64,000 bases of DNA from Ruegeria sp. SCSIO 43209 (lineage in GTDB: Bacteria; Pseudomonadota; Alphaproteobacteria; Rhodobacterales; Rhodobacteraceae): NCBI RefSeq assembly GCF_019904295.1, contig NZ_CP065359.1, positions 335,001-399,000 of the forward strand, given 5' to 3'. The notes under the pieces were generated by a model. The model ran no database searches and was not told the origin of the DNA. It worked only from the letters and a program-made list of their open reading frames with translations. The translations under genes were made by a program, and so were the position numbers. This document shows, in pieces, positions 1 through 64,000 of this stretch; position 1 is the stretch's first letter, and each line of letters begins with the position of its first letter.

Positions 1-2706
<2,706 letters not shown>

Positions 2707-2891
2707 TGATCCAGTAATGGAAAGACAAGACCAAAGCATACACACCTTGAGTTGGATAACGTCGCAGCGTCAAGCCGCGATGTTGGTTGATTATATAACC
2801 GAGTGGCAACGCGCCTTTTGCAAGCAAAAGACGCTGCCTGCCACCTCGTCGCTTTCCTGCAACGCAGGAAAGTCGACATGGGCTTTTCCTC
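2707..2891 (+). other. 23S-5S transcribed spacer with two processing hairpins
   Basis: No tRNA lies in this spacer. Two hairpins are visible: GCG-c-CTTTTG / CAAAAG-a-CGC with loop CAAG (2811-2834), and a perfect 9-bp stem CTTTCCTGC / GCAGGAAAG with a 3-nt loop (2852-2872). At the end, TGGGCTTTT (2879-2887) pairs exactly with AAAAGCCCA (3014-3022) on the other side of the 5S gene, which makes the usual precursor stem that brings the 5S ends together for RNase processing. Confidence 0.7.
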
Positions 2892-3009
2892 GGTTTGGTG
2901 GTCATAGCGCAAGTGAAACACCCGGTCCCATCCCGAACCCGGAAGTTAAGCACTGCCGCGCCAATGGTACTTGGGCTTAAGCCCCGGGAGAGTAGGTCAC
3001 CGCCAAACC
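2892..3009 (+). rRNA. 5S ribosomal RNA
   Basis: Complete 5S rRNA. The terminal helix GGTTTGG / CCAAACC closes the molecule. The conserved blocks CCCATCCCGAAC, GTTAAG, CGCCAATGGTAC and GGGAGAGTAGGTC are all in order, as in other alphaproteobacteria. The ends are set by the terminal helix and could be off by one or two bases. It is flanked by a longer precursor stem. Confidence 0.95.
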
Positions 3010-3055
3010 TAGAAAAAGCCCACATCTCTCTAACACGATGAAAAGAACACTACCC

Positions 3056-3119
3056 GGTCTCAAGTAGCCGAATAGGCGATAGACCAACACAAGACCTCAA
3101 GTAGCGTAAGCGATAGGTC
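3056..3119 (+). repeat. Two tandem covarying hairpins before tRNA-fMet
   Basis: Two related units follow one another: GGTCTCAAGTAGCC...GGCGATAGACC (3056-3085) and GACCTCAAGTAGCG...CGATAGGTC (3093-3119). Each closes with a 5-bp stem (GGTCT/AGACC and GACCT/AGGTC). The two stems differ in sequence but keep pairing, which suggests that RNA structure is maintained. They probably serve rRNA-operon processing or arose by duplication of a processing site. Confidence 0.55.
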
Positions 3120-3130
3120 ACTTAAAGTGT

Positions 3131-3207
<77 letters not shown>

Positions 3208-3279
3208 ACTTTAGAAAATCCCAGAGCAGCCCGCGCAGACTACAAACAGTCCACCGGACCGTTCGATTAACGATCAAAC

Positions 3280-3333
3280 CTCGTCAGGCTCATAACCTGA
3301 AACTCAGAGGTTCAAATCCTACTCCCGCAAACA
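3280..3333 (+). pseudogene. Truncated tRNA-fMet copy (3' part only)
   Basis: The stretch repeats the intact tRNA-fMet from the end of the D-arm onward. It has CTCGTCAGGCTCATAACCTGAA (anticodon arm with CAT, identical), a degenerate variable loop, the T-arm AGGTTCAAATCCT and the acceptor strand CTCCCGCAA, followed by ACA instead of CCA. The 5' acceptor strand and most of the D-arm are missing and the T-stem differs. It cannot fold as a full tRNA, so it is read as a remnant of a duplicated fMet gene. Confidence 0.8.
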
Positions 3334-3364
3334 AAAAACACCGTGCAACATCAGATGTTTACGC

Positions 3365-3386
3365 ACCGCCCTAGGGCGGTTTTGTT
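3365..3386 (+). terminator. Palindromic terminator of the rRNA operon
   Basis: A perfect 16-nt palindrome, ACCGCC-CTAG-GGCGGT, is followed directly by TTTTGTT. It is a compact rho-independent terminator just after the tRNA remnant, where the rRNA transcript should end. Confidence 0.8.
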
Positions 3387-3934
3387 CATTCTGGGACGCC
3401 CCCAAAGTAAGCAAATCCGCAAGTTCCCCAACAAGTTTAATCGCATACTTCCGTTCTTTGGGGACCTACTGGGTCTCCGACAGAAGGCAGCGGATGATCG
3501 CCATCACCTCGGCTTTTGTGTATAGATCATTCAACGCTTCTTTTCAAAGTTAACTTGATGATTGGCGATGACTGGAGGCAGCTGTTGGGACGAAAGCGGT
3601 TAAGTGTCATTCATTAAACGCTATAGGTCAAAACCAGCCAATCCGGTTCGATGTCTGCTGCAGATACTGACGTTTACTGGAACTCCAATCTGAGAATGGC
3701 AACCTTTCAAACTGCCTATTCGAAGCGGTCTAAGTACTTTTTCGATTTGTCAAATTTTGTGTTGAAGGAACCCTTATCAAAGGTCTGAGACGGCATCGGC
3801 GCAGATGGTAAGCCGGCAAAGACTACGTTTCACACGACCAAGTTACTCGCAGCAAGCCAAAGCGTTACGGAAAAAGCAAGAAAACGTAGATGAAGTAACA
3901 TAAAGCTTGCTGCGAATCGATGAGAGGCTTATTA
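3387..3934. other. Gene-free stretch between rRNA operon and paa operon
   Basis: About 550 bases with no credible gene. The short open frames lack ribosome-binding sites and have no recognisable protein. The base composition is richer in A/T than the flanks, especially 3730-3930. It presumably holds the promoter of the thiolase-paaABCDE operon near its right end. I see no IS ends, tRNA or repeat array. Confidence 0.6.
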
Positions 3935-3950
3935 ACCGACCTATCGGTCA
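3935..3950. promoter_or_regulatory. Candidate TetR-type operator, paa site 1
   Basis: ACCGACCTATCGGTCA, with inverted half-sites ACCGA and TCGGT, lies 38 bases before the thiolase start codon. The same 16-bp pattern occurs twice more in this window, at two other paa promoter regions, and is absent from the other promoters I read. A TetR-family gene lies in the adjacent paaK operon, so it is the likely binder. Confidence 0.65.
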
Positions 3951-3987
3951 CTTAATGATGTGAATTCAAATTCGGAGTAATCGACCT

Positions 3988-5190
3988 ATGGACGCCTTTA
4001 TCTGCGACGCCCAGCGCACCCCGATCGGACGATATGGTGGTGGACTAAGCCAGGTGCGCACAGATGATCTTGCCGCCCTGCCAATCGCTTCGCTTGTCGC
4101 GCGTAACCCACAGGTGGATTGGTCCAGTCTGGACGACGTGATTTATGGCGATGCGAACCAAGCCGGTGAAAGCAACCGCAATGTGGCGCGGATGGCGGCG
4201 TTGCTGGCAGGGCTGCCGGTGGATGTACCGGGAACGACAATCAATCGGCTCTGCGCGTCTGGCATGGATGCGGTGGGCATGGCTGCGCGCGCCATCAAGG
4301 CTGGGGATTATGACATGGCGATCGCGGGTGGGGTCGAAAGCATGTCGCGTGCGCCATTTGTGATGCCCAAGGCAACATCCGCCTTTACTCGTGCCAATGC
4401 CGTTTACGACACCACGATCGGCTGGCGCTTTGTGAACCCGAAAATGGAAAAGGAATTTGGTATCGACTCGATGCCCGAAACAGCGGATAACGTAGCGGCA
4501 GCTTATGGTATCAGTCGCTCCGATCAGGACGCGTTTGCCGAACGCAGCCAGGCCCGCTGGGCCGCGGCGCACCAGACCGGGGTGTTTCAGGAGGAGATCA
4601 CCCCGGTCACAATCCCCCAGCGCAAAGGTGACCCGGTAGTGGTCGACACCGACGAGCACCCACGTCCGGGGACTACAGCAGAGAAACTGTCTAGCCTAAA
4701 GGGCATCAACGGGGTGGACAAGACTGTGACCGCCGGAAACGCCTCGGGTGTTAACGACGGCGCGGCGGCGATCCTGATGGCGAATGAATCTGCTGCGGCA
4801 AAGAACGATCTGATCCCGATTGCCCGTGTGGTTGGCATGTCCGTTGCTGGGGTGGAGCCGCGCGTGATGGGCATCGGCCCGGTTCCAGCCAGCCGTAAGG
4901 TGCTTGCACGGGCTGGGCTCAGCATTGATCAGATGGATGTGATAGAATTGAACGAGGCGTTTGCCTCGCAGGGCCTAGCCACGCTGCGCGAACTCGGGGT
5001 GCCTGATGATGCGCCGCATGTGAACCCTAATGGCGGGGCAATCGCCATTGGCCACCCGCTTGGAATGAGCGGTGCGCGGCTAGTGATGACTGCTGCCTAT
5101 CAACTGCGCCGCACCGGAGGCCGCTACGCGCTCTGTACCATGTGTGTCGGGGTAGGGCAGGGTGCCGCACTTATTCTTGAACGTGTGTAA
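3988..5190 (+). CDS. paaJ: 3-oxoadipyl-CoA/3-oxo-5,6-dehydrosuberyl-CoA thiolase
   Basis: Thiolase of 400 residues, the normal family length. It cleaves 3-oxoadipyl-CoA (and, in the phenylacetate route, 3-oxo-5,6-dehydrosuberyl-CoA) with CoA to acetyl-CoA plus a shortened acyl-CoA. The acylated cysteine is Cys89 in [11 protein letters not shown]. The other catalytic residues are His356 in [11 protein letters not shown] and Cys386 in [16 protein letters not shown] ribosome-binding site precedes the ATG. It is the first gene of the paa operon, 15 bases before paaA, and is preceded by a TetR-type palindrome. A PcaF function in the beta-ketoadipate pathway is equally possible by sequence; the operon favours PaaJ. 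Confidence 0.92.
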
Positions 5191-5205
5191 GGGAGGAGAC
5201 CTCAC

Positions 5206-6198
5206 ATGTACGCTCAGATGATCAAAACAGCCGGAACAGGCGTGAAATCCCGCGAGGAGATGACCGAGCAGGAACGCGCGTTTCAGGACAAGATCGACGC
5301 CGATATCAAGATCGAGCCCAAGGATTGGATGCCCGACGACTATCGCGCGACACTGATCCGTCAAATTGGCCAGCACGCACATTCTGAAATCGTAGGCCAG
5401 CTGCCCGAAGGAAACTGGATCACCCGAGCGCCAACGCTGGAGCGCAAGGCGATCCTGCTGGCCAAGGTGCAGGATGAGGCCGGGCATGGGCTGTATCTCT
5501 ATTGCGCGGCAGAAACGCTGGGTGTCAGCCGGGATGAGATCACCGAGATGCTGCTGGACGGGCGCATGAAATACTCGTCGATCTTTAACTATCCGACCCT
5601 GAACTGGGCTGATATCGGCGCGGTCGGATGGCTGGTCGATGGCGCTGCGATCATGAACCAGGTTCCGCTGCAGCGGACGTCCTTCGGACCATACTCGCGC
5701 GCAATGATCCGCATCTGCAAAGAAGAGAGCTTTCACCAGCGCCAGGGCTATGATGCGATCCGCAAGATGGCAGAGGGTACGCCAGAGCAGCGTAAGATGG
5801 CGCAGGATGCAATAAATCGACTGTGGTACCCGTCGCTGATGATGTTCGGGCCGTCGGACAAGGAAAGCGTGCATTCGGCGCAATCCATGGCGTGGAAGAT
5901 CAAGATCAACACCAATGACGAGCTGCGCCAGAAATTCGTGGATCAGACCGTGCCTCAGGCCGAATATCTGGGTCTGAGTATCCCTGACCCGGACCTGAAA
6001 TGGAACGAAGAACGGGGCCATTATGATTACACCGACCCGGACTGGTCCGAGTTTTTCGATGTGATCAAGGGCAACGGCCCCTGCAATGTCGACCGGCTGG
6101 CCGCGCGTAACAAGGCGTGGGACGACGGTAAATGGGTTCGCGACGGGCTGCTGGCTCATGCCCGCAAGAAACGCGCCGCAAATCTGGCTGCAGAATAA
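5206..6198 (+). CDS. paaA: 1,2-phenylacetyl-CoA epoxidase, catalytic subunit A
   Basis: Di-iron ferritin-like oxygenase subunit, 330 residues. With PaaB, C and E it converts phenylacetyl-CoA and O2 to the ring 1,2-epoxide in the cytoplasm. The iron ligands can be placed by a constant offset of 19 from E. coli PaaA: Glu61, Glu91 and His94 (DEAGH), Asp145, and Glu174 and His177 (EESFH). All six are present, so it should be active. A GGAGGAG ribosome-binding site precedes the ATG. It is followed 23 bases later by paaB in the same operon. Confidence 0.97.
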
Positions 6199-6221
6199 GA
6201 CTGCCCTGAGGAGGATACCAA

Positions 6222-6506
6222 ATGAACAACGAATGGCCCCTGTGGGAAATCTTCATCCGCGGACAACATGGCATGAGCCACCGCCATGTTGGGTCGTTAC
6301 ACGCCCCGGACGCGGAAATGGCGATCAAGAACGCGCGCGATGTCTACACGCGCCGCAACGAAGGCGTTTCGATCTGGGTGGTTGAGGCCAACAACATCTC
6401 GGCCTCATCGCCCAGCGACAAAGGTCCGCTGTACGAGCCCAGCGAAAGCAAAGTGTACCGCCATCCAACCTTCTTCGATATTCCCGAAGAAGTGGGGGCG
6501 ATGTAA
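6222..6506 (+). CDS. paaB: 1,2-phenylacetyl-CoA epoxidase subunit B
   Basis: Small subunit of the epoxidase, 94 residues, usual length. It starts with the typical WPLWEIFIRGQHGMSHRHVG segment and has the conserved YTRRNEGVSIWVV and DKGPLYEP-like blocks. In the family it has a structural role, linking PaaA-PaaC heterodimers. A GAGGAGG ribosome-binding site precedes the start. Its stop codon shares one base with the start of paaC, so the two are translationally coupled. Confidence 0.96.
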   Translation: MNNEWPLWEIFIRGQHGMSHRHVGSLHAPDAEMAIKNARDVYTRRNEGVSIWVVEANNISASSPSDKGPLYEPSESKVYRHPTFFDIPEEVGAM

Positions 6507-7273
6507 TGAGTGTTCCGGTTTCCAATGACGCTTTGCTGCAGTTTCTGCTTCGGATGGGGGACAATACCCTGATCCTCGGCCATCGCGTCAGCGAATGGTG
6601 CGGTCATGCGCCTGTGCTGGAGGAAGACATCGCGCTGGCCAATACCGCGCTGGACCTGATCGGTCAGACTCAGATGTGGCTGGGTCTTGCGGGTGAGATC
6701 GACGGCGGAAAATCCGCCGATGATCTGGCCTTTCTGCGAGATGCCTGGGATTTCCGCAATGTGCTGCTGGTCGAAGTGCCGAACGGCGACTTCGGCCGCA
6801 CGCTGATGCGTCAGTTCCTGTTCGATGCGTGGCATTCGATCATGCTGGGGCGTCTGATGACATCCTCTGACGACCGGGTCGCGGCGATTGCCGCCAAGGC
6901 CAGCAAAGAAGTTAGCTATCACCTCGAACGCTCGGGCGACACGGTTGTGGGCCTCGGCGACGGGACCGAGGAAAGTCATGCCCGCATGCAAGAGGCGCTG
7001 GACTATCTCTGGCCATATGTCGGCGAGATGTTTGCCAGTGACGATGTTGATGCAGAAATGGTTACGGCGAGGATTGCCCCGAACCCGGCAGATCTGCGCG
7101 CAGAATATGACGCTCTGATCGAGCGTGTGCTGTCCGAGGCGACACTAACCATTCCCGAAAGCCGCTTTGCCCATAAGGGCGGGCGCGACGGTCGCATGCA
7201 TACCGAGCATCTGGGCCATCTTCTGACACAGATGCAGTGGTTGCAGCGCGCATATCCCGGCGCGAAGTGGTAA
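6506..7273 (+). CDS. paaC: 1,2-phenylacetyl-CoA epoxidase subunit C
   Basis: Structural ferritin-like partner of PaaA, 255 residues. Conserved segments are EEDIALANTALDLIGQ near residue 39, the FLFDAWHSIM helix and KEVSYHLERSGDTVV, all usual for PaaC. In the family this subunit has lost a functional di-iron site and stabilises PaaA. It overlaps paaB by one base and is followed 6 bases later by paaD. Confidence 0.95.
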   Translation: MSVPVSNDALLQFLLRMGDNTLILGHRVSEWCGHAPVLEEDIALANTALDLIGQTQMWLGLAGEIDGGKSADDLAFLRDAWDFRNVLLVEVPNGDFGRTLMRQFLFDAWHSIMLGRLMTSSDDRVAAIAAKASKEVSYHLERSGDTVVGLGDGTEESHARMQEALDYLWPYVGEMFASDDVDAEMVTARIAPNPADLRAEYDALIERVLSEATLTIPESRFAHKGGRDGRMHTEHLGHLLTQMQWLQRAYPGAKW

Positions 7274-7279
7274 GGATCA

Positions 7280-7738
7280 ATGCGGGCTTCAACGGATCAG
7301 GTGTGGGAATGGCTGGACGCTGTACCAGACCCTGAGATTCCGGTGATCTCGGTCGTCGATCTGGGCATTGTACGCGATGTGCGATGGGATGATGACACTC
7401 TGACGGTTACCGTCACGCCGACCTATTCAGGCTGCCCGGCGACCTCGGTCATCAGCATGGATATCGAAACTGCGCTGCGTGATCATGGAATCGACGATCT
7501 GCGGATCGAGACAAGTATCGCACCGGCTTGGACCACCGATTGGCTCAGCGACAAGGGCCGTGCTCGGCTCGAGGATTACGGCATCGCCCCGCCGCAGCCT
7601 GCAGGTGGACCTGAACGCTGCCCACATTGCGGTAGCAAGGCGGTTGAAAAGGTCAGCCAGTTTGGCTCGACCCCTTGCAAGGCCCATTGGCGCTGCACCG
7701 ACTGCCTGGAACCTTTTGACTATTTCAAGTGCATCTGA
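7280..7738 (+). CDS. paaD: PaaD, MIP18-type maturation factor for the epoxidase
   Basis: 152 residues. An N-terminal DUF59/MIP18 domain carries the conserved Cys52 in YSGCPATSV. A C-terminal zinc-ribbon-like tail has Cys114, Cys117, Cys139 and Cys142. In the family PaaD is needed for epoxidase activity in vivo, probably through iron-sulfur or di-iron maturation, and is not part of the catalytic complex. A TAAGGA ribosome-binding site overlaps the end of paaC. Confidence 0.94.
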   Translation: MRASTDQVWEWLDAVPDPEIPVISVVDLGIVRDVRWDDDTLTVTVTPTYSGCPATSVISMDIETALRDHGIDDLRIETSIAPAWTTDWLSDKGRARLEDYGIAPPQPAGGPERCPHCGSKAVEKVSQFGSTPCKAHWRCTDCLEPFDYFKCI

Positions 7739-7752
7739 GGGAGGATCACCGG

Positions 7753-8826
7753 ATGGCACGCTTTCATGATCTGGAAGTTACCGATGTTCACAAAACCATC
7801 CGCGATGCGGTGGTCGTGACGCTGAAACCTGTAAACGGTTCAGCCGATGAATTCGACTTTACCCAAGGCCAGTACCTGACCTTCCGCCGCGATTTCGATG
7901 GGGAAGAACTGCGCCGGTCCTATTCGATCTGCGCGGGCAAGGATGAGGGCATTCTGCAGGTGGGGATCAAGCGCGTGGATGGCGGCGCATTCTCGACCTG
8001 GGCCAACTCCGATCTAAAGGTGGGCGATACGGTGCAGGCGATGCCGCCGATGGGTAGCTTTTACACCGCAATCGATCCCTCCGCCGAAAAGCATTATCTG
8101 GGCTTTGCGGGTGGGTCGGGCATCACGCCGGTTCTCTCGATCCTGAAGACGACGCTTGCCCGAGAACCACATTCGCGGTTCACATTAATATATGCCAACA
8201 AGGGCGTGAACACGATCATGTTCCGAGAGGAGCTTGAGGACCTCAAGAACCTCTATATGGGGCGTCTGAACGTGATCCATATTCTGGAAACAGACGCGCA
8301 GGAAATCGAGCTTTTTACAGGTCTGGTCACGCAAGACAAATGTGCCGAACTTTTTGAACACTGGATCGATATTGAGAACGTCGACACGGCTTTTATCTGC
8401 GGCCCCGAGCCGATGATGCTGGGCATTGCCTCAGCCCTGCGGGCGCATGGGCTGAACGACGGGCAGATCAAGTTTGAACTCTTCGCCAGCGCTCAACCCG
8501 GTCGGGTCAAGCGCAAAGTGAGCGGGGCGGACACGGCATCTCAGGACAACCAGACCAAAACATCAATCACCATGGACGGGGCAACGCAAACGATCACCAT
8601 GCCGAAGGATCAATCGATTCTCGATGCCGCGTTGGAGAATGCGATGGACGCGCCTTACGCCTGTAAGGCCGGGGTCTGTTCAACCTGCCGCTGCCGGGTG
8701 CTTGAGGGCGAGGTCGAGATGGTCGCCAATCACGCATTGGAAGACTACGAAGTCGAGAAAGGATACGTCCTGAGCTGTCAGGCCTATCCGCTGACCGACA
8801 CTGTAGTCGTGGACTACGATCAGTAG
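7753..8826 (+). CDS. paaE: 1,2-phenylacetyl-CoA epoxidase reductase subunit E
   Basis: Electron-transfer subunit, 357 residues. The order is an FAD domain (RRSYSICAG near residue 55), an NAD(P)-binding domain (GFAGGSGITPVLS) and a C-terminal plant-type 2Fe-2S ferredoxin with Cys304, Cys309, Cys312 and Cys342. It passes electrons from NADPH to the PaaA di-iron centre. A longer frame begins inside paaD, but GGGAGGATC lies just before the ATG used here and the protein then starts MARFHDLEV as in other PaaE proteins. It is followed 9 bases later by an unusual PaaA/PaaC-like gene. Confidence 0.95.
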   Translation: MARFHDLEVTDVHKTIRDAVVVTLKPVNGSADEFDFTQGQYLTFRRDFDGEELRRSYSICAGKDEGILQVGIKRVDGGAFSTWANSDLKVGDTVQAMPPMGSFYTAIDPSAEKHYLGFAGGSGITPVLSILKTTLAREPHSRFTLIYANKGVNTIMFREELEDLKNLYMGRLNVIHILETDAQEIELFTGLVTQDKCAELFEHWIDIENVDTAFICGPEPMMLGIASALRAHGLNDGQIKFELFASAQPGRVKRKVSGADTASQDNQTKTSITMDGATQTITMPKDQSILDAALENAMDAPYACKAGVCSTCRCRVLEGEVEMVANHALEDYEVEKGYVLSCQAYPLTDTVVVDYDQ

Positions 8827-8835
8827 ACGGAGGGA

Positions 8836-9597
8836 ATGATGGCTGAAGACATGACAATCGAGAGCTATTTGGCAGCGGGTGGTGTCCTGAGTAATCCAAC
8901 CAACGTGCCTCCGCGCTATCGTGCAGAGCTCATGAAACTGATGGCGACCTTCGTGGACAGCGAACTGGCCGGCGCAGCGGGCTTTGCCGACATCATAAAT
9001 CTGGGCCCGGGCATCAAGGAACGCATCGCGGCGGCCAAGATTGTGCTGGAAAAGACCGACAACGCAGATCGTGTCCTGAAAATCATGGGCGAGTTCGGAG
9101 CCAACACTGACCGCTATGCAAATCACCATCCCTGGACCACACGTCTGGATCGTGATGCGGATATCCGGGCTACGCGGTCCGAACACGACATGCGCCTTGC
9201 TGTATTCAACTATCCGATCGAAGGATGGGAAGATGCCGTGGTTATGAACCTGCTGATGAGCCTGGCGGTTGACGTCCAACTGGCTCAGTTTTCGCAGATA
9301 TCCTATCAGCCTCTGGCCGAGGCCTTCCGCGAGATTTCCCCGATCGAGGCGCGCCATGGGGAGCTTGCGCTTGAGGGTGCGGGCAAGCTGATCGAACAGG
9401 GAAAGGCTGCAGAAATGCAAGCGTCGGTCGACTATTGGTGGCCCCGGGTCGCGGCAAGTTTTGGGGCGGGCACAGCCGAGAAAACCGAAACGCTCCGCAA
9501 GCTGGGGCTGCGGCAATTAACCGGGATTGAGATGAAAGATCAGTGGACAGTAAAAGCGACCGAACAGGTCGAAAAGCTGGGACTTGAAGTACCCTAG
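8836..9597 (+). CDS. Extra PaaA/PaaC-like ferritin-like protein of the paa operon
   Basis: 253 residues, related to PaaA and PaaC but not equal to either. The family's ligand pattern can be followed: Glu43 (DSELAG), Glu72 with Asp75 where PaaA has a histidine (EKTD instead of EAGH), Asp133 (EGWEDAVVMN), then Glu171 and His174 (EARH). Five of six PaaA iron ligands are kept and the sixth is a carboxylate, so metal binding is plausible. It is the last gene of the operon, 9 bases after paaE, with ribosome-binding site GAGGGA and two adjacent ATG codons. Its function is unknown: it may be an accessory subunit or a second oxygenase component. Confidence 0.8.
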   Translation: MMAEDMTIESYLAAGGVLSNPTNVPPRYRAELMKLMATFVDSELAGAAGFADIINLGPGIKERIAAAKIVLEKTDNADRVLKIMGEFGANTDRYANHHPWTTRLDRDADIRATRSEHDMRLAVFNYPIEGWEDAVVMNLLMSLAVDVQLAQFSQISYQPLAEAFREISPIEARHGELALEGAGKLIEQGKAAEMQASVDYWWPRVAASFGAGTAEKTETLRKLGLRQLTGIEMKDQWTVKATEQVEKLGLEVP

Positions 9598-9600
9598 CTT

Positions 9601-9816
9601 TCAAGGTTGGCGTTTACGGCTCAACAACCCATACTTCACGGCCAATCCGCGAAGCGTGCGACGCTTTCGCCGATCTTTCTTCAATGACTGCTGGGCTTTA
9701 GCACCACATTTCCGATTGAACTCAAAAACGTCAATCACCCGCTCGGCGCAGCCACAGGCTTCGCCCAGACCTACTTTGGCGAAATAGAATTTGTCGAAAC
9801 GATCAGGGCGTTGCAT
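9601..9816 (-). CDS. Small basic hypothetical protein
   Basis: A 71-residue frame, convergent with the paa operon. I do not recognise it. It is lysine/arginine-rich (KKDRRKRR near residue 46) and has two cysteines in ACGC and another at CG. The support for a real gene is a very good GGCGGAGG ribosome-binding site 7 bases before the ATG. It could equally be a remnant of a larger gene. The + strand frame over the same bases has no comparable start. Confidence 0.4.
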   Translation of the reverse strand: MQRPDRFDKFYFAKVGLGEACGCAERVIDVFEFNRKCGAKAQQSLKKDRRKRRTLRGLAVKYGLLSRKRQP

Positions 9817-9885
9817 GGGTAACCTCCGCCCTTATTGAACCTCATCCTGACCGAAGAGCCAAATCAACTCTGTGCCAACAAGGGT

Positions 9886-10482
9886 TCAAAGGCCATCAAC
9901 ACCTGATAATGTCAGATTGCTTACCAACGCGGCGTAATCGCTGCGCGCGTCGGCATCCGCCCCGGCATTCCACATGTAGAACCAGTTCAACATTCCGAAA
10001 ACGGACATGGTCGTGGCCCGAAGCTTGGCCGCATCATCCTTGAAAGTTGCAGGCGAGATGCTGGCGATGATGTCACTGACGAACACCACCAGATCCCTCT
10101 GATAGCTACGCAGCAGATTCTGCTGCTCTTCGGGCAATGCGGACATGCCGCTGGTTTGCACGCGATGCTCATCATCCACGCCTTGATAGGCCAGTAGGAT
10201 TTCCCGCACCACCCGTTTCAAGCGATCCGCGGGTTCCATCCCGTCAAGGTCCAAGCCGCAAACCTGGTCACGCAATTGCAGCAGGTAACTGTCGAGAATA
10301 TCAAACAGAATGGCGTCCTTGCTGTCGTAGTAGTGATAAATATTGGCCTTGGATATCCCGCACTCCCGCGCCAGCTGAGACATTGACGCCCGATCAAATC
10401 CTTCCTGCGCGAAGACGCGGGCGGCGCATTTTAGGATGCGAGTTCGTTTATGGTCGTGGTCTTTTGCTATCGTGCGCGCCAA
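9886..10482 (-). CDS. paaR: TetR-family regulator of the paa genes
   Basis: About 198 residues, with the N-terminal TetR helix-turn-helix: RILKCAARVFAQEGF, then MSQLARECGISKANIYHYY. In several proteobacteria a TetR-type PaaR encoded beside paaK represses the phenylacetate genes and is released by phenylacetyl-CoA. It follows paaK by 22 bases in the same operon. The likely start is a TTG with GGAGGG 7 bases upstream. A longer TTG-initiated frame would overlap paaK and has no better site. Candidate operators lie at three paa promoters. Confidence 0.85.
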   Translation of the reverse strand: MARTIAKDHDHKRTRILKCAARVFAQEGFDRASMSQLARECGISKANIYHYYDSKDAILFDILDSYLLQLRDQVCGLDLDGMEPADRLKRVVREILLAYQGVDDEHRVQTSGMSALPEEQQNLLRSYQRDLVVFVSDIIASISPATFKDDAAKLRATTMSVFGMLNWFYMWNAGADADARSDYAALVSNLTLSGVDGL

Positions 10483-10504
10483 ATCCTGACCCTCCGTCTG
10501 TCGC

Positions 10505-11812
10505 TTAGATGTCCCGATTGTCAATCACGCGCCGGGCCTTGCCTTGTGAGCGTTCTACCTCGCCCGGCTCGCCTATATCGATCTCGGTCGAGATGCCAAC
10601 CACCTCTTTAATCCGGCGAGATAGCATCCGAGCAGCGGCGGTTTTGCTCAGCTCATCGGCTGCATCCGGCGTTGCTTCGACATGCACGCGCATCGCGTCC
10701 ATCCGGCCAGCTTTGTAAAGTTCGATCTGGTAGTAGGGCGCCAGACCGCCGGTTGCCAGAACCTGCTCCTCGATCTGACTGGGGAAGACGTTGACACCCC
10801 GCAGAATGATCATGTCATCCGAGCGGCCCGTGATCTTTTCCATCCGACGCATCGACCGAGCCGTGCCGGGCAAAAGCCGCGTCAGGTCACGGGTGCGATA
10901 GCGGATCATCGGAAGACCTTCTTTGGTCAGCGTGGTGAACACCAGTTCACCAATCTCACCATCAGGCATGACCTCGCCGGTCTGCGGGTCGATGATTTCG
11001 GGGTAGAAGTGGTCTTCCCAGATCACGGGCCCGTCTTTGGTTTCGACGCACTCATTGGCGACGCCCGGTCCCATGATCTCGGACAGGCCGTAGATATCGA
11101 CGGCATGCATATCGAATGCTTGTTCAACCTCGGAGCGCATCGAATCCGTCCAAGGTTCAGCGCCAAAGACGCCGACAGCCAAGGAACTTTCGCGCGGATC
11201 GAGTCCAATCTTGTGATACTGCTCAAGAATGTTCAGCATATAGGATGGTGTTACCATAATCCCGTCAGGTTTGAAGTCAGTGATCAGGTCGACCTGCTTG
11301 CCGGTCTGCCCACCGCTCATCGGGACGACCGTGGCCCCCAGACGTTCGATTCCATAATGCGCGCCCAGACCGCCGGTGAACAGGCCATAGCCATAGGCGT
11401 TGTGCACCATGTCGCCCCGGCGCAAACCGCTGGCACGCAACGACCGCGCCACCAGATCCGCCCAGTTGTCTATGTCGCCTTGCGTATACCCCACGACGGT
11501 TGGCTTGCCCGTCGTTCCCGACGAGGCATGAACACGAATGATCTGCTCACGCGGGACCGCAAACAGACCAAAAGGATAGTTTTCCCTCAGATCGTTTTTG
11601 TAGGTAAACGGAAACCGTGCCAGATCACTGAGGGACTGAAGGTCGTCAGGATGCACACCGGCCTCATCAAACCGCTGCCGGTACATAGGCACGTTGTCAT
11701 AAGCATGGCGCAGCGACCATTTCAGCCGATCCAACTGTAGGTTGCGGATTTCATCAATCGAGGCGATCTCTATCGGATCAAGATCCGCCTTGTTCGGAGT
11801 AAGATCCTTCAT
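10505..11812 (-). CDS. paaK: Phenylacetate-CoA ligase
   Basis: AMP-forming ligase, 435 residues, usual PaaK length. It activates phenylacetate with ATP and CoA to phenylacetyl-CoA, the committed first step. Visible motifs are the phosphate loop SSGTTGKPTVVGY (about 97-109), YGLSEIMGPG, the YRTRDL segment and GRSDDMIILRGVNVFPSQ before the mobile C-terminal domain. A GGGGGAT ribosome-binding site precedes the ATG. It lies between paaI and the TetR gene in the paaG-paaI-paaK-paaR operon. Confidence 0.97.
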   Translation of the reverse strand: MKDLTPNKADLDPIEIASIDEIRNLQLDRLKWSLRHAYDNVPMYRQRFDEAGVHPDDLQSLSDLARFPFTYKNDLRENYPFGLFAVPREQIIRVHASSGTTGKPTVVGYTQGDIDNWADLVARSLRASGLRRGDMVHNAYGYGLFTGGLGAHYGIERLGATVVPMSGGQTGKQVDLITDFKPDGIMVTPSYMLNILEQYHKIGLDPRESSLAVGVFGAEPWTDSMRSEVEQAFDMHAVDIYGLSEIMGPGVANECVETKDGPVIWEDHFYPEIIDPQTGEVMPDGEIGELVFTTLTKEGLPMIRYRTRDLTRLLPGTARSMRRMEKITGRSDDMIILRGVNVFPSQIEEQVLATGGLAPYYQIELYKAGRMDAMRVHVEATPDAADELSKTAAARMLSRRIKEVVGISTEIDIGEPGEVERSQGKARRVIDNRDI

Positions 11813-11827
11813 GCCATCCCCCTCATC

Positions 11828-12256
11828 TCAGGTCTCGTCAAACACCGGGCCTTTGACCGCGCGGGAAAAGCCCCGAAATTCTGCGATCTTTTGTCCGGCT
11901 TGGTTGGTTATGGATACGTCATAGATACCGCTGCGCCCTGTCAGGCTCAGTTCCGTTGCGCGGGCCGTCAGCAGATCACCGGATCGCGCGGGCGCGACGT
12001 AGCTGATCACATTGTGCTGGGCGACCGTGGACTGGTTGCGACTATTGCAGGCAAAGGCAAAGGCGCTGTCGGCCAACATGAATGTCACGCCGCCATGGCA
12101 GATCCCGTGCCCGTTGCAGTGATGGTCAGCCACCTGCAACGCCAGCGTCGCAGCGCCTTCATCCATCTCCACCAGTTCCATGCCTGCCCATTTCGAGGCA
12201 TTGTCCCGCCCCCACATGGCAGCAGCGGCTTTCTGGGCGCGTTCCTTCGGCGTCAT
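11828..12256 (-). CDS. paaI: Hotdog-fold hydroxyphenylacetyl-CoA thioesterase PaaI
   Basis: 142 residues. Hotdog thioesterase with the PaaI active-site pattern: Asn48 and His54 in NGHGICHGG and the catalytic Asp63 in FMLADSAFAFA. In E. coli PaaI hydrolyses dead-end or accumulated aryl-CoA esters so that CoA is recycled. A longer frame runs back into paaG, but the ATG used here follows the paaG stop by one base (TGA-G-ATG) and has CGGGGAG upstream. It is followed by paaK after 15 bases. Confidence 0.92.
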   Translation of the reverse strand: MTPKERAQKAAAAMWGRDNASKWAGMELVEMDEGAATLALQVADHHCNGHGICHGGVTFMLADSAFAFACNSRNQSTVAQHNVISYVAPARSGDLLTARATELSLTGRSGIYDVSITNQAGQKIAEFRGFSRAVKGPVFDET

Positions 12257-12257
12257 C

Positions 12258-13061
12258 TCATTCTCCCCGAAATACTGGCGCACGCTTTTCCAGAAACGCA
12301 GTAACGCCCTCGGCATAGTCGACGCTTTCGCCGCAGGTTTTCATTGCGTCCGCCTCAATCTCGAGATGATCGGTCAGGGTATTCGTGGCAGCCGCCTGTA
12401 TCGTCTGTTTCGTCAGGCCAAGTCCCAGCGTTGGACCATTGGCGAACTGTTCCGTTAGCGCGCGCGCCTCGGTCATTAGTTCAGCGTCTGGAATTGCTTT
12501 CCAGATCAGCCCCCAATCCGCAGCCTGCTTTGCTGGCAGGGGTTGCCCAGTCAGGGCCAGCCCTTTGGCTCGGGCTTCACCCAGCAAACGTGGCAGATGC
12601 CAACTGCCGCCGGTATCAGGTATCAGGCCCACTTTGGAAAATGATTGGATAAACTTGGCAGAGTCAGCGGCAAGTACCACATCACAAGCCAGGGCTAGAT
12701 TCGCACCCGCCCCGGCGGCAACGCCATTGACGGCGCAGACAACAGGTAATTCCAAAGACCTGATCAGGCGGACCAAAGGTGCGTAGAACGTGCGAACCGT
12801 ATAGCCCAAATCCGGCGGACCCTCCATCGTGGCAGGGTTTCGATCGCCCAAATCCTGCCCTGCGCAGAACCCGCGCCCCGCGCCGGTTAACAGCACCGAT
12901 CGGGCACCACCGTCACGCGCGGCCTCAAGTGCAGCGCGCAGGGCATAGTGCATCTCATCAGTGAAACTGTTCAGGCGATCAGGGCGATTGAGTGTAATTT
13001 CAACCCATTGACCCATATTCTGCGAAATAATCGTGTCGGACATGCCCGGTTCGCTTTTCAT
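12258..13061 (-). CDS. paaG: Ring-1,2-epoxyphenylacetyl-CoA isomerase
   Basis: Crotonase-fold enzyme, 267 residues (261 if the second ATG is used). It isomerises the epoxide to the oxepin-CoA. The PaaG signature GRGFCAGQDLGDR forms the oxyanion hole with NGVAAGAG, and the catalytic Asp lies in KVGLIPDTGGSW, where simple hydratases have Glu. It is the first gene of the minus-strand paaGIK-paaR operon, divergent from the TRAP genes. A TetR-type palindrome begins 26 bases upstream. Neither start codon has a strong ribosome-binding site. Confidence 0.92.
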   Translation of the reverse strand: MKSEPGMSDTIISQNMGQWVEITLNRPDRLNSFTDEMHYALRAALEAARDGGARSVLLTGAGRGFCAGQDLGDRNPATMEGPPDLGYTVRTFYAPLVRLIRSLELPVVCAVNGVAAGAGANLALACDVVLAADSAKFIQSFSKVGLIPDTGGSWHLPRLLGEARAKGLALTGQPLPAKQAADWGLIWKAIPDAELMTEARALTEQFANGPTLGLGLTKQTIQAAATNTLTDHLEIEADAMKTCGESVDYAEGVTAFLEKRAPVFRGE

Positions 13062-13086
13062 AAGTTACAACAAACTTCTTGCATAA

Positions 13087-13102
13087 ACCGAACGGTTGGT
13101 CA
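13087..13102. promoter_or_regulatory. Candidate TetR-type operator, paa site 2
   Basis: ACCGAACGGTTGGTCA is the second copy of the paa palindrome pattern (one mismatch in the right half-site). It lies between the divergent paaG and TRAP-transporter genes, close to the paaG start, so one bound dimer could control both directions. Confidence 0.6.
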
Positions 13103-13243
13103 ATAAATTCTATAGCCGTTTGTGACTCGGCGATCGGAAATGCACTTTGGCCAGCGGGCGGAACAGCATTTCTCGTCGTTGATAGTTACAAAACGTACCA
13201 TTAACACATTCACGACTTGCGATTTTGAGGAGGAGACCCGGTC

Positions 13244-14263
13244 ATGAAATTCACCAAGCTCACCACATTGTTGGCGTCTGCAACCTTGGCGGTGTCCGGC
13301 ACCATTGCTTTTGCGGCTGACTACACCCTGACAATTTCCAGCTGGGCCCCACCCACCCACGGCATCAACGCAAAGATGTGGCCCAAATTCGTCGAAATGG
13401 TAGAGGAGGCCACTGACGGGCAGGTCACCGCAGAGCTTAAGCTGGGTATCGCTCCACCGCCTGCGCAGATGGACCTGATTATGGATGGCGCGGCCGATGC
13501 CTCGATTATCTTTCACGGCTATCAACCGGGACGCTTCGTCACCACCAAGCTGATCGAACTGCCTGGTTACGAAGGCTCGGCCGAGGACGCTTCGGTTGCC
13601 TACTGGCGCGCCTACGACAAGTACTTGAAAGCTGCTGACGAGCATCGTGGTGTCAAAGTCATCGCCTTGCACACGCATGGACCCGCGCAGCTGCATTCCA
13701 GCGCGCCAGTAACCACTCTGGATGAGGTTTCGGGCCTGAAAGTACGTATCCCGGGTGGCGTTGGCGGAGACGTTGGTGCGGCGCTTGGCGCGACCGGCAT
13801 TCAGGTGCCCGCTCCGAAAGTCTATGAAACACTGGCATCGAAAGCCGCTGACGGCGTGGTCATGCCACTGGAATCGCGCAAGGGTTTCAAGCTGACCGAG
13901 GTTGCGCAGAACGTCTATGAGATGCCCGGTGGCCTCTATCGTGGTTCGTTTGCATTCATCATGAACGAAGACACCTTCGCAGATCTGCCACCCGAGCTGC
14001 AGACGGCGCTGGAAGAAAACGTATTCGGTGAACCGCTGAGCCGTGAGATCGGCAAAATCTGGGATGAGATCGACGCCACTGGACGTGAGGCAACCGAGGC
14101 GGCAGAAGGCAATGCCATCAACGCTGCCACTGACGCGGATATGGAGAAGTTCTCGGCCATCGCCGAAGACATCCGCGGCAAGGTCATCGCCGAGGTTGAC
14201 GCAACAGGAGTCGACGCACAGGCCGCATATGACATGATCAAATCGGAAATGTCCTCGAACTGA
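13244..14263 (+). CDS. dctP: TRAP transporter solute-binding protein (DctP family)
   Basis: Periplasmic solute-binding protein, 339 residues, with a clear signal peptide (MKFTKLTTLLASATLAVSG..., cleavage likely after AFA, residue 24). The conserved substrate-carboxylate arginine is Arg168 in GLKVRIPGG, followed by the usual PKVYETL segment, so an organic acid ligand is expected. A GGAGGAG ribosome-binding site precedes the ATG. It heads a dctP-dctQ-dctM-paaZ-paaX transcript inside the paa region, which makes phenylacetate or a related aromatic acid the best guess for the substrate; this is inference. Confidence 0.9.
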   Translation: MKFTKLTTLLASATLAVSGTIAFAADYTLTISSWAPPTHGINAKMWPKFVEMVEEATDGQVTAELKLGIAPPPAQMDLIMDGAADASIIFHGYQPGRFVTTKLIELPGYEGSAEDASVAYWRAYDKYLKAADEHRGVKVIALHTHGPAQLHSSAPVTTLDEVSGLKVRIPGGVGGDVGAALGATGIQVPAPKVYETLASKAADGVVMPLESRKGFKLTEVAQNVYEMPGGLYRGSFAFIMNEDTFADLPPELQTALEENVFGEPLSREIGKIWDEIDATGREATEAAEGNAINAATDADMEKFSAIAEDIRGKVIAEVDATGVDAQAAYDMIKSEMSSN

Positions 14264-14271
14264 TCCGACTG

Positions 14272-14295
14272 CAGGGCGGCTCTTGCGCCGCCCTG
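14272..14295 (+). other. Hairpin between dctP and dctQ
   Basis: CAGGGCGGC (14272-14280) and GCCGCCCTG (14287-14295) form a 9-bp perfect stem with a 6-nt loop just after the dctP stop codon. There is no strong U-run. Such hairpins commonly protect the upstream mRNA or partly terminate it, so that more binding protein is made than membrane subunits. Confidence 0.6.
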
Positions 14296-14317
14296 ACTTA
14301 CCCTGCGCGAGTTTCCC

Positions 14318-14821
14318 ATGACCCCTATTATTCAGCTTGTGCGCCGTGCCAGCGCCCTTCCCGTGATCGTGGCCTGCATTGCACTGTTTATCCTGATGGT
14401 AATGACCTTTTGCGACGTGATCCTGCGTTCGGTCTTCAATGCGCCCATTGAGGCCGCCACCGAGCTGACGCGCATTCTGATGGCAATTCTGGTGTTTTCT
14501 GTCCTCCCGATCGTCTCCACCACCAATGGCCATATCGCGGTCGATCTGACAGACGGGTTCTTCCACCGTCTGCATCTGTCGCGTGCGCGGGACGTTGTGA
14601 TCTATGTGGTCAGCGGCATCATGCTGTTCTGGCCGGTCCAGCGCGTTTGGGTCCTGGCCGAGCGTGCGCGGGATTATGGGGATGTAACCGAATATCTTTC
14701 AATCCCCACCTACCTGATCGGCTGGTTCATTACCCTGTCTGTTGCCATCACTGCACTGGTGATGATCGCCACTGGGCTGCTAAGGGCCTTCGCCCCAAAT
14801 ACACTGTCGGAGCCTATGTAA
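14318..14821 (+). CDS. dctQ: TRAP transporter small permease subunit (DctQ)
   Basis: Small membrane subunit, 167 residues, with four hydrophobic helices (about 14-36, 47-67, 88-107 and 127-150). TTF-like helix starts and the TNGHIAVDL segment near residue 67 are typical of DctQ. It works with DctM as the ion-driven permease fed by DctP. Its stop codon overlaps the dctM start by one base, and its own ribosome-binding site is weak. Confidence 0.88.
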   Translation: MTPIIQLVRRASALPVIVACIALFILMVMTFCDVILRSVFNAPIEAATELTRILMAILVFSVLPIVSTTNGHIAVDLTDGFFHRLHLSRARDVVIYVVSGIMLFWPVQRVWVLAERARDYGDVTEYLSIPTYLIGWFITLSVAITALVMIATGLLRAFAPNTLSEPM

Positions 14822-16173
14822 TGACCGCAGCGCTAATCGGATTTGCGATTGTATTGATCTTGGTGCTGGTGCGCCTTCCTATCGTCTTTGCCATGGGTCT
14901 GGTCGGCACATTGGGATTTGCCTATGAGCGTGGCGGCTCAATCTTTGATGAGCGCGGGATGAAGGCTGCCATGTCCATGGTGGGCCGACAGATCACCGAC
15001 ACTGCGCAGGACTATGGTCTGTCGGTTGTGCCGCTGTTCATCCTGATGGGCCTGTTCGTGAACAAGGGCGGCATGGCGCGCGAGCTTTATGCGGTGTCCA
15101 ACGCCTTTCTTGGCCACATGCGCGGTGGTATTGCCATGGCAACGGTTGCGGCCTGTGGCGGATTTTCGGCTATCTGCGGATCGTCGCTGGCAACCGCCGC
15201 CACGATGTCAAAGGTCGCGATGCCGCAGATGCGGCGTTACGGCTATTCCGATGAACTCTCGACCGCCTCGATTGCCGCCGGTGGTACGCTTGGCATTCTG
15301 ATCCCTCCATCGGTCATTCTGGTCATCTACGGGTTGCTGACCGAGACCTCGATCGGGAAATTGTTCATGGCGGGCATCATCCCCGGCATCCTTGGCATCC
15401 TCTTCTACCTCTTTGCTGTGCGCTGGACCGTCTGGCGTAACCCCGAAGCCGGGCCCGCAGGCGAGCGCGCCACCTGGTCCGAACGCATCCGCGCGCTGGG
15501 TTCGGTTTGGGCTGTGCTGTTGTTGTTCTTCCTAGTTATTGGCGGGCTTTATGGAGCCTTCGATTTTGAGCCCCTAAACCTGACATTCTCACCCACCGAG
15601 GCCGCAGGTATGGGGGCCGCTGGGGCCTTTCTGATTGCACTCTTTCGTGGGGGTCTCACGGTTGGCTCGACATTCGAGGTGCTGAAAGAGACCTGCTTTA
15701 CCGCGTCTGCCCTGTTTGCGGTGCTGATTGGCGCTCAGATATTCTCAAATTTCATCAATCTGGCCGGTTTGCCCGAAGCCCTGATCGCGATGGTGACCGC
15801 CTATGATGTTGCTCCGTTTGTCGTGATCCTGATGATCCTTGGTATCTACATCATTCTGGGTTGCGTCTTTGAATCTCTCTCGATGCTGTTGCTGACGGTT
15901 CCGATCTTCTTCCCGTTGGTCACGTCTCTGGGCTATGACCCAATCTGGTTTGGCATCGTCGTCGTGGTTGTCACCGAAATCTCGCTGATCACTCCACCCG
16001 TAGGCCTGAACGTCTTCATCCTGAAAGGCGTGGTGGGTGACGTCTCGACCGGCACCATATTTCGTGGCGTCACTCCGTTCTGGATCGCCGATATCTTCCG
16101 CCTCGCGCTGATCGTGCTGGTGCCCATCGTGGTGCTGTATCTGCCGCAGCAAATGGGCGCTTTGGGACACTAG
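14821..16173 (+). CDS. dctM: TRAP transporter large permease subunit (DctM)
   Basis: Large membrane subunit, 450 residues, with about 12 hydrophobic segments. Family landmarks are FILMGLFVNKGG near residue 75, CGGFSAICGSS near 110, GTLGILIPPSVILVIYG near 155 and LITPPVGLNVF near 385. The start is the ATG that overlaps the dctQ stop; a longer frame runs back through dctQ in another reading frame and is not used. It catalyses ion-coupled solute uptake. It is followed 27 bases later by paaZ. Confidence 0.9.
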   Translation: MTAALIGFAIVLILVLVRLPIVFAMGLVGTLGFAYERGGSIFDERGMKAAMSMVGRQITDTAQDYGLSVVPLFILMGLFVNKGGMARELYAVSNAFLGHMRGGIAMATVAACGGFSAICGSSLATAATMSKVAMPQMRRYGYSDELSTASIAAGGTLGILIPPSVILVIYGLLTETSIGKLFMAGIIPGILGILFYLFAVRWTVWRNPEAGPAGERATWSERIRALGSVWAVLLLFFLVIGGLYGAFDFEPLNLTFSPTEAAGMGAAGAFLIALFRGGLTVGSTFEVLKETCFTASALFAVLIGAQIFSNFINLAGLPEALIAMVTAYDVAPFVVILMILGIYIILGCVFESLSMLLLTVPIFFPLVTSLGYDPIWFGIVVVVVTEISLITPPVGLNVFILKGVVGDVSTGTIFRGVTPFWIADIFRLALIVLVPIVVLYLPQQMGALGH

Positions 16174-16200
16174 TCCCACCGCATCAAACAGGAGAACACC

Positions 16201-18225
16201 ATGTCCCTGCATCAGATTTCCAGCTTCGCCGCTGGTACTTGGGTCGCGCCTGGAGAAGGCGCACGCACCATCGCGTCCGCCATCACTGGCGCACCGTTTG
16301 CAAGCGCTGGCAATGCCGCGCTCGACGTGCAGGCGATGCTTGACTATGCGCGCAATACCGGTGGCCCCGCGCTGCGCAAGTTAACGTTCCACGACCGTGC
16401 TCGGATGCTCAAGGCGCTGGCGCAAGAGCTTTCGGCGCATAAACAAGCCCTTTACGACCTGAGTTTCGAAACCGGAGCTACGCAGAAGGACCACCTGATC
16501 GATATCGATGGTGGCATCGGCACGATGTTTGTCTTTGCCTCAAAAGGCCGGCGCGAGATGCCGGATGCGCAGGTTTATCTGGACGGCGAAATCGAGCAGT
16601 TGTCACGCAATGGCACCTTTTTGGGGCAGCATATCTGCACGCCCCTGCAAGGGGTCGCGGTTCATATCAACGCCTTCAACTTCCCGGTCTGGGGGATGCT
16701 GGAAAAGCTGGCCCCGACGCTGCTGGCTGGCGTGCCTGCAATCGTCAAGCCGGCTACCAACAGTTGCTACGTCACCGAACTGGCAGTGCGGATCATGCTG
16801 GATAGCGGCATCCTGCCTGCCGGTGCGCTACAGCTGGTCTCGGGCGGGTTGGGCGACATGCTCGATCACTTGGATTGTCAGGATGTGGTCAGCTTCACAG
16901 GCTCGGCGAATACCGCGTTGAAGCTGCGGCAGACGCCTGCGATCTTGCAGAACTCGGTCCGGTTTGTGGCCGAGCAGGACAGCTTGAACGCTTCCATCCT
17001 CGGGCCCGATGCCACGCCCGGCACGCCCGAATTTGACCTGTTCGTCAAGGAAGTCTCGCGCGAGATGACCACAAAGGCGGGCCAGAAATGCACTGCCATC
17101 CGACGCATCATCGCGCCCCAGCTGCAGGTCGACGCCATAATTGCCGCGCTGTCTGACCGATTGGCAAAGATCACCATCGGCGACCCCCGTTCCGACACCA
17201 CTCGCATGGGCGCGCTGGTGTCGAACGGGCAGAAAGCCGACGTTCTGGAAAAGGCAGCTCTGATCGGGCAAGAGGCTGAACGGGTTTATGGCAACCCCGA
17301 CGCGTTCGACCTGCACGGCCCTGAAACCGGCGCATTCGTTCCCCCGATGCTGTTTTACTGTGCTGACCCCGACAAAGCGCAGCGCGTGCACGATACCGAG
17401 GCCTTCGGCCCAGTTTCGACCCTCATGGGCTACCGCGATCTGGATCATGCGGTGGCACTTGCCAATCGCGGGCAGGGGTCTCTGGTCACGTCGCTGATCA
17501 CTCACGACACAAAGGTCGCGCACAACGTAGTGATGGGGGCCGCAGCCTATAACGGGCGGATTTACATCAACGACCGCGACTCGATGGCTGAATCGACCGG
17601 CCACGGATCTCCGCTGCCCCATATGGTGCATGGTGGGCCGGGCCGTGCGGGCGGTGGTGAGGAAATGGGCGGCGTGCGCGGTGTGAAACACTATATGCAG
17701 CGCACGGCCATTCAGGGCTCCCCGCGCATGCTCAGTGGTATCAGCACCAAATGGGTGCCCGGAGCGCCCGAAATCCAAGGTCCGGCACATCCGTTCACCC
17801 GTAAATTTGGTGAGTTGCAGGTCGGCGAGACGCTGCACACAGCCTCGCGAACCATCACGCTGGAGGACATCGAACACTTCGCCAATTTCACCGGCGATAC
17901 CTTTTATGCGCATATGGACGAGGACGCGGCGGCGCGAAATCCGTTCTTCCCCGGTCGTGTGGCGCATGGTTATTTGTTGCTCAGCTTTGCGGCTGGTCTG
18001 TTTGTCGAGCCGAACGAGGGGCCGGTGCTGGCCAATACCGGGCTGGACGGGCTGCGGTTCATGAAGCCCGTTGTTGCTGGCGACAGCATCAAGGTGCGCC
18101 TGACGGTAAAGCAGAAAACCCCACGCAATGACGACTATGGTGAGGTTCGCTGGCACGTGTCCCTGACCAATCAAGATGACGAACCGGTCGCAGAATACGA
18201 GCTTCTGACCATGAACGCCCGCTGA
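16201..18225 (+). CDS. paaZ: Bifunctional oxepin-CoA hydrolase / semialdehyde dehydrogenase
   Basis: 674 residues with two domains. The N-terminal aldehyde dehydrogenase (about 1-520) has Glu258 and the catalytic Cys297 (GQKCTA), offset by two from E. coli PaaZ. The C-terminal MaoC-like hydratase (about 535-674) has Asp566 and His571 in GDTFYAH. It hydrolyses oxepin-CoA and oxidises the resulting semialdehyde with NADP+. Both active sites are complete, so no separate dehydrogenase is needed. An AGGAGA ribosome-binding site precedes the ATG. It lies in the TRAP transcript, before paaX. Confidence 0.95.
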   Translation: MSLHQISSFAAGTWVAPGEGARTIASAITGAPFASAGNAALDVQAMLDYARNTGGPALRKLTFHDRARMLKALAQELSAHKQALYDLSFETGATQKDHLIDIDGGIGTMFVFASKGRREMPDAQVYLDGEIEQLSRNGTFLGQHICTPLQGVAVHINAFNFPVWGMLEKLAPTLLAGVPAIVKPATNSCYVTELAVRIMLDSGILPAGALQLVSGGLGDMLDHLDCQDVVSFTGSANTALKLRQTPAILQNSVRFVAEQDSLNASILGPDATPGTPEFDLFVKEVSREMTTKAGQKCTAIRRIIAPQLQVDAIIAALSDRLAKITIGDPRSDTTRMGALVSNGQKADVLEKAALIGQEAERVYGNPDAFDLHGPETGAFVPPMLFYCADPDKAQRVHDTEAFGPVSTLMGYRDLDHAVALANRGQGSLVTSLITHDTKVAHNVVMGAAAYNGRIYINDRDSMAESTGHGSPLPHMVHGGPGRAGGGEEMGGVRGVKHYMQRTAIQGSPRMLSGISTKWVPGAPEIQGPAHPFTRKFGELQVGETLHTASRTITLEDIEHFANFTGDTFYAHMDEDAAARNPFFPGRVAHGYLLLSFAAGLFVEPNEGPVLANTGLDGLRFMKPVVAGDSIKVRLTVKQKTPRNDDYGEVRWHVSLTNQDDEPVAEYELLTMNAR

Positions 18226-18277
18226 CCCGCTGTACTACCTGTTTTTCTTATTGGGCCTAATGGGTTAAACTGGGTCC

Positions 18278-19081
18278 ATGACCGAAAAGACCTCGTGGTT
18301 CGAAACGGCTGTGGCCGAACTGGCGGACCCGCAAGACCAGCGGGTCTGGTCGATTATCGTCTCGCTGTTTGGTGACATGGCACAAGAGCCCGGCGCGCAA
18401 ATCTCGGGCGGTGTTCTGACCCGGATAATTGAGCCGATGGGCATCAAACCCGAAGCGATCCGCGTCGCTCTGCACCGGCTGCGCAAGGACGGCTGGATTG
18501 AAAGTGACCGGATTGGACGCGTCTCGCGCCATGTCCTCTCGGAATTCGGCCGGACGCAATCCGCCGCCGTCACGCCGCGCATATATGCGCGCGGTCCTTC
18601 GCCCATTGAAAATTGGCATCTTCTGATCGCCGAGGATGGATCGGGCACACAAGTGCTTGAAGACGTGATGCTCAGCGACGACTATATCCCTATTGGGCGC
18701 AACGTAGCGATGGGTGCGGGTCCCGTTCCAGATCAGTCGGACGGTTTGCTGGCCTTGGACATCTCTCCGCACGCAGCCCCCAAATGGGTGCAGGATCGGT
18801 TGTGTCCACCCGAATTGCGCGCCTCTTGCAAGGCTCTTCTGGGCGCGGTCGTACGCGCCGCAAAGTCCCGTCCCGAAGGCTGGGCGCCAACCCCCTTGCA
18901 GAGCGCAACACTGCGCACCCTGCTGGTGCATCGGTGGCGGCGCGTCGTGCTACGCCAGCCGGACTTACCTTTGGCTTTTTATCCTGTTGATTGGGCTGGC
19001 CCTGCTTGTCGCGATAGCGTGTTCGGGCTGCTTGATCTGCTGCCACGCCCCTCGGCTGACGTACTGAGCGGTAGTAGTTGA
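18278..19081 (+). CDS. paaX: PaaX-family transcriptional regulator
   Basis: 267 residues. The N-terminal winged helix reads ISGGVLTRIIEPMGI...ALHRLRKDGWIESDRIGR, and the family's C-terminal block LLVHRWRRVVLRQPDLPLAF lies near residue 210. In E. coli PaaX represses the paa operons and is released by phenylacetyl-CoA. Finding it together with a TetR-type PaaR is notable, because many organisms have only one of the two. It starts 52 bases after paaZ. A small hairpin GACCGC-TGA-GCGGTC overlaps its stop codon. Confidence 0.88.
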   Translation: MTEKTSWFETAVAELADPQDQRVWSIIVSLFGDMAQEPGAQISGGVLTRIIEPMGIKPEAIRVALHRLRKDGWIESDRIGRVSRHVLSEFGRTQSAAVTPRIYARGPSPIENWHLLIAEDGSGTQVLEDVMLSDDYIPIGRNVAMGAGPVPDQSDGLLALDISPHAAPKWVQDRLCPPELRASCKALLGAVVRAAKSRPEGWAPTPLQSATLRTLLVHRWRRVVLRQPDLPLAFYPVDWAGPACRDSVFGLLDLLPRPSADVLSGSS

Positions 19082-19283
19082 CCGCTGAGCGGTCTGTTCA
19101 ACCATATTATCAGTGCGGCGCACATACCGGGTGCTGGGAGCTTTTCTGACCAAGTCATACCAATTTACACACCAATAATTAGGTTGCGGTTATCTGCCTG
19201 CCAATTCAGCCGTTCAGAAAACGCATGGTGCAATCGGGCTCCGGGCAATACCATCGCCTGTGCAAACCTGCCGGAGAACCGTG

Positions 19284-20255
19284 ATGTCGATTTTGCTAAC
19301 GATTGTCTTGTTGCTGATGTCCCTTTTGCTGGGGATGCACATCTGGACTCGCCGCCTAACGCGGCAGGGCACCGAAATGGTGCCGCAACTGGGGCGGATC
19401 GTGCCCGTTCACGGTGGCAGCATTCACTATGTCGAAAAAGGCGACCCTTCCAACCCGACTATTGTCATGATCCATGGCCTATCAGGCCAATTGCAGCATT
19501 TTACGTATGCGTTAGTGGATGATCTTGCTCAGGATTATCACGTTCTCGCGGTTGACCGTCCGGGCTGTGGCTATTCCACGCGCGATGCTGCCCAGTTGGC
19601 GGAATTGCCCGAACAAGCCCGCATGATCCACGAGTTTCTGGAAACAAAGAACGTCGATCAAGCCACACTGGTCGGTCATTCTCTAGGTGGCGCCGTGTCT
19701 CTTGCGATGGCACTGGATTATCCCGACAACACGGCGGCATTGGCGCTTCTGGCCCCCTTGACGCAACAAATGCCGGAACCGCCCGCCGTTTTCAAACCAC
19801 TTGAAATCCGTACCGAGTGGCTGCGCAACCTTATTGGCAATACAATCGCCGTCCCGATGGCCCGAAAAACCGCACCCCTCGTCCTGAAAGACGTCTTCGC
19901 ACCCGAGCCCGCGCCCTCAGACTTCCTGAACCGTGCTGGGGGTGCCCTTGGTCTTCGCCCCTCAGCCTTTATCACCGCCTCACAGGACGTTGTTGGGGTA
20001 GAGGCCAGCATGGGTGCCCTGACTTCACGCTATAACGATCTGCGCGTGCCCGGAGGCATTCTGTTCGGGACAGAGGACCCGATCCTGTCCGCCGAGCTAC
20101 ACGGTGCCACAATGACGAAATTCGGCCTGACCTTTGAGGTCATGGAACACCGGGGTCACATGATACTCATCACAGAACCCGAAGTCTGCGCGCGTTTCAT
20201 CCGCCAGATCGCCGAGAATTCCCGCACCCGGCTGGCAGAGCAGGACGCGCATTGA
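19284..20255 (+). CDS. Membrane-anchored alpha/beta hydrolase
   Basis: 323 residues. One N-terminal hydrophobic helix (about 2-20) is followed by an alpha/beta-hydrolase domain with the nucleophile Ser133 in GHSLGG, the oxyanion-hole segment IHGLSG near residue 64 and a C-terminal catalytic His in HRGHMI. The likely start is the ATG with GGAGA just upstream; a frame starting 24 bases earlier is less well supported. It lies downstream of paaX but about 200 bases away. The substrate is unknown. An ester or lactone hydrolase tethered to the inner membrane is the safest description. Confidence 0.8.
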   Translation: MSILLTIVLLLMSLLLGMHIWTRRLTRQGTEMVPQLGRIVPVHGGSIHYVEKGDPSNPTIVMIHGLSGQLQHFTYALVDDLAQDYHVLAVDRPGCGYSTRDAAQLAELPEQARMIHEFLETKNVDQATLVGHSLGGAVSLAMALDYPDNTAALALLAPLTQQMPEPPAVFKPLEIRTEWLRNLIGNTIAVPMARKTAPLVLKDVFAPEPAPSDFLNRAGGALGLRPSAFITASQDVVGVEASMGALTSRYNDLRVPGGILFGTEDPILSAELHGATMTKFGLTFEVMEHRGHMILITEPEVCARFIRQIAENSRTRLAEQDAH

Positions 20256-20337
20256 ATAACGCAATAAAGAATCTCGGCAGGCACGCTTTTCCCTCTTGAC
20301 CCTCCCCGGCCCCTCGCTTAAATCGCCTCTCACTCGT

Positions 20338-20414
20338 GGCGGAGTAGCTCAGTTGGTTAGAGCAGCGGAATCATAATCCGCGTGTCGGGGGTTCAAGTCC
20401 CTCCTCCGCTACCA
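20338..20414 (+). tRNA. tRNA-Met (CAT), elongator type
   Basis: A 77-nt tRNA with encoded CCA. The acceptor strands GGCGGAG and CTCCGCT pair with a G-U first pair. The D-arm AGCTCAGTTGGTTAGAGC, the anticodon stem CGGAT-CAT-ATCCG and the T-arm GGGGGTTCAAGTCCCTC are all regular. The anticodon CAT and overall sequence match alphaproteobacterial elongator tRNA-Met. A tRNA-Ile read as lysidine-CAT is less likely. Confidence 0.93.
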
Positions 20415-20746
20415 GAACTTCCCAAACAAGTACTGCGGCCCTGTTAGCTGGGTATCCATTTGGATCGCGCCCTCGGGTTCCGTGCGAGTTCAGACCAAAC
20501 GCTGCAGTTCTTTGCGCTTCGTCGGTCTGAGGCCGCGAAGCGAGTTCTACCGCAACGTAAAAGGTTGGTTCCGGGCATGAACCGCGTGATTATGGTACTA
20601 AATCCGAGAAAATCAAATAAACCGAACGATCGGTCGAAAATATAGTTGAATACGAACGCAGACCGGGCCAGTCTTTGATCGCGCCGTGTCCGGGGATTCC
20701 CTGATTTACTACTGGCATCGCATTTCGTCTGAGGAGGCACGATCAT
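20415..20746. other. Intergenic stretch with promoter of the hydratase/dehydrogenase gene
   Basis: About 330 bases without a credible gene. The right half is A/T-rich and contains the third copy of the paa palindrome. The left part follows the tRNA and shows no clear terminator. Confidence 0.6.
20621..20636. promoter_or_regulatory. Candidate TetR-type operator, paa site 3
   Basis: ACCGAACGATCGGTCG has perfect half-sites ACCGA and TCGGT. It lies 110 bases before the fused hydratase/dehydrogenase gene and ties that gene to the paa regulon. Confidence 0.62.
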
Positions 20747-22840
20747 ATGACCAAAGTCATCGGGTATGAGAAAGTGGGCGATATCGCCGTTTTGTCGGCT
20801 GAGAACCCACCCGTTAACGCGCTGGGCGTGGATGTGCGCCGGGGTTTGTTGTCGGCGATCGAACGTGCCGAAACAGAGGGCGCGCGCGCGGTTTTGATCT
20901 ATGGTGAGGGTCGGACTTATTTTGCAGGCGCAGACATTCGCGAGTTTGGCAAGCCGCCACAGGACCCGTGGCTGCCCGCACTCTGTGATCGGATTGAGGC
21001 GTCGCCCTTGCTGGTGGTTTCTGCGTTGCATGGAACCGCGCTTGGTGGTGGGCTTGAGGTTGCCTTATCCTGTCATTATCGCGTTGCCGTGCCGTCTGCG
21101 AAGGTGGGGTTGCCCGAGGTTAATCTTGGTATCATTCCTGGCGCTGGCGGCACCCAGCGCTTGCCGCGTGTTGCCGGAGTCGAGGCTGCATTGGACATGA
21201 TCACGACGGGGCGGCACGTCCGAGCTCCAGAAGCGCTTGAGATGGGTGTGCTGGACAAAGTTCAGGATGGTGATCCGCGCGAGATCGGCCTGGCCTATGT
21301 CAGAGAGCTGCTTGCAACTGATGCACCTCGGCGTCCTGTTTGCGATATGGCCCGGCCCGCCCCAATCGATTTTGATGCGGCCTATAACGCGGTGCTGAAG
21401 AAGGGCCGGGGCCAACTGTCGCCTGCGATTGCAGTGCGGGCAATACAAGCCAGTTGCGAGGCCGAGGATTTTGCATCCGGTTTGGCTCGCGAACGGGAAT
21501 TGTTCATGGACCTGATGGCCTCGGATCAGCGCAAAGGGTTGATCCACGCATTCTTTGCGGAACGTGCGGTTGCAAAATTGCCCGAGTTGAATGGGGTCGA
21601 GCCGCGGGACCTGCAACAGGTCGGCGTCATCGGCGGCGGCACGATGGGCGCTGGGATTGCCACCTCAGTTCTGCTGGCGGGGCTTCCTGTCGTGCTGCTT
21701 GAGATGTCACTCGAGGCAGCGCGGTCCGCTAAAGATCGTATCGCGGCAAATCTGGCTGGCGCCGTGAGGCGCGGAAAGCTGAGCCAGGACAAACATGATG
21801 ATATTCTGCAGAACCGGCTGACCCTGGCCACGGACTATGACGCACTGAGTGGCGTCGATCTGGTGATCGAAGCCGTGTTCGAGGACATGGCAGTGAAGAA
21901 AAAGGTTTTTGCGCAACTGGATGCGGTCTGCAAAAGCGGTGCGGTATTGGCGACCAATACCTCATACCTTGATATCAACGAAATTGCCGGATCGACCGAA
22001 AGGTCACGGGATGTCATCGGTCTGCATTTCTTCTCCCCAGCACATGTGATGAAACTGCTTGAGATCGTGGTGGCGGATCACACCGCGCCCGAAGTTGTGG
22101 CAACGGGTTTCGCGTTGGGCAAGAGGTTGGGCAAGGTGGCCGTTCGGGCAGGTGTGTGCGACGGGTTCATAGGTAATCGGATTTTGGGCACATATCGGAA
22201 CTGTGCTGATCACATGGTGCTGGATGGGGCGAGCCCATTCCAGATCGATGCTGCGCTGACCGGGTTTGGATTTGCGATGGGCCCCTATGCAGTGTCAGAC
22301 TTGGCCGGATTGGACATTGGCTGGGCGGCGCGCAAGCGGAAACGGGCGGCAGGCCAGGATCCACGCGTTCGCGACAGTTTCTATGCCGACAAGCTGTGCG
22401 AGGCCGGACAGTTCGGCCAGAAAACCGGCAAGGGCTATTACATATATGAAAATGGCAAGCGGGCTGGAGAGCCGAACCCCGAGCTGACATCATTGATCGA
22501 AGCCGAGCGTGCGGCTCAGAACATAACTCCACGCGCGTTTACGGATGAGGAGATCATACGTCGCTATATGGTCGCGATGGTGAATGAGGCGGCGAAGGTG
22601 GTAGGCGACGGCATCGCGCGTAGACCGCTGGATGTGGACGTTACGCTGCTCTATGGCTACGGTTTTCCGCGCTACTGGGGTGGGCCGCTGAAATGGGCAG
22701 ATTTGCAGGGTTTGCCGGGCGTATTGAACGATATCCGCAAGTGGGCTGAAGAAGATGCCTATTTCTGGCAACCTGCACCCCTGCTTGAACAACTGGTGGC
22801 CGAGAACCGCTGCTTTGATGATCTCAACAAAGATGCCTGA
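20747..22840 (+). CDS. Fused enoyl-CoA hydratase / 3-hydroxyacyl-CoA dehydrogenase
   Basis: 697 residues, FadJ/FadB-like. An N-terminal crotonase domain carries the oxyanion segments FAGADIREF and GTALGGGLE and the catalytic glutamates Glu104 and Glu124. A central NAD-binding domain begins at [13 protein letters not shown] (about residue 293), and the 3-hydroxyacyl-CoA dehydrogenase C-terminal domain is present as two repeats. No separate paaF or paaH is found in the window, and the gene has a paa-type operator, so it probably hydrates 2,3-dehydroadipyl-CoA and oxidises 3-hydroxyadipyl-CoA. A fatty-acid role is the alternative. A GAGGAGG ribosome-binding site is present. Confidence 0.9.
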
Positions 22841-22902
22841 AGTCTCGGGGCAAAGGCTCCCGCGCCTGCGCAACATTAGCTGCGCCAATATTGCTAGCCG
22901 CC

Positions 22903-22941
22903 TTGGGCCCGGCATCGCGCAAAGCGCGATGCCGGGCCTAA
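22903..22941. terminator. Long hairpin between convergent genes
   Basis: A 15-bp perfect stem GGCCCGGCATCGCGC / GCGCGATGCCGGGCC with loop AAA extends to 18 pairs with one G-T and two T-A pairs. A second small hairpin with GTAA loop (GCGTTTC/GAAACGT) follows. It sits between convergent genes, so it may terminate both, but it lacks a clear U-run. It looks like a mobile or repeated intergenic element of this bacterial group. Confidence 0.6.
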
Positions 22942-22993
22942 CAGGAGGAGGCGTTTCGTAAGAAACGTCGACGACTGGCGGGAGGGTTTGTTG

Positions 22994-23683
22994 TTAACCC
23001 AGTGCACCTTCGGCAGCAGTCCGCACAGCGCGAATATTGTCGCCATAGACCGACGGGTTTGAAACTGACCCGCCTTTAAAAACTGCTGATCCGGCGACCA
23101 ACACGTCAGCGCCTGCGGCGGCCACCAGAGGCGCTGTTTTGGGATCAACACCGCCATCGATTTCGATATGAACCGGACGGTCGCCGATCATCTCGCGCAA
23201 TCGCCGCACCTTTGCGGTCATGTCGATGAATTTTTGCCCCCCGAAGCCGGGGTTGACGGTCATAACGCACACCAGATCAGTCAGATCCAACAGCTGTTCG
23301 ACGGCCTCGGCGGGAGTCCCGGGATTCAACGCGATCCCCGCTTTCATTCCCGCAGCGCGTATCGCCTGCAGCGTGCGGTGCGAATGCGGCCCTGCCTCGA
23401 CATGCGCGGTCAGCACATCAGCCCCCGCATCAGCATAGGCTTGAATGTAAGGATCGACCGGAGTGATCATCAAATGCACATCCATGACGGTCTTAACATG
23501 CGGGCGAAACGCTTTGACCGCCGGGGGACCAAAAGTGAGGTTCGGGACAAAGTGGCCGTCCATCACGTCCACATGAACCCAATCCGCCCCTTGTGCTTCG
23601 ATGGCCTGTATCTCCTGTCCAAAATTGGCGAAATCGGCGGACAGGATCGAGGGCGCGATCTTGATGGAACGGTCAAAGCTCAT
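22994..23683 (-). CDS. rpe: Ribulose-phosphate 3-epimerase
   Basis: 229 residues, TIM barrel. It interconverts ribulose 5-phosphate and xylulose 5-phosphate in the pentose phosphate pathway or Calvin cycle. Metal and catalytic residues are visible: SILSADFANFG with the catalytic Asp, VDVMDGHFVPNLTFG with the metal His/Asp pair, and IDGGVDPKTA with the second catalytic Asp. The start used is the ATG preceded by GAGG; a slightly upstream ATG has no ribosome-binding site. It lies in the same direction as the glycan operon upstream but 125 bases from it. Confidence 0.95.
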   Translation of the reverse strand: MSFDRSIKIAPSILSADFANFGQEIQAIEAQGADWVHVDVMDGHFVPNLTFGPPAVKAFRPHVKTVMDVHLMITPVDPYIQAYADAGADVLTAHVEAGPHSHRTLQAIRAAGMKAGIALNPGTPAEAVEQLLDLTDLVCVMTVNPGFGGQKFIDMTAKVRRLREMIGDRPVHIEIDGGVDPKTAPLVAAAGADVLVAGSAVFKGGSVSNPSVYGDNIRAVRTAAEGALG

Positions 23684-23808
23684 GACTGGCCTCATGTGGG
23701 TGTGCTGTTGCGGTGGCGTATACCCTCGACTCGCGTCAATGCATAGGCCTGACTGCGGTGAATCTGATCGATAGATTCAATATACAAACCCGCCAGTTCA
23801 AAGCCTGC

Positions 23809-24285
23809 TCAGGCGCGATAGAAAAGATATCGATCGGGCGCGATGGTCTCGGGGCCTTCAATCTGCGCAAAACCCGTCAACGGTTGCCCTGAAATCAACA
23901 ACCCACCGGGTCGCATGACCTGTTTGATCAAAGGGCTGAGGCGCGCCGCTTCGGCAACATCTTCTGACTTGATCCCGCGGCCGAAATCGTAGTGCGCCAG
24001 CGCGATTGTTTGGCCTGCGTCCGCCAGTTTACGCAACATCGGCTCGGCCTCACCCTGCAGGAAATCCTGTGCCGGTGGCGTGCTGTCGGGATGACACTGC
24101 AAGACGCGATCCATCACCCATATACGCCGAGAGGGCAGGATCTCACGCAGATGATCATAGGTACGTCCGTTACCTAGCCCCAGGTCCAGAACGTCCCCTT
24201 CCATGGTGCCGATCTGTGCGGCGGCCCAGTTCAGCCCATCGCGTTGCGCCGTCAAGCGGCGCAGCATGGAATCCAGTCGGCTCAT
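23809..24285 (-). CDS. Small class I SAM-dependent methyltransferase
   Basis: 158 residues. The SAM-binding motif is VLDLGLGNGRTYDHL near residue 34; a family-specific HPDSTPP follows near residue 64, and a C-terminal YLFYRA strand ends the protein. It resembles the Methyltransf_17-type proteins. A second member of the same family lies about 16 kb away on the other strand in this window. It is the last gene of the glycosyltransferase operon, 18 bases after the deacetylase-like gene, with an AAGGAGAG ribosome-binding site. The substrate is unknown; methylation of a sugar or glycolipid would fit the neighbours. Confidence 0.75.
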   Translation of the reverse strand: MSRLDSMLRRLTAQRDGLNWAAAQIGTMEGDVLDLGLGNGRTYDHLREILPSRRIWVMDRVLQCHPDSTPPAQDFLQGEAEPMLRKLADAGQTIALAHYDFGRGIKSEDVAEAARLSPLIKQVMRPGGLLISGQPLTGFAQIEGPETIAPDRYLFYRA

Positions 24286-24303
24286 TCGGGCTCTCCTTGC
24301 GGT

Positions 24304-25056
24304 TTAGTTGCGTGGTGCGGTCCAGGGTGTGCCCGGTCCATCAAGCAGCCTGTGCAACAGATCCTGTGTAAACGTCCAGATGTCCTGATCATGGACCAGA
24401 TGATGCGTCAACACCCCAAATGCTTCGGCATTGTCTGCGCGACCGGTGCGTCGGTCATGCAGCAGCTCAACTGTCTGTGCGATCAGTCTGTCAGGGTCGA
24501 TTAAACCGCGCGTCCCGCGCCAGTCGATTGGATCGAGATGTGTGTTTATCTGCGCGAGGCCGGGCGCCGCGAGCGGTATCTTCCGGGGGGTCGCCGTCGA
24601 CAGTATCCGATAGCCCAGCCCGTGAAGCTGCATGGCGACTTTGGAGTCGATCCGATTCCACGGGGGCACAAACATCGGACGCAAGTTGTCACCGAACAAA
24701 CCTCGCAGCCGGGACAATCCAGCCTCGGCATCTGCAACTACCGCTTCAAGGGGCCGGTGCAGGCGAAATTCGGCTTTCTTCTCGTCTGCAGGCGCGTGGT
24801 TCTGATGCGCCCAGCCATGCACAACCGGGATCAAAACAGACTGATCTGACACATACTCTGCAAGTACCGTCTGCGCCTCACGCGGGATTACCGCCAGATG
24901 GACTGGCAGGCCGAGCTCGTCTGACATGGCCGATAGCTTTTCTATCTGTGGTGTCACTGTAACTGCATCGTCATCACGCCACCACAAGGGCAGGGTCAAT
25001 CCTGCATCCTGCCAGCGCCGCAACTCTGACTGCAAGGGGCGCCAATCAGACCTCAT
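24304..25056 (-). CDS. Polysaccharide-deacetylase-like protein
   Basis: 250 residues. Motifs resemble the NodB-type deacetylase fold: WWRDDDA near residue 25 (metal/catalytic Asp), HGWAHQNHA near 80 (metal histidines), FVPPWNRI near 125 and LTHHLVHD near 217. There is no signal peptide, so it would act in the cytoplasm, unlike most peptidoglycan or chitin deacetylases. It overlaps the upstream glycosyltransferase by four bases (ATGA). A role in deacetylating a sugar in the product of this operon is inferred. Confidence 0.72.
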   Translation of the reverse strand: MRSDWRPLQSELRRWQDAGLTLPLWWRDDDAVTVTPQIEKLSAMSDELGLPVHLAVIPREAQTVLAEYVSDQSVLIPVVHGWAHQNHAPADEKKAEFRLHRPLEAVVADAEAGLSRLRGLFGDNLRPMFVPPWNRIDSKVAMQLHGLGYRILSTATPRKIPLAAPGLAQINTHLDPIDWRGTRGLIDPDRLIAQTVELLHDRRTGRADNAEAFGVLTHHLVHDQDIWTFTQDLLHRLLDGPGTPWTAPRN

Positions 25057-26195
25057 CGGCTGGCCTCGTACAAGCTCACTGCAATATCCACTGACCGGCG
25101 CGCGCCATCAAACCCTTCGGTCATCGGGGGGCGTTCAACACTCGAAATGACATGCTCCAGCGCATTGGCCAGCGAGCCGGCGGTCAGGTCAGAACTGTTA
25201 AGCACCTCGATCCCGTTCAACTGCGAAAGAGATCGCGCGCGCAAAGATTGCTCAACCTCTTTGCCATCATCGAAGGGGATCAGAACCGCCGGGGTACCGC
25301 TTTGCAGCAGGTCCATGGCGGTGTTGTAACCGCACATGCTGACCGAGGCGGCGGCAAGCGGCAGCATTTGGCGAAAATCAGGGCGGACGGTTTCAAGAAG
25401 AACCGATGAACCCTCGGCCATTTGCGAAAGCTCGGCGATCCGCGCATTGGCATCCTGCCCGCCCACCAACAGGCGCCAGCGCCAGTTGGGCATCTTTCGG
25501 GCGGCCTCGATGGCCGCTTGAAAGATCGGCTGGCCGACCGACCCGCCACCCGCGCTGACCAATATCTCGCCCTGGCCTATGCCATCTGGATGGCTTGGCG
25601 CAGCACTTGGGGCGACGAAACCGGTGTAATGAAGGCGCGATGCCAGTTGAGCCGAGACAGGCCAACTGACCTCCAGCTTGGTGATCTTGGGGTCGGAATG
25701 GACCAGAACGCCGTCGTAAAACTCTGCGATAACCTCATCCGTTTGGGTTACCTTTGCGGGCTTCGATGGCGGCGCAAGAATGTCACGGATCGAACCAAGG
25801 ATGACGGGTGGCCGAGGTAGGTCTCGTGCGGCTTTCAACGCAGATTTGAACTCCGCGGCCAAAGAGCGCCGCCCGAACGGATAAAGCTCGGTGATCAGAA
25901 CCTGCGGCCCGAAGCTGCTTACCGCCTGCGTCAGGGCGTTTGTGCGCGCAGCGAAGTAGGCCAAGTCGGCCACAGCGCCATTCTGATCAAGCAGGCGGGT
26001 GAAATCGGTGCCATCAGACCGCAGCGGCGGTAAATTCAGTAATGATAATCCACGTGTGTCAAGCTGAGGCGCAGGCAGGCCACCCGAGACCACAAATACC
26101 TCGTGGTCCAGTTCGGCGAATGCGCGCCCCAATGTGAGGGCCCGGCTAAGGTGTCCGGTCCCTAGCAAATGGGTAACAACGATCATCACCTTCAT
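25053..26195 (-). CDS. MurG/GT28-like glycosyltransferase, copy 2
   Basis: 380 residues with a two-domain GT-B layout. The N-terminal glycine-rich loop reads THLLGTGHLSRALTLGRAF, and the C-terminal nucleotide-sugar domain has ILVSAGGGSVGQP and MCGYNTAMDLLQSGTPAVLIP. There is no signal peptide or membrane helix. It is a clear paralogue of the first gene of the operon (matching blocks GTGHL, ILG-RDIL, TGF/TGY, AGGG, GYNT). The ATG used lies two bases after the phosphatase stop, with GAGG upstream. The sugar donor and acceptor are unknown. Confidence 0.78.
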   Translation of the reverse strand: MKVMIVVTHLLGTGHLSRALTLGRAFAELDHEVFVVSGGLPAPQLDTRGLSLLNLPPLRSDGTDFTRLLDQNGAVADLAYFAARTNALTQAVSSFGPQVLITELYPFGRRSLAAEFKSALKAARDLPRPPVILGSIRDILAPPSKPAKVTQTDEVIAEFYDGVLVHSDPKITKLEVSWPVSAQLASRLHYTGFVAPSAAPSHPDGIGQGEILVSAGGGSVGQPIFQAAIEAARKMPNWRWRLLVGGQDANARIAELSQMAEGSSVLLETVRPDFRQMLPLAAASVSMCGYNTAMDLLQSGTPAVLIPFDDGKEVEQSLRARSLSQLNGIEVLNSSDLTAGSLANALEHVISSVERPPMTEGFDGARRSVDIAVSLYEASR

Positions 26196-26197
26196 GG

Positions 26198-26776
26198 TCA
26201 AGCCTCACGCGCAATCAATCGAACCGGTTCGGGTTCAGGCCGCATTTCGTCCAGGTCTACGATAAACAGTCTGTTGCGCTTGATCTTAAACGGCGCGGGA
26301 CCGGAAAAGTTCCAGCCCCAGGCCTTGGCCAATATTACCCTCATGATTCCGATGTGGCAGACAGCAAGATTGTCTCCCTGCAACTCGGTCAACCATGGAT
26401 TAAGCCTTGCCCATAATTCAGCCGGGCTTTCACCGCCCGGTGGCCGATAATCCCAGCCCCAGTCTTCGATGTGGCGATAACCGCTGTCGGGGATTTCGAT
26501 CAGTTCGGCACCGCGCCGTCCCTCCCAATCGCCCCAATTCATCTCGGTCAGCGCCTGAGATGTTTTGGGCGCTTTATCCGATACCAACTGCGCTGTTTCA
26601 GACGCGCGGCTTAGCGGGCTGGACCAGATTGATGCTGCGTTCCACGGCGATGGCAGGCAATACCCCGCAAGTTCAGCCCGCGCGTCGGCATCCAACGGGA
26701 TGTCGCTGCGCCCCTGAATGCGACCCGCGCGATTCCAATCCGTGTGTCCATGGCGCAGAAGGGCGAGACGGGTCAT
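26198..26776 (-). CDS. Histidine phosphatase family protein
   Basis: 192 residues with the LRHGHTDWN motif at residues 7-15 (phosphorylated His9), the supporting SPLSRASETA block and the second catalytic His in VCHIGIMR. The family includes phosphoglycerate-mutase-like, alpha-ribazole and glucosyl-3-phosphoglycerate phosphatases. Its place among glycosyltransferases, with four-base overlap to the gene before it, suggests removal of a phosphate from a phosphorylated sugar or glycoside intermediate. The substrate cannot be told from sequence. Confidence 0.82.
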   Translation of the reverse strand: MTRLALLRHGHTDWNRAGRIQGRSDIPLDADARAELAGYCLPSPWNAASIWSSPLSRASETAQLVSDKAPKTSQALTEMNWGDWEGRRGAELIEIPDSGYRHIEDWGWDYRPPGGESPAELWARLNPWLTELQGDNLAVCHIGIMRVILAKAWGWNFSGPAPFKIKRNRLFIVDLDEMRPEPEPVRLIAREA

Positions 26777-27849
26777 CGGTTTTTCTCCAACAATGGGCGC
26801 ACAGTGGTCCAGAACCGCTCGGTGGCGGATGGCATCAGATGGCGGTGCGCGACATAGGCGCGGGCGCGATTGCCCTCAGACTGGCTCAGGTCGGGATGGT
26901 CCAGAAACCTCTGTATACGCACGGCCAACCCTTTGGCACCCGATCCGGTATCGGGATGATCGGAAGGTATCAGCACATCACGAACACCGGGGCGATCTTG
27001 TGCTGCGACGGGAACGCCGCAGGCCTGGGCCTCAAGATAGACCATACCATAGGCTTCGTTGACCCCAGGCCAAACGAACAAGGACGCTTGGCTGTACCGG
27101 GCCCGCAACGCGTCCCGATCCAGCTGACCCAGAAACCGGACACGAGGTCCGAACCGCGCCATCAGCGCCTCGACTTCCAATCGGGCCGGGCCATCGCCTA
27201 CCACGTCCAACGCCCAATCCCCTGTCAGATGTTCCAGCGTGTCGGCCAGAATGGCGTACGAGGCCTGCTTGTCCCCCGGCCGCATCATGCCCACGGTCAG
27301 CATCGGCCCATCACGGGTCGAAACAGGGGGTAATTCCGTGATGGGAAGAAACGGAGGCAGCTCGACGAGCGCCTGCGTACCGAACCTTTCCCGTTCTAAC
27401 GTGATCAGATCGTTGGCAGTGTGGTAAAAAATCACCTCCGCAGAATCGCACGCGTCGTGCGCCGCTTGCGCAAAATCAGCCCATGGGCCTGCAAGCCGGC
27501 TGGTGGCGCGGGTACTTTCCAGCTGCACATACGGGATGTCTCTTGCGCGGCTCACGGCCGGGCCGAGCAGGTCGGGGGCCTTGTAGTAGTTGTGATAAGT
27601 CACCCACAGGTTCGTGTCAGAGGGCAGTTCCTCAGCCAGTCGTGCAGCCTCGGTCGTTGCTTTGCGACGTAATTCGTCCTGAAGTGCCCGGTCGCCTGCC
27701 TTGTCGTAAATCCGCAATTGCGAGGCCAGCTCAACAATGTCTCCCTCAGCGCCGAGGGCTTGCCTCAGGTTGCGGGCCATTTCGCGATCACCCGAGGGCT
27801 TGGGACTGTCGGGGGACTTCATCGGTGCATAGAAAGCCACCCGCGCCAT
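26773..27849 (-). CDS. Family 4 glycosyltransferase, copy A
   Basis: 358 residues, GT-B fold. The C-terminal donor site has the EX7E pattern in NEAYGMVYLEAQACGVPV, preceded by LTVGMMRPGDKQ and RVRFLGQLDRDAL. The N-terminal MARVAFYAPMKSPDSPKPSGDR segment shows a loop unlike typical exported-polysaccharide enzymes. The start is the ATG overlapping the previous stop by one base (TGATG). No membrane segment is visible. Retaining mechanism and UDP- or GDP-sugar use are family expectations. Confidence 0.82.
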   Translation of the reverse strand: MARVAFYAPMKSPDSPKPSGDREMARNLRQALGAEGDIVELASQLRIYDKAGDRALQDELRRKATTEAARLAEELPSDTNLWVTYHNYYKAPDLLGPAVSRARDIPYVQLESTRATSRLAGPWADFAQAAHDACDSAEVIFYHTANDLITLERERFGTQALVELPPFLPITELPPVSTRDGPMLTVGMMRPGDKQASYAILADTLEHLTGDWALDVVGDGPARLEVEALMARFGPRVRFLGQLDRDALRARYSQASLFVWPGVNEAYGMVYLEAQACGVPVAAQDRPGVRDVLIPSDHPDTGSGAKGLAVRIQRFLDHPDLSQSEGNRARAYVAHRHLMPSATERFWTTVRPLLEKNR

Positions 27850-29096
27850 CAGGGCTCGTCCGCGCACAAGGCGCTGAGCCGCTCGGACAAGCGACGTATG
27901 CCCGGGTCCATCCGGAAGTCGGCGATCAACCGGTTATACGCGGCCTCAGCCATCTCGGCCGTTCTGGTCGGGTTCCTGGCGAGATCCGCAATAGCCGAGG
28001 CAAGAGAGGTCGGGTCATCTGCTGACAACTGACCGTGAACACCGGAATCAATGAACTCCGGGATGGCTGACACCGGCGTTGACAGGATCGGGAGGCGCTG
28101 GGACGCGGCTTCCATCAAAACATTGGGTAAACCATCGCGGTCACCGTCGGCAGCAATTCTGCTGGGCAGGACAAACAGATCAGAGCGGCGCATCTCGGCA
28201 ATGACTTCCGGTTGATCGCAAGCCCCCATCCACGTGATCTGATCGGAAATCCCTGCGGCATCGGCTTGTGCGCTCAACTCATCGCCCAGATTTCCGCCGC
28301 CGATATGGGTCCAATGCCAATTCAGCGATCTGGGGAGTAGCGCGAAAGCTTGGAGAAGCCGGTCAAAGCCCTTCTTTTCGACAAGACGCCCGACCGACAG
28401 CATGTGAAAGGGTGCATCCTCTGCACGCGAACACTGCTGGGGAGGTGCAGGAAACCGCGACAGGTCCAGCCCATGATAGATCAGTTCTACCCGCGCAGGA
28501 TCATCCGCCAGTTCGCGCAGATGTGCGGCACCAATGGCAGTACAGGTTGCCCCGAAGATGGCGCCGTGAGAGGCCAGTTGCAGCTTTTCCCGCTTTTCCC
28601 AGTCTGGTGAGGTCCAGATATCTTTGGCATGCGCCGAAAAACTCCAGGGCAGGCTGCGCATGATAGACGCATAGCGGGCGACCGAAGACGGAGTGTGCAT
28701 GAAATGCGCATACAGCGCCCGCGTTTGATCGGGCAGCTCAGCGGCCAATACGCAGGCCTGACCAAACCGGCGAATTCGGTTGTGAGTCGGGTCTCGGCGA
28801 AGGTCTTGCCGCCAGACCTGGTAAGCTTGTGCGTATCCGGGCAGACGAGCTGCATTGTCTCGCGCAGTCGCCAGCCGCTCAGGCTCTTCATAAAGGTATT
28901 CCGGCAGGTAATGCACCTGCCCCTTGAAGCGATCGTGCAGAGGATGGCGCTTGGTATCGGTCGGGTGGCGCAACGACCAGATATCGAAGCTGTGCCCTGC
29001 CTCCTGCAAGGCCACCAATTCTTGCGCGATGAACGTCTCGGACAGGCGCGGCCAGCCTTTGACCAGCACCGCCAGCTTGGGGGGTTCGCGCGTCAT
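27849..29096 (-). CDS. Family 4 glycosyltransferase, copy B
   Basis: 415 residues, GT-B fold. The N-terminus has KGWPRLSETFIAQEL, as in colanic-acid WcaL-type transferases. The donor site reads GDRDGLPNVLMEAASQRLP, with Asp replacing the first Glu of the usual EX7E motif. MLSVGRLVEKKGFDRLL is the central linker block. It overlaps its upstream neighbour by four bases and its downstream neighbour by one. It is soluble. The transferred sugar is unknown. Confidence 0.83.
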   Translation of the reverse strand: MTREPPKLAVLVKGWPRLSETFIAQELVALQEAGHSFDIWSLRHPTDTKRHPLHDRFKGQVHYLPEYLYEEPERLATARDNAARLPGYAQAYQVWRQDLRRDPTHNRIRRFGQACVLAAELPDQTRALYAHFMHTPSSVARYASIMRSLPWSFSAHAKDIWTSPDWEKREKLQLASHGAIFGATCTAIGAAHLRELADDPARVELIYHGLDLSRFPAPPQQCSRAEDAPFHMLSVGRLVEKKGFDRLLQAFALLPRSLNWHWTHIGGGNLGDELSAQADAAGISDQITWMGACDQPEVIAEMRRSDLFVLPSRIAADGDRDGLPNVLMEAASQRLPILSTPVSAIPEFIDSGVHGQLSADDPTSLASAIADLARNPTRTAEMAEAAYNRLIADFRMDPGIRRLSERLSALCADEP

Positions 29097-30307
29097 CCGG
29101 TGGCGCGCTCTTGTTCCGCGCCTAGCAGCGCGTTTATGCGATGAGTGACGTAGCTTAGCCCGTCCAACAACCCTGCGCGAATGGCCTGCGAAGGCAGCGG
29201 CTGATGGGGCAAGGCGCGGATCGCGCGGATCATTGCATCCGCCGTCAGACCGTCACGGTTTTCATCCAGCATGCGTACCAGACCCAGATCCTCGGCGCGC
29301 GAGGCACGAATCCATTGCTCCAGCCGCGGCGTCGTGCGCGGAACAATGACGGCGCGTTTGTCGAAGGACAAAACCTCGCAGAAGGTATTGTACCCGCCCA
29401 TGCAGACCACACCGGCAGCGCCCGCGAACAGCGTTTCGATCTGCGATTCAAAGCCAACGGCGGTCACACGGCCATTTAGGGCGGCGACACGGGTTTCAAA
29501 ATCTTCGCGTAGTTCGCCTGACAGGAAGGGCCCATAGACCAGCACAGCGCGGGGTGACAGATCCGGGTCTTTTTCATATGCGGACAGCACCAAATTGACC
29601 ATCGCCTTGCCATCGCCGCCACCACCAGGGGTGATCAGGATATACGGTTGTTCTGGTGGCTCACCAACCGGCCCAAGATCGCGACGTAGATACCCTGTCC
29701 AATGAATGCGCTGTTGCGTCGCCGGGCTGAGGGGAAGGCCTTGTGTAGGATCGTAGACCGATCGCAACCCATATACCCAGATCTCATCATAGAATCGTTC
29801 AGTCGCCGTGATCGCGTCCTTACGCTCCCATTCGGCGGCCAGTACTTCGGGCTCATCCAGAACGTCGCGCAGGCCCAGAACCAATTTGGTTGAGCAGGAG
29901 TTTTCAAGATACTCAAGCGTCGGCAGCAGCTCACCGCGAAAACCGGTAGGCTCTTTGTCGACGATCAGCACATCGGGGTCGAACTGTTCGACAGATGTCT
30001 GGATCAGGCTTGCGCGCAACTCGGTCACATCATCGATGCCCATGCCGATGGTCTGCGAAGCATACGAGCCGTCGGCGCGTTTGGTGACCCCGGGTAGACG
30101 GACATGGTCAACCCGACGCGGAAAAGTAAACCGTCCGGCAATGGGTGAACCGGTCAATATGAGGGCCGAAGCGCGTTGATCGGCTTGTGTTATGGCCGCA
30201 GCCAGCGCGCGTGACCGGCGCAGGTGACCCAGGCCGAACGTGTCGTGACTATATAGCAGGATGCGCGGTGCGCGGCCGTGATTTTCGTTTTTGATCCCTA
30301 GGCTCAT
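29093..30307 (-). CDS. MurG/GT28-like glycosyltransferase, copy 1
   Basis: 404 residues. The N-terminal domain has LLYSHDTFGLGHLRRSRALA, and the C-terminal donor domain has ILITPGGGGDGKAMV, then CMGGYNTFCEVLSFDKRAVIVP. It is a paralogue of copy 2 in the same operon. It is the first gene of the seven-gene set, with GAAGG upstream of its ATG. The 380 bases before it hold the promoter region shared with the divergent MscS channel gene. No membrane segment is visible. Confidence 0.8.
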   Translation of the reverse strand: MSLGIKNENHGRAPRILLYSHDTFGLGHLRRSRALAAAITQADQRASALILTGSPIAGRFTFPRRVDHVRLPGVTKRADGSYASQTIGMGIDDVTELRASLIQTSVEQFDPDVLIVDKEPTGFRGELLPTLEYLENSCSTKLVLGLRDVLDEPEVLAAEWERKDAITATERFYDEIWVYGLRSVYDPTQGLPLSPATQQRIHWTGYLRRDLGPVGEPPEQPYILITPGGGGDGKAMVNLVLSAYEKDPDLSPRAVLVYGPFLSGELREDFETRVAALNGRVTAVGFESQIETLFAGAAGVVCMGGYNTFCEVLSFDKRAVIVPRTTPRLEQWIRASRAEDLGLVRMLDENRDGLTADAMIRAIRALPHQPLPSQAIRAGLLDGLSYVTHRINALLGAEQERATG

Positions 30308-30689
30308 GCCTTCGCCTGTTTCGGTTCCGGTGCAACTCCGCGCGTCTGCACCTGATTATCGTAATTCTGCCAGACCTTCTTGCCAAAGGCACAGATTCCG
30401 CCGTCCAAATGCGCCAAACATTGCGATTTGGCAACAACATAATGCCACCGCCGGCAACAGGCGCACCTTGCGATATGCAGGCCGATGGTTCTTCATGCAC
30501 AAGCCAATTCGGAGGCTGGACGCCTCAGGTGGTCATATTCAATTTTTGTTGTCTTGGAAACACTTTATCCCATCCATTGCGTCAGGAACACGGGCTCTCA
30601 CGATGTTGACACCGCGTGTGCGGATGATTTGAACAGCCTTCTGAGGTTCTATAGTCTTGGACGCAGCTACGAATTGGATGCGATATACG
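30308..30689. other. Divergent promoter region between glycan operon and MscS gene
   Basis: About 380 bases between divergent genes. Short frames in it have no ribosome-binding sites. The right third is A/T-richer and should contain the promoter of the channel gene. I see no clear operator or repeat. Confidence 0.5.
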
Positions 30690-33086
30690 ATGAAAATGAA
30701 TGTTCTGGCCGGGCTGATTTTGGTGATTTGGGCGGCGATGCTGGCCAGTGCAACCGACGTGGTTGCGCAAACTTCGCTTATTCCGGGATACCCAATCGGA
30801 TCAAGCGAGGAAACCGGTTCTTCAAGCTCTGCCGCTGATAGCGATCTGGCGGCGGCCATTCGTTCCGCTTCCGAGGCGGGCGCAAGCGTAATCGTAATCG
30901 ACAGCGCCGGGCAGGTTGTATCGGCTGCGGGCAACAGCGGTGACGCGACGCCAGAGGCAGATAGCATTGATCACATGGCTGAGGGTTCTCAGCTGATGAA
31001 GGCGCAAGAGCGGTTCTCAAAGTTCCGGGATTCCGTACGCTCGCGGATGGAGGCGCTGCCCTATTCGGTCTTTGAGGTCCAATACATCCTCAGACAGACC
31101 AGTCCGGACGGGCGGATTCAGACCTATGTCGAGGTGTTGGTCCTGAACGTGTTGTTCCTTTTGCTGGGGCGTTGGTTGTCGATCGAAATCTACGGCAAGC
31201 GCATCGCGAAGCGTTTGGTGGTTGCGCGCATCAAGGAAAACCCGGTTGGCTATCGTGAGAAGATGCCTTTCCTTGTGTATCGTTTCGTGATGGGCATTGG
31301 TGGAACGATCTTTGCCATGCTCATGGCGCTGATCGTTGGCTATCTGTTCTTTGGTGAAGCGGAAGACATATCAATCCAGTTTACCGTTACGGCAATCTTT
31401 ACCGCATTCTTCCTTTCGCGCACCGTCTCGGACTTGTGGCGGATGGTTCTGTCGCCTTACCTCAGCCAGTATCGCTTGCCGCCTTTTTCAGACCGGGACG
31501 CCAAGCGCCTGTATGTTTGGGCGTCAGCACTGGCGACCTATGACATCTCGGTTGTTCTGTTCTCGACATGGGTCGCGGATTTTGGGCTGAACTATAACGT
31601 CTATGCCATGGTCTATGGTAGCCTGACGCTGATCGGGGCGCTGGGCAACATACTGATGATCCTGTTCAATGCACGCGCGATTTCGAACGCCATTCGTGGC
31701 GGGCGTGCTCCGGATCAGGTGTCTTGGATACTGAAGTTCATCTCTTTCGCCTGGGCACCGGTTCTGGTGCTTTATATGGTGTTCAGCTGGTTCAAACTGG
31801 CCGTTGATCTGGTGCTCGAGGTTCAGGATTCGATCCCGATCGTGGCCAGCAGCTATGCCATCTTTATGTCCGTCGTCGTGGCCTACGGCGCGATGAACTA
31901 TCTGCTTGAAAGGTATTTTGATCGCAATCGCAGAATTGAGGTGATGAATGCCGACGCAGAAGCGGCTGAGCAGATCGAGGATGAGCTGGTGGCTGATACG
32001 CCGCAGGCCGAAAAGCGCAAACACGCCATTCTGACGTACGAAGACCTTGCCCGTCGTGTGGCAGGCATTCTGGCCTTTGTGGTGGGTCTCTATGCGCTGG
32101 TAGTGATCTGGAACCCGCAGGCCAATTGGTCGGATGACTTGCCTATCGAGCGGGCGCTGGATGTGATGGTGATCCTGTTTATGGGTTACATTCTGTTTCA
32201 CTTCTTCCGCGTCTGGATCGATAGCAAGATCGCGGAAGAGACGGATGACGGCGGTGCTGAAGCCGAGCTGGGCGACGAAGGAGGCGAAGGCGGGCAGAGC
32301 CGTCTTGCAACTTTGTTGCCTCTGTTCCGCGGGGCCATTCTGGCTGTGGTCGTTGTGACCATCGCGCTGATTGTATTGATGGAACTGGGGATCAATGTCA
32401 GCCCGCTGTTTGCCGGTGCAGGTGTTGTGGGTCTGGCCGTTGGTTTCGGGTCGCAAACCTTGGTCCGCGACATCTTCTCGGGTGCGTTCTTCCTGATGGA
32501 TGATGCTTTCCGCAAGGGAGAATACATAGACATCGGTGATGTAAAGGGGACGGTCGAAAAGATATCGGTCCGGTCCTTCCAACTGCGCCACCACCTTGGT
32601 GCGCTCAACACGATCCCATTTGGAGAGATCAAGGTTCTGACAAACTATTCCCGCGACTGGGTAATCATGAAGCTGCCGTTGCGGGTGACCTATGACACCG
32701 ATGTCGAAAAGGTGCGGAAGCTGATCAAGAAGCTGGGTCAAGAGCTGCTGAGCGATCCGGTGATTGGTGATAACTTCATCCAGCCGCTGAAATCGCAGGG
32801 TGTGATCGAAATGCAGGATTCTGCGATGATTATCCGGGTCAAGTTTATGACCAAGCCGGGCGATCAGTGGCTGGTGCGCAAGAAAGTCTATCAGGATATT
32901 CGTGAGCTGTTTGCCCGTGAAGGCATCCGGTTTGCGCATCGGGAAGTCACCGTGCGACTGGCGGATGACAAAGAGGTCGAGGACCTGACTCCCAAACAAC
33001 GCGAGGCTGTCACAGGGGCCGTTCAGGCCGCGATTGACGAAGACTATCTGGACGATATCGGCCCCGGCGGTGGTGATGATCGCTAG
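30690..33086 (+). CDS. Large MscS-family mechanosensitive channel
   Basis: About 798 residues, much longer than E. coli MscS and closer to MscK/YbdG-like members. A signal peptide (cleavage near VVAQ) and a short periplasmic part are followed by many membrane helices. The pore helix is LFAGAGVVGLAVGFGSQ near residue 570-590, then the MscS beta domain RDIFSGAFFLMDDAFRKG and VKGTVEKISVRS. The tail is acidic. The start is uncertain: a TTG 33 bases upstream with GAGG, and two ATGs, are in frame; the one chosen gives a clean signal peptide. It should release solutes on osmotic downshock. Confidence 0.88.
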   Translation: MKMNVLAGLILVIWAAMLASATDVVAQTSLIPGYPIGSSEETGSSSSAADSDLAAAIRSASEAGASVIVIDSAGQVVSAAGNSGDATPEADSIDHMAEGSQLMKAQERFSKFRDSVRSRMEALPYSVFEVQYILRQTSPDGRIQTYVEVLVLNVLFLLLGRWLSIEIYGKRIAKRLVVARIKENPVGYREKMPFLVYRFVMGIGGTIFAMLMALIVGYLFFGEAEDISIQFTVTAIFTAFFLSRTVSDLWRMVLSPYLSQYRLPPFSDRDAKRLYVWASALATYDISVVLFSTWVADFGLNYNVYAMVYGSLTLIGALGNILMILFNARAISNAIRGGRAPDQVSWILKFISFAWAPVLVLYMVFSWFKLAVDLVLEVQDSIPIVASSYAIFMSVVVAYGAMNYLLERYFDRNRRIEVMNADAEAAEQIEDELVADTPQAEKRKHAILTYEDLARRVAGILAFVVGLYALVVIWNPQANWSDDLPIERALDVMVILFMGYILFHFFRVWIDSKIAEETDDGGAEAELGDEGGEGGQSRLATLLPLFRGAILAVVVVTIALIVLMELGINVSPLFAGAGVVGLAVGFGSQTLVRDIFSGAFFLMDDAFRKGEYIDIGDVKGTVEKISVRSFQLRHHLGALNTIPFGEIKVLTNYSRDWVIMKLPLRVTYDTDVEKVRKLIKKLGQELLSDPVIGDNFIQPLKSQGVIEMQDSAMIIRVKFMTKPGDQWLVRKKVYQDIRELFAREGIRFAHREVTVRLADDKEVEDLTPKQREAVTGAVQAAIDEDYLDDIGPGGGDDR

Positions 33087-33173
33087 GAGGGCTCCCGCCC
33101 CTTTGGTTTGCGTCTCTGGCGAGACGTCAACCAAAGCGTTGGGCCGGGCCGCGCGTCCCGCGCGGCGGCAGCT
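33087..33173. repeat. Intergenic hairpin element between convergent genes
   Basis: Three stems follow one another: GGGAGGGC/CCGCCC-like near the left, CTTTGGTT-x-GCGTCTC / GAGACGT-x-AACCAAAG (about 33100-33136), and CCGCGCG-TCC-CGCGCGG near the right. It resembles the GC-rich hairpin element between the convergent pair near 22.9 kb and may act as a bidirectional terminator. Confidence 0.5.
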
Positions 33174-34529
33174 TTAAGCGGTAAGTGACGGCCAAGTGGG
33201 CTGCGAAGTTCCCAGTTTGGACGCAGGCAAAGCCCAGTGCATATTTGCGGATCCAACGGTTAGCGCCGGCTTCAATCGATAGCCGGGCCCCCACCCGGAA
33301 GGTTCGAGCGCATCCGCATAATCGACAGGCAGCGACTCGGTAATTTCGTCACCGGGCTCGCTCTTGGCGAGGGTGGCCAGCAATTCGGCGGTGCGCGCCA
33401 GCGAGAGCCGGGCATCCATGACGGCCTGACCGGATGCGGCTTCGGCGAGCGCCGAGAGCAGGGCGGCTGCCATCAAGTAGCCAGTTGCGTGATCCAGTGC
33501 CTGAACAGGCAACGGAGTTGGCTTGTCGACCCCCGCCCAACCCATCCCTGCATGTGCGATTCCGGAACTCATCTGTACAAGGCTGTCAAAACCGCGGCGC
33601 GCTGCCCATGGTCCTTGCCAGCCATAAGCGTCGAGCGTGACTTCAACCCTGTTGGGGGCAAGCTGATCCCGCGTGTTTTTGCCCAGACCGAGTGCGTCCA
33701 AAGCGCCGGGCCGATACCCGTGGACAAATATGTCCGCTTGGGCCAGCAGCTCTTGCAGTTTTAATTTTCCATCGGGTGATTTCAGGTTCAGATAGGCGCA
33801 GTGCTTGCCGAGAGAAATGTCAGGAATGACGCCAGGTTCATCCCAGCCGGGTGGATCGATCCTCAGGACCTCGGCGCCAAAACCCGCAAGTGTTCGTGTC
33901 GAGACTGGCCCGGCCAGAATGCGGGTCAGATCGAGCACACGCAGCCCAGAAAGAGGTCGCGCGGCAGTCGCCTGAGGCCGATCACGTAGTTGAATATTGC
34001 GTGGCCCCTGCCATCCGATCAACGGCTCGCGGGCCAATATGCGTCCTTGCGGATGGTCATGCCACTCAGAGCGGCCGCGCATTGCGGCAGCGACGCCGCC
34101 CTCGGCGACAATCGCGGCTTCCAGTTCAGAGATGCTCCAATCCCGAACTGCGCGCGATACCAGCGCACGGTCCGGCGCGACTTGCAAAACATTAAGGGCG
34201 GCGGCGCGATGACTGGGCAGGTTGGTGTGCAGCCTGATCCACCCATCAGAGGCCTGATAGTCGCCAGCAATCGCGTCCCAAAGGCTGGGCATATCCCACC
34301 CTTCGGGTTTGAAGGAAAAGCCATACCACAAGGAGGCCAGTCGATGATCTACGGCCACCTCCAGAGGTGCAGGCGCCAGGTTCAAGGCTGTCACAAGGCG
34401 CGACAGCTCCTGCCCGACTGCCGCAAAACTGGCCGTCGCCAGCTCCGAAACCGCGAAGGCGCTGGGCCGCGCACCCGCCCCATTGACCCTGTAGGTGTCA
34501 GTTGAGGGGAGGGCGGACAGCAAGCTCAT
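33174..34529 (-). CDS. CaiB/BaiF-type CoA-transferase with permuted layout
   Basis: 451 residues. The normal N-terminal half of a family III CoA-transferase begins only at residue 193 (LSGLRVLDLTRILAGPVS), followed by DIFVHGYRPGALDALGLG and the catalytic Asp315 in GFDSLVQMSSG. The first ~190 residues (SLWDAIAGDYQASDGWIRL, AAIVAEGGVAAAMRGRSEW) resemble the usual C-terminal half. This looks like a circular permutation. It overlaps the ABC permease gene by four bases and ends that operon, suggesting the imported solute is activated to a CoA ester. The substrate is unknown. Confidence 0.75.
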   Translation of the reverse strand: MSLLSALPSTDTYRVNGAGARPSAFAVSELATASFAAVGQELSRLVTALNLAPAPLEVAVDHRLASLWYGFSFKPEGWDMPSLWDAIAGDYQASDGWIRLHTNLPSHRAAALNVLQVAPDRALVSRAVRDWSISELEAAIVAEGGVAAAMRGRSEWHDHPQGRILAREPLIGWQGPRNIQLRDRPQATAARPLSGLRVLDLTRILAGPVSTRTLAGFGAEVLRIDPPGWDEPGVIPDISLGKHCAYLNLKSPDGKLKLQELLAQADIFVHGYRPGALDALGLGKNTRDQLAPNRVEVTLDAYGWQGPWAARRGFDSLVQMSSGIAHAGMGWAGVDKPTPLPVQALDHATGYLMAAALLSALAEAASGQAVMDARLSLARTAELLATLAKSEPGDEITESLPVDYADALEPSGWGPGYRLKPALTVGSANMHWALPASKLGTSQPTWPSLTA

Positions 34530-35680
34530 TGCTGATAGGGATCAAGGCTGTCGCGCAGCCCATCGCCAAGGAAGTTGAAGGCCAGCACCACGACGATGAT
34601 CGGTAGCATCGGGATCGCGGTCCATGGATAGATTTCGATTGAGGCGAGGTTCTGCGCGTCGTTCAACATCACGCCCCAACTGACCGCCGGGGCGCGCAGC
34701 CCAAGGCCAAGGAAGCTGAGGGCGGTTTCGCCCAAGATCATCGCAGGGATTGATAGCGTGGCCGAGGCAATCAGATGCGACATGAAATTGGGTAGCAGGT
34801 GCTTTCGGATCACACGACCGGAACTTGCGCCCATCATCTCGGCCGCACGTACGTATTCCTCTTCCCTGAGAGACAGGAATTTTGCGCGGACAGATCGGGC
34901 AAGGCCTGGCCAATCGAGAATACCGAGGATGATCGAGATGATGAAGAATACCGCGACCGGGCTCCAATTTGATGGCACCGCGGCGGATAAGGCCAGCCAG
35001 AGGGGAAGTTCCGGCAGCGAGCGCAGGATTTCGATCACACGGTTGATGGTCCAGTCGATGCGCCCTCCGAAATACCCGGCCATTGACCCGAACAGGATGC
35101 CGAGGAAGAAGGATACCGAAATGCCGATCAGGCCCACTGTCAGCGACAGTTGCGCGCCATATAGGATGCGGCTGAATACATCGCGGCCCAGACGGTCCGA
35201 GCCCCACAGAAACAGCGTGGCCCCTTCGGGTGCGCAAAACAGGTGCGTATCGGATTTTATCAGGCCTGCGAGTTTGTATTCTGACCCTTCGCAGAAGAAC
35301 CGGATTGGGCGCGGGTCTTCCGTGTCAGCGACGAATTTCCACTGGAAAGTTTCAAGGTCCGCCTCTGCAACTATTGGATAAACGTAGGGGCCGATGAACT
35401 TCCCCTCATGAAACCAGTTGACCGACTGGGGTGGAGCATACAGGTGCTCTCCGTTCCGATCATTGGGGCCGTAGGGGGCAATAAAGCCCGCAAAAGGCAG
35501 CATCAAGTAGCAGAGCAGTAAGAAGAGGCCAGAAATCAGACCCAGCTTGTGGGTCCTGAACTTGCGCCAGACCAGCACCCAATTAGGGGCATCGAGATCT
35601 GCGCGCTCAAGCTGCTGAATAGAGGCCTGCGGGTCAAATGGTGCGTCGTCGACATAGCGACCATCGGGTTTATCGGTCAT
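34526..35680 (-). CDS. ABC importer permease, YejE/OppC type
   Basis: 384 residues. One N-terminal helix (about 48-72) is followed by a large periplasmic insertion of roughly 90 residues, then five helices and the permease signature EEYVRAAEMMGASSGRVIRKHLLPN. The insertion resembles the E. coli YejE type rather than plain OppC. It forms a heterodimer channel with the gene upstream. It overlaps both neighbours by four bases. Confidence 0.88.
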   Translation of the reverse strand: MTDKPDGRYVDDAPFDPQASIQQLERADLDAPNWVLVWRKFRTHKLGLISGLFLLLCYLMLPFAGFIAPYGPNDRNGEHLYAPPQSVNWFHEGKFIGPYVYPIVAEADLETFQWKFVADTEDPRPIRFFCEGSEYKLAGLIKSDTHLFCAPEGATLFLWGSDRLGRDVFSRILYGAQLSLTVGLIGISVSFFLGILFGSMAGYFGGRIDWTINRVIEILRSLPELPLWLALSAAVPSNWSPVAVFFIISIILGILDWPGLARSVRAKFLSLREEEYVRAAEMMGASSGRVIRKHLLPNFMSHLIASATLSIPAMILGETALSFLGLGLRAPAVSWGVMLNDAQNLASIEIYPWTAIPMLPIIVVVLAFNFLGDGLRDSLDPYQQ

Positions 35681-36705
35681 GCTTCGCGCCCCTCGTAACG
35701 AATGCGCGGATCAAGCATGACCAGCAGGATATCGGAAATCATGGTGCCGATCAGCGTCAGCAGAGCCACGAACATAAGAATGAAGGCCGACAGGAACTGG
35801 TCCTGCGTTTTCAAGGCAGTCAGCAGGGTCGGGCCGATTGTTTGCAGACCCAGAACCACCGAGACCAAAACCGACCCGGAAACCATCGAGGGCAGCAGGT
35901 TTCCAATGTCGGCGACAAACGGGTTGAAGGCCACGCGCAATGGGTATTTCGTCAGCATCCGCGATGGGGACATGCCCTTGGCGATTGCTGTTTCGACATA
36001 AGGTTTCCCTAGTTCATCCAGCATATTGGCGCGCAGGCGCTGCATCATGGCCGAAGCACCCGAGGTTCCGATGACGAAGGTCGGAACGATCAGGTGGACA
36101 AGGATGGATTTCAACTTGTCCCAACTCATCGGTTGTCCCTCAAAGGAAGGGTCCATTAGTCCGCCGATGGGCAGGTTGAAATAGCGATGGCCATAGTAGA
36201 ACAGGATCAGCGCCAACAGGAAGTTCGGGGTCGCAAGACCCAGATAGCCTACAAAGGCCGAGGTATAGTCGATCCACGTCCGTGATCTGGCCGCAGCGAT
36301 GACCCCCAATGGTAGAGCAACGGCATAGACGAATAGAATGGCAGCCAGATTGACCACAACCGTCAACCACAGCGTATCGCCCACGATCTCGCGCACGGGG
36401 CGGTCAAATTCGAAGGACCAGCCATAATTGCCCTGTAACAAGCCTTCGAACCCATGCGGTCCGGGCCAAAAGCCCATCCAGATCAGGTACTGCTCGGGCA
36501 ACGACCGGTCCAATGAGTATTCCTTGCGCAGAAACTCGGCCTTGGCGACACCGGCGGACTGTCCCGAAGCCTGCAGTTCGGCGATCTGGTTGCTGAGATA
36601 ATCGCCGGGGGGCAGGTTGATGATCACGAAAATCAGAACCGACACCACCAGCAATGTCAGCAGCATCGTGAAAAAGCGATACACCGCGTAGCGCAGCATG
36701 ACCAT
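35677..36705 (-). CDS. ABC importer permease, YejB/OppB type
   Basis: 342 residues with six hydrophobic helices. Typical features are the N-terminal YRFFTMLLTLLVVSVLIFV helix, a periplasmic loop with YSLDRSLPEQYLIWMGFW, and the cytoplasmic loop MLDELGKPYVETAIAKGMS, which contacts the ATPase. An AGGAG ribosome-binding site is present, 15 bases after the binding-protein gene. It is the partner of the YejE-type permease. Confidence 0.9.
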   Translation of the reverse strand: MVMLRYAVYRFFTMLLTLLVVSVLIFVIINLPPGDYLSNQIAELQASGQSAGVAKAEFLRKEYSLDRSLPEQYLIWMGFWPGPHGFEGLLQGNYGWSFEFDRPVREIVGDTLWLTVVVNLAAILFVYAVALPLGVIAAARSRTWIDYTSAFVGYLGLATPNFLLALILFYYGHRYFNLPIGGLMDPSFEGQPMSWDKLKSILVHLIVPTFVIGTSGASAMMQRLRANMLDELGKPYVETAIAKGMSPSRMLTKYPLRVAFNPFVADIGNLLPSMVSGSVLVSVVLGLQTIGPTLLTALKTQDQFLSAFILMFVALLTLIGTMISDILLVMLDPRIRYEGREA

Positions 36706-36720
36706 TTAGCTGCTCCTGAA

Positions 36721-38634
36721 TTAGTCGGCGAAGAAGAACTCGTCGGGACGGTGAATGCCGAAATGTGCGCCGGGTTCCCATGCCCACATGGCCTGCTCAG
36801 GCACATTGCGCAGGCGGTTCGACACGACAATAGGCTGCGGTGCGCCGTTCAGGATGCCGATCGCATAAAGCTGGTCAGCGTGAATTTTCAGCATCTCAGA
36901 CCAGACTGCGCCGCGTTCTTCATCCGTGGAGGCGATTTCCCAATCGTGGGCAAGCTTCATGAGAAGTTCGGCCTCGGGCATGTCTGGTGGTTCGCCCGAC
37001 CCTCCATTTGTCTGATAGTATTGGCCCCATTTAGGCCATGCCAGAAAGACCTGATCGGTCGGGGCGAGATAGGCCGGCGATGTGTGGCTTTGCGGAATGC
37101 CGTCATCCCAGCCGAACCAGACCGACGCCATTGTATTGCCCGAGAAGACCCGGTTGCGCAGGATGTCTCGATCCAATGGTCGCATGACCAGTTCGACTCC
37201 GATCTCACGCCAGGTATCCGTGACGATCTGCAGGGCATTTTCAACCTCTTGCCGCTCACCTGCGGTTTCGATGATCAGCTCCATCGGACGCCCGTCGGGC
37301 AACAGTCGGATACCATCTTTGTCACGCTCGGTCAGCCCAGCCTCATCAAGCAGAGCATTCGCCTTGTCGACGTCATACTGTGCCCAAGCCTGCGCATTCG
37401 CTTCGTCGTAGAAGGGCGATGCGGGCAGAACCGACATCGCGCCGGGTTGGGCCAGCTTGAAATAGAGCGCCTGATTGATCGTCTTGCGATCAATGGCGAG
37501 CGACAGTGCCCTGCGTACACGTACATCGCGCAGAACCTCGCGCCACGCATCGTCAGTGTAGTTCAAATTGGGATAAATCGCGATCTGCGACGCGACGCCT
37601 GTTTTCCACAGAAGCGTCTTGTATCCACCTTCAGCCTCGCCCTTTTTCAAGATCGAGGCATCGCGGAATGCCAATCCGCGACCTTGCAAGTCGGTTTCAC
37701 CCGCATTTGCTTTGGCCGCGACCAAACCCGGTGCGACGATTTCCATTTCGACTACGTCGATATAGGGCAGCTGAACCCCATTTGAATCCACCCGATGGTA
37801 ATAAGGGTTACGGACAAAGTTGTGCCGGATTTTCTTGCCCGAACTTGCGTTGAGCCATGGCTGCAACGTCGGCAGTTCATGATTGTCGTACTTATATAGA
37901 TTGTCCAACTTGTTATGCAGCGCCGCCCAGCTTTTTACCCGCGCATCTTCGACCTTGAATGCCAGTTCTTCGGGGTCTGCAAACTTCTCGTGATACTGCT
38001 TAAGGAACTCAGACGGTCGATAGATAAAGGGCGGCCGCGCCTGAGCAAGTGATTGCAGGAAATTCGGGTTGGGGTCATCCCATTCGAATACAACTGTTGT
38101 TTCGTCGGGGAAGGTGACGGTGGGTGTTTTGCCTTCAACCAGCAGGAAATCTGGTGGGCCTGAAGGGCTGAGCAATTCGTTGTTGGCCACATCCTCCCAC
38201 CAATACCGGAAGTCTTCGGATGTGAACGCGGATCCGTTTGACCATTTGTGGCCGGGTCGCAGGTTCAAAGTAAATTTGCGATTGTCTTCATTTTCGAAAG
38301 AAGCCAGCAAATCCGGGACGATGTTGTAATCCTGATCGAAGCCCACAAGCCTTGCGTAGCCATAGACCACCATTTGCCGAATATCTTTGGACCGGGTGAC
38401 CATCGTGCGCAGTGTACCGCCGGGTACGCCGAATTCGCGACCTTTGGCGGCTAAGTCCACGATCAGCGGTTCTTGCGGAATACGTTCAGCAACCGGTGGC
38501 AGGTCGCCGCTTTCAACCTCGGTTTGCCAGAACGCGTTTTCCTGAAGATTAGACGGAATTTCTGCCACAGCGGGCAGCATTCCTGTGATGGCCAGCGACG
38601 CGGCCAAAATCAATCGGTGAGTGGTCTTAAACAT
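36721..38634 (-). CDS. ABC importer solute-binding protein, family 5
   Basis: 637 residues with a signal peptide ([19 protein letters not shown]..., cleavage near AVA). The SBP_bac_5 landmarks are present: a WSNGSAFTSEDFRYWWE-like block near residue 135, VRRALSLAIDRKTIN near 375 and a C-terminal W-rich part. It is longer than typical OppA/DppA (about 540), like YejA-type proteins. It would bind peptides or another extended solute in the periplasm. Its start overlaps the end of the ATPase gene by eight bases. Confidence 0.9.
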   Translation of the reverse strand: MFKTTHRLILAASLAITGMLPAVAEIPSNLQENAFWQTEVESGDLPPVAERIPQEPLIVDLAAKGREFGVPGGTLRTMVTRSKDIRQMVVYGYARLVGFDQDYNIVPDLLASFENEDNRKFTLNLRPGHKWSNGSAFTSEDFRYWWEDVANNELLSPSGPPDFLLVEGKTPTVTFPDETTVVFEWDDPNPNFLQSLAQARPPFIYRPSEFLKQYHEKFADPEELAFKVEDARVKSWAALHNKLDNLYKYDNHELPTLQPWLNASSGKKIRHNFVRNPYYHRVDSNGVQLPYIDVVEMEIVAPGLVAAKANAGETDLQGRGLAFRDASILKKGEAEGGYKTLLWKTGVASQIAIYPNLNYTDDAWREVLRDVRVRRALSLAIDRKTINQALYFKLAQPGAMSVLPASPFYDEANAQAWAQYDVDKANALLDEAGLTERDKDGIRLLPDGRPMELIIETAGERQEVENALQIVTDTWREIGVELVMRPLDRDILRNRVFSGNTMASVWFGWDDGIPQSHTSPAYLAPTDQVFLAWPKWGQYYQTNGGSGEPPDMPEAELLMKLAHDWEIASTDEERGAVWSEMLKIHADQLYAIGILNGAPQPIVVSNRLRNVPEQAMWAWEPGAHFGIHRPDEFFFAD

Positions 38635-40399
38635 GGCAACGTACCTTATGGCCGGGCTCCAACTCTACCAAAGAAGGTATCACGGAGTCGGAAAATCGAA
38701 AGGCGTCATCCCAACTGTCGGGAGAACCGGCACCCAACGCAACCAGTTTCAGATCAATCGGGCGATTGATATCTGGTTCCGGCTGGGCGGCAATCAGTGC
38801 CTTGGTATAGGGATGACGTGGATTGTAGAACAGGGTTTCGGGTGGGGCTTGTTCCACCACAAGACCCCGGCGCATGACGGCGACTTCGTCGGCAATGCGC
38901 GCGACGACGGCCAGATCATGTGAGATGAACAGGTAAGACAGGTTCAGACTGTCCTGCAGTTCTTCGAGCAGGGTCAAAATTTGCTCTTGAACGGATACAT
39001 CCAGCGCCGAGGTTGGCTCGTCACAAACAATCAGCGCCGGGTCCAACATCATCGCGCGGGCGATAGATAGGCGCTGTCGTTGTCCACCAGAAAACGCATG
39101 CGGATAGCGTTTGAGCATATCGGCATTCAGCCCGACCCGCTGCAACATCGCGGCCGCTTTGTCGCGCTGCTCTGCCACAGTGCCGAGGCGGTGTATCTCC
39201 AACGGCTCGGTCATGGCATCCTGAATGCGCATACGGGGGCTAAGAGAGCTATAGGGATCCTGAAACACCATTTGCGCCTTGCGCTGAAACGCGGTGCGTT
39301 CGGTCCGTGTCATACTGTGAACCGTTATCGGTTCGGAATCCCTTGTTGTTCTGAACAGAACTTCGCCGCCCGGGTCGGGCAGTTCAGCGCCCAGAGCGAT
39401 TCTGGCGGCGGTTGTTTTGCCAGACCCGCTTTCGCCAACGATTGCAAGCGTCTTGCCGCGCGCCAGCTTCATATCTACGCCCCGGCAGGCATGGATCAGT
39501 TTGTCGGCTTTCCAACCTTTGCTCGATCGCATCGTGTAGGTCTTTGAGACCCCGGTCATCTGCAGAATTAGGTCCTCGTCGGGCATCGGTATGCCGACGG
39601 CATCCTGATCGGGTATCTCAGGCGCTGCGTCGAACAGCTGCTGCGTATAGGGGTGCGCCGGATCGTTCAGAATTGGTGCTGCCGGGCCAGCTTCCATCAC
39701 GCGGCCTTTGTGCATGACGACCACCCGCTCGGCCATGTTAGCAACTACACCCAGGTCATGGGTGACAAGGATCAGCGCCATACCGGTCTCGCGCTGCAGC
39801 TCTTTGATCAGCCCAAGAACCTGCGCTTGGGTGGTAACATCCAGCGCTGTTGTCGGCTCGTCCGCGATGAGCAATTCAGGCTTGGACACCATGGCCATGG
39901 CAATCATGGCACGCTGGCGCATGCCGCCGGACAGCTCGAACGGATAGCTGTCGTAGGCGCGGGCAGGGTCGGGGAAACCAACCCTCTCAAACTGGGTCAG
40001 AACTTCTTTGCGGGCCTGTGCATCGGATGCGCCGCGATGCAACCAAAGAACTTCGCTGACCTGATTTCCGATTTTGTGAAGCGGTGACAGAGATCGCATC
40101 GGTTCCTGAAAAATCATAGAAACCCGATTGCCGCGAATACCACGCATCTGTCTTTCACTCAGTTCGATCAGATTAGCGGTGCCTTTGGAATCGTTCAGCG
40201 TGATCGTTCCGCTACGGATCTTGGCGGTACGCGGCAGAATACGCAGTGCAGCGCGACAGGAAATCGTTTTGCCCGAACCGGATTCTCCAACCAATGCAAG
40301 TGTCTGCCCGGGTTCGACCTCGAAGCTGACATCTTGGACAACGGATGGACCCGTGCCAAAGCCGATGCTGAGATCCCGAACGGACAACAACGCACTCAT
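38627..40399 (-). CDS. ABC importer ATPase with two fused nucleotide-binding domains
   Basis: 590 residues, equal to OppD and OppF (or YejF) in one chain. Each half has a full set of motifs: Walker A GESGSGKT near residue 38 and again near 325, signatures [12 protein letters not shown] and [12 protein letters not shown], and Walker B LLIADEP and LIVCDEP. Both sites should hydrolyse ATP. It is the first gene of the operon and energises the two permeases. Confidence 0.93.
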
Positions 40400-40627
40400 G
40401 CGGGTTTTCCACCCGTCTGGCCGCTAAAAAACATCGGCTTTGTGAACTCCCTGTCTTTTTTGAGCAGTTTCGCGCGGTTGGGGCGGCGTAGTCAAACACC
40501 TTCTTCACCCGAATTGTCGCGGAATCGTGAAACTCGGGCCGTATGGCTACACAAAGTCTTGAGTTTTTGCCATCAAAGGCGCAATCGCCCCCCGACTGGT
40601 GTCGAATGATTTTGAAAGAGGTGCCCC

Positions 40628-41125
40628 GTGTCCGAGCAACAAAGCCGATTGGATCTGTTCATTGACCGAATGGTCTCGCAACGTGCTTGTCTGGACTTTG
40701 CCATCGCGCAGACCACGGGGCAGCCCGGTCCGGTTTTTGAGCTGGGATTGGGAAATGGGCGCACATATCACCACATGGTTAAGCACATTCAGGACCGTCC
40801 TGTTTATGTTTTTGAACGGGCCGTTGCGTCTCATCCCGATTCGACACCGCCCGATGATCTGGTGATTCTCGGTGATGTGCGCGAAACATTGCCTGCTTCG
40901 GTTACGCGATTTGGCGCGTCAGCCAGTCTGATCCATGCCGATCTTGGGGGACACAACCGGCAAAAGAATGATGCTTTTGCCCGCCTCGTCTCACCTTTGA
41001 TCGAACCGCTTCTGGCGCGGGATGGACTGATGGTTTCCAGCGATCGTATGTATTTCGAAACACTGACCGAAGTGCCGCTGCCTGCAGGCGCGGTGGAGGG
41101 ACGTTGTTTCATCTACCGGCGTTGA
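40628..41125 (+). CDS. Small class I SAM-dependent methyltransferase, second family member
   Basis: 165 residues. It shares with the methyltransferase at the end of the glycan operon the motif ELGLGNGRTYHHM (residues about 38-50), the unusual HPDSTPP and the final FIYRR strand. It starts at GTG with GAGG eight bases upstream. It is a single gene, divergent from the ABC importer operon. The substrate is unknown. Confidence 0.72.
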   Translation: MSEQQSRLDLFIDRMVSQRACLDFAIAQTTGQPGPVFELGLGNGRTYHHMVKHIQDRPVYVFERAVASHPDSTPPDDLVILGDVRETLPASVTRFGASASLIHADLGGHNRQKNDAFARLVSPLIEPLLARDGLMVSSDRMYFETLTEVPLPAGAVEGRCFIYRR

Positions 41126-41218
41126 TCTGCCGTAGGGTCACTGTGTGATCCGACTCGCGCTGTAGTACCGGGCCGGTCTAACGTCTGAGGCGTGAAGCTT
41201 TGGAGGGGACCGTCAAAA

Positions 41219-41848
41219 ATGCTGTTCTACGATTGTTCAACCGCGCCAAGCCCGCGCCGTGCCCGGATGTTTATTGCGGAAAAGGGGCTGGAGATTGAAA
41301 CCCGCCATATCTCAATCGCCAAGGGTGAACAGTTTAGTGATGCCTTCCGGACCGTGAACCCCGGTGCAACGATTCCTGTGCTTGTTACGGATGAAGGTAC
41401 CACGCTCACAGAAAATCTTGGCATCGCCGCCTATCTCGAGGCGCGCTTTCCGGAACCTGCCTTGATGGGGCAAACGCCGGATGAAAAAGGCGAAATTCTG
41501 ATGTGGAATGCCATCGCCGAACAACAATGTGGCGCACCAATCGCGGAAACATTGCGCAACACCCATCCTTCGTTCAAAGATCGCGCGATTACCGGGCCTG
41601 CAAACCACGCGCAAATCCCTGAACTAGCGCAGCGGGGGGCTGAGCGGGTGCGTGCCTTCTTCGATTTGCTTGAGGCCCGTCTGCAAGTGAGCGGTTTCGT
41701 TGCGGGTGACATGTTTTCACTGGCCGATATCACCACATTTGTGTTTGTCGATTTCGCACGTGTCATCAAGATGCGTATCCCAGAAGAGAACACGGCCACA
41801 CGCGCCTGGTTTGATGCCGTTCAGACACGCCCGAGCGCCCGGCTTTAA
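41219..41848 (+). CDS. Glutathione S-transferase family protein
   Basis: 209 residues. The N-terminal thioredoxin-like domain starts MLFYDCSTAPSPRRARMF, with the glutathione-binding VLVTDEGTTLTEN block near residue 55, and the all-helical C-terminal domain has FSLADITTFVFVDFA. The ATG used has GGAGGGG about 10 bases upstream; a GTG start 27 bases earlier has no such site. The substrate is unknown. It probably conjugates or reduces electrophiles. Confidence 0.85.
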   Translation: MLFYDCSTAPSPRRARMFIAEKGLEIETRHISIAKGEQFSDAFRTVNPGATIPVLVTDEGTTLTENLGIAAYLEARFPEPALMGQTPDEKGEILMWNAIAEQQCGAPIAETLRNTHPSFKDRAITGPANHAQIPELAQRGAERVRAFFDLLEARLQVSGFVAGDMFSLADITTFVFVDFARVIKMRIPEENTATRAWFDAVQTRPSARL

Positions 41849-41884
41849 GCTGATCCGGGTGCTGTCCCTCGAACTGTACAGAAA

Positions 41885-41894
41885 TGTCTAGACA
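41885..41894. promoter_or_regulatory. Palindrome before the dimethylglycine-dehydrogenase-like operon
   Basis: TGTCTAGACA is a perfect 10-bp palindrome, flanked on both sides by TGTACAG (41875-41881 region) and TGAACAG. It lies about 53 bases before the first gene. It is a candidate operator, possibly for the TetR-type gene inside the operon. Confidence 0.4.
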
Positions 41895-41946
41895 GAAGTG
41901 AACAGTGCCTCTAGCGTCCTCTGCGAGTCATGCAGGGGAGCGCAGG

Positions 41947-44349
41947 ATGAAATCACAGTATCGTGTCGTAGTCATCGGTGGCGGCGTTGTCGGCGCCTCG
42001 GTTCTGTACCATCTCGCCAAGTTTGGCTGGTCAGATGTGGTCATGCTGGAAAGGCGGCGTTTGGCCTCGGGGTCTTCGTGGCACGCGGCGGGAGGCATCC
42101 ATGCGCTGAACGCAGATCCGAACATGGCGTCGCTGCAGGCCTATACGATTGATCTGCTCAGCGAGATCGAAAAAGAGTCGGGCCAGAATATCGGCCTGCA
42201 CATGACCGGCGGCCTGACGCTGGCGGGCACGCCCGAACGGTGGGAGTGGCTGCAGGCCAACTACCGCATTTTTCAGTCCATCGGCATTGACGACTGTGAG
42301 TTGTTGTCGCCAGAGGAGGCGCAGAAACGCTGCCCGATCATGTCCACCGACGGCGTGCTGGGCGCGATGTGGGCGGATCGCGAAGGTTACATCGATACAA
42401 CCGGTACGGTTCAGGCTTATGCAACTGCGGCCAAGAAACGTGGCGCGGAATACTACGAAGAAACCAAGGTCGAAAGCCTGACACAGACTGCGGATGGTTG
42501 GGAAGTTGTGACCGACAAAGGCACTATCACTTGTGAACATGTGGTCAACGCTGCTGGCCTCTGGGCCAAACAGGTGGGGCGCATGGCCGGAGTGGAGCTG
42601 CCGGTTTCGCCGCTGAAACACCACTATCTGATCACCGATACGGTGCCTGAGGTGGCCGAGGCGGATTTCGAGATGCCGATGACGGTTGATCTTGAAGGCT
42701 TCACCTATATGCGACAGGACCAGAAGGGCGTTCTGGTGGGCATCTACGAGGTCGATCACGAGCACTGGGCTATGGACGGTGCGCCGTGGAATTACGGTGA
42801 AGAATTGTTCCAGGAACAGCTCGACCGGATCGAGAACGAGCTGACGCTGGGCTTTGAACGGTACCCGTCGATCCAGAATGTTGGCATCAAAACATGGGTG
42901 AACGGCGCGTTCACCTTCTCACCCGATGGCAACCCGCTGGTCGGTCCGGTCCCAGGCAAGCGCGGTTATTGGTCAGCTTGTGCGGTGATGGCCGGATTCC
43001 TGCAGGGTGGCGGCGTTGGTAAGACGCTTGCCGAATGGATGATCCATGGCGAGCCTGAGGCCGACGCATGGCCTATGGACGTGGCGCGCTATGGCGATTT
43101 CGCTCAGAACAAACGCTACATCCGCGAAACAACCGGTCAGTTCTATTCCCGTCGTTTCGTGATGACTTACCCGAACGAGCAACTGCCCGCAGGTCGCCCG
43201 CTGAAGATGGCCCCAGCCCATGATGCAATGACCGAGGCGGGGTGCAAATGGGGCGTCAGTTGGGATCTGGAAGTGCCGCTTTACTTTGCGCCCGAAGGCT
43301 TTGAAGAGACGCCGACGCTGAAACGCTCGAATGCGCACGACATCGTGGCTGAGGAGTGCAAAACCATCCGCGAAGGCGTGGGACTACTGGATATCTCGGG
43401 CTTTTCGCGCTTTGAGGTCACTGGGCCAAATGCCGAGGCTTGGCTGGACAGGATCATGGCGTCGAAACTGCCTGCACCGGGGCGTGCCAAACTGGCTCCA
43501 ATGCTGGGTGAAAACGGTCGCCTCAAGGGTGATCTGACCGTGCTGAACTGGGGCGACGGGACCTGGTGGATCATGGGTAGCTATTATCTGCGCGCATGGC
43601 ATATGCGCTGGTTCAATGATCACATGATGGACGCCGTGAATATCCGCGATCTGGGCGAGGAATATTGCGGTTTTGCCGTGGTTGGGCCGAAATCGCAGGC
43701 TGTGGTCGAGAAACTGGTCGAACAGGATATCTCGGGCCTGAAATTCATGGGCTGTGGCGACTTTGATATCGGTCTGGTGCGTGCCCGTGTGGCGCGTATG
43801 TCTGTGACGGGCGAAAAAGGGTATGAGATAAACTGCCGCTATGGCGACCACATCAAACTGCGCCGGATGCTGCTAGAGGCCGGGGCCGGGGACGGTATCC
43901 GCGAATGCGGATTCAACGCGATGCTGTCGACGCGGCTTGAGAAGAGCTTTGGTATCTGGTCTGCAGAATTCACTCAGCTTTACACGCCAGGCATGACCGG
44001 AATGGATCGCTGGATCGACTGGAACAAGGATTTCGTTGGCAAAGAGGCTGCGCTGGCTGAACGCGATGGCAACGGTCCGGCGCAAGTTCAAGTGACGCTT
44101 GAGGTTGACGCGCTGGATGCCGATGCCAGCGGGTATGAACCGATTTGGGCCGGGGAAGAGCGCGTTGGATTTGTGACTTCGGGTGGCTATGGCCACTACA
44201 CGGGCAAGTCGCTGGCCATGGCTTTGGTCGACCGCGACAAGGCTGAACCAGGCACCGAGTTGTCGGTGCATGTGGTCGGTGTCGAACGCCCGGCCCGCGT
44301 GATTGCGCCGTCGCCCTATGACCCGCTTGGCAAAGCGATGCGAGGTTGA
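41947..44349 (+). CDS. Dimethylglycine/sarcosine dehydrogenase-like FAD and folate enzyme
   Basis: 800 residues. The N-terminal FAD domain has VVVIGGGVVGASVLYHLAKF and the histidine His46 in SSWHAAGG that binds FAD covalently in the family. A linker and a C-terminal GcvT-like domain (about 430-800, with YEINCRYGDHIKLRRML) pass the one-carbon unit to tetrahydrofolate. It should demethylate an N-methyl amine oxidatively. The start is the ATG with GGGGAG upstream. It overlaps or touches the MttB-like gene, and an FAD oxidase and TetR gene follow. Confidence 0.87.
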   Translation: MKSQYRVVVIGGGVVGASVLYHLAKFGWSDVVMLERRRLASGSSWHAAGGIHALNADPNMASLQAYTIDLLSEIEKESGQNIGLHMTGGLTLAGTPERWEWLQANYRIFQSIGIDDCELLSPEEAQKRCPIMSTDGVLGAMWADREGYIDTTGTVQAYATAAKKRGAEYYEETKVESLTQTADGWEVVTDKGTITCEHVVNAAGLWAKQVGRMAGVELPVSPLKHHYLITDTVPEVAEADFEMPMTVDLEGFTYMRQDQKGVLVGIYEVDHEHWAMDGAPWNYGEELFQEQLDRIENELTLGFERYPSIQNVGIKTWVNGAFTFSPDGNPLVGPVPGKRGYWSACAVMAGFLQGGGVGKTLAEWMIHGEPEADAWPMDVARYGDFAQNKRYIRETTGQFYSRRFVMTYPNEQLPAGRPLKMAPAHDAMTEAGCKWGVSWDLEVPLYFAPEGFEETPTLKRSNAHDIVAEECKTIREGVGLLDISGFSRFEVTGPNAEAWLDRIMASKLPAPGRAKLAPMLGENGRLKGDLTVLNWGDGTWWIMGSYYLRAWHMRWFNDHMMDAVNIRDLGEEYCGFAVVGPKSQAVVEKLVEQDISGLKFMGCGDFDIGLVRARVARMSVTGEKGYEINCRYGDHIKLRRMLLEAGAGDGIRECGFNAMLSTRLEKSFGIWSAEFTQLYTPGMTGMDRWIDWNKDFVGKEAALAERDGNGPAQVQVTLEVDALDADASGYEPIWAGEERVGFVTSGGYGHYTGKSLAMALVDRDKAEPGTELSVHVVGVERPARVIAPSPYDPLGKAMRG

Positions 44350-44351
44350 CC

Positions 44352-45896
44352 ATGTCGGACTTGGGCCAAAGACGCCGACGGCGCGGGCGCGGGACCGATT
44401 CCGCCCCGCAATCTAGTCGCGAGGTGAATTATCGCCAATTGCGCAATCCGTTTCCACAGATGGAAGTGTTCCCGACGGATCAGATTGCAGATATGCACGA
44501 CAACGCATTGCGCACACTGGAAGAGTTGGGCGTGAAAGTTCTATTGCCCGAAGCGCGGCGAATCTACGCGCAGGGTGGCGCCCGCGTGGATGAAGACAGC
44601 GAAATGGTCTTCATCGGGCGGGATATGGTTGAGGCTGCGGTGGCCTCAGCTCCGAAATCCATCGCCTGCCGGGCGGGCGCTCGGCACCGGGATTTCACTT
44701 TGGAGCTGGGCTCTTTGGTGTTCCAACCCGGCGCTGGCGCTCCAAACGCGACCGATCTGGAACGCGGTCGGCGGCCAGCGAGTGGGCAGGATTATCTGGA
44801 GTTCCTAAAGCTCACTCATCACTTTGATGTCTTCCAGATGATCTCACCGCAGGTCGAACCGCAGGACGTGCCAACCAATGTGCGGCACTATTTCACCACA
44901 CAAGCGCAGATGGAGCTGACGGATAAGTTCCCGTTCTTCTTCTCGCGAGGCGCGCCGCAAGTGATGGACTGCTTCGAGATGCTCTCGACGGCGCGAGGTC
45001 TGTCTGACAAGGAGTTCCGCGCTAACGCCCATTGTTACACGATTATCAACACCAACAGCCCGCGGACGCTGGATATTCCAATGGCTCAGGGGCTGATCGA
45101 CTTTGCGCGCCATGGTCAGATGTCGATCATCACACCCTTTACCCTGATGGGCGCAATGGCTCCGATCACGGTGGCCGGGGCCATCACGCTGTCCCATGCC
45201 GAGGCGCTTGCGGCCTTGACGCTGACCCAGCTTACCAACCCCGGTGCGCCGGTGTGCTATGGGACCTTTACCAGCAATGTCGACATGAAATCAGGGGCGC
45301 CTGCATTCGGGACACCCTCGCATTTTCAGGCGTCTTTGGCGGCGGGCCAGTTGGCCCGGTATCTAGGCCTGCCCTGGCGGTCTGCGGCGGGGTCTGCGGC
45401 AAATATCAACGACGTTCAGGCCGCCAATGAAAACCAGTTCGGCCTGTGGGGCTGCCTGATGGCCGGGGCTACGGTGATCATTCATTCGGCCGGATGGCTC
45501 GAAGGTGGCCTGACCGTATCTTTCGAGAAGATGATCTGCGATGCCGAAGTGTTGAACATGGTGGCCGAGCTTTGTGCAGGGGCACAGGCCAATGGTGCAG
45601 AGATCGGGTTTGATACTGCGCTGAGCGAGGTTGAACCCAGCGGACATTTCTTCGCCACGAGCCAGACAATGGAGCGCTATAATACCGCATTTTATGAGCC
45701 GCACCTGCATGATTACGCAAATTTTGGCACCTGGACCGAGCGTGGCGCGATCGACGCCAACCATCGCGCGACCGGTGTATGGAAGGAAATCCTGGCAAAT
45801 TTCAAAGCACCGGCATCAGATACGGATCGCCTTGGTGCGTTGAAGGATTTCATAGCGCGCCGTACAGAAGAGGGCGGCGCACCGCCGGAGAGTTGA
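44352..45896 (+). CDS. MttB-family methyltransferase without pyrrolysine
   Basis: 514 residues, COG5598 family (trimethylamine/glycine-betaine:corrinoid methyltransferase). Conserved blocks are MHDNALRTLEELGVKVL, GAGAPNATDLE, the INTNSPRTLD region and SAGWLEGGLTVSFEKMICD. The frame is open with no in-frame amber codon, so it is a non-pyrrolysine member like the glycine-betaine MtgB group. No corrinoid protein gene is seen nearby. The ATG follows the previous stop by two bases with GAGG upstream. It may demethylate a quaternary amine ahead of the dehydrogenase. Confidence 0.85.
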   Translation: MSDLGQRRRRRGRGTDSAPQSSREVNYRQLRNPFPQMEVFPTDQIADMHDNALRTLEELGVKVLLPEARRIYAQGGARVDEDSEMVFIGRDMVEAAVASAPKSIACRAGARHRDFTLELGSLVFQPGAGAPNATDLERGRRPASGQDYLEFLKLTHHFDVFQMISPQVEPQDVPTNVRHYFTTQAQMELTDKFPFFFSRGAPQVMDCFEMLSTARGLSDKEFRANAHCYTIINTNSPRTLDIPMAQGLIDFARHGQMSIITPFTLMGAMAPITVAGAITLSHAEALAALTLTQLTNPGAPVCYGTFTSNVDMKSGAPAFGTPSHFQASLAAGQLARYLGLPWRSAAGSAANINDVQAANENQFGLWGCLMAGATVIIHSAGWLEGGLTVSFEKMICDAEVLNMVAELCAGAQANGAEIGFDTALSEVEPSGHFFATSQTMERYNTAFYEPHLHDYANFGTWTERGAIDANHRATGVWKEILANFKAPASDTDRLGALKDFIARRTEEGGAPPES

Positions 45897-46580
45897 ATGA
45901 GCACCAAACCCATCCTGCACAGGGACGATCCCGAAGCTGAGCCACTGATTGGTAACGTCAAGGTCACGCGCGATGATTGGCTGAACGTGGCCATGGACGT
46001 CCTGATTTCGGACGGGGTCGAGCAGGTGAAAGTCATGAACCTTGCCGAGCGGATGGCGGTCTCGCGCTCATCATTCTACTGGTACTTCAAGTCGCGGCAG
46101 GAATTACTGGATGCGCTGCTGGCGCGATGGCAGGCGACAAATACGGCGGCCTTGATCGCTCAATCCGAATTGCCTGCTGAAACGATCACGGCTGCGGTTT
46201 GCAATGTTCAGCGCTGCGTTGTGAATACCGAACTATTTGATACGGCGCTTGATTTTGCTGTGCGGGATTGGGCACGAAGATCGGGAAAGGTGCGGCGTAT
46301 GCTGGACCAGTCCGATGCCCGTCGCCTGGCCGCGCTGCGCGCGATGTTCATCCGGTTCAACTATGATGAGACCGAGGCAGAGACGCGGGCGCGGGTGCTA
46401 TATTATATGCAGATCGGATATGATCTGGCGCAGTTAAACGAACCATTGGCGATCAGGCTGTCGATGGTTCCACACTACCTTTATGTTTTTACAGGGGTCG
46501 AACCGCGACCCGAGGAAATCACCGAATTCAGCGCGTATGCGAAACGTTTCTGGGAAGGGGCAGGACATGAACCAACCTGA
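45897..46580 (+). CDS. TetR-family transcriptional regulator
   Basis: 227 residues. The helix-turn-helix reads VKVMNLAERMAVSRSSFYWYF at about residues 46-66, after a longer than usual N-terminal arm. It starts directly after the MttB-like stop (TGA-ATG). It most likely controls its own methylated-amine operon; the palindrome before the first gene is a candidate site. The C-terminal ligand domain gives no clear clue to the inducer. Confidence 0.85.
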   Translation: MSTKPILHRDDPEAEPLIGNVKVTRDDWLNVAMDVLISDGVEQVKVMNLAERMAVSRSSFYWYFKSRQELLDALLARWQATNTAALIAQSELPAETITAAVCNVQRCVVNTELFDTALDFAVRDWARRSGKVRRMLDQSDARRLAALRAMFIRFNYDETEAETRARVLYYMQIGYDLAQLNEPLAIRLSMVPHYLYVFTGVEPRPEEITEFSAYAKRFWEGAGHEPT

Positions 46581-47871
46581 CGCAATCATCATTGGCACCG
46601 GTGTGATCGGAGCCGCCATCGCGTTCGAGATGTCCAAGGCCGGTTGGAAAACTCTGTCGTTGGATCGCAATGCGCAGGTTGGGCATGGCTCGACCGCAGG
46701 CTCTTGCGCGATAATTCGGATGCATTATTCGACCCTCGATGGAACCGCGTTCGCCTGGGAAGGCTATCACTATTGGCGTGATTGGGCGAACTATCTGGGC
46801 TTGCCCGACACAGCCGATTTGGCGCAGTTTCGTGAGACCGGGTGTTTGGTCGTCAAGACCGAGGCCAATGGGTTTCTTGAGAAACATAAGAAATACAGCG
46901 CCGAACTGGATTGTCCGTTTGAAGAATGGGCACCTGAGCGGATTACCGAACGTCTGCCGATCTATTCTCTGGACAGCTTTGCCCCGGCGCGGCGCATGGA
47001 TGATCCGGAGTTCGGCCAACCGAACGGAGATCGGATTCAGGGCGCAGTATTCTGGCCGAAAGCAGGTTATGTGACCGATCCGGCCTTGTCGGCGCAAAAC
47101 CTGATGGATGCCGCCAAGCTGCATGGTGCCGAAGTGCGAACAGGCGCAGACGTACGTGAAATCCTGTCGCAGCAGGGGCGCGTCGCAGGTGTCAGGCTTG
47201 CCTCTGGTGAAGAAATCCACGCCAAAGTAGTGGTGAATGTTGCCGGTCCCGGGTCAGCGCTTGTCAACGAAATGGCCGGGGTTCTGGGCGACATGACAAT
47301 TCGGACCCGCCCGCTGCGGCAGGAGGTGGTGCATGTACCCGCGCCCGAAGGATTTGATTTCGAAACGCAAGGAACAATTGTCTCGGATAGTGATATCGCG
47401 CTGTATTGCCGTCCAGAACATGGCAATCATATTCTGATCGGTTCCGAGGATCCGGCATGTGATCCGCATCAATGGTGCGAAGATGATGTAAGCTATAACC
47501 ACGATTTTACGGATCAATGGACCACGCAGGCCATGCGTTATGCCCAGCGGGTCCCGAGCTTGGGGATACCCTCCAGAACCCGTGGGGTGGTGGATTTGTA
47601 TGATGCCTCGACTGACTGGATTCCGATCTATGACAAGTCCAGCCTGCCGGGGTTTTACATGGCCTGCGGCACCAGCGGTAACCAATACAAGAACGCGCCG
47701 ATTGCGGGCAAAATGATGGCTGCGCTGATCGACTACGTCGAAGGCGGTGCGGATCATGACGACAAGCCGATGCAGTTTGAACTGCCTTACATTGGACGCA
47801 CAATCGACACCGGTTTCTATTCCCGCAAGCGACCGGTCAATACCGATAGCAGTTTCTCGGTGCTTGGTTAA
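46567..47871 (+). CDS. FAD-dependent amine/amino-acid oxidoreductase (DAO family)
   Basis: 434 residues. The FAD-binding fold begins IIIGTGVIGAAIAFEM near residue 7, with GSTAGSCAIIRMHYS near 42 and the C-terminal FAD segment CGTSGNQYKNAPI near 375. It is typical of sarcosine oxidase/glycine oxidase relatives, acting on a secondary or primary amine. The start used overlaps the TetR gene by 14 bases. Its stop codon overlaps the stop of the convergent indolepyruvate oxidoreductase gene. Confidence 0.85.
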   Translation: MNQPDAIIIGTGVIGAAIAFEMSKAGWKTLSLDRNAQVGHGSTAGSCAIIRMHYSTLDGTAFAWEGYHYWRDWANYLGLPDTADLAQFRETGCLVVKTEANGFLEKHKKYSAELDCPFEEWAPERITERLPIYSLDSFAPARRMDDPEFGQPNGDRIQGAVFWPKAGYVTDPALSAQNLMDAAKLHGAEVRTGADVREILSQQGRVAGVRLASGEEIHAKVVVNVAGPGSALVNEMAGVLGDMTIRTRPLRQEVVHVPAPEGFDFETQGTIVSDSDIALYCRPEHGNHILIGSEDPACDPHQWCEDDVSYNHDFTDQWTTQAMRYAQRVPSLGIPSRTRGVVDLYDASTDWIPIYDKSSLPGFYMACGTSGNQYKNAPIAGKMMAALIDYVEGGADHDDKPMQFELPYIGRTIDTGFYSRKRPVNTDSSFSVLG

Positions 47872-50800
47872 CGCGCCATCGCGCGCGCCTTCTCATAGCT
47901 TTCTTCCCGTACTGGACCGAAACCGCGTATCTGGTCCGCAGCTGACAGCACGTCCAGCCACTCGGCCTCGGAATGGGCGGAGGGGTTTGTCAGATACATG
48001 TCCAACAGCGATTGGTACCAGTTTAGGATATCTCGATGCAGTCGCGCTTCGGAGTGATAGCCGAAGGGGTTCAGGACCGAGCCGCGCAAACCACGTAGAC
48101 GGGACAGTCCCCGCAGAACCGGACGCATCCATGGGCCCAGTGCAACCTTGAGGGGGCGGCCCCGTTCGTCTTTGCGCCAGCTGAGCATTGGCGGGGCGAA
48201 ATGGTAACTGGTTTTGAAATCTCCCTCGAATTGTTGCTTCAGTTCGTTGTCGAAGTTTTGGGACGTTTGCAGCCGGGCCACTTCGAACTCGTCCTTATAG
48301 GCCGTGAAGCGGAACAGGTTACGGGCTACGGATTCTAGAATATCGTCGGATATTTTCGGGTTCGACGCGCGGATTGCTTCAATCTGTTGCGCATAGCGAT
48401 CCGCATATGCGGCATCCTGATAATCTGTCAAAAACGCCACCCGACGCGCAATCACCTGATCCAAGGTGCCGTTTGCCTCTTCGGGTAGTGCCAGCCCGTG
48501 AATGCGGTCGGGGTCAGCCGCCAGACAACGCCCAAGAGCAAAGGCCAGCCGGTTTTTTTCGACGGCAACACCGTTCAGCAAGATGGCCTGAGCCAATGCA
48601 AGATGCGACACCGGAACCAGCTCGTTTTGCCATGCATAACCCAGCAAAATGACGTTGGCGAAGACGGAATCCCCCAGTAGCGCCTCAGCTATTGCATTTG
48701 CGTCAAGGCTGGCGAGATTGTCCACCCCAACCACATCTGCGATCGCCTGTTCCCGCTTATCGACCCGCAATTGGGCATCGCGACGCAGGACAAGATCGCC
48801 GGTGGGCATCTCAGCCCTGTTCAGCACAACGCGTGTCCCGCGGGCATAATGAGCTGAGGCTTTGGGGGCCGAACTCACCACCACATCACAGCCAATCACC
48901 GCATCCGCAGCGCCTTGATCTATGCGTACTTGGTTAAGCGCATCCGGAGCTGCGCCAAGGCGGATATAACTGAGTACCGTGCCGAATTTCTGCGCAAATC
49001 CGGTGAAATCCAGGACCGAGGCACCTTTGCCTTCCAGATGCGCGGCCATAGTGATCAGGGCCCCAACCGTGACAACCCCAGTGCCACCCACGCCTGTCAC
49101 AAGCAGATCAAACGGTGTGTCCAAAGATGGAAGCTTTGGGTCCGGCAGGCCTGTTTCAAGCGCATTGAAGTCCATTTCGATGGCGCGCTTTCGTCGGGTT
49201 GCGCCCTCAACGGTCACAAAACTCGGACAGAACCCGTTCAAGCACGAAAAATCCTTGTTGCACGAACTTAGATTGATCTTGCGCTTGCGCCCCAGCGGGG
49301 TTTCTCGCGGCTCAACGCTCAGGCAATTCGATGCCACCGAACAATCGCCGCAACCTTCGCAGACAAGATCATTGATCCAGACGAACGTCGAGGGGTCCTC
49401 CATTGTCCCACGCTTGCGGCGGCGGCGTTTCTCGGTGGCGCAGGTCTGTTCATAGATCAGGACCGTGACTCCGGGTATGTCGCGCAGTTCGCGTTGCAGG
49501 CTGTCCATCTTTGCCCGGTCGTGGAATGTGGTGCCAGCCGGGAAATCGGATCGGTGAAACTTGGCAATGTTGTCCGAGACCAGCGCGATCCGCGCAACGC
49601 CTTCAGCCCGGCAGGTTTGGGCAATGCCTGCAACGCTGACAGGTCCATCCACTGGTTGCCCTCCGGTCATTGCGACCGCATCATTGTAGAGGATTTTATA
49701 GGTGATATTTGTCCCTGCCGCGACCGCCTGACGGATCGCGAGTGATCCAGAATGGTACCACGTCCCTTCGCCAAGGTTCTGGAAGATATGCTTTCCGCCA
49801 TTGAATTGTGAGGCCACCACATGGGGTACGCCTTCGCCTCCCATCTGTGCATACCCGACCGTCTCGCGATCCATCCAAGATGCCATTACGTGGCAACCAA
49901 TGCCGCTGGCAGCGGTAGAGCCTTCTGGAACTTTGGTTGATGTATTGTGCGGGCAGCCCGAGCAGAAATAGGGTGTCCGTGTTGCGCCCGGGACGTTGAT
50001 CACGGGCGGTTCTGTCTCAGTCAGTGCACGCGCTTTGGCAGGCAGGTTTTCTTCAGGGAAGAACGTGTTAAGTCGGGCGGCAACAATAGGGGCCAGCATC
50101 AAAGGGCTGAGTTCCCCGGTCCATGGGATCAGCGGTTCGCCATGGCTGTCATATTTACCTACCATCTTATGGGGTTTGTCGCCGGGCCAGTCATAGAAAT
50201 ATTCTTTGAATTGGCTTTCGATGATGCCGCGCTTTTCCTCGACGACCAGAACCTCGGCCTTGCCTTTCACAAAGCGCAACGCGTTGCGACGGGCCAGCGG
50301 CCAGACCATGCCAACCTTGTAGATGTCGATCCCCAAGCGGCGACAGGCGGCTTCATCAAGGTCCAGCAAACGCAGCGCCTCCATGAGATCGAGGTGCCCC
50401 TTGCCGGTGGTCACGAAGCCGAACTTCGCACTGTCGATGTCATAAATACGCCGGTCGATGGGGTTTGCTTCGGCAAAGGCCCGAACGGCGCGCAACTTGC
50501 GTTGGATGCGGGTCTCGATCTCGGGCGAGGGCAAATCGGCGGTGCGGACGTGCAAACCGAGTTCGGGCAAGTCGATCTGCGGCAGGGAAAAGCTGCGATC
50601 CGGGTGCAGATCGACGGACCGTGCGCTTTCGACCGTTTCCGAGACCGCCTTGAACCCGACCCACGTGCCTGAGAAACGGGACAGAGTGAACCCGTACTCG
50701 CCGAATTCCAAATATTCCTCGACCGAGGCTGGGTTCAATGTCGGCATGAACCACGACATGAAGGCCACATCCGACTGATGCGGCATCGAAGAACTGACGC

Positions 50801-51263
50801 AACCATGATCATCGCCTGCCACGACCAGCACGCCACCTTTTGGCGCAGACCCATATGCATTCCCGTGTTTCAATGCATCGCCTGATCGGTCGACACCGGG
50901 GCCTTTACCGTACCACATCGAAAAGATGCCCTCGACCTCGCAATGCGGGTCCAAAATGGCCTGTTGCGCACCCAGAACCGCCGTTGCGCCGAGGTCTTCG
51001 TTCACGGCGGGCATGAACGTGATGCGATCCGTCTTCAGCCGGTCCTTTGCGCGCCATAGCTCAAGATCCAGCCCGCCCAGTGGCGATCCGCGATAGCCCG
51101 AGACAAACCCCGCCGTGTTCAGCCCGGCCTGACGGTCGCGTCGGGCCTGGTCCATCATAATCCGCGCCAAGGCTTGCGTGCCTGTTAGAAAAACCCGGCC
51201 CTGCGTCAGGGTATAGCGGTCTTCAAGCCGATAGGTGCGGGGGGAGGGTTCGTGGTGGCTCAT
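47868..51263 (-). CDS. Indolepyruvate ferredoxin oxidoreductase, fused subunits
   Basis: 1131 residues. The order is a thiamine-diphosphate alpha domain, a TPP-binding domain with CSGCPHNTSTKVPEG near residue 435, a cysteine-rich 4Fe-4S segment (CEGCGDCSVASNCLS, CNKDFSCLNGFCPSF) near 640-690, a gamma domain starting VTGVGGTGVVTVG near 730, and a DUF6537 tail. It decarboxylates aryl-pyruvates from aromatic amino-acid transamination to aryl-acetyl-CoA. Phenylpyruvate would give phenylacetyl-CoA, the substrate of the paa genes in this window. It is divergent from an Lrp-type gene. Confidence 0.92.
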   Translation of the reverse strand: MSHHEPSPRTYRLEDRYTLTQGRVFLTGTQALARIMMDQARRDRQAGLNTAGFVSGYRGSPLGGLDLELWRAKDRLKTDRITFMPAVNEDLGATAVLGAQQAILDPHCEVEGIFSMWYGKGPGVDRSGDALKHGNAYGSAPKGGVLVVAGDDHGCVSSSMPHQSDVAFMSWFMPTLNPASVEEYLEFGEYGFTLSRFSGTWVGFKAVSETVESARSVDLHPDRSFSLPQIDLPELGLHVRTADLPSPEIETRIQRKLRAVRAFAEANPIDRRIYDIDSAKFGFVTTGKGHLDLMEALRLLDLDEAACRRLGIDIYKVGMVWPLARRNALRFVKGKAEVLVVEEKRGIIESQFKEYFYDWPGDKPHKMVGKYDSHGEPLIPWTGELSPLMLAPIVAARLNTFFPEENLPAKARALTETEPPVINVPGATRTPYFCSGCPHNTSTKVPEGSTAASGIGCHVMASWMDRETVGYAQMGGEGVPHVVASQFNGGKHIFQNLGEGTWYHSGSLAIRQAVAAGTNITYKILYNDAVAMTGGQPVDGPVSVAGIAQTCRAEGVARIALVSDNIAKFHRSDFPAGTTFHDRAKMDSLQRELRDIPGVTVLIYEQTCATEKRRRRKRGTMEDPSTFVWINDLVCEGCGDCSVASNCLSVEPRETPLGRKRKINLSSCNKDFSCLNGFCPSFVTVEGATRRKRAIEMDFNALETGLPDPKLPSLDTPFDLLVTGVGGTGVVTVGALITMAAHLEGKGASVLDFTGFAQKFGTVLSYIRLGAAPDALNQVRIDQGAADAVIGCDVVVSSAPKASAHYARGTRVVLNRAEMPTGDLVLRRDAQLRVDKREQAIADVVGVDNLASLDANAIAEALLGDSVFANVILLGYAWQNELVPVSHLALAQAILLNGVAVEKNRLAFALGRCLAADPDRIHGLALPEEANGTLDQVIARRVAFLTDYQDAAYADRYAQQIEAIRASNPKISDDILESVARNLFRFTAYKDEFEVARLQTSQNFDNELKQQFEGDFKTSYHFAPPMLSWRKDERGRPLKVALGPWMRPVLRGLSRLRGLRGSVLNPFGYHSEARLHRDILNWYQSLLDMYLTNPSAHSEAEWLDVLSAADQIRGFGPVREESYEKARAMAR

Positions 51264-51354
51264 TGCTGCGCGTCCATGGGTTTTTGTCTTTGGTGTTCGG
51301 TTATTTTAACCCCCCGCAGGTGAATTTCTGTTTCAGAGTTTGTGCGAGTTCTGC

Positions 51355-51390
51355 AAAATATGATAGGATTTACCAGATTTAGTTATATTT
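51355..51390. promoter_or_regulatory. A/T-rich inverted repeat before the Lrp gene
   Basis: AAATATGA (51356-51363) and TTATATTT (51383-51390) form an imperfect inverted repeat in an A/T-rich stretch in the 131-base gap between the divergent oxidoreductase and Lrp genes. It is a candidate autoregulatory Lrp-type box. Confidence 0.35.
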
Positions 51391-51394
51391 ACGG

Positions 51395-51871
51395 ATGAAT
51401 CTTTCCAAGATGACTACTCTTGATGATCGGGACCACCGCATTCTGACGCTGCTTCAAAATGACAGCCGGGTTTCAAACGCCGAATTGGCAGATGCAGTCG
51501 GCATGTCAGCCTCCGCGCTATGGCGCCGGGTGCGCGCGCTGGAAGAGGCTGGGGTGATCGAACGGTACGGCGCTTTGGTGAACCCTGCCGAGATGGGGTT
51601 GACGTTCGAAGCAATCGTGCATGTTCACCTGACCCGGCATGACCCGGACAAGATTGTCGACTTCATCCGGGCCGTCGAGATCAGCCCCGAAGTGCAGGAA
51701 TGCTACGCCACGACTGGTCAGGCCGATTATCATCTGCGTGTCTTGTGCAGGAATCTGTCTGCTTACAACACGTTTCTGGAAGATTTCTTGTTTCGATTGC
51801 CCGCCGTCGCCAGCGCGCAAACGAATGTCGTGCTGCGGACGATCAAGCGGAACCGACCGGTGGTACCCTGA
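51395..51871 (+). CDS. Lrp/AsnC-family transcriptional regulator
   Basis: 158 residues. The N-terminal helix-turn-helix DDRDHRILTLLQNDSRVSNA and MSASALWRRVRALEEAG are followed by the RAM/ligand domain with VHLTRHDPDKI and ATTGQADYHLRVLCRN. It senses amino acids in the family. Being divergent from the aryl-pyruvate oxidoreductase gene suggests it controls that gene in response to an aromatic amino acid. The start has no good ribosome-binding site; a second ATG five codons in is possible. Confidence 0.9.
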   Translation: MNLSKMTTLDDRDHRILTLLQNDSRVSNAELADAVGMSASALWRRVRALEEAGVIERYGALVNPAEMGLTFEAIVHVHLTRHDPDKIVDFIRAVEISPEVQECYATTGQADYHLRVLCRNLSAYNTFLEDFLFRLPAVASAQTNVVLRTIKRNRPVVP

Positions 51872-51874
51872 AGC

Positions 51875-52264
51875 TTAAGCCGCGAAAGCCACCCAAGCCC
51901 AGGCCATGCCAATATAAGTAAGGTTGTGAAACAACTGATCCAGACCAGCGGCACGCCAAAAAGCGGCCTGATTGGGTTGCAACTGTTTGCGGTCAGAATA
52001 GTTGGCTTTGGCAAAGTCGATGTGGAAATGCACGATCCATTCCAACGCAGCGATGATCAGTATGAATTCAATCGGGGCGCGAAAGAGCGCGAAAATCACG
52101 ACCGAACCCACAACATGCACAGCAGCATGTTGCGCGCGCCCCATGTGGAAATACGTGCCTCGCCCGGAAAGCATCTTGGGCGTCTGTAAAAAATAGTCGG
52201 CGAACATGTGTTTGATCTGAAGCAGGCACAGCAACAGAAACACAGCGCCAAAGCTGGCAGGCAA
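51875..52264 (-). CDS. DUF3307-type membrane protein
   Basis: 129 residues with about four hydrophobic helices (near 5-24, 45-62, 68-85 and 105-125). The HMFADYFLQTPKML block and the HAAVHVV and EWIVHFHIDFAKA histidine-bearing segments match the DUF3307 family. The start is a TTG with GGGAGG six bases upstream, better than the longer TTG frame. The stop is three bases from the stop of the convergent Lrp gene. The function is unknown. Confidence 0.7.
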   Translation of the reverse strand: MPASFGAVFLLLCLLQIKHMFADYFLQTPKMLSGRGTYFHMGRAQHAAVHVVGSVVIFALFRAPIEFILIIAALEWIVHFHIDFAKANYSDRKQLQPNQAAFWRAAGLDQLFHNLTYIGMAWAWVAFAA

Positions 52265-52319
52265 ATGAATCCTCCCGATATCGTCCTGAATCAGGAGATT
52301 AGGGGGTAAACGCGAAACG

Positions 52320-52376
52320 CGCAAATGAACTTGTTCACACAACGCAAATTAGGCGCAAATCGGAAATTCATTTGCG
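52320..52376. promoter_or_regulatory. Repeated CGCAAAT motifs before the ABC/cNMP gene
   Basis: CGCAAAT occurs at 52320, 52343 and 52354, and inverted as ATTTGCG at 52370-52376. A TGAAC-TT-GTTCA palindrome lies at 52326-52337. Together they fill the gap between the DUF3307 gene and the ABC/cNMP gene and look like a multi-site regulator region. Confidence 0.4.
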
Positions 52377-52433
52377 TCCGAGGATACGATTGCGGTAAAT
52401 TCGGCCCGTTGTATTCACGCCAAAATCAGTGAT

Positions 52434-55400
52434 TTGAGCGGCGGATCGTTAGTAGGGGCGGGTTCAATAGAACGATCGATCTTTCAGTTCATCTGGAAAT
52501 ACTCGAAGCGCGACCAGTTGATTTTGCTGGCCGTGACGTCGACCTTGTTTCCTTTGCTTTACCTGACGTTGGAGCTGCCCAAGCGCATCATCAATGACGC
52601 AATCGGCGCGACAAGTCAGATTGTCGATGTCTGGGGTTATAGCCTGACGCAGACCACTTTTCTGATGATCCTGTGCTTTGCCTTTCTGGCTGCGGTGCTG
52701 GCGCACGGGCTGATGAAGATGCGTATCAACACCATGAAGGGTGTTCTGAGCGAGCGTATGCTGCGTCGCTTTCGCTATCAGTTGATCAACCGCGCGCTTC
52801 GCTTCCCACAACCATATTTTGAGCGGGTCAGTCAGGGCGAAATGGTCTCGATGATAACCGCTGAAAGCGAACCGATGGGTGGGCTGATGGGGGATGCGAT
52901 CAGTCAGCCCGTGCTGCAGGCCGGACAAATGATCACGATCCTGTCCTTTCTGTTCCTCCAAAGCGTTTGGTTCGGACTGGCCGCGGTGGCGTTGATCCCG
53001 CTGCAGGCCTGGTTGATCCCGCGATTGCAACGCCAGATCAATCTTCTGAACAAGAAGCGCATTCAAGAGGTCCGCGTTTTGGCTGCCCAGATCGGCGAGA
53101 ACGCTGCCGGTGCTTCGACCCTGCGCGCCAATGGCGGTTGGCGTTATCGGCGGGCGATGATCTCGGATCAGCTGGGGCGCCTGTTCGCCATCCGCTTTGA
53201 GATCTATCAGAAGAAGTTCTTTATGAAGTTCATCAACAACTTCATATCGCAGCTGACGCCATTCATGTTCTACCTTGTCGGTGGCCTGCTGGTGTTGCAG
53301 GGGTCTGTTTCGCTGGGTGCTCTGGTGGCTGCGCTGGCGGCTTACAAAGACTTGAGCTCACCCTGGAAAGAACTGCTGACCTATTATAATCAAACGCAGG
53401 ACATGTCGCTGCGATGGGATGTTGTGATTGATCGTTTCGCACCGGATGGAATGATTGATGAGGCCCTGTTTGACGGAGAGCCAGCGGATCGTCCACATCT
53501 GAATGGCGATATCGTACTGAATCAAGTCTCGGTTCGTGATATCGACGGCAATCAGGTTTTGGATGATCTGGACCTGACGTTCCCAGCAGGTAAAACTGTC
53601 GGCATTTCGGCCACCAGCGAGGAAGATCGCCATGCGCTGACCGAGTTGCTGACCCGCGAGATTCTGCCAACCTCTGGCCGTATTGAAATCGGCGGCATCA
53701 ATATGGCTGGCCTGCATCAAAGCGTTGTTGCCCAACGAATAGGTCTAGCAACCTCGCGCCCCATAATGTTTCAGGGCACGTTGGGTGAAAATGTGATGAT
53801 GCCGATGCGGTCACATCCATTGTCCAAGTCCACCGAGGATCCGGATTTCCCCGAGACGCTGAGGGCAGGCAATAGTGCTGATCCATTCAACGCCGAATGG
53901 CTTGACCCCGGAATGGCGGGTTTTGACGATACGGCGCGGCTGCGCGATTGGTGGCTGAAACTGATCGATGGCATGGGCTCGGGCGCGGCGTTGTTTCAGC
54001 GCGGTGCCGAGCAGGTGTTTGATGCGAATGAGCGCCCGGAACTGGCAGCAAAGCTGGTCGAATTGCGCCCTCGGGTTCAGAAGGCGGTGCGCGAGGCCGG
54101 GCTTGATCAGCAGGCGCTGATTTTCGATCGCTGCGCGTATAACCCTGCGCTACCCGTTGCTGAGAACCTGTTGTTTGCCACCCCCTGCGTTCCGGTGACG
54201 CGACAATTGCTGGCACAGCAGACCGTGTTTCTGGGCCAGTTGCGCGAGTTGGGGTTGGATGAAACCCTGATCAGCCTGACACGCGACGTAATTGAGATGC
54301 TGCGCCAGATATTTGGGCTTGATGGAACAGATCATCCTTTGTTTCGCAAGCTGGGGCTTGAGGCCCAGACCTACGAGGCCGCGGTTGAATTGGTCGAGCA
54401 AACCCGGAAGGAAGGCGCAAACGGGCTGGATGACGAACAATTGGCTAGCTTGCTTTCGGTGCCATTTGTGATCTCGGCCGAGCAGATTGGCCCGGCGTTT
54501 TCGGATGAGCTGAAGAACCGCATTCTTGAGCTTCGCCACAGCCATTCGGCCAAATTGCTGGAACCCTTGCACGATGTATTCGTCCCGTTGGATGAAGATG
54601 CCTTTGCACCCGGTTTGACGGTCATGGAAAACGCACTGTTTGGCAAGGTCAGCCAGATCGGCGGTGCGCGGACCGACGAGGCGCGCAAACTGATCGTCGA
54701 TGTTCTGGCCGAGAACGGGGCGCGACCGATGGTGGTGGAACTGATCTATGATGTTCCGGTCTCGATTGGCGGCCAGAACTTGCCTGCGGTATTTGCCGAA
54801 CCACTGGCCTTTACCCGCGCTGCGATCAAAAAGCCGGATATTCTGATCCTGGAAACCGCGCTTGCCAGCTATGATATGGAGACACAGGTCGCAGTTTATA
54901 AAAATCTGCGTGAATTGCTGCCCGAAACTACTGTAATCTATCTAAATGATGCGTTCGAAAATCCAGATGTTTTCGACATGTATGTTGAAATCCGTCAGGG
55001 CCGGGTCGTGACGGGTGAAGGCCCAACCGACGTCGACGGCGACGGTGCGGCGTCTGCCGATCTGGTACGCAAATTGCGTGCGCTTGAGCAGACCCCGTTG
55101 TTCTCTGGGCTCGACCGTCGCCAGCTTCGACTGCTGGCCTTTGGTGCGCGCTGGTTCGAAGCGAAACCTGGCCAGGTGGTGTTTCTGAAGGATGATCAGC
55201 CAACCGATGGCGCCTATGTCATCCTTGAGGGCGAGGCAGGATTGTACCTGCCGCGTTCGGGCGAGGCCGATCAACTGATCACTACGGTTGGTGCGGGCGC
55301 GTTGGTGGGAGAGCTGGGGTTGATCCGAAAAGAGCCTCGGGCGTTGAGCATGGTGGCTGAAACGGAACTGTCCTGCCTACGGATCGGTGAAGAGGAATTT

Positions 55401-55475
55401 CTGGCGGTCGTCGAGAACGATGCAGCCACAGCCTTTAAACTGTTGCAGGTCATCGCGGGGTATGTCTCGAACTGA
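52434..55475 (+). CDS. ABC-exporter-like protein with degenerate ATPase and cNMP-binding domain
   Basis: 1013 residues. An exporter-type membrane domain (about 25-330) is followed by a nucleotide-binding domain that is split and altered. At 387-399 Walker A is GKTVGISATSEED with no GxxGxGKS. The Q-loop region FQGTLGENV is kept near 446. An insertion of roughly 320 residues (455-775) follows, then a signature-like VSIGGQNLP (776-784), Walker B ILILETALASYD (803-814) and an H-loop position changed to Asn (VIYLNDAF). A cyclic-nucleotide-binding domain fills 885-1010. It is probably unable to hydrolyse ATP normally. The start (TTG) lacks a ribosome-binding site and is uncertain. Confidence 0.85.
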   Translation: MSGGSLVGAGSIERSIFQFIWKYSKRDQLILLAVTSTLFPLLYLTLELPKRIINDAIGATSQIVDVWGYSLTQTTFLMILCFAFLAAVLAHGLMKMRINTMKGVLSERMLRRFRYQLINRALRFPQPYFERVSQGEMVSMITAESEPMGGLMGDAISQPVLQAGQMITILSFLFLQSVWFGLAAVALIPLQAWLIPRLQRQINLLNKKRIQEVRVLAAQIGENAAGASTLRANGGWRYRRAMISDQLGRLFAIRFEIYQKKFFMKFINNFISQLTPFMFYLVGGLLVLQGSVSLGALVAALAAYKDLSSPWKELLTYYNQTQDMSLRWDVVIDRFAPDGMIDEALFDGEPADRPHLNGDIVLNQVSVRDIDGNQVLDDLDLTFPAGKTVGISATSEEDRHALTELLTREILPTSGRIEIGGINMAGLHQSVVAQRIGLATSRPIMFQGTLGENVMMPMRSHPLSKSTEDPDFPETLRAGNSADPFNAEWLDPGMAGFDDTARLRDWWLKLIDGMGSGAALFQRGAEQVFDANERPELAAKLVELRPRVQKAVREAGLDQQALIFDRCAYNPALPVAENLLFATPCVPVTRQLLAQQTVFLGQLRELGLDETLISLTRDVIEMLRQIFGLDGTDHPLFRKLGLEAQTYEAAVELVEQTRKEGANGLDDEQLASLLSVPFVISAEQIGPAFSDELKNRILELRHSHSAKLLEPLHDVFVPLDEDAFAPGLTVMENALFGKVSQIGGARTDEARKLIVDVLAENGARPMVVELIYDVPVSIGGQNLPAVFAEPLAFTRAAIKKPDILILETALASYDMETQVAVYKNLRELLPETTVIYLNDAFENPDVFDMYVEIRQGRVVTGEGPTDVDGDGAASADLVRKLRALEQTPLFSGLDRRQLRLLAFGARWFEAKPGQVVFLKDDQPTDGAYVILEGEAGLYLPRSGEADQLITTVGAGALVGELGLIRKEPRALSMVAETELSCLRIGEEEFLAVVENDAATAFKLLQVIAGYVSN

Positions 55476-55498
55476 TCGGCTTGCTCGCCTGTCGATTG

Positions 55499-56731
55499 TT
55501 ACCCTTCGGTTGCGGGTGCACCGCCTTGAAACGCATTCCCATTTGCATAGTCACATGGGGTTTCCTGCATCTGTAGGTGCAGCCCGTTACCTTTGTAGGG
55601 ATGGGCTCGGGCAAGGCCTTCATCGACTTCGATACCAAGGCCGGGCTCGATCGGAGGAGTGACGAACCCCTTCTCGACGCGGATGCTTCCCTTTATCAGT
55701 TGATCGTGGAATGGGGTCTCGATGCTTTCAAGCAGCAGCAGGTTCGGGATCGACGCCGCCAGATGAATATTCGCCGCCCACTCGATCGGTCCCGCATACA
55801 GATGGGGTGCCATCTGGGCGTTGAAAACCTCGGCCATCGCGGCGACTTTCTTCATCTCCCAGATACCACCAGCGCGTCCCAACGCAGGCTGAAGGATTTC
55901 GGCGGCCCCGGCGCGCAGGACCGCGCCAAATTCCGCTTTGGTTGTCATCCGTTCACCGGTCGCGACAGGGATACGGACATTGCGCGCCACACGGGCCATA
56001 TCCTCGATCATGTCGGGGGGTGTGGGTTCTTCGAACCACAGCGGCGAAAAGGGTTCCAGCGCTTGGCCCAGACGTATAGCTCCGGCTGTGTTGAACTGGC
56101 CATGAGTACCGAACAGCAGATCGGCCTTGGCTCCAACTGCCTCACGGATCGCTTTGCAAAACGCTATCGACATTGAGATATCGGACATCGCGGGCATGTG
56201 CCCGCCGCGGATTGTATAAGGCCCGGCGGGATCAAACTTGACGGCGGTATAGCCGCGCCGGACCATTTCAGCAGCACTTTCTCCGGCCTGCTCAGGTGAA
56301 GTCCAGAAGTCCGTCAGGTTATGCTGAGGAAGTGGGTAGAGATAGGTGTACGCCCGGATACGGTCGTTCATCCGCCCACCCAGCAGCGCATAGACCGGAC
56401 GATCACGATCCTTGCCCAAAATGTCCCAGCAGGCAATTTCGAGCCCTGAGAACGCACCCATGACGGTCAGGTCTGGTCGCTGAGTGAAGCCGCTGGAATA
56501 GGCGCGGCGGAACATCAACTCGATATTCTCGGGGTTTTCGCCCTGCATGTGCCGTTCGAATACATCGCGAATGACATGGGTCATGGCTTCGGGACCAACC
56601 GAGGACGCGTAGCATTCCCCCCAACCGATCACGCCCGTATCCGTGGTGACCTTGACCAAAATCCAATAGCGCCCACCCCAACCCGGTGCCGGAGGCGCGG
56701 TGACAATGACATCGAGATCTTGCAGTTTCAT
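55499..56731 (-). CDS. Mandelate racemase/muconate lactonizing enzyme family protein
   Basis: 410 residues, enolase superfamily. The capping domain is followed by a barrel with metal ligands in FEEPTPPD and TGERMTTKAEF and a C-terminal catalytic His in APHLYAGP. The TAVKFDPAGPY block supports a sugar-acid dehydratase (galactonate/gluconate-like) rather than a muconate cycloisomerase. The substrate is not assigned. An alcohol dehydrogenase gene lies just upstream in the same direction, 21 bases away. It is convergent with the ABC/cNMP gene. Confidence 0.85.
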   Translation of the reverse strand: MKLQDLDVIVTAPPAPGWGGRYWILVKVTTDTGVIGWGECYASSVGPEAMTHVIRDVFERHMQGENPENIELMFRRAYSSGFTQRPDLTVMGAFSGLEIACWDILGKDRDRPVYALLGGRMNDRIRAYTYLYPLPQHNLTDFWTSPEQAGESAAEMVRRGYTAVKFDPAGPYTIRGGHMPAMSDISMSIAFCKAIREAVGAKADLLFGTHGQFNTAGAIRLGQALEPFSPLWFEEPTPPDMIEDMARVARNVRIPVATGERMTTKAEFGAVLRAGAAEILQPALGRAGGIWEMKKVAAMAEVFNAQMAPHLYAGPIEWAANIHLAASIPNLLLLESIETPFHDQLIKGSIRVEKGFVTPPIEPGLGIEVDEGLARAHPYKGNGLHLQMQETPCDYANGNAFQGGAPATEG

Positions 56732-56752
56732 CGGGTGTTCCTTTTGCGGGGT

Positions 56753-57847
56753 TCAGTCGCGATCAAACAAGATTACATTGCGTTTGGCCGCACCGGACTT
56801 GGTGTCTTCGATGGCCTCATTGATCTGTGACAGGGTCCAGCGACCCGAGATCAACTCGTCCAGTTTCAGCCGCCCCTGTTCATACAGATCGATCATCCAC
56901 GGGATGTCGCGCTGGATCACTACATCGCCCATTTTTGAGCCCACCATGCCCTGGCCAAGCGCGGCCAGCACGACGGGTTCGTAGCTGGACATGTCACCAG
57001 AATGGGGCATCCCGATCATGATCGCCTTGCCGCCCCGACCAAGGTAACGCGGGGCCTGATCATAGGCCGGGATTGCACCAACAGTAATCAAGACGGCGTC
57101 TGCGCCACGTCCGCCCAGCGCCTTGTAGGCGGCTTTCCACGGCTCTTTCTGGCTGGCCAAAACACCATGGGTCGCGCCGAACTCCATTGCGATATCCAGC
57201 TTATCCTGTGTCATATCGACCCCAACGATACGGCGAGCTCCGGCAATACGTGCGCCTTGGATTGCGTTCAAGCCGACGCCCCCGGCGCCGATGACAACCA
57301 CGTCCTGCCCGGGGCGAAGCTGGGCGGCGTTGACCGCTGCGCCAACACCGGTGATCACCCCGCAAGACAGCAGGCTGGCAAGGTCCTTGGGCAGGGTCTC
57401 AGGTATGCGGACGATCTGTCGGTGGCTGACAACTACCTTTTCGGCAAAGGCCCCGCATGCCATGGCCTGTTCCAGCGCATCACCGTCGGCAGTCTGCAGC
57501 GGACCTTTCACCGTGTCATAAGGTGTTTCACAAATGGTGGGCATGCCACCGGCACAGGACGGGCAGGACCCGCAGGCGCGGATCAAGGTTACCACAACGG
57601 GATCACCAAGTTTGAAATCCCCTGCGCCTTCACCAACAGCAGAAACGATGCCAGCCGCTTCGTGCCCGTAAACCGCGGGCAAGTGGCCGCCCCATGCGCC
57701 GCTTGCAAAGGAAATGTCCGAATGGCAAATCGCCACTGCATCCAGCGTGACCTCGACCTCGCCCATGCCGGGTGGTGCAATCAGGATGTCTTCGATGACC
57801 AGAGGTTCGCCGAAGGCCCGGCATACGGCTGCTTTGATGGTTTGCAT
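56753..57847 (-). CDS. Zinc-dependent alcohol dehydrogenase, class III-like
   Basis: 364 residues. The catalytic zinc ligands are in AICHSD and GHEAAG. The structural-zinc region is reduced (ACGSCPSCAGGMPTIC keeps several cysteines), and the NAD-binding loop is VVVIGAGGVGLNAIQ near residue 187. It belongs to the medium-chain dehydrogenases, with an unknown alcohol or hydroxy-acid substrate. It probably works with the enolase-superfamily enzyme downstream on a sugar-derived compound. Confidence 0.88.
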   Translation of the reverse strand: MQTIKAAVCRAFGEPLVIEDILIAPPGMGEVEVTLDAVAICHSDISFASGAWGGHLPAVYGHEAAGIVSAVGEGAGDFKLGDPVVVTLIRACGSCPSCAGGMPTICETPYDTVKGPLQTADGDALEQAMACGAFAEKVVVSHRQIVRIPETLPKDLASLLSCGVITGVGAAVNAAQLRPGQDVVVIGAGGVGLNAIQGARIAGARRIVGVDMTQDKLDIAMEFGATHGVLASQKEPWKAAYKALGGRGADAVLITVGAIPAYDQAPRYLGRGGKAIMIGMPHSGDMSSYEPVVLAALGQGMVGSKMGDVVIQRDIPWMIDLYEQGRLKLDELISGRWTLSQINEAIEDTKSGAAKRNVILFDRD

Positions 57848-58061
57848 GTGTTTTCCCGCTCCCTAACGGGATCACGGTGACCCGTCCCGGCGGGACCTGC
57901 AAGGTGGAAACCGTCACGGATGTGTCGTTGTTCTGCCAAAGTGGGGTAGACGCAAAAGAATCCACCTATTGATAAGCATTGTGTGGGTCATCGGTTCAGT
58001 GTGCGACAACCAAACAGATCGGCGCACGGCGTATCGGGGTCGGGACATCGACGGTGGCTGG

Positions 58062-58775
58062 CTACATTCGTTGCGAGATCTGGTGCATCAACCCGGCAAG
58101 ATGCTCAGGATGCGAAAAAAACGGCGAGTGAGAGCTGTCTATCGTAAGGTGCATATCAGGGTCCGCGCAGCCCGCCATCTCGGCCTGATATTCGGTCGGA
58201 ACGATTCGGTCATCGGTAGTTCTGATGTACCCTTTTGGAACGCGCGCGAAGTTATCTCCGACGTCTAGGGGGGTAGTCTGCGGTGCAATCGCCTGGGGGC
58301 ACAGGCGCGCGAATGCATAGGCAACCACCTCGCGCGCGCAGTCGTGATAAAGCAGGTCGTGCACCTGATCCGGTACCACCGAATACGACAACCCGTCGCC
58401 GGATACTTCGACGGCATTTCCGATCAGTTGGCGTGGGGCTCGTTTGCGCATTTCGACCATAGATAGCCCGGATTTCGGAACATAGGCACTTAGATAAATC
58501 ACACCTCGCATGGCGTTCGGGTCGGTCTCGGCAGCCGCACTTACGGGATATCCACCCCACGAGTGCCCTAAGATGATGGTCTTTGGTGTCGAAGCCTTTA
58601 GCACGGCATCTCTGCACGTTCCAAGGGTGACATCGCGGATAGGCGTCGGGTCCGAGCCGTGGCTTGGCATATCGATGGCGCGGGCGGTATGTCCGAAAGT
58701 GGTCAGTTCCGGGATCAGATCGCGCCAGCACCAGGCACCGTGCCAAGAGCCATGTACAAGCAAGAAATCTGCCAA
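58062..58775 (-). CDS. Alpha/beta hydrolase, esterase/nitrile-lyase-like
   Basis: 237 residues. It begins ADFLLVHGSWHGAWCWRDLIPEL, with the nucleophile Ser in GHSWGGYPV near residue 90 and a late catalytic His in SSHSPFFSHPE. This layout is common in salicylate-esterase and hydroxynitrile-lyase-like proteins. The start is probably a TTG with AAGGAGGG five bases upstream; a longer TTG frame overlaps the upstream hydrolase by four bases. The substrate is unknown. Confidence 0.78.
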   Translation of the reverse strand: MADFLLVHGSWHGAWCWRDLIPELTTFGHTARAIDMPSHGSDPTPIRDVTLGTCRDAVLKASTPKTIILGHSWGGYPVSAAAETDPNAMRGVIYLSAYVPKSGLSMVEMRKRAPRQLIGNAVEVSGDGLSYSVVPDQVHDLLYHDCAREVVAYAFARLCPQAIAPQTTPLDVGDNFARVPKGYIRTTDDRIVPTEYQAEMAGCADPDMHLTIDSSHSPFFSHPEHLAGLMHQISQRM

Positions 58776-58786
58776 CAATCCCTCCT

Positions 58787-59575
58787 TCAAATATGTCCGA
58801 TCTCGGTCAGAAAATCACCAATCAATTGGGCAAAGTCCTGAGGGCGCTCGACGCAGGGCAGGTGGCCTGCCTTTCGGATCAGCGCAAAGCGTGAACCAGG
58901 GATCAGATCGACCGTTTCGCGCACCAGATCGGGCGGGGTTGAGCCGTCTTCGCTGCCCGCAATCCCCAAGGTCGGCAGGCGCAATCCGCTGGTTGGCGTA
59001 TAGAAATCGGTGCCCGAGATTGCAGCGCAGCAGCCCAGATAGCCTTCGACCGGTTGTCGGACCATCATGTTGCGCCAAAGCGTCATCTCGGCGCTGGCGC
59101 GAAATGATTTCGAGAACCACCGATCCATGGTGGCATCCGCCAGTGCCTCGATCCCGCCGGTACGGACAGCATCCATACGCTGCTGCCACATCTTGGGAGT
59201 GCCGATCTTGGCGGCCGTATTCGACAGCACCAGCGCGCGGATCTGATCCATACGCTTGACCGCCAGGCCCTGCGCAATCATGCCACTGACGGACAGACCC
59301 ACGAATACGCAATCCTTGACCTCTAGATAATCCAGCAATTGCTCGGCGTCGCGCACCAGATTTCCCATGGAATAGGGCGCTGAGGGTGCTGATGACAATC
59401 CGTGCCCGCGTTTGTCGTACCTAATGATGCGCAGGCCTTTGGGCAGTAGCGGCAATATCGGGTCCCACAGCCGCATATCTGTGCCCAGTGAATTAGCAAA
59501 CACGATGGGGGCGCCAGCGTCGTCGCCATCAATTCGGTAATGTATCCGAACATCTTTGAGGTCAGCGATATGCAT
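58787..59575 (-). CDS. 3-oxoadipate enol-lactonase-like hydrolase
   Basis: 262 residues, alpha/beta hydrolase close to PcaD. Blocks are FANSLGTDMRLWDPIL near residue 27, YDKRGHGLSS near 53, the nucleophile Ser in GLSVSGMIAQGLA near 95, and the catalytic His in KAGHLPCVERP. PcaD opens the enol-lactone to 3-oxoadipate in the beta-ketoadipate pathway. No other pca genes are present in this window, so a related lactone is also possible. It is followed closely by another hydrolase. Confidence 0.72.
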   Translation of the reverse strand: MHIADLKDVRIHYRIDGDDAGAPIVFANSLGTDMRLWDPILPLLPKGLRIIRYDKRGHGLSSAPSAPYSMGNLVRDAEQLLDYLEVKDCVFVGLSVSGMIAQGLAVKRMDQIRALVLSNTAAKIGTPKMWQQRMDAVRTGGIEALADATMDRWFSKSFRASAEMTLWRNMMVRQPVEGYLGCCAAISGTDFYTPTSGLRLPTLGIAGSEDGSTPPDLVRETVDLIPGSRFALIRKAGHLPCVERPQDFAQLIGDFLTEIGHI

Positions 59576-59650
59576 GTTTAGCGTCCCCGTCTGCTCAGGG
59601 TTTCCGTTAAAACGACTACAACCGGATTTTGCACCGGCTGTAAGCGATTG

Positions 59651-60625
59651 TCAGGTAAGGAATTCCAACGCCCGTTCAAAGATCTGCGGATCCACGTTGC
59701 CGCCCGAGGCGACTACGATCACCGCATTCCCATCAATCTGATCCTTGCGAAACAGGGCAGAGGCCAGCGAAACCGCTCCTCCGGGTTCCAGCACGATCTT
59801 CAGACGCAGAAACGCAAAGGCCATGGCGCGTAGGGATTCCTGTTCAGATACCGACAGACCAGGGCCGCAAAGCCGCTGCAGGATGGGAAAGGTTATCTGC
59901 CCCGGCTGTGGCGTCAGGATTGCGTCGCAGATGTTTCCCGAAGTAGCGTCGTTGCTTTGGATCGTCCCGCTTGCCAGCGAGCGTTTCACGTCTTCGAACC
60001 CTTCAGGCTCGCATGGACGAGGGCGCAGACCGGGCGCGTGACGCTCTAACGCCAGCGCGATACCAGATGTCAGCCCGCCGCCGCCACAGCAGATCAGAAC
60101 GTCACCTTCGGTCACGCCCAGCGCCCGTGCCTGACGCGCCAGCTCCAGTCCCGTTGTTCCCTGGCCAGCGATCACTTGCGGTTCGTCATAAGGCCTGATC
60201 AAGGTCAAACCGCGCTCGGCAGCCAATGCCTCGCCGATGTCTTCGCGGCTTTCGCTGGCGCGGTCATAAAGGACGACCTCACCGCCCAGCGCGCGGGTGT
60301 TTTCAATCTTCAGCTTCGGCGCATCCGAGGGCATGACGATGACGGACGAGACTCCATGTTGAGCCGCTGCATAGGCAACACCCTGTGCGTGATTGCCCGA
60401 GGAATAGGCGATGACGCCCCGGTTGCGCGCCGCTTCATCCAATGCCGAAATAGCTGACCACGCGCCGCGAAATTTGAAACTGCCGGTGTGTTGCAGGCAT
60501 TCGGGTTTGATCAGCACGCGGCGACCCGCGATTTCATCCAGGAAAGGCGATGACAGAAGCGGCGTCTCGCGCACGTGACCTTTCAGCCGCTCGGCGGCGG
60601 CTTCGATCATGTCTATGTTGCTCAT
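59651..60625 (-). CDS. PLP-dependent threonine/serine dehydratase family protein
   Basis: 324 residues, fold type II. The PLP lysine is in TGSFKFRGA near residue 50, SSGNHAQGVAYAAA is near 73 and the phosphate-binding glycine loop CCGGGGLTSG near 180. The short length without a regulatory ACT domain points to catabolic threonine dehydratase, serine racemase or hydroxyaspartate lyase types. It overlaps the following (upstream) hydrolase gene by four bases. Confidence 0.85.
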   Translation of the reverse strand: MSNIDMIEAAAERLKGHVRETPLLSSPFLDEIAGRRVLIKPECLQHTGSFKFRGAWSAISALDEAARNRGVIAYSSGNHAQGVAYAAAQHGVSSVIVMPSDAPKLKIENTRALGGEVVLYDRASESREDIGEALAAERGLTLIRPYDEPQVIAGQGTTGLELARQARALGVTEGDVLICCGGGGLTSGIALALERHAPGLRPRPCEPEGFEDVKRSLASGTIQSNDATSGNICDAILTPQPGQITFPILQRLCGPGLSVSEQESLRAMAFAFLRLKIVLEPGGAVSLASALFRKDQIDGNAVIVVASGGNVDPQIFERALEFLT

Positions 60626-61449
60626 TTGGCGTCCAGTATCTTGCGGATCAGGTCTAGGGATTGAGGCTCGTTCAGGAACGGGACATGTCCTCGGCCCGGC
60701 ACTTCGGTCGAGATCAATTCGGGGTGGTGTGCGTGCATCATTTGCACTGTGGCAGCGCTTAAAAGGTCAGAGTTTGCGCCGCGGATCACACCGGTGGGGA
60801 TCGTGCTCAGGGCGTCGAACAAAGGCCACAGGTCCGGTGCCGGGGTGATGGCGGCCTGCTCGATCAACGCTTGTCGCAATGCGGGGTCATAGCGCAACTC
60901 CAGCCCGGTTCCGGTCTGGATGTATTGATGTTCTACCTGCTGTTTCCAGACGTCCTGAGCGATGCCCGGGAACTGAGGTGCCATCATCGCGTGCAGGACC
61001 TGCGCAGCCTCATCATAGGATTGTGAACTTGGGGGATTGCCGACATAGTCCATAATCTTGGCAATGCCACCGGGTTCGATCACCGGGCCAACGTCGTTCA
61101 GGATAACACCTGCCAGCCGGTCAGGATGGCTGGCGGCCAGCGCCATGGCGACCAGCCCCCCGCGTGATGTGCCCAACAGGGTCACTTTCTTCAAGCCCAG
61201 TTGATCCAGCAGTTCAACCGCATCCTGTCCTTCGCGCAGGATGTTGTAATTCATGTAGTTCGCATCAAAATCGGACTTGCCGCGCCCGCGATAATCCATC
61301 GCAATCATACGAAGATCACTCATATGTGGCGCAAGAAATGAAAAGTCGCGGCAGTTGCGCGTCAAGCCAGCCAAGCAAAGCAGAGGATGGCCCGTGCCGG
61401 TATCTTCATAGTACAGGCGTTTGCCGTCCGAGGTGGTGAAATATGCCAT
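60622..61449 (-). CDS. Alpha/beta hydrolase
   Basis: 275 residues. It begins MAYFTTSDGKRLYYEDTGTG, with LAGLTRNCRDFS (oxyanion region), MDYRGRGKSDFD, the nucleophile Ser in GTSRGGLVAM near residue 98 and the catalytic His in VPGRGHVPFLNEP. A much longer frame runs back into the dehalogenase gene; the ATG used overlaps that gene's stop by one base (TGATG), which fits the compact operon. The substrate is unknown. Confidence 0.82.
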   Translation of the reverse strand: MAYFTTSDGKRLYYEDTGTGHPLLCLAGLTRNCRDFSFLAPHMSDLRMIAMDYRGRGKSDFDANYMNYNILREGQDAVELLDQLGLKKVTLLGTSRGGLVAMALAASHPDRLAGVILNDVGPVIEPGGIAKIMDYVGNPPSSQSYDEAAQVLHAMMAPQFPGIAQDVWKQQVEHQYIQTGTGLELRYDPALRQALIEQAAITPAPDLWPLFDALSTIPTGVIRGANSDLLSAATVQMMHAHHPELISTEVPGRGHVPFLNEPQSLDLIRKILDAK

Positions 61450-62135
61450 CAAAGCCCTGCCAATTGAGGGATCGTCGTCAGGTCTGGCAGCACATGTGCA
61501 GGTTTCCACGGCAGACGGTCCATTGGTTCGCCAGCGCGGTTGACCCAAGCTGTGACAAATCCATAGCCACTGGCCCCGGCAGCGTCCCACCCGTTTGAGC
61601 TGACGAACAGCACTTCATCGCGCGCGCAGCCGAAGCGGTTCTGCACCAGATCGTATACGCTGGCATGGGGTTTGAAGACCCCCACGCTTTCGACCGACAG
61701 AACATCATCCAGCACATCACCGATCGCGGCAGACTGCACCGCCCCGTTCAGCATCGGGGGTGAACCGTTGGACAGGATGGCGGTCTGCAACCCACCGGCC
61801 TTCAGCGCCTTCAACATATCGGGGACCTCGGGATAGGCCTGCAACTCCCAATACAAATCGAGCAGACGCTGCCGAAGGGTGTTATCCCCCTGAAGGCCTA
61901 CCGCTTCCAAGGCCCAATCCAGCCCATCTTGCGTGACATCCCAAAAGTCACAATGCGCATCAGCGACAGCACGCAACCAAGTATATTGCAGTTGCTTTAA
62001 ACGCCAGTGATTGGCCAACTCGGGCCATTTATCAGCCAACGTTTCGAACTCCGGTTCCGCTGCGGCCTGCCTTGCGGCGGCGGCCACGTCAAACAGAGTG
62101 CCATAAGCGTCGAATATACACGTGGTGATAGCCAT
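61449..62135 (-). CDS. (S)-2-haloacid dehalogenase type II
   Basis: 228 residues, HAD superfamily. The nucleophile Asp is in CIFDAYGTLFDV near residue 7. ILSNGSPPML, SVGVFKPH and the type-specific SSNGWDAAGA near 173 are all present, so it looks like a true L-2-haloacid dehalogenase, releasing halide from 2-halo acids. A GGGGAGG ribosome-binding site precedes the ATG; an upstream start is not needed. It is the first gene of the hydrolase/PLP-enzyme operon and is divergent from the FKBP gene. Confidence 0.88.
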   Translation of the reverse strand: MAITTCIFDAYGTLFDVAAAARQAAAEPEFETLADKWPELANHWRLKQLQYTWLRAVADAHCDFWDVTQDGLDWALEAVGLQGDNTLRQRLLDLYWELQAYPEVPDMLKALKAGGLQTAILSNGSPPMLNGAVQSAAIGDVLDDVLSVESVGVFKPHASVYDLVQNRFGCARDEVLFVSSNGWDAAGASGYGFVTAWVNRAGEPMDRLPWKPAHVLPDLTTIPQLAGL

Positions 62136-62259
62136 CCGATCCTCCCCTGATCGGGCGCAGGTAATCACAACCGGTTCCGGGGTTAAAGAGGGCAGGGTTT
62201 ACAATGCTGTGTCAGCCTCTAGGCTGCGCCGTTCATTTCTTTTCAGGCCGGAGGCCATC

Positions 62260-62688
62260 ATGACCGCAATCAAACAAGGCGACACGGTTCGCATCCACTA
62301 CACCGGAACTCTGCTGGACGGCAAAGTCTTCGACAGTTCCGAGGGGCGCGATCCGTTGGAGTTTGCGGTTGGTTCCGGGCAGATCATACCCGGTCTGGAC
62401 GCTGCCCTGCCGGGCATGGAGATTGGCGAGAAGAAGCGTGTCGAGATCGATTGCGTTGACGCCTATGGCCCGATCAATCCGGGCATGCGGCAGCAGATCC
62501 CGCGTGAAGGCATCCCGGATGACATTCCGCTTGAACCGGGCACGCAGTTACAGATGCAAACTCCTGACGGTCAGGCATTGCCAGTGACTGTCGTCGAGGT
62601 AGATGAGGCGACAGTGACCTTGGATGCAAATCATCCACTAGCGGGGCAAGATCTGGTCTTCGATATCGAAATCGTTTCGATCAACTGA
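62260..62688 (+). CDS. FKBP-type peptidyl-prolyl isomerase, SlyD-like
   Basis: 142 residues. The N-terminal FKBP half has VRIHYTGTLLDGKVFDSS, FAVGSGQIIPGLDAALPGM and the inserted-flap block, with PGMRQQIPREGIP following. It lacks the long histidine tail of E. coli SlyD. It is a cytoplasmic prolyl isomerase and chaperone. A GGAGG ribosome-binding site lies five bases before the ATG; the 46-codon upstream extension of the frame is not used. Confidence 0.9.
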   Translation: MTAIKQGDTVRIHYTGTLLDGKVFDSSEGRDPLEFAVGSGQIIPGLDAALPGMEIGEKKRVEIDCVDAYGPINPGMRQQIPREGIPDDIPLEPGTQLQMQTPDGQALPVTVVEVDEATVTLDANHPLAGQDLVFDIEIVSIN

Positions 62689-62699
62689 TGCTGATTGGA

Positions 62700-62888
62700 T
62701 CAAAGGCCCGGGATATGTGACAACAACGGCTCAATCGCATCGCGCACGGGCGGTTGGGTCAGAAACACAAAGGCAATCAGCAGCGATGTGAGAATCAGCA
62801 GCAAAAGACGCGCACGTCCGCTTCCTGATTTGCGTTTCAAAGCTGGCGAGCGCGTGTTGCTCGCAAGGATCTGTTCAAGTTTGCTCAT
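62700..62888 (-). CDS. Small single-helix membrane protein
   Basis: 62 residues. It has a basic N-terminal part, then one hydrophobic helix (LLLLILTSLLIAFVFLT, about 29-45) and a short C-terminal tail. The start used has AGGGA upstream. It is not recognised. It lies between the FKBP gene (convergent) and fabI (same direction) and could be transcribed with the fab operon. Confidence 0.6.
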   Translation of the reverse strand: MSKLEQILASNTRSPALKRKSGSGRARLLLLILTSLLIAFVFLTQPPVRDAIEPLLSHIPGL

Positions 62889-62947
62889 ATCGTAATCCCT
62901 GCGGGGCAAAGATGTTCAAATCTTGGCAGCCGCAGGGAAAGATATGG

Positions 62948-63739
62948 TCACATGGCCTCTGGCTGGGGCATGCCCAGAATATGATACCCGCCATCGACGC
63001 GGATGATCTCACCCGAAGTATAGCTGCCGGCGTCGGACGCAAGATACACGGCGGTGCCTCCGACGGCCTCCAGCGTGGCATTCGAACGCATAGGTGCGTT
63101 CTGGTCGCAGAACTTGTAGGTCTTGCGTGCACCACCAATAGCCGCACCTGCCAATGTTTTCATCGGGCCGGGCGAGATGGCGTTCACGCGAATACCCTCG
63201 GGGCCCAGATCGTTCGCCAGATAGCGCGTCGCCGATTCCAGCGCAGCCTTGGCGACGCCCATGACATTGTAGTTTGGTACAACCTTGTTCGACCCCTGAT
63301 AGGTCAGGGTCAACAACGTGCCGCCATTGTCCTTCATCAGCGGATAAGCGCGACGGGCAACTTCGATGAACGAATAGGCCGACACATCCAGCGAGTGTTT
63401 GAAGTTTGCCCGCGTGGTGTTCAAGAATCGACCGGTCAGTTCGGACTTGTCCGAATAAGCGATAGCGTGGACAACAAAATCTATTGTTGGCCAGCGGGCG
63501 GACAACTCGCCAAACGCGCGATCCAGTGAATCATCATCGGTCACATCCGCATCGACCATGAAGTCGCTGCCCAAGCTTTGGGCCAGCGGTTCGAGCCGTT
63601 TGCCAAATGCCTCGCCCTGATAGGTGAAAGCCAGCTCAGCGCCCGCTTCGTGCATGGCTTTGGCGATGCCCCACGCGATAGAGCGGTCATTAGCCACGCC
63701 CATGATCAGGCCGCGTTTACCCTTGAGAATATCCGACAT
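62948..63739 (-). CDS. fabI: Enoyl-[acyl-carrier-protein] reductase
   Basis: 263 residues, short-chain dehydrogenase fold. LIMGVANDRSIAWGIAKAM binds NADH. The catalytic pair is in YNVMGVAK (Tyr-x6-Lys), with the earlier Tyr in SAYSFIEVAR. It reduces trans-2-enoyl-ACP in the last step of fatty-acid elongation and is the triclosan target. The ATG used lies five bases after the fabB stop; a GTG nine bases upstream would give a four-base overlap. It is the usual partner of fabB in this bacterial group. Confidence 0.96.
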   Translation of the reverse strand: MSDILKGKRGLIMGVANDRSIAWGIAKAMHEAGAELAFTYQGEAFGKRLEPLAQSLGSDFMVDADVTDDDSLDRAFGELSARWPTIDFVVHAIAYSDKSELTGRFLNTTRANFKHSLDVSAYSFIEVARRAYPLMKDNGGTLLTLTYQGSNKVVPNYNVMGVAKAALESATRYLANDLGPEGIRVNAISPGPMKTLAGAAIGGARKTYKFCDQNAPMRSNATLEAVGGTAVYLASDAGSYTSGEIIRVDGGYHILGMPQPEAM

Positions 63740-63744
63740 CTTGT

Positions 63745-64000
63745 TCACCCGTTATACTTCGACAGAACCATGGATCCGTTGGTGCCGCCAAAGCCGAAGC
63801 TATTGGTCATCACGCTGTCCAAGCCTGCGTTTTCAACCACTTGAGTTGCAATTTCACCGGGCAGGATGCCGTCGGCAAGTGTGTCGACATTGATCGACGG
63901 AGTAATGAAATCATGTTCCAGCATGAGCAGGCAGAAGATCGCCTCAAGCGCCCCCGCTGCGCCTTGCGCGTGACCGGTCATCGATTTTGTCGATGAAATC
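63745..64000 (-). CDS. fabB: 3-oxoacyl-[acyl-carrier-protein] synthase I, 3' end of gene
   Basis: C-terminal part only; the gene continues beyond the right edge of the window. The visible region reads ISSTKSMTGHAQGAAGALEA (with the catalytic Lys and His) and ends TNSFGFGGTNGSMVLSKY. It condenses malonyl-ACP with the growing chain and, in the FabA/FabB route, makes unsaturated fatty acids. It is directly followed by fabI. Confidence 0.92.
   Translation of the reverse strand, partial: ISSTKSMTGHAQGAAGALEAIFCLLMLEHDFITPSINVDTLADGILPGEIATQVVENAGLDSVMTNSFGFGGTNGSMVLSKYNG

Follow-up and report, generated by a model that had tools for sequence, protein, structure and literature searches.

The window analysed here, a stretch of 64,000 nucleotides from Ruegeria sp. 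SCSIO 43209, contains an unbroken forward-strand frame of 1013 codons (52434–55475). The encoded protein has an ABC-exporter-like fold with a transmembrane domain (TMD), an enlarged nucleotide-binding domain (NBD) and a C-terminal cyclic-nucleotide-binding (cNMP) domain. The features of this gene and of two further gene groups in the window are as follows.

52434, + strand: TTG, start of the reading frame as called by the tool
52467–55475, + strand: pseudo-ABC gene, counted from the probable ATA start codon, 1002 codons plus stop
52467–52469, + strand: probable AUA initiation codon, with the stretch AGGGGCGGG upstream at 52454–52462
52467–53453, + strand: ABC-exporter type TMD, residues 12–340 (PF00664)
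53610–53633, + strand: degenerate Walker A position ATSEEDRH, residues 393–400 (alignment)
53769–54743, + strand: span holding the insertion, residues 446–770
54099–54569, + strand: segment B of the insertion, in part an additional copy of segment C (hhalign)
54561–54833, + strand: segment C, running into the signature helix (hhalign)
54780–54794, + strand: degenerate signature position LPAVF, residues 783–787 (family alignment)
54837–54857, + strand: degenerate Walker B, DILILET (alignment)
54948–54950, + strand: H-loop position with Asp for His (alignment)
55161–55421, + strand: cNMP domain, residues 910–996 (PF00027, E 1e-15)
55305–55346, + strand: phosphate-binding cassette VGELGLIRKEPRAL
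23809–30307, − strand: glycan cluster of Methyltransf_17, WWRDDD protein, GT28-like, histidine phosphatase, GT4, GT4 and GT28-like genes (co-occurrence)
34526–40399, − strand: Opp/Yej-like peptide ABC importer (first permease by Pfam, the rest by reading)

Sequence conservation sets in at the ATA codon 52467–52469, downstream of the called TTG. Among the readable Rhodobacteraceae rows this position is ATA or ATC in 67 of 85 and ATG in 18 of 85 (three of 88 rows, L072, L095 and L164, are unreadable, and L004 and L162 represent one place), and ATA makes up 2.9% of the other isoleucine codons within the same reading frames. Judging from this comparison, the TTG at 52434 is probably not the true start and initiation probably takes place at the conserved AUA/AUC codon. 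The start codon is well supported and, being AUA, would keep expression low. Initiation at AUA/AUC is likewise kept across species in infC, pcnB, ccpN and cvfC1, so that the window gene adds a further case. The product of infC is IF3, and according to PMC13009471 ccpN codes for a repressor and cvfC1 for a protein of 61 residues, whereas the window gene codes for a large membrane protein; pcnB appears in that source in a cited title only.

The sequence-only reading had described an ABC-exporter-like protein, and in fact Pfam ABC_membrane (PF00664) matches residues 52–301 with E 2.1e-16. Residues 50–459 match MsbA and bacteriocin-exporter models (E 3e-33 to 3e-29, with scores far under the curated cut-offs) and can also be aligned to solved exporters. 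The NBD model PF00005 finds no match at E 1 in the window protein and scores above cut-off in four of five ABC-like relatives tested; the protein also matches no Pfam ion-channel family or pore domain at E 1 and no Pfam DNA-binding domain. The window protein shares the TMD match with the type IV (formerly type I) exporters MsbA, Sav1866 and BmrA, but differs from them by its degenerate ATP-site motifs, by about 285 extra NBD residues and by the added cNMP domain.

The Walker A consensus is GxxGxGK[ST], and the aligned position of the window protein reads ATSEEDRH, in agreement with the proposed loss of this motif. Walker B had been described as lacking its aspartate; it reads LILET, and both the Asp and the Glu positions are altered. 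The H-loop histidine is lost as claimed, but its replacement is Asp839 and not asparagine, Asn838 being the adjacent residue. On the contrary, the Q-loop region and GGQ, which had been regarded as retained, need correction: the position of the Q-loop glutamine is Ser441, and GGQ (residues 779–781) is ruled out as the signature by the family alignment, which places the signature just behind it at 783–787. There the window protein has LPAVF as against LSxxQ or LTxxQ in many relatives. At the A-loop an aromatic residue occurs at positions 368–370 in 5 of 115 proteins and at position 367 in 30 of 115. Taken together, the architecture and the lost motifs of the sequence-only reading are confirmed and its details concerning GGQ, Q-loop and H-loop are not.

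The long insertion said to split the NBD is present as well. The span from F446 to G780 comprises 334 residues, and 317–417 residues across the 115 proteins, and is about 285 residues shorter in MsbA-type exporters. Comparing insert segments B and C with hhalign yielded a probability of 97.9 and an E value of 5.7e-13 over 63 columns; the controls gave 0.07–0.54, except for segment C against D with 0.0022, two slices having six residues in common. At the level of sequence profiles, this shows the NBD to be enlarged by at least one additional copy of its own post-Q-loop segment; segment A might perhaps be a further one. A known solved fold was rejected as an origin of the insertion, as none matched (best E 0.56).

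Relatives were found in 129 of 385 genomes of a class-wide scan of the Alphaproteobacteria. The 115 full-length proteins evaluated result from 132 reading frames merged by identical cores, include the window protein and the second copy of its genome, and cover part of the 129 genomes, since contigs in fragments and more than twelve weaker matches are not included; a few are second copies or members of the phylum sample. Walker A Lys plus Ser/Thr is present in 4 and the Walker B Asp in 14 of these 115 proteins. The check for orthologues with intact Walker motifs, which the sequence-only reading had named as its refutation, spoke for that reading, the losses being family-wide: only L193 and L213 (2/115) combine Walker A Lys and Ser/Thr with Walker B Asp and Glu, and none of the 115 has all six ATP-site elements, the maximum being four. 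In the window genome, a regular expression detected Walker A in 9/9 and the LSxGQ signature in 8/9 canonical exporters; L279, the tenth protein matching PF00664, is encoded by a frame of only 311 codons and does not enter this count. We could thus show, as far as alignments tell, that the family consists of half-size ABC-exporter-fold proteins across the Alphaproteobacteria with consistently degenerated ATP sites. Both family copies found in the window genome are degenerate.

The degree of degeneration differs within the family. The Rhodobacteraceae kin resemble the window protein in having lost the lysine, the catalytic glutamate, the signature and the H-loop histidine. Outside the Rhodobacteraceae, Asp or Glu replaces the Walker A Ser/Thr in 88 of 108 proteins, and the Walker A Lys is kept in 66/108, the Walker B Glu in 64/108 and the signature Gln in 98/108. 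As these residues are often kept, ATP may still be bound or slowly split there. A second set of relatives has Asp or Glu at the Walker A Ser/Thr position in 109/119 and keeps Walker B Glu in 107/119 and Walker A Lys in 89/119. In addition, the near-canonical L213 (four of six elements) branches within the family, which means that the losses are not necessarily ancestral, nor final in every lineage. The tree was built by a quick method from 80 of 137 rows. It contains 50 of the 107 family rows, of which some were selected and the others drawn at random; F_L165 and two TMD pieces at contig ends, L191 and L200, are absent from it.

The window frame is under purifying selection. Over the range compared it is open both in the window and in 15 orthologues, against which the dN/dS of the whole protein is 0.03–0.15, synonymous sites being saturated or nearly so; thus the long intact frame is maintained, as had been proposed. 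The TMD is the best-conserved domain, with 53% mean pairwise identity in comparison to 38–45% for the NBD parts among 108 relatives. This conservation is inverted relative to canonical exporters, nine of which, being paralogues, share 17% in the TMD and 42% in the NBD. Moreover, the nearest TMD relatives found have no NBD at all, and several of them are located in copper clusters.

The C-terminal fusion of a cNMP domain was likewise recovered. Its phosphate-binding cassette is largely kept: in the 14 fused proteins, recounted without the cassette-containing pattern by which the first set had been filtered, Gly and Arg are each present in 14/14 and Glu in 10/14, with Asp in 4/14, and separate cNMP proteins have Gly in 91/91, Arg in 91/91 and Glu in 87/91. 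In one clade, to which the Rhodobacteraceae belong, a cNMP-binding protein encoded by the adjacent gene has become the C-terminal part of the ABC-like protein. Readthrough of a stop codon linking both parts was rejected, as the in-frame stops fit separate gene ends and the separate cNMP genes start at many different spacings. CRP, the regulatory subunit of PKA and CNG channels also contain PF00027 with a G-E...R cassette, but here the domain either forms one protein with an ABC-exporter fold or is encoded by a gene next to it. The domain is predicted to bind cAMP or cGMP; the window genome has 22 nucleotide-cyclase-like matches.

The gene neighbourhood and the co-occurrence of genes give a hint about the pathway. 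The family occurs together with a gene for a GT28-like glycosyltransferase in 124/129 family-bearing genomes and 124/128, among 385 genomes and uncorrected for shared ancestry, and in 27/32 and 27/31 in a phylum sample of 398 genomes. Of 39 neighbourhoods of 20 kb, 23 contain frames for GT4-type glycosyltransferases. The glycan cluster is about 22 kb away from the pseudo-ABC gene in the window genome and missing from 5 of 12 neighbourhoods inspected; in relatives it is bordered by an importer similar to the Opp/Yej-like one at 34526–40399. We infer from co-occurrence and neighbourhood that the family, along with a conserved glycosyltransferase set, takes part in the synthesis or transport of a cell-surface glycan.

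The degenerate motor, the intact cNMP sensor and the association with sugar-polymer genes together probably indicate a glycan-pathway role without burning ATP. The NBD-less paralogues, the largely kept cassette and the conservation of the TMD over the NBD argue for a role other than ATP-driven pumping, and the glycosyltransferase co-occurrence, the strongest clue, points to the glycan pathway. Thus, we suggest that the window protein may be a cNMP-regulated exporter-fold protein of a glycan pathway which is independent of ATP hydrolysis, a reading to which we give an even chance. The protein would most likely not run the ATP hydrolysis cycle; a dimer would move or hold a lipid-linked glycan intermediate, and cAMP or cGMP at the C-terminal domain would shift the enlarged dead NBD and hence the membrane part. 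ABC exporters are the textbook ATP-driven pumps; a class-wide degenerate family with NBD-less sisters allows a direct test of whether the exporter fold can function without hydrolysing ATP, and of the part that a cyclic nucleotide can play instead.

It is unlikely, but deserves consideration, that the protein continues to export in the glycan pathway at the expense of ATP, using unusual residues for hydrolysis such as an acidic one at the Mg site of Walker A. The consistent acidic replacement resembles adaptation and not drift, the Walker B Glu and Walker A Lys are frequent in the second set, and L193 and L213 retain Walker A and B together. Nevertheless, in the window protein and its kin from the Rhodobacteraceae the Lys, the catalytic Glu, the signature and the H-loop His are gone as well, and TMD-only kin exist. 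A membrane scaffold gathering glycosyltransferases under cNMP control without any transport would fit the degenerate motor and the near-perfect GT28-like co-occurrence; however, a simple anchor would not need an entire exporter TMD, which is the most conserved part, and we consider this rather improbable. The sequence-only reading favoured a nucleotide-gated channel or sensor derived from an exporter over a pump. A role other than ATP-driven pumping fits the data, but nothing speaks directly for a channel or sensor. The largely kept cassette, the degenerate motor and the precedent of CFTR, an ABC-exporter fold working as a channel, are in its favour; no ion-channel Pfam family was matched in the window protein and the glycan linkage is left unexplained, and thus we regard it as quite improbable.

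Pairing with a canonical half-transporter to give one working ATP site is very unlikely. Degenerate sites usually occur in such heterodimeric exporters, as PMC7756269 states, and TM287/288, TmrAB and the ABCC family are also substituted at Walker and signature positions. According to the same source they keep one canonical site per dimer, whereas both family copies found in the window genome are degenerate. In addition, the canonical exporters of this genome are very distant from the family in the tree, and from the starts of the reading frames in 12 neighbourhoods no exporter half was recognised adjoining the gene. Recent or local decay, to which the alteration of every ATPase motif might point, is hardly credible given the open frames, the low dN/dS, the family-wide motif loss and the relatives retained throughout the class.

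More tentatively, and with some doubt, we propose an alphaproteobacterial superfamily of ATP-free exporter TMDs, which would comprise a cNMP-controlled glycan branch with a dead NBD and an NBD-less copper-resistance branch, the AUA/AUC start throttling synthesis of the glycan branch in the Rhodobacteraceae. No paper describing the family was recognised in the open-access literature on it and on degenerate exporters, and among the matches listed its members carry no more than the generic annotations ABC transporter or cNMP-binding protein; a large, generically annotated family hence gains a likely pathway. A role in anti-phage defence was rejected: PADLOC gave no match for the window protein, and in one relative it matched mad3 of Mads (1.6e-16, over the C-terminal NBD part) and mad8 (8e-5), which we take as general ABC likeness.

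The window gene (52434-55475, plus strand) encodes an ABC-exporter-like protein of a family with ATP-site degeneracy throughout, a largely intact cyclic nucleotide (cNMP) cassette, a repeat within its insertion, a genomic link to a glycosyltransferase, and kin devoid of a nucleotide-binding domain (NBD). The frame comprises 1013 codons and is open throughout. Pfam places an ABC-exporter transmembrane domain (TMD) at residues 52-301 and a cNMP-binding domain at residues 910-996, and gives no match to the ABC ATPase domain PF00005. NCBIfam exporter models cover about residues 50-459 and one ABC ATPase model residues 788-860, all scoring far under their curated cut-offs, and the best solved exporters match over 101-455 and weakly over 772-859. 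Thus, the NBD is present but interrupted and degenerate.

The closest matches are from Ruegeria and other Rhodobacteraceae. In 385 genomes sampled evenly across the class a relative was found in 129 (E <= 1e-30), and in a phylum sample in 32 of 398 (E <= 1e-60), 31 of the 32 belonging to the class. We read the motifs in 115 distinct full-length proteins, the window's included. Walker A Lys and Ser/Thr occur together in four and Walker B Asp in 14; these residues and the catalytic Glu are combined in only two. None of the 115 holds all six scored elements of the ATP site, the best protein having four and 30 having none, so that the altered motifs, for which the sequence-only reading had proposed a look at orthologues, are losses of the whole family. 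Outside Rhodobacteraceae the replacement is patterned: an acidic residue (Asp or Glu) takes the Walker A Ser/Thr position in 88 of 108 proteins, and the Walker B Asp gives way to Asn in 56 and to Ser in 26. As Walker A Lys (66/108), Walker B Glu (64/108) and signature Gln (98/108) are often kept, nucleotide binding or slow hydrolysis is possible in those relatives. In Rhodobacteraceae Walker A Lys is replaced by Arg (6/7 in the 115-protein set, 30/30 rows in another) and the other ATP-site motifs are gone as well. For the A-loop the picture is ambiguous, an aromatic residue being found at 368-370 in 5 and at 367 in 30 of the 115. By regular expression, Walker A is intact in all nine canonical exporters of the window's genome (9/9) and LSxGQ in eight (8/9). 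The motif description given earlier generally holds, except that its retained GGQ is out of register, the signature position in the family alignment being LPAVF, which begins four residues further along, and that the Q-loop Gln is also lost.

Local decay of the window gene is rejected, given the class-wide relatives, the shared losses and low dN/dS. The gene and 15 orthologues have open reading frames across the compared range, with a whole-protein dN/dS of 0.03-0.15, though synonymous sites are nearly saturated; this bears out the earlier view that the protein is maintained. Of the 15 comparisons, 14 place the lowest dN in the TMD or cNMP part.

In most relatives a stand-alone gene of some 150 codons encodes the cNMP part. 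Screening by motif placed a cNMP-like ORF immediately downstream of the split protein in 88 of 101 cases, with several of the other 13 falling in stretches of short length, and the gap is below 100 bases in 85 of 89 measured cases. The part is fused in 14 of 115; in the TMD tree seven fused Rhodobacteraceae proteins, seven other fused ones and one split member form a starred set of 15. The cassette Gly and Arg are invariant in separate (91/91) and fused (14/14) proteins. Glu is present in 87/91 and 10/14, respectively, and the other four fused proteins, second-copy types about 50% identical to the window's, have Asp. Thus, unlike the ATP pocket, the cNMP pocket is largely conserved. Nucleotide-cyclase-like matches number 22 in the genome.

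The span F446-G780, which contains the insertion, has 334 residues in the window protein and 317-417 across the 115. In profile comparisons insertion segment B (556-712) aligns with segment C (710-800), which runs up to the signature (probability 97.9, E 5.7e-13, 63 columns), so that the insertion includes at least one additional copy of the post-Q-loop segment of the NBD itself. Segment A (430-557) is likely a third copy, if a weak one (E 8e-4 against C, 1e-3 against B); unrelated control slices gave E 0.07-0.54, except one pair with shared residues. By sequence the insertion matched no Protein Data Bank chain (best E 0.56).

Among 108 relatives the TMD has a mean pairwise identity of 53% (800 random pairs), against 38% for the Walker A half, 45% for the insertion and 44% for the C-terminal NBD part. 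The corresponding values for the nine canonical exporters are 17% (TMD) and 42% (NBD), an unequal comparison as these are paralogues. The nearest outside TMD relatives found have 345-497 residues and no NBD. BLAST identity is 43-48% for loci L181-L184 and L192. In Pfam searches with five of the NBD-less proteins, PF00664 is above cut-off in L181, L186 and L190, slightly under it in L183 and absent in L182, so that some are assigned by BLAST. By reading, the genes of L181, L183 and L184 adjoin copper oxidase, copper-binding, plastocyanin or metal P-type ATPase genes, and neighbours of these kinds are annotated on plasmids of Phaeobacter inhibens, Thalassospira lucentensis and Pseudosulfitobacter; no copper oxidase was recognised alongside L182. 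The plasmid-borne genes carry 'ABC transporter' annotations, and one is even called an 'ATP-binding protein'. NBD-less exporter TMDs in copper-resistance clusters are:

L181 4542-5780
L183 4000-5196
L264 7773-9266
L266 6776-7975
L267 6773-8077

A TMD-only family version in a 1.6 Mb genome (L192 1197-2231) adjoins glycosyltransferase genes. A second, remoter TMD-only exporter-like set (L185-L190, 27-33% identity) lies in assorted contexts. In the TMD tree, built with a quick method, a starred group of 55 NBD-bearing rows adjoins a second one of seven copper-type rows, L182 included; the divergent NBD-bearing L196 and L198 fall outside the main groups, and canonical exporters are remote on long branches, the deep order being unsure.

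The gene stands back to back with a glycan gene run in seven of 12 neighbourhoods and not in five. The run varies and comprises, by Pfam on the L148 neighbourhood, genes for a GT28-like and two GT4 glycosyltransferases, a histidine phosphatase, a further GT28-like enzyme, a 'WWRDDD' protein and an Opp/Dpp-like importer. GT4-type ORFs occur in 23 of 39 neighbourhoods. On Rhizobium etli p42e the order is importer, three glycosyltransferases, ABC protein and cNMP protein, and Sinorhizobium meliloti pSymB is similar, in a gene table with gaps. In the window the orthologous cluster (23809-30307) lies about 22 kb from the ABC-like gene. Its conserved 250-residue 'WWRDDD' protein (24304-25056) has no Pfam match at E 0.001, and an MscS-like mechanosensitive channel of 809 residues (30657-33086) sits between cluster and importer. 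In the 385 genomes 124 of 129 ABC-like carriers and 124 of 128 GT28-like carriers have both genes (Fisher p 5e-89, ignoring shared ancestry), and in the phylum sample 27/32 and 27/31. In the window's own family strong GT28-like matches are confined to the four genomes that bear the ABC-like gene and occur in all four; at least 19 relatives lack both genes, and G686 has only a distant match (35%). Four of the five ABC-side exceptions (genomes G283, G506, G513 and G629) carry a divergent form with a barely recognisable membrane part. Such relatives, with NBD and insertion, are:

L194 3472-6021
L195 2634-5585
L197 4297-6894
L198 4700-7297

These have few or no ATP motifs, and the GT28-like gene is absent from their four genomes. 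The annotated neighbours of a second gene copy on a Ruegeria conchae plasmid, 52% identical to the window's, give no glycan hint.

We suggest that the family protein runs no ATP cycle, that it may move or hold a lipid-linked glycan, and that cNMP control would act through the enlarged NBD. The available part of the review PMC7756269 treats degenerate sites in exporters which retain one canonical site and contains no case with both sites degenerate. In searches of an open-access library we recognised no description of the family.

The conserved AUA/AUC codon at 52467-52469 appears from the alignments to be the start codon of the gene. Conservation begins there, at residue 12 of the frame as called, and in the distant rows of alignment A2 this position is Met (14/15) or Val (1/15). 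The codon is ATA in 49, ATC in 18 and ATG in 18 of 85 readable rows; 15 of the 18 ATG rows, second copies in many cases, share only some 50-54% identity with the window. Among the 67 ATA/ATC rows, 38 have no ATG, GTG or TTG back to the upstream in-frame stop; the window, with TTG 11 codons upstream of ATA, is not among these. ATA accounts for 105 of 3640 other Ile codons (2.9%) in the same frames and never exceeds 3.1% in 15 other conserved Ile columns (binomial p 2e-60 for the enrichment, uncorrected for kinship). Non-canonical start codons are described for infC, ccpN and cvfC1 in PMC13009471, with initiation measured as lowered for ccpN and cvfC1.
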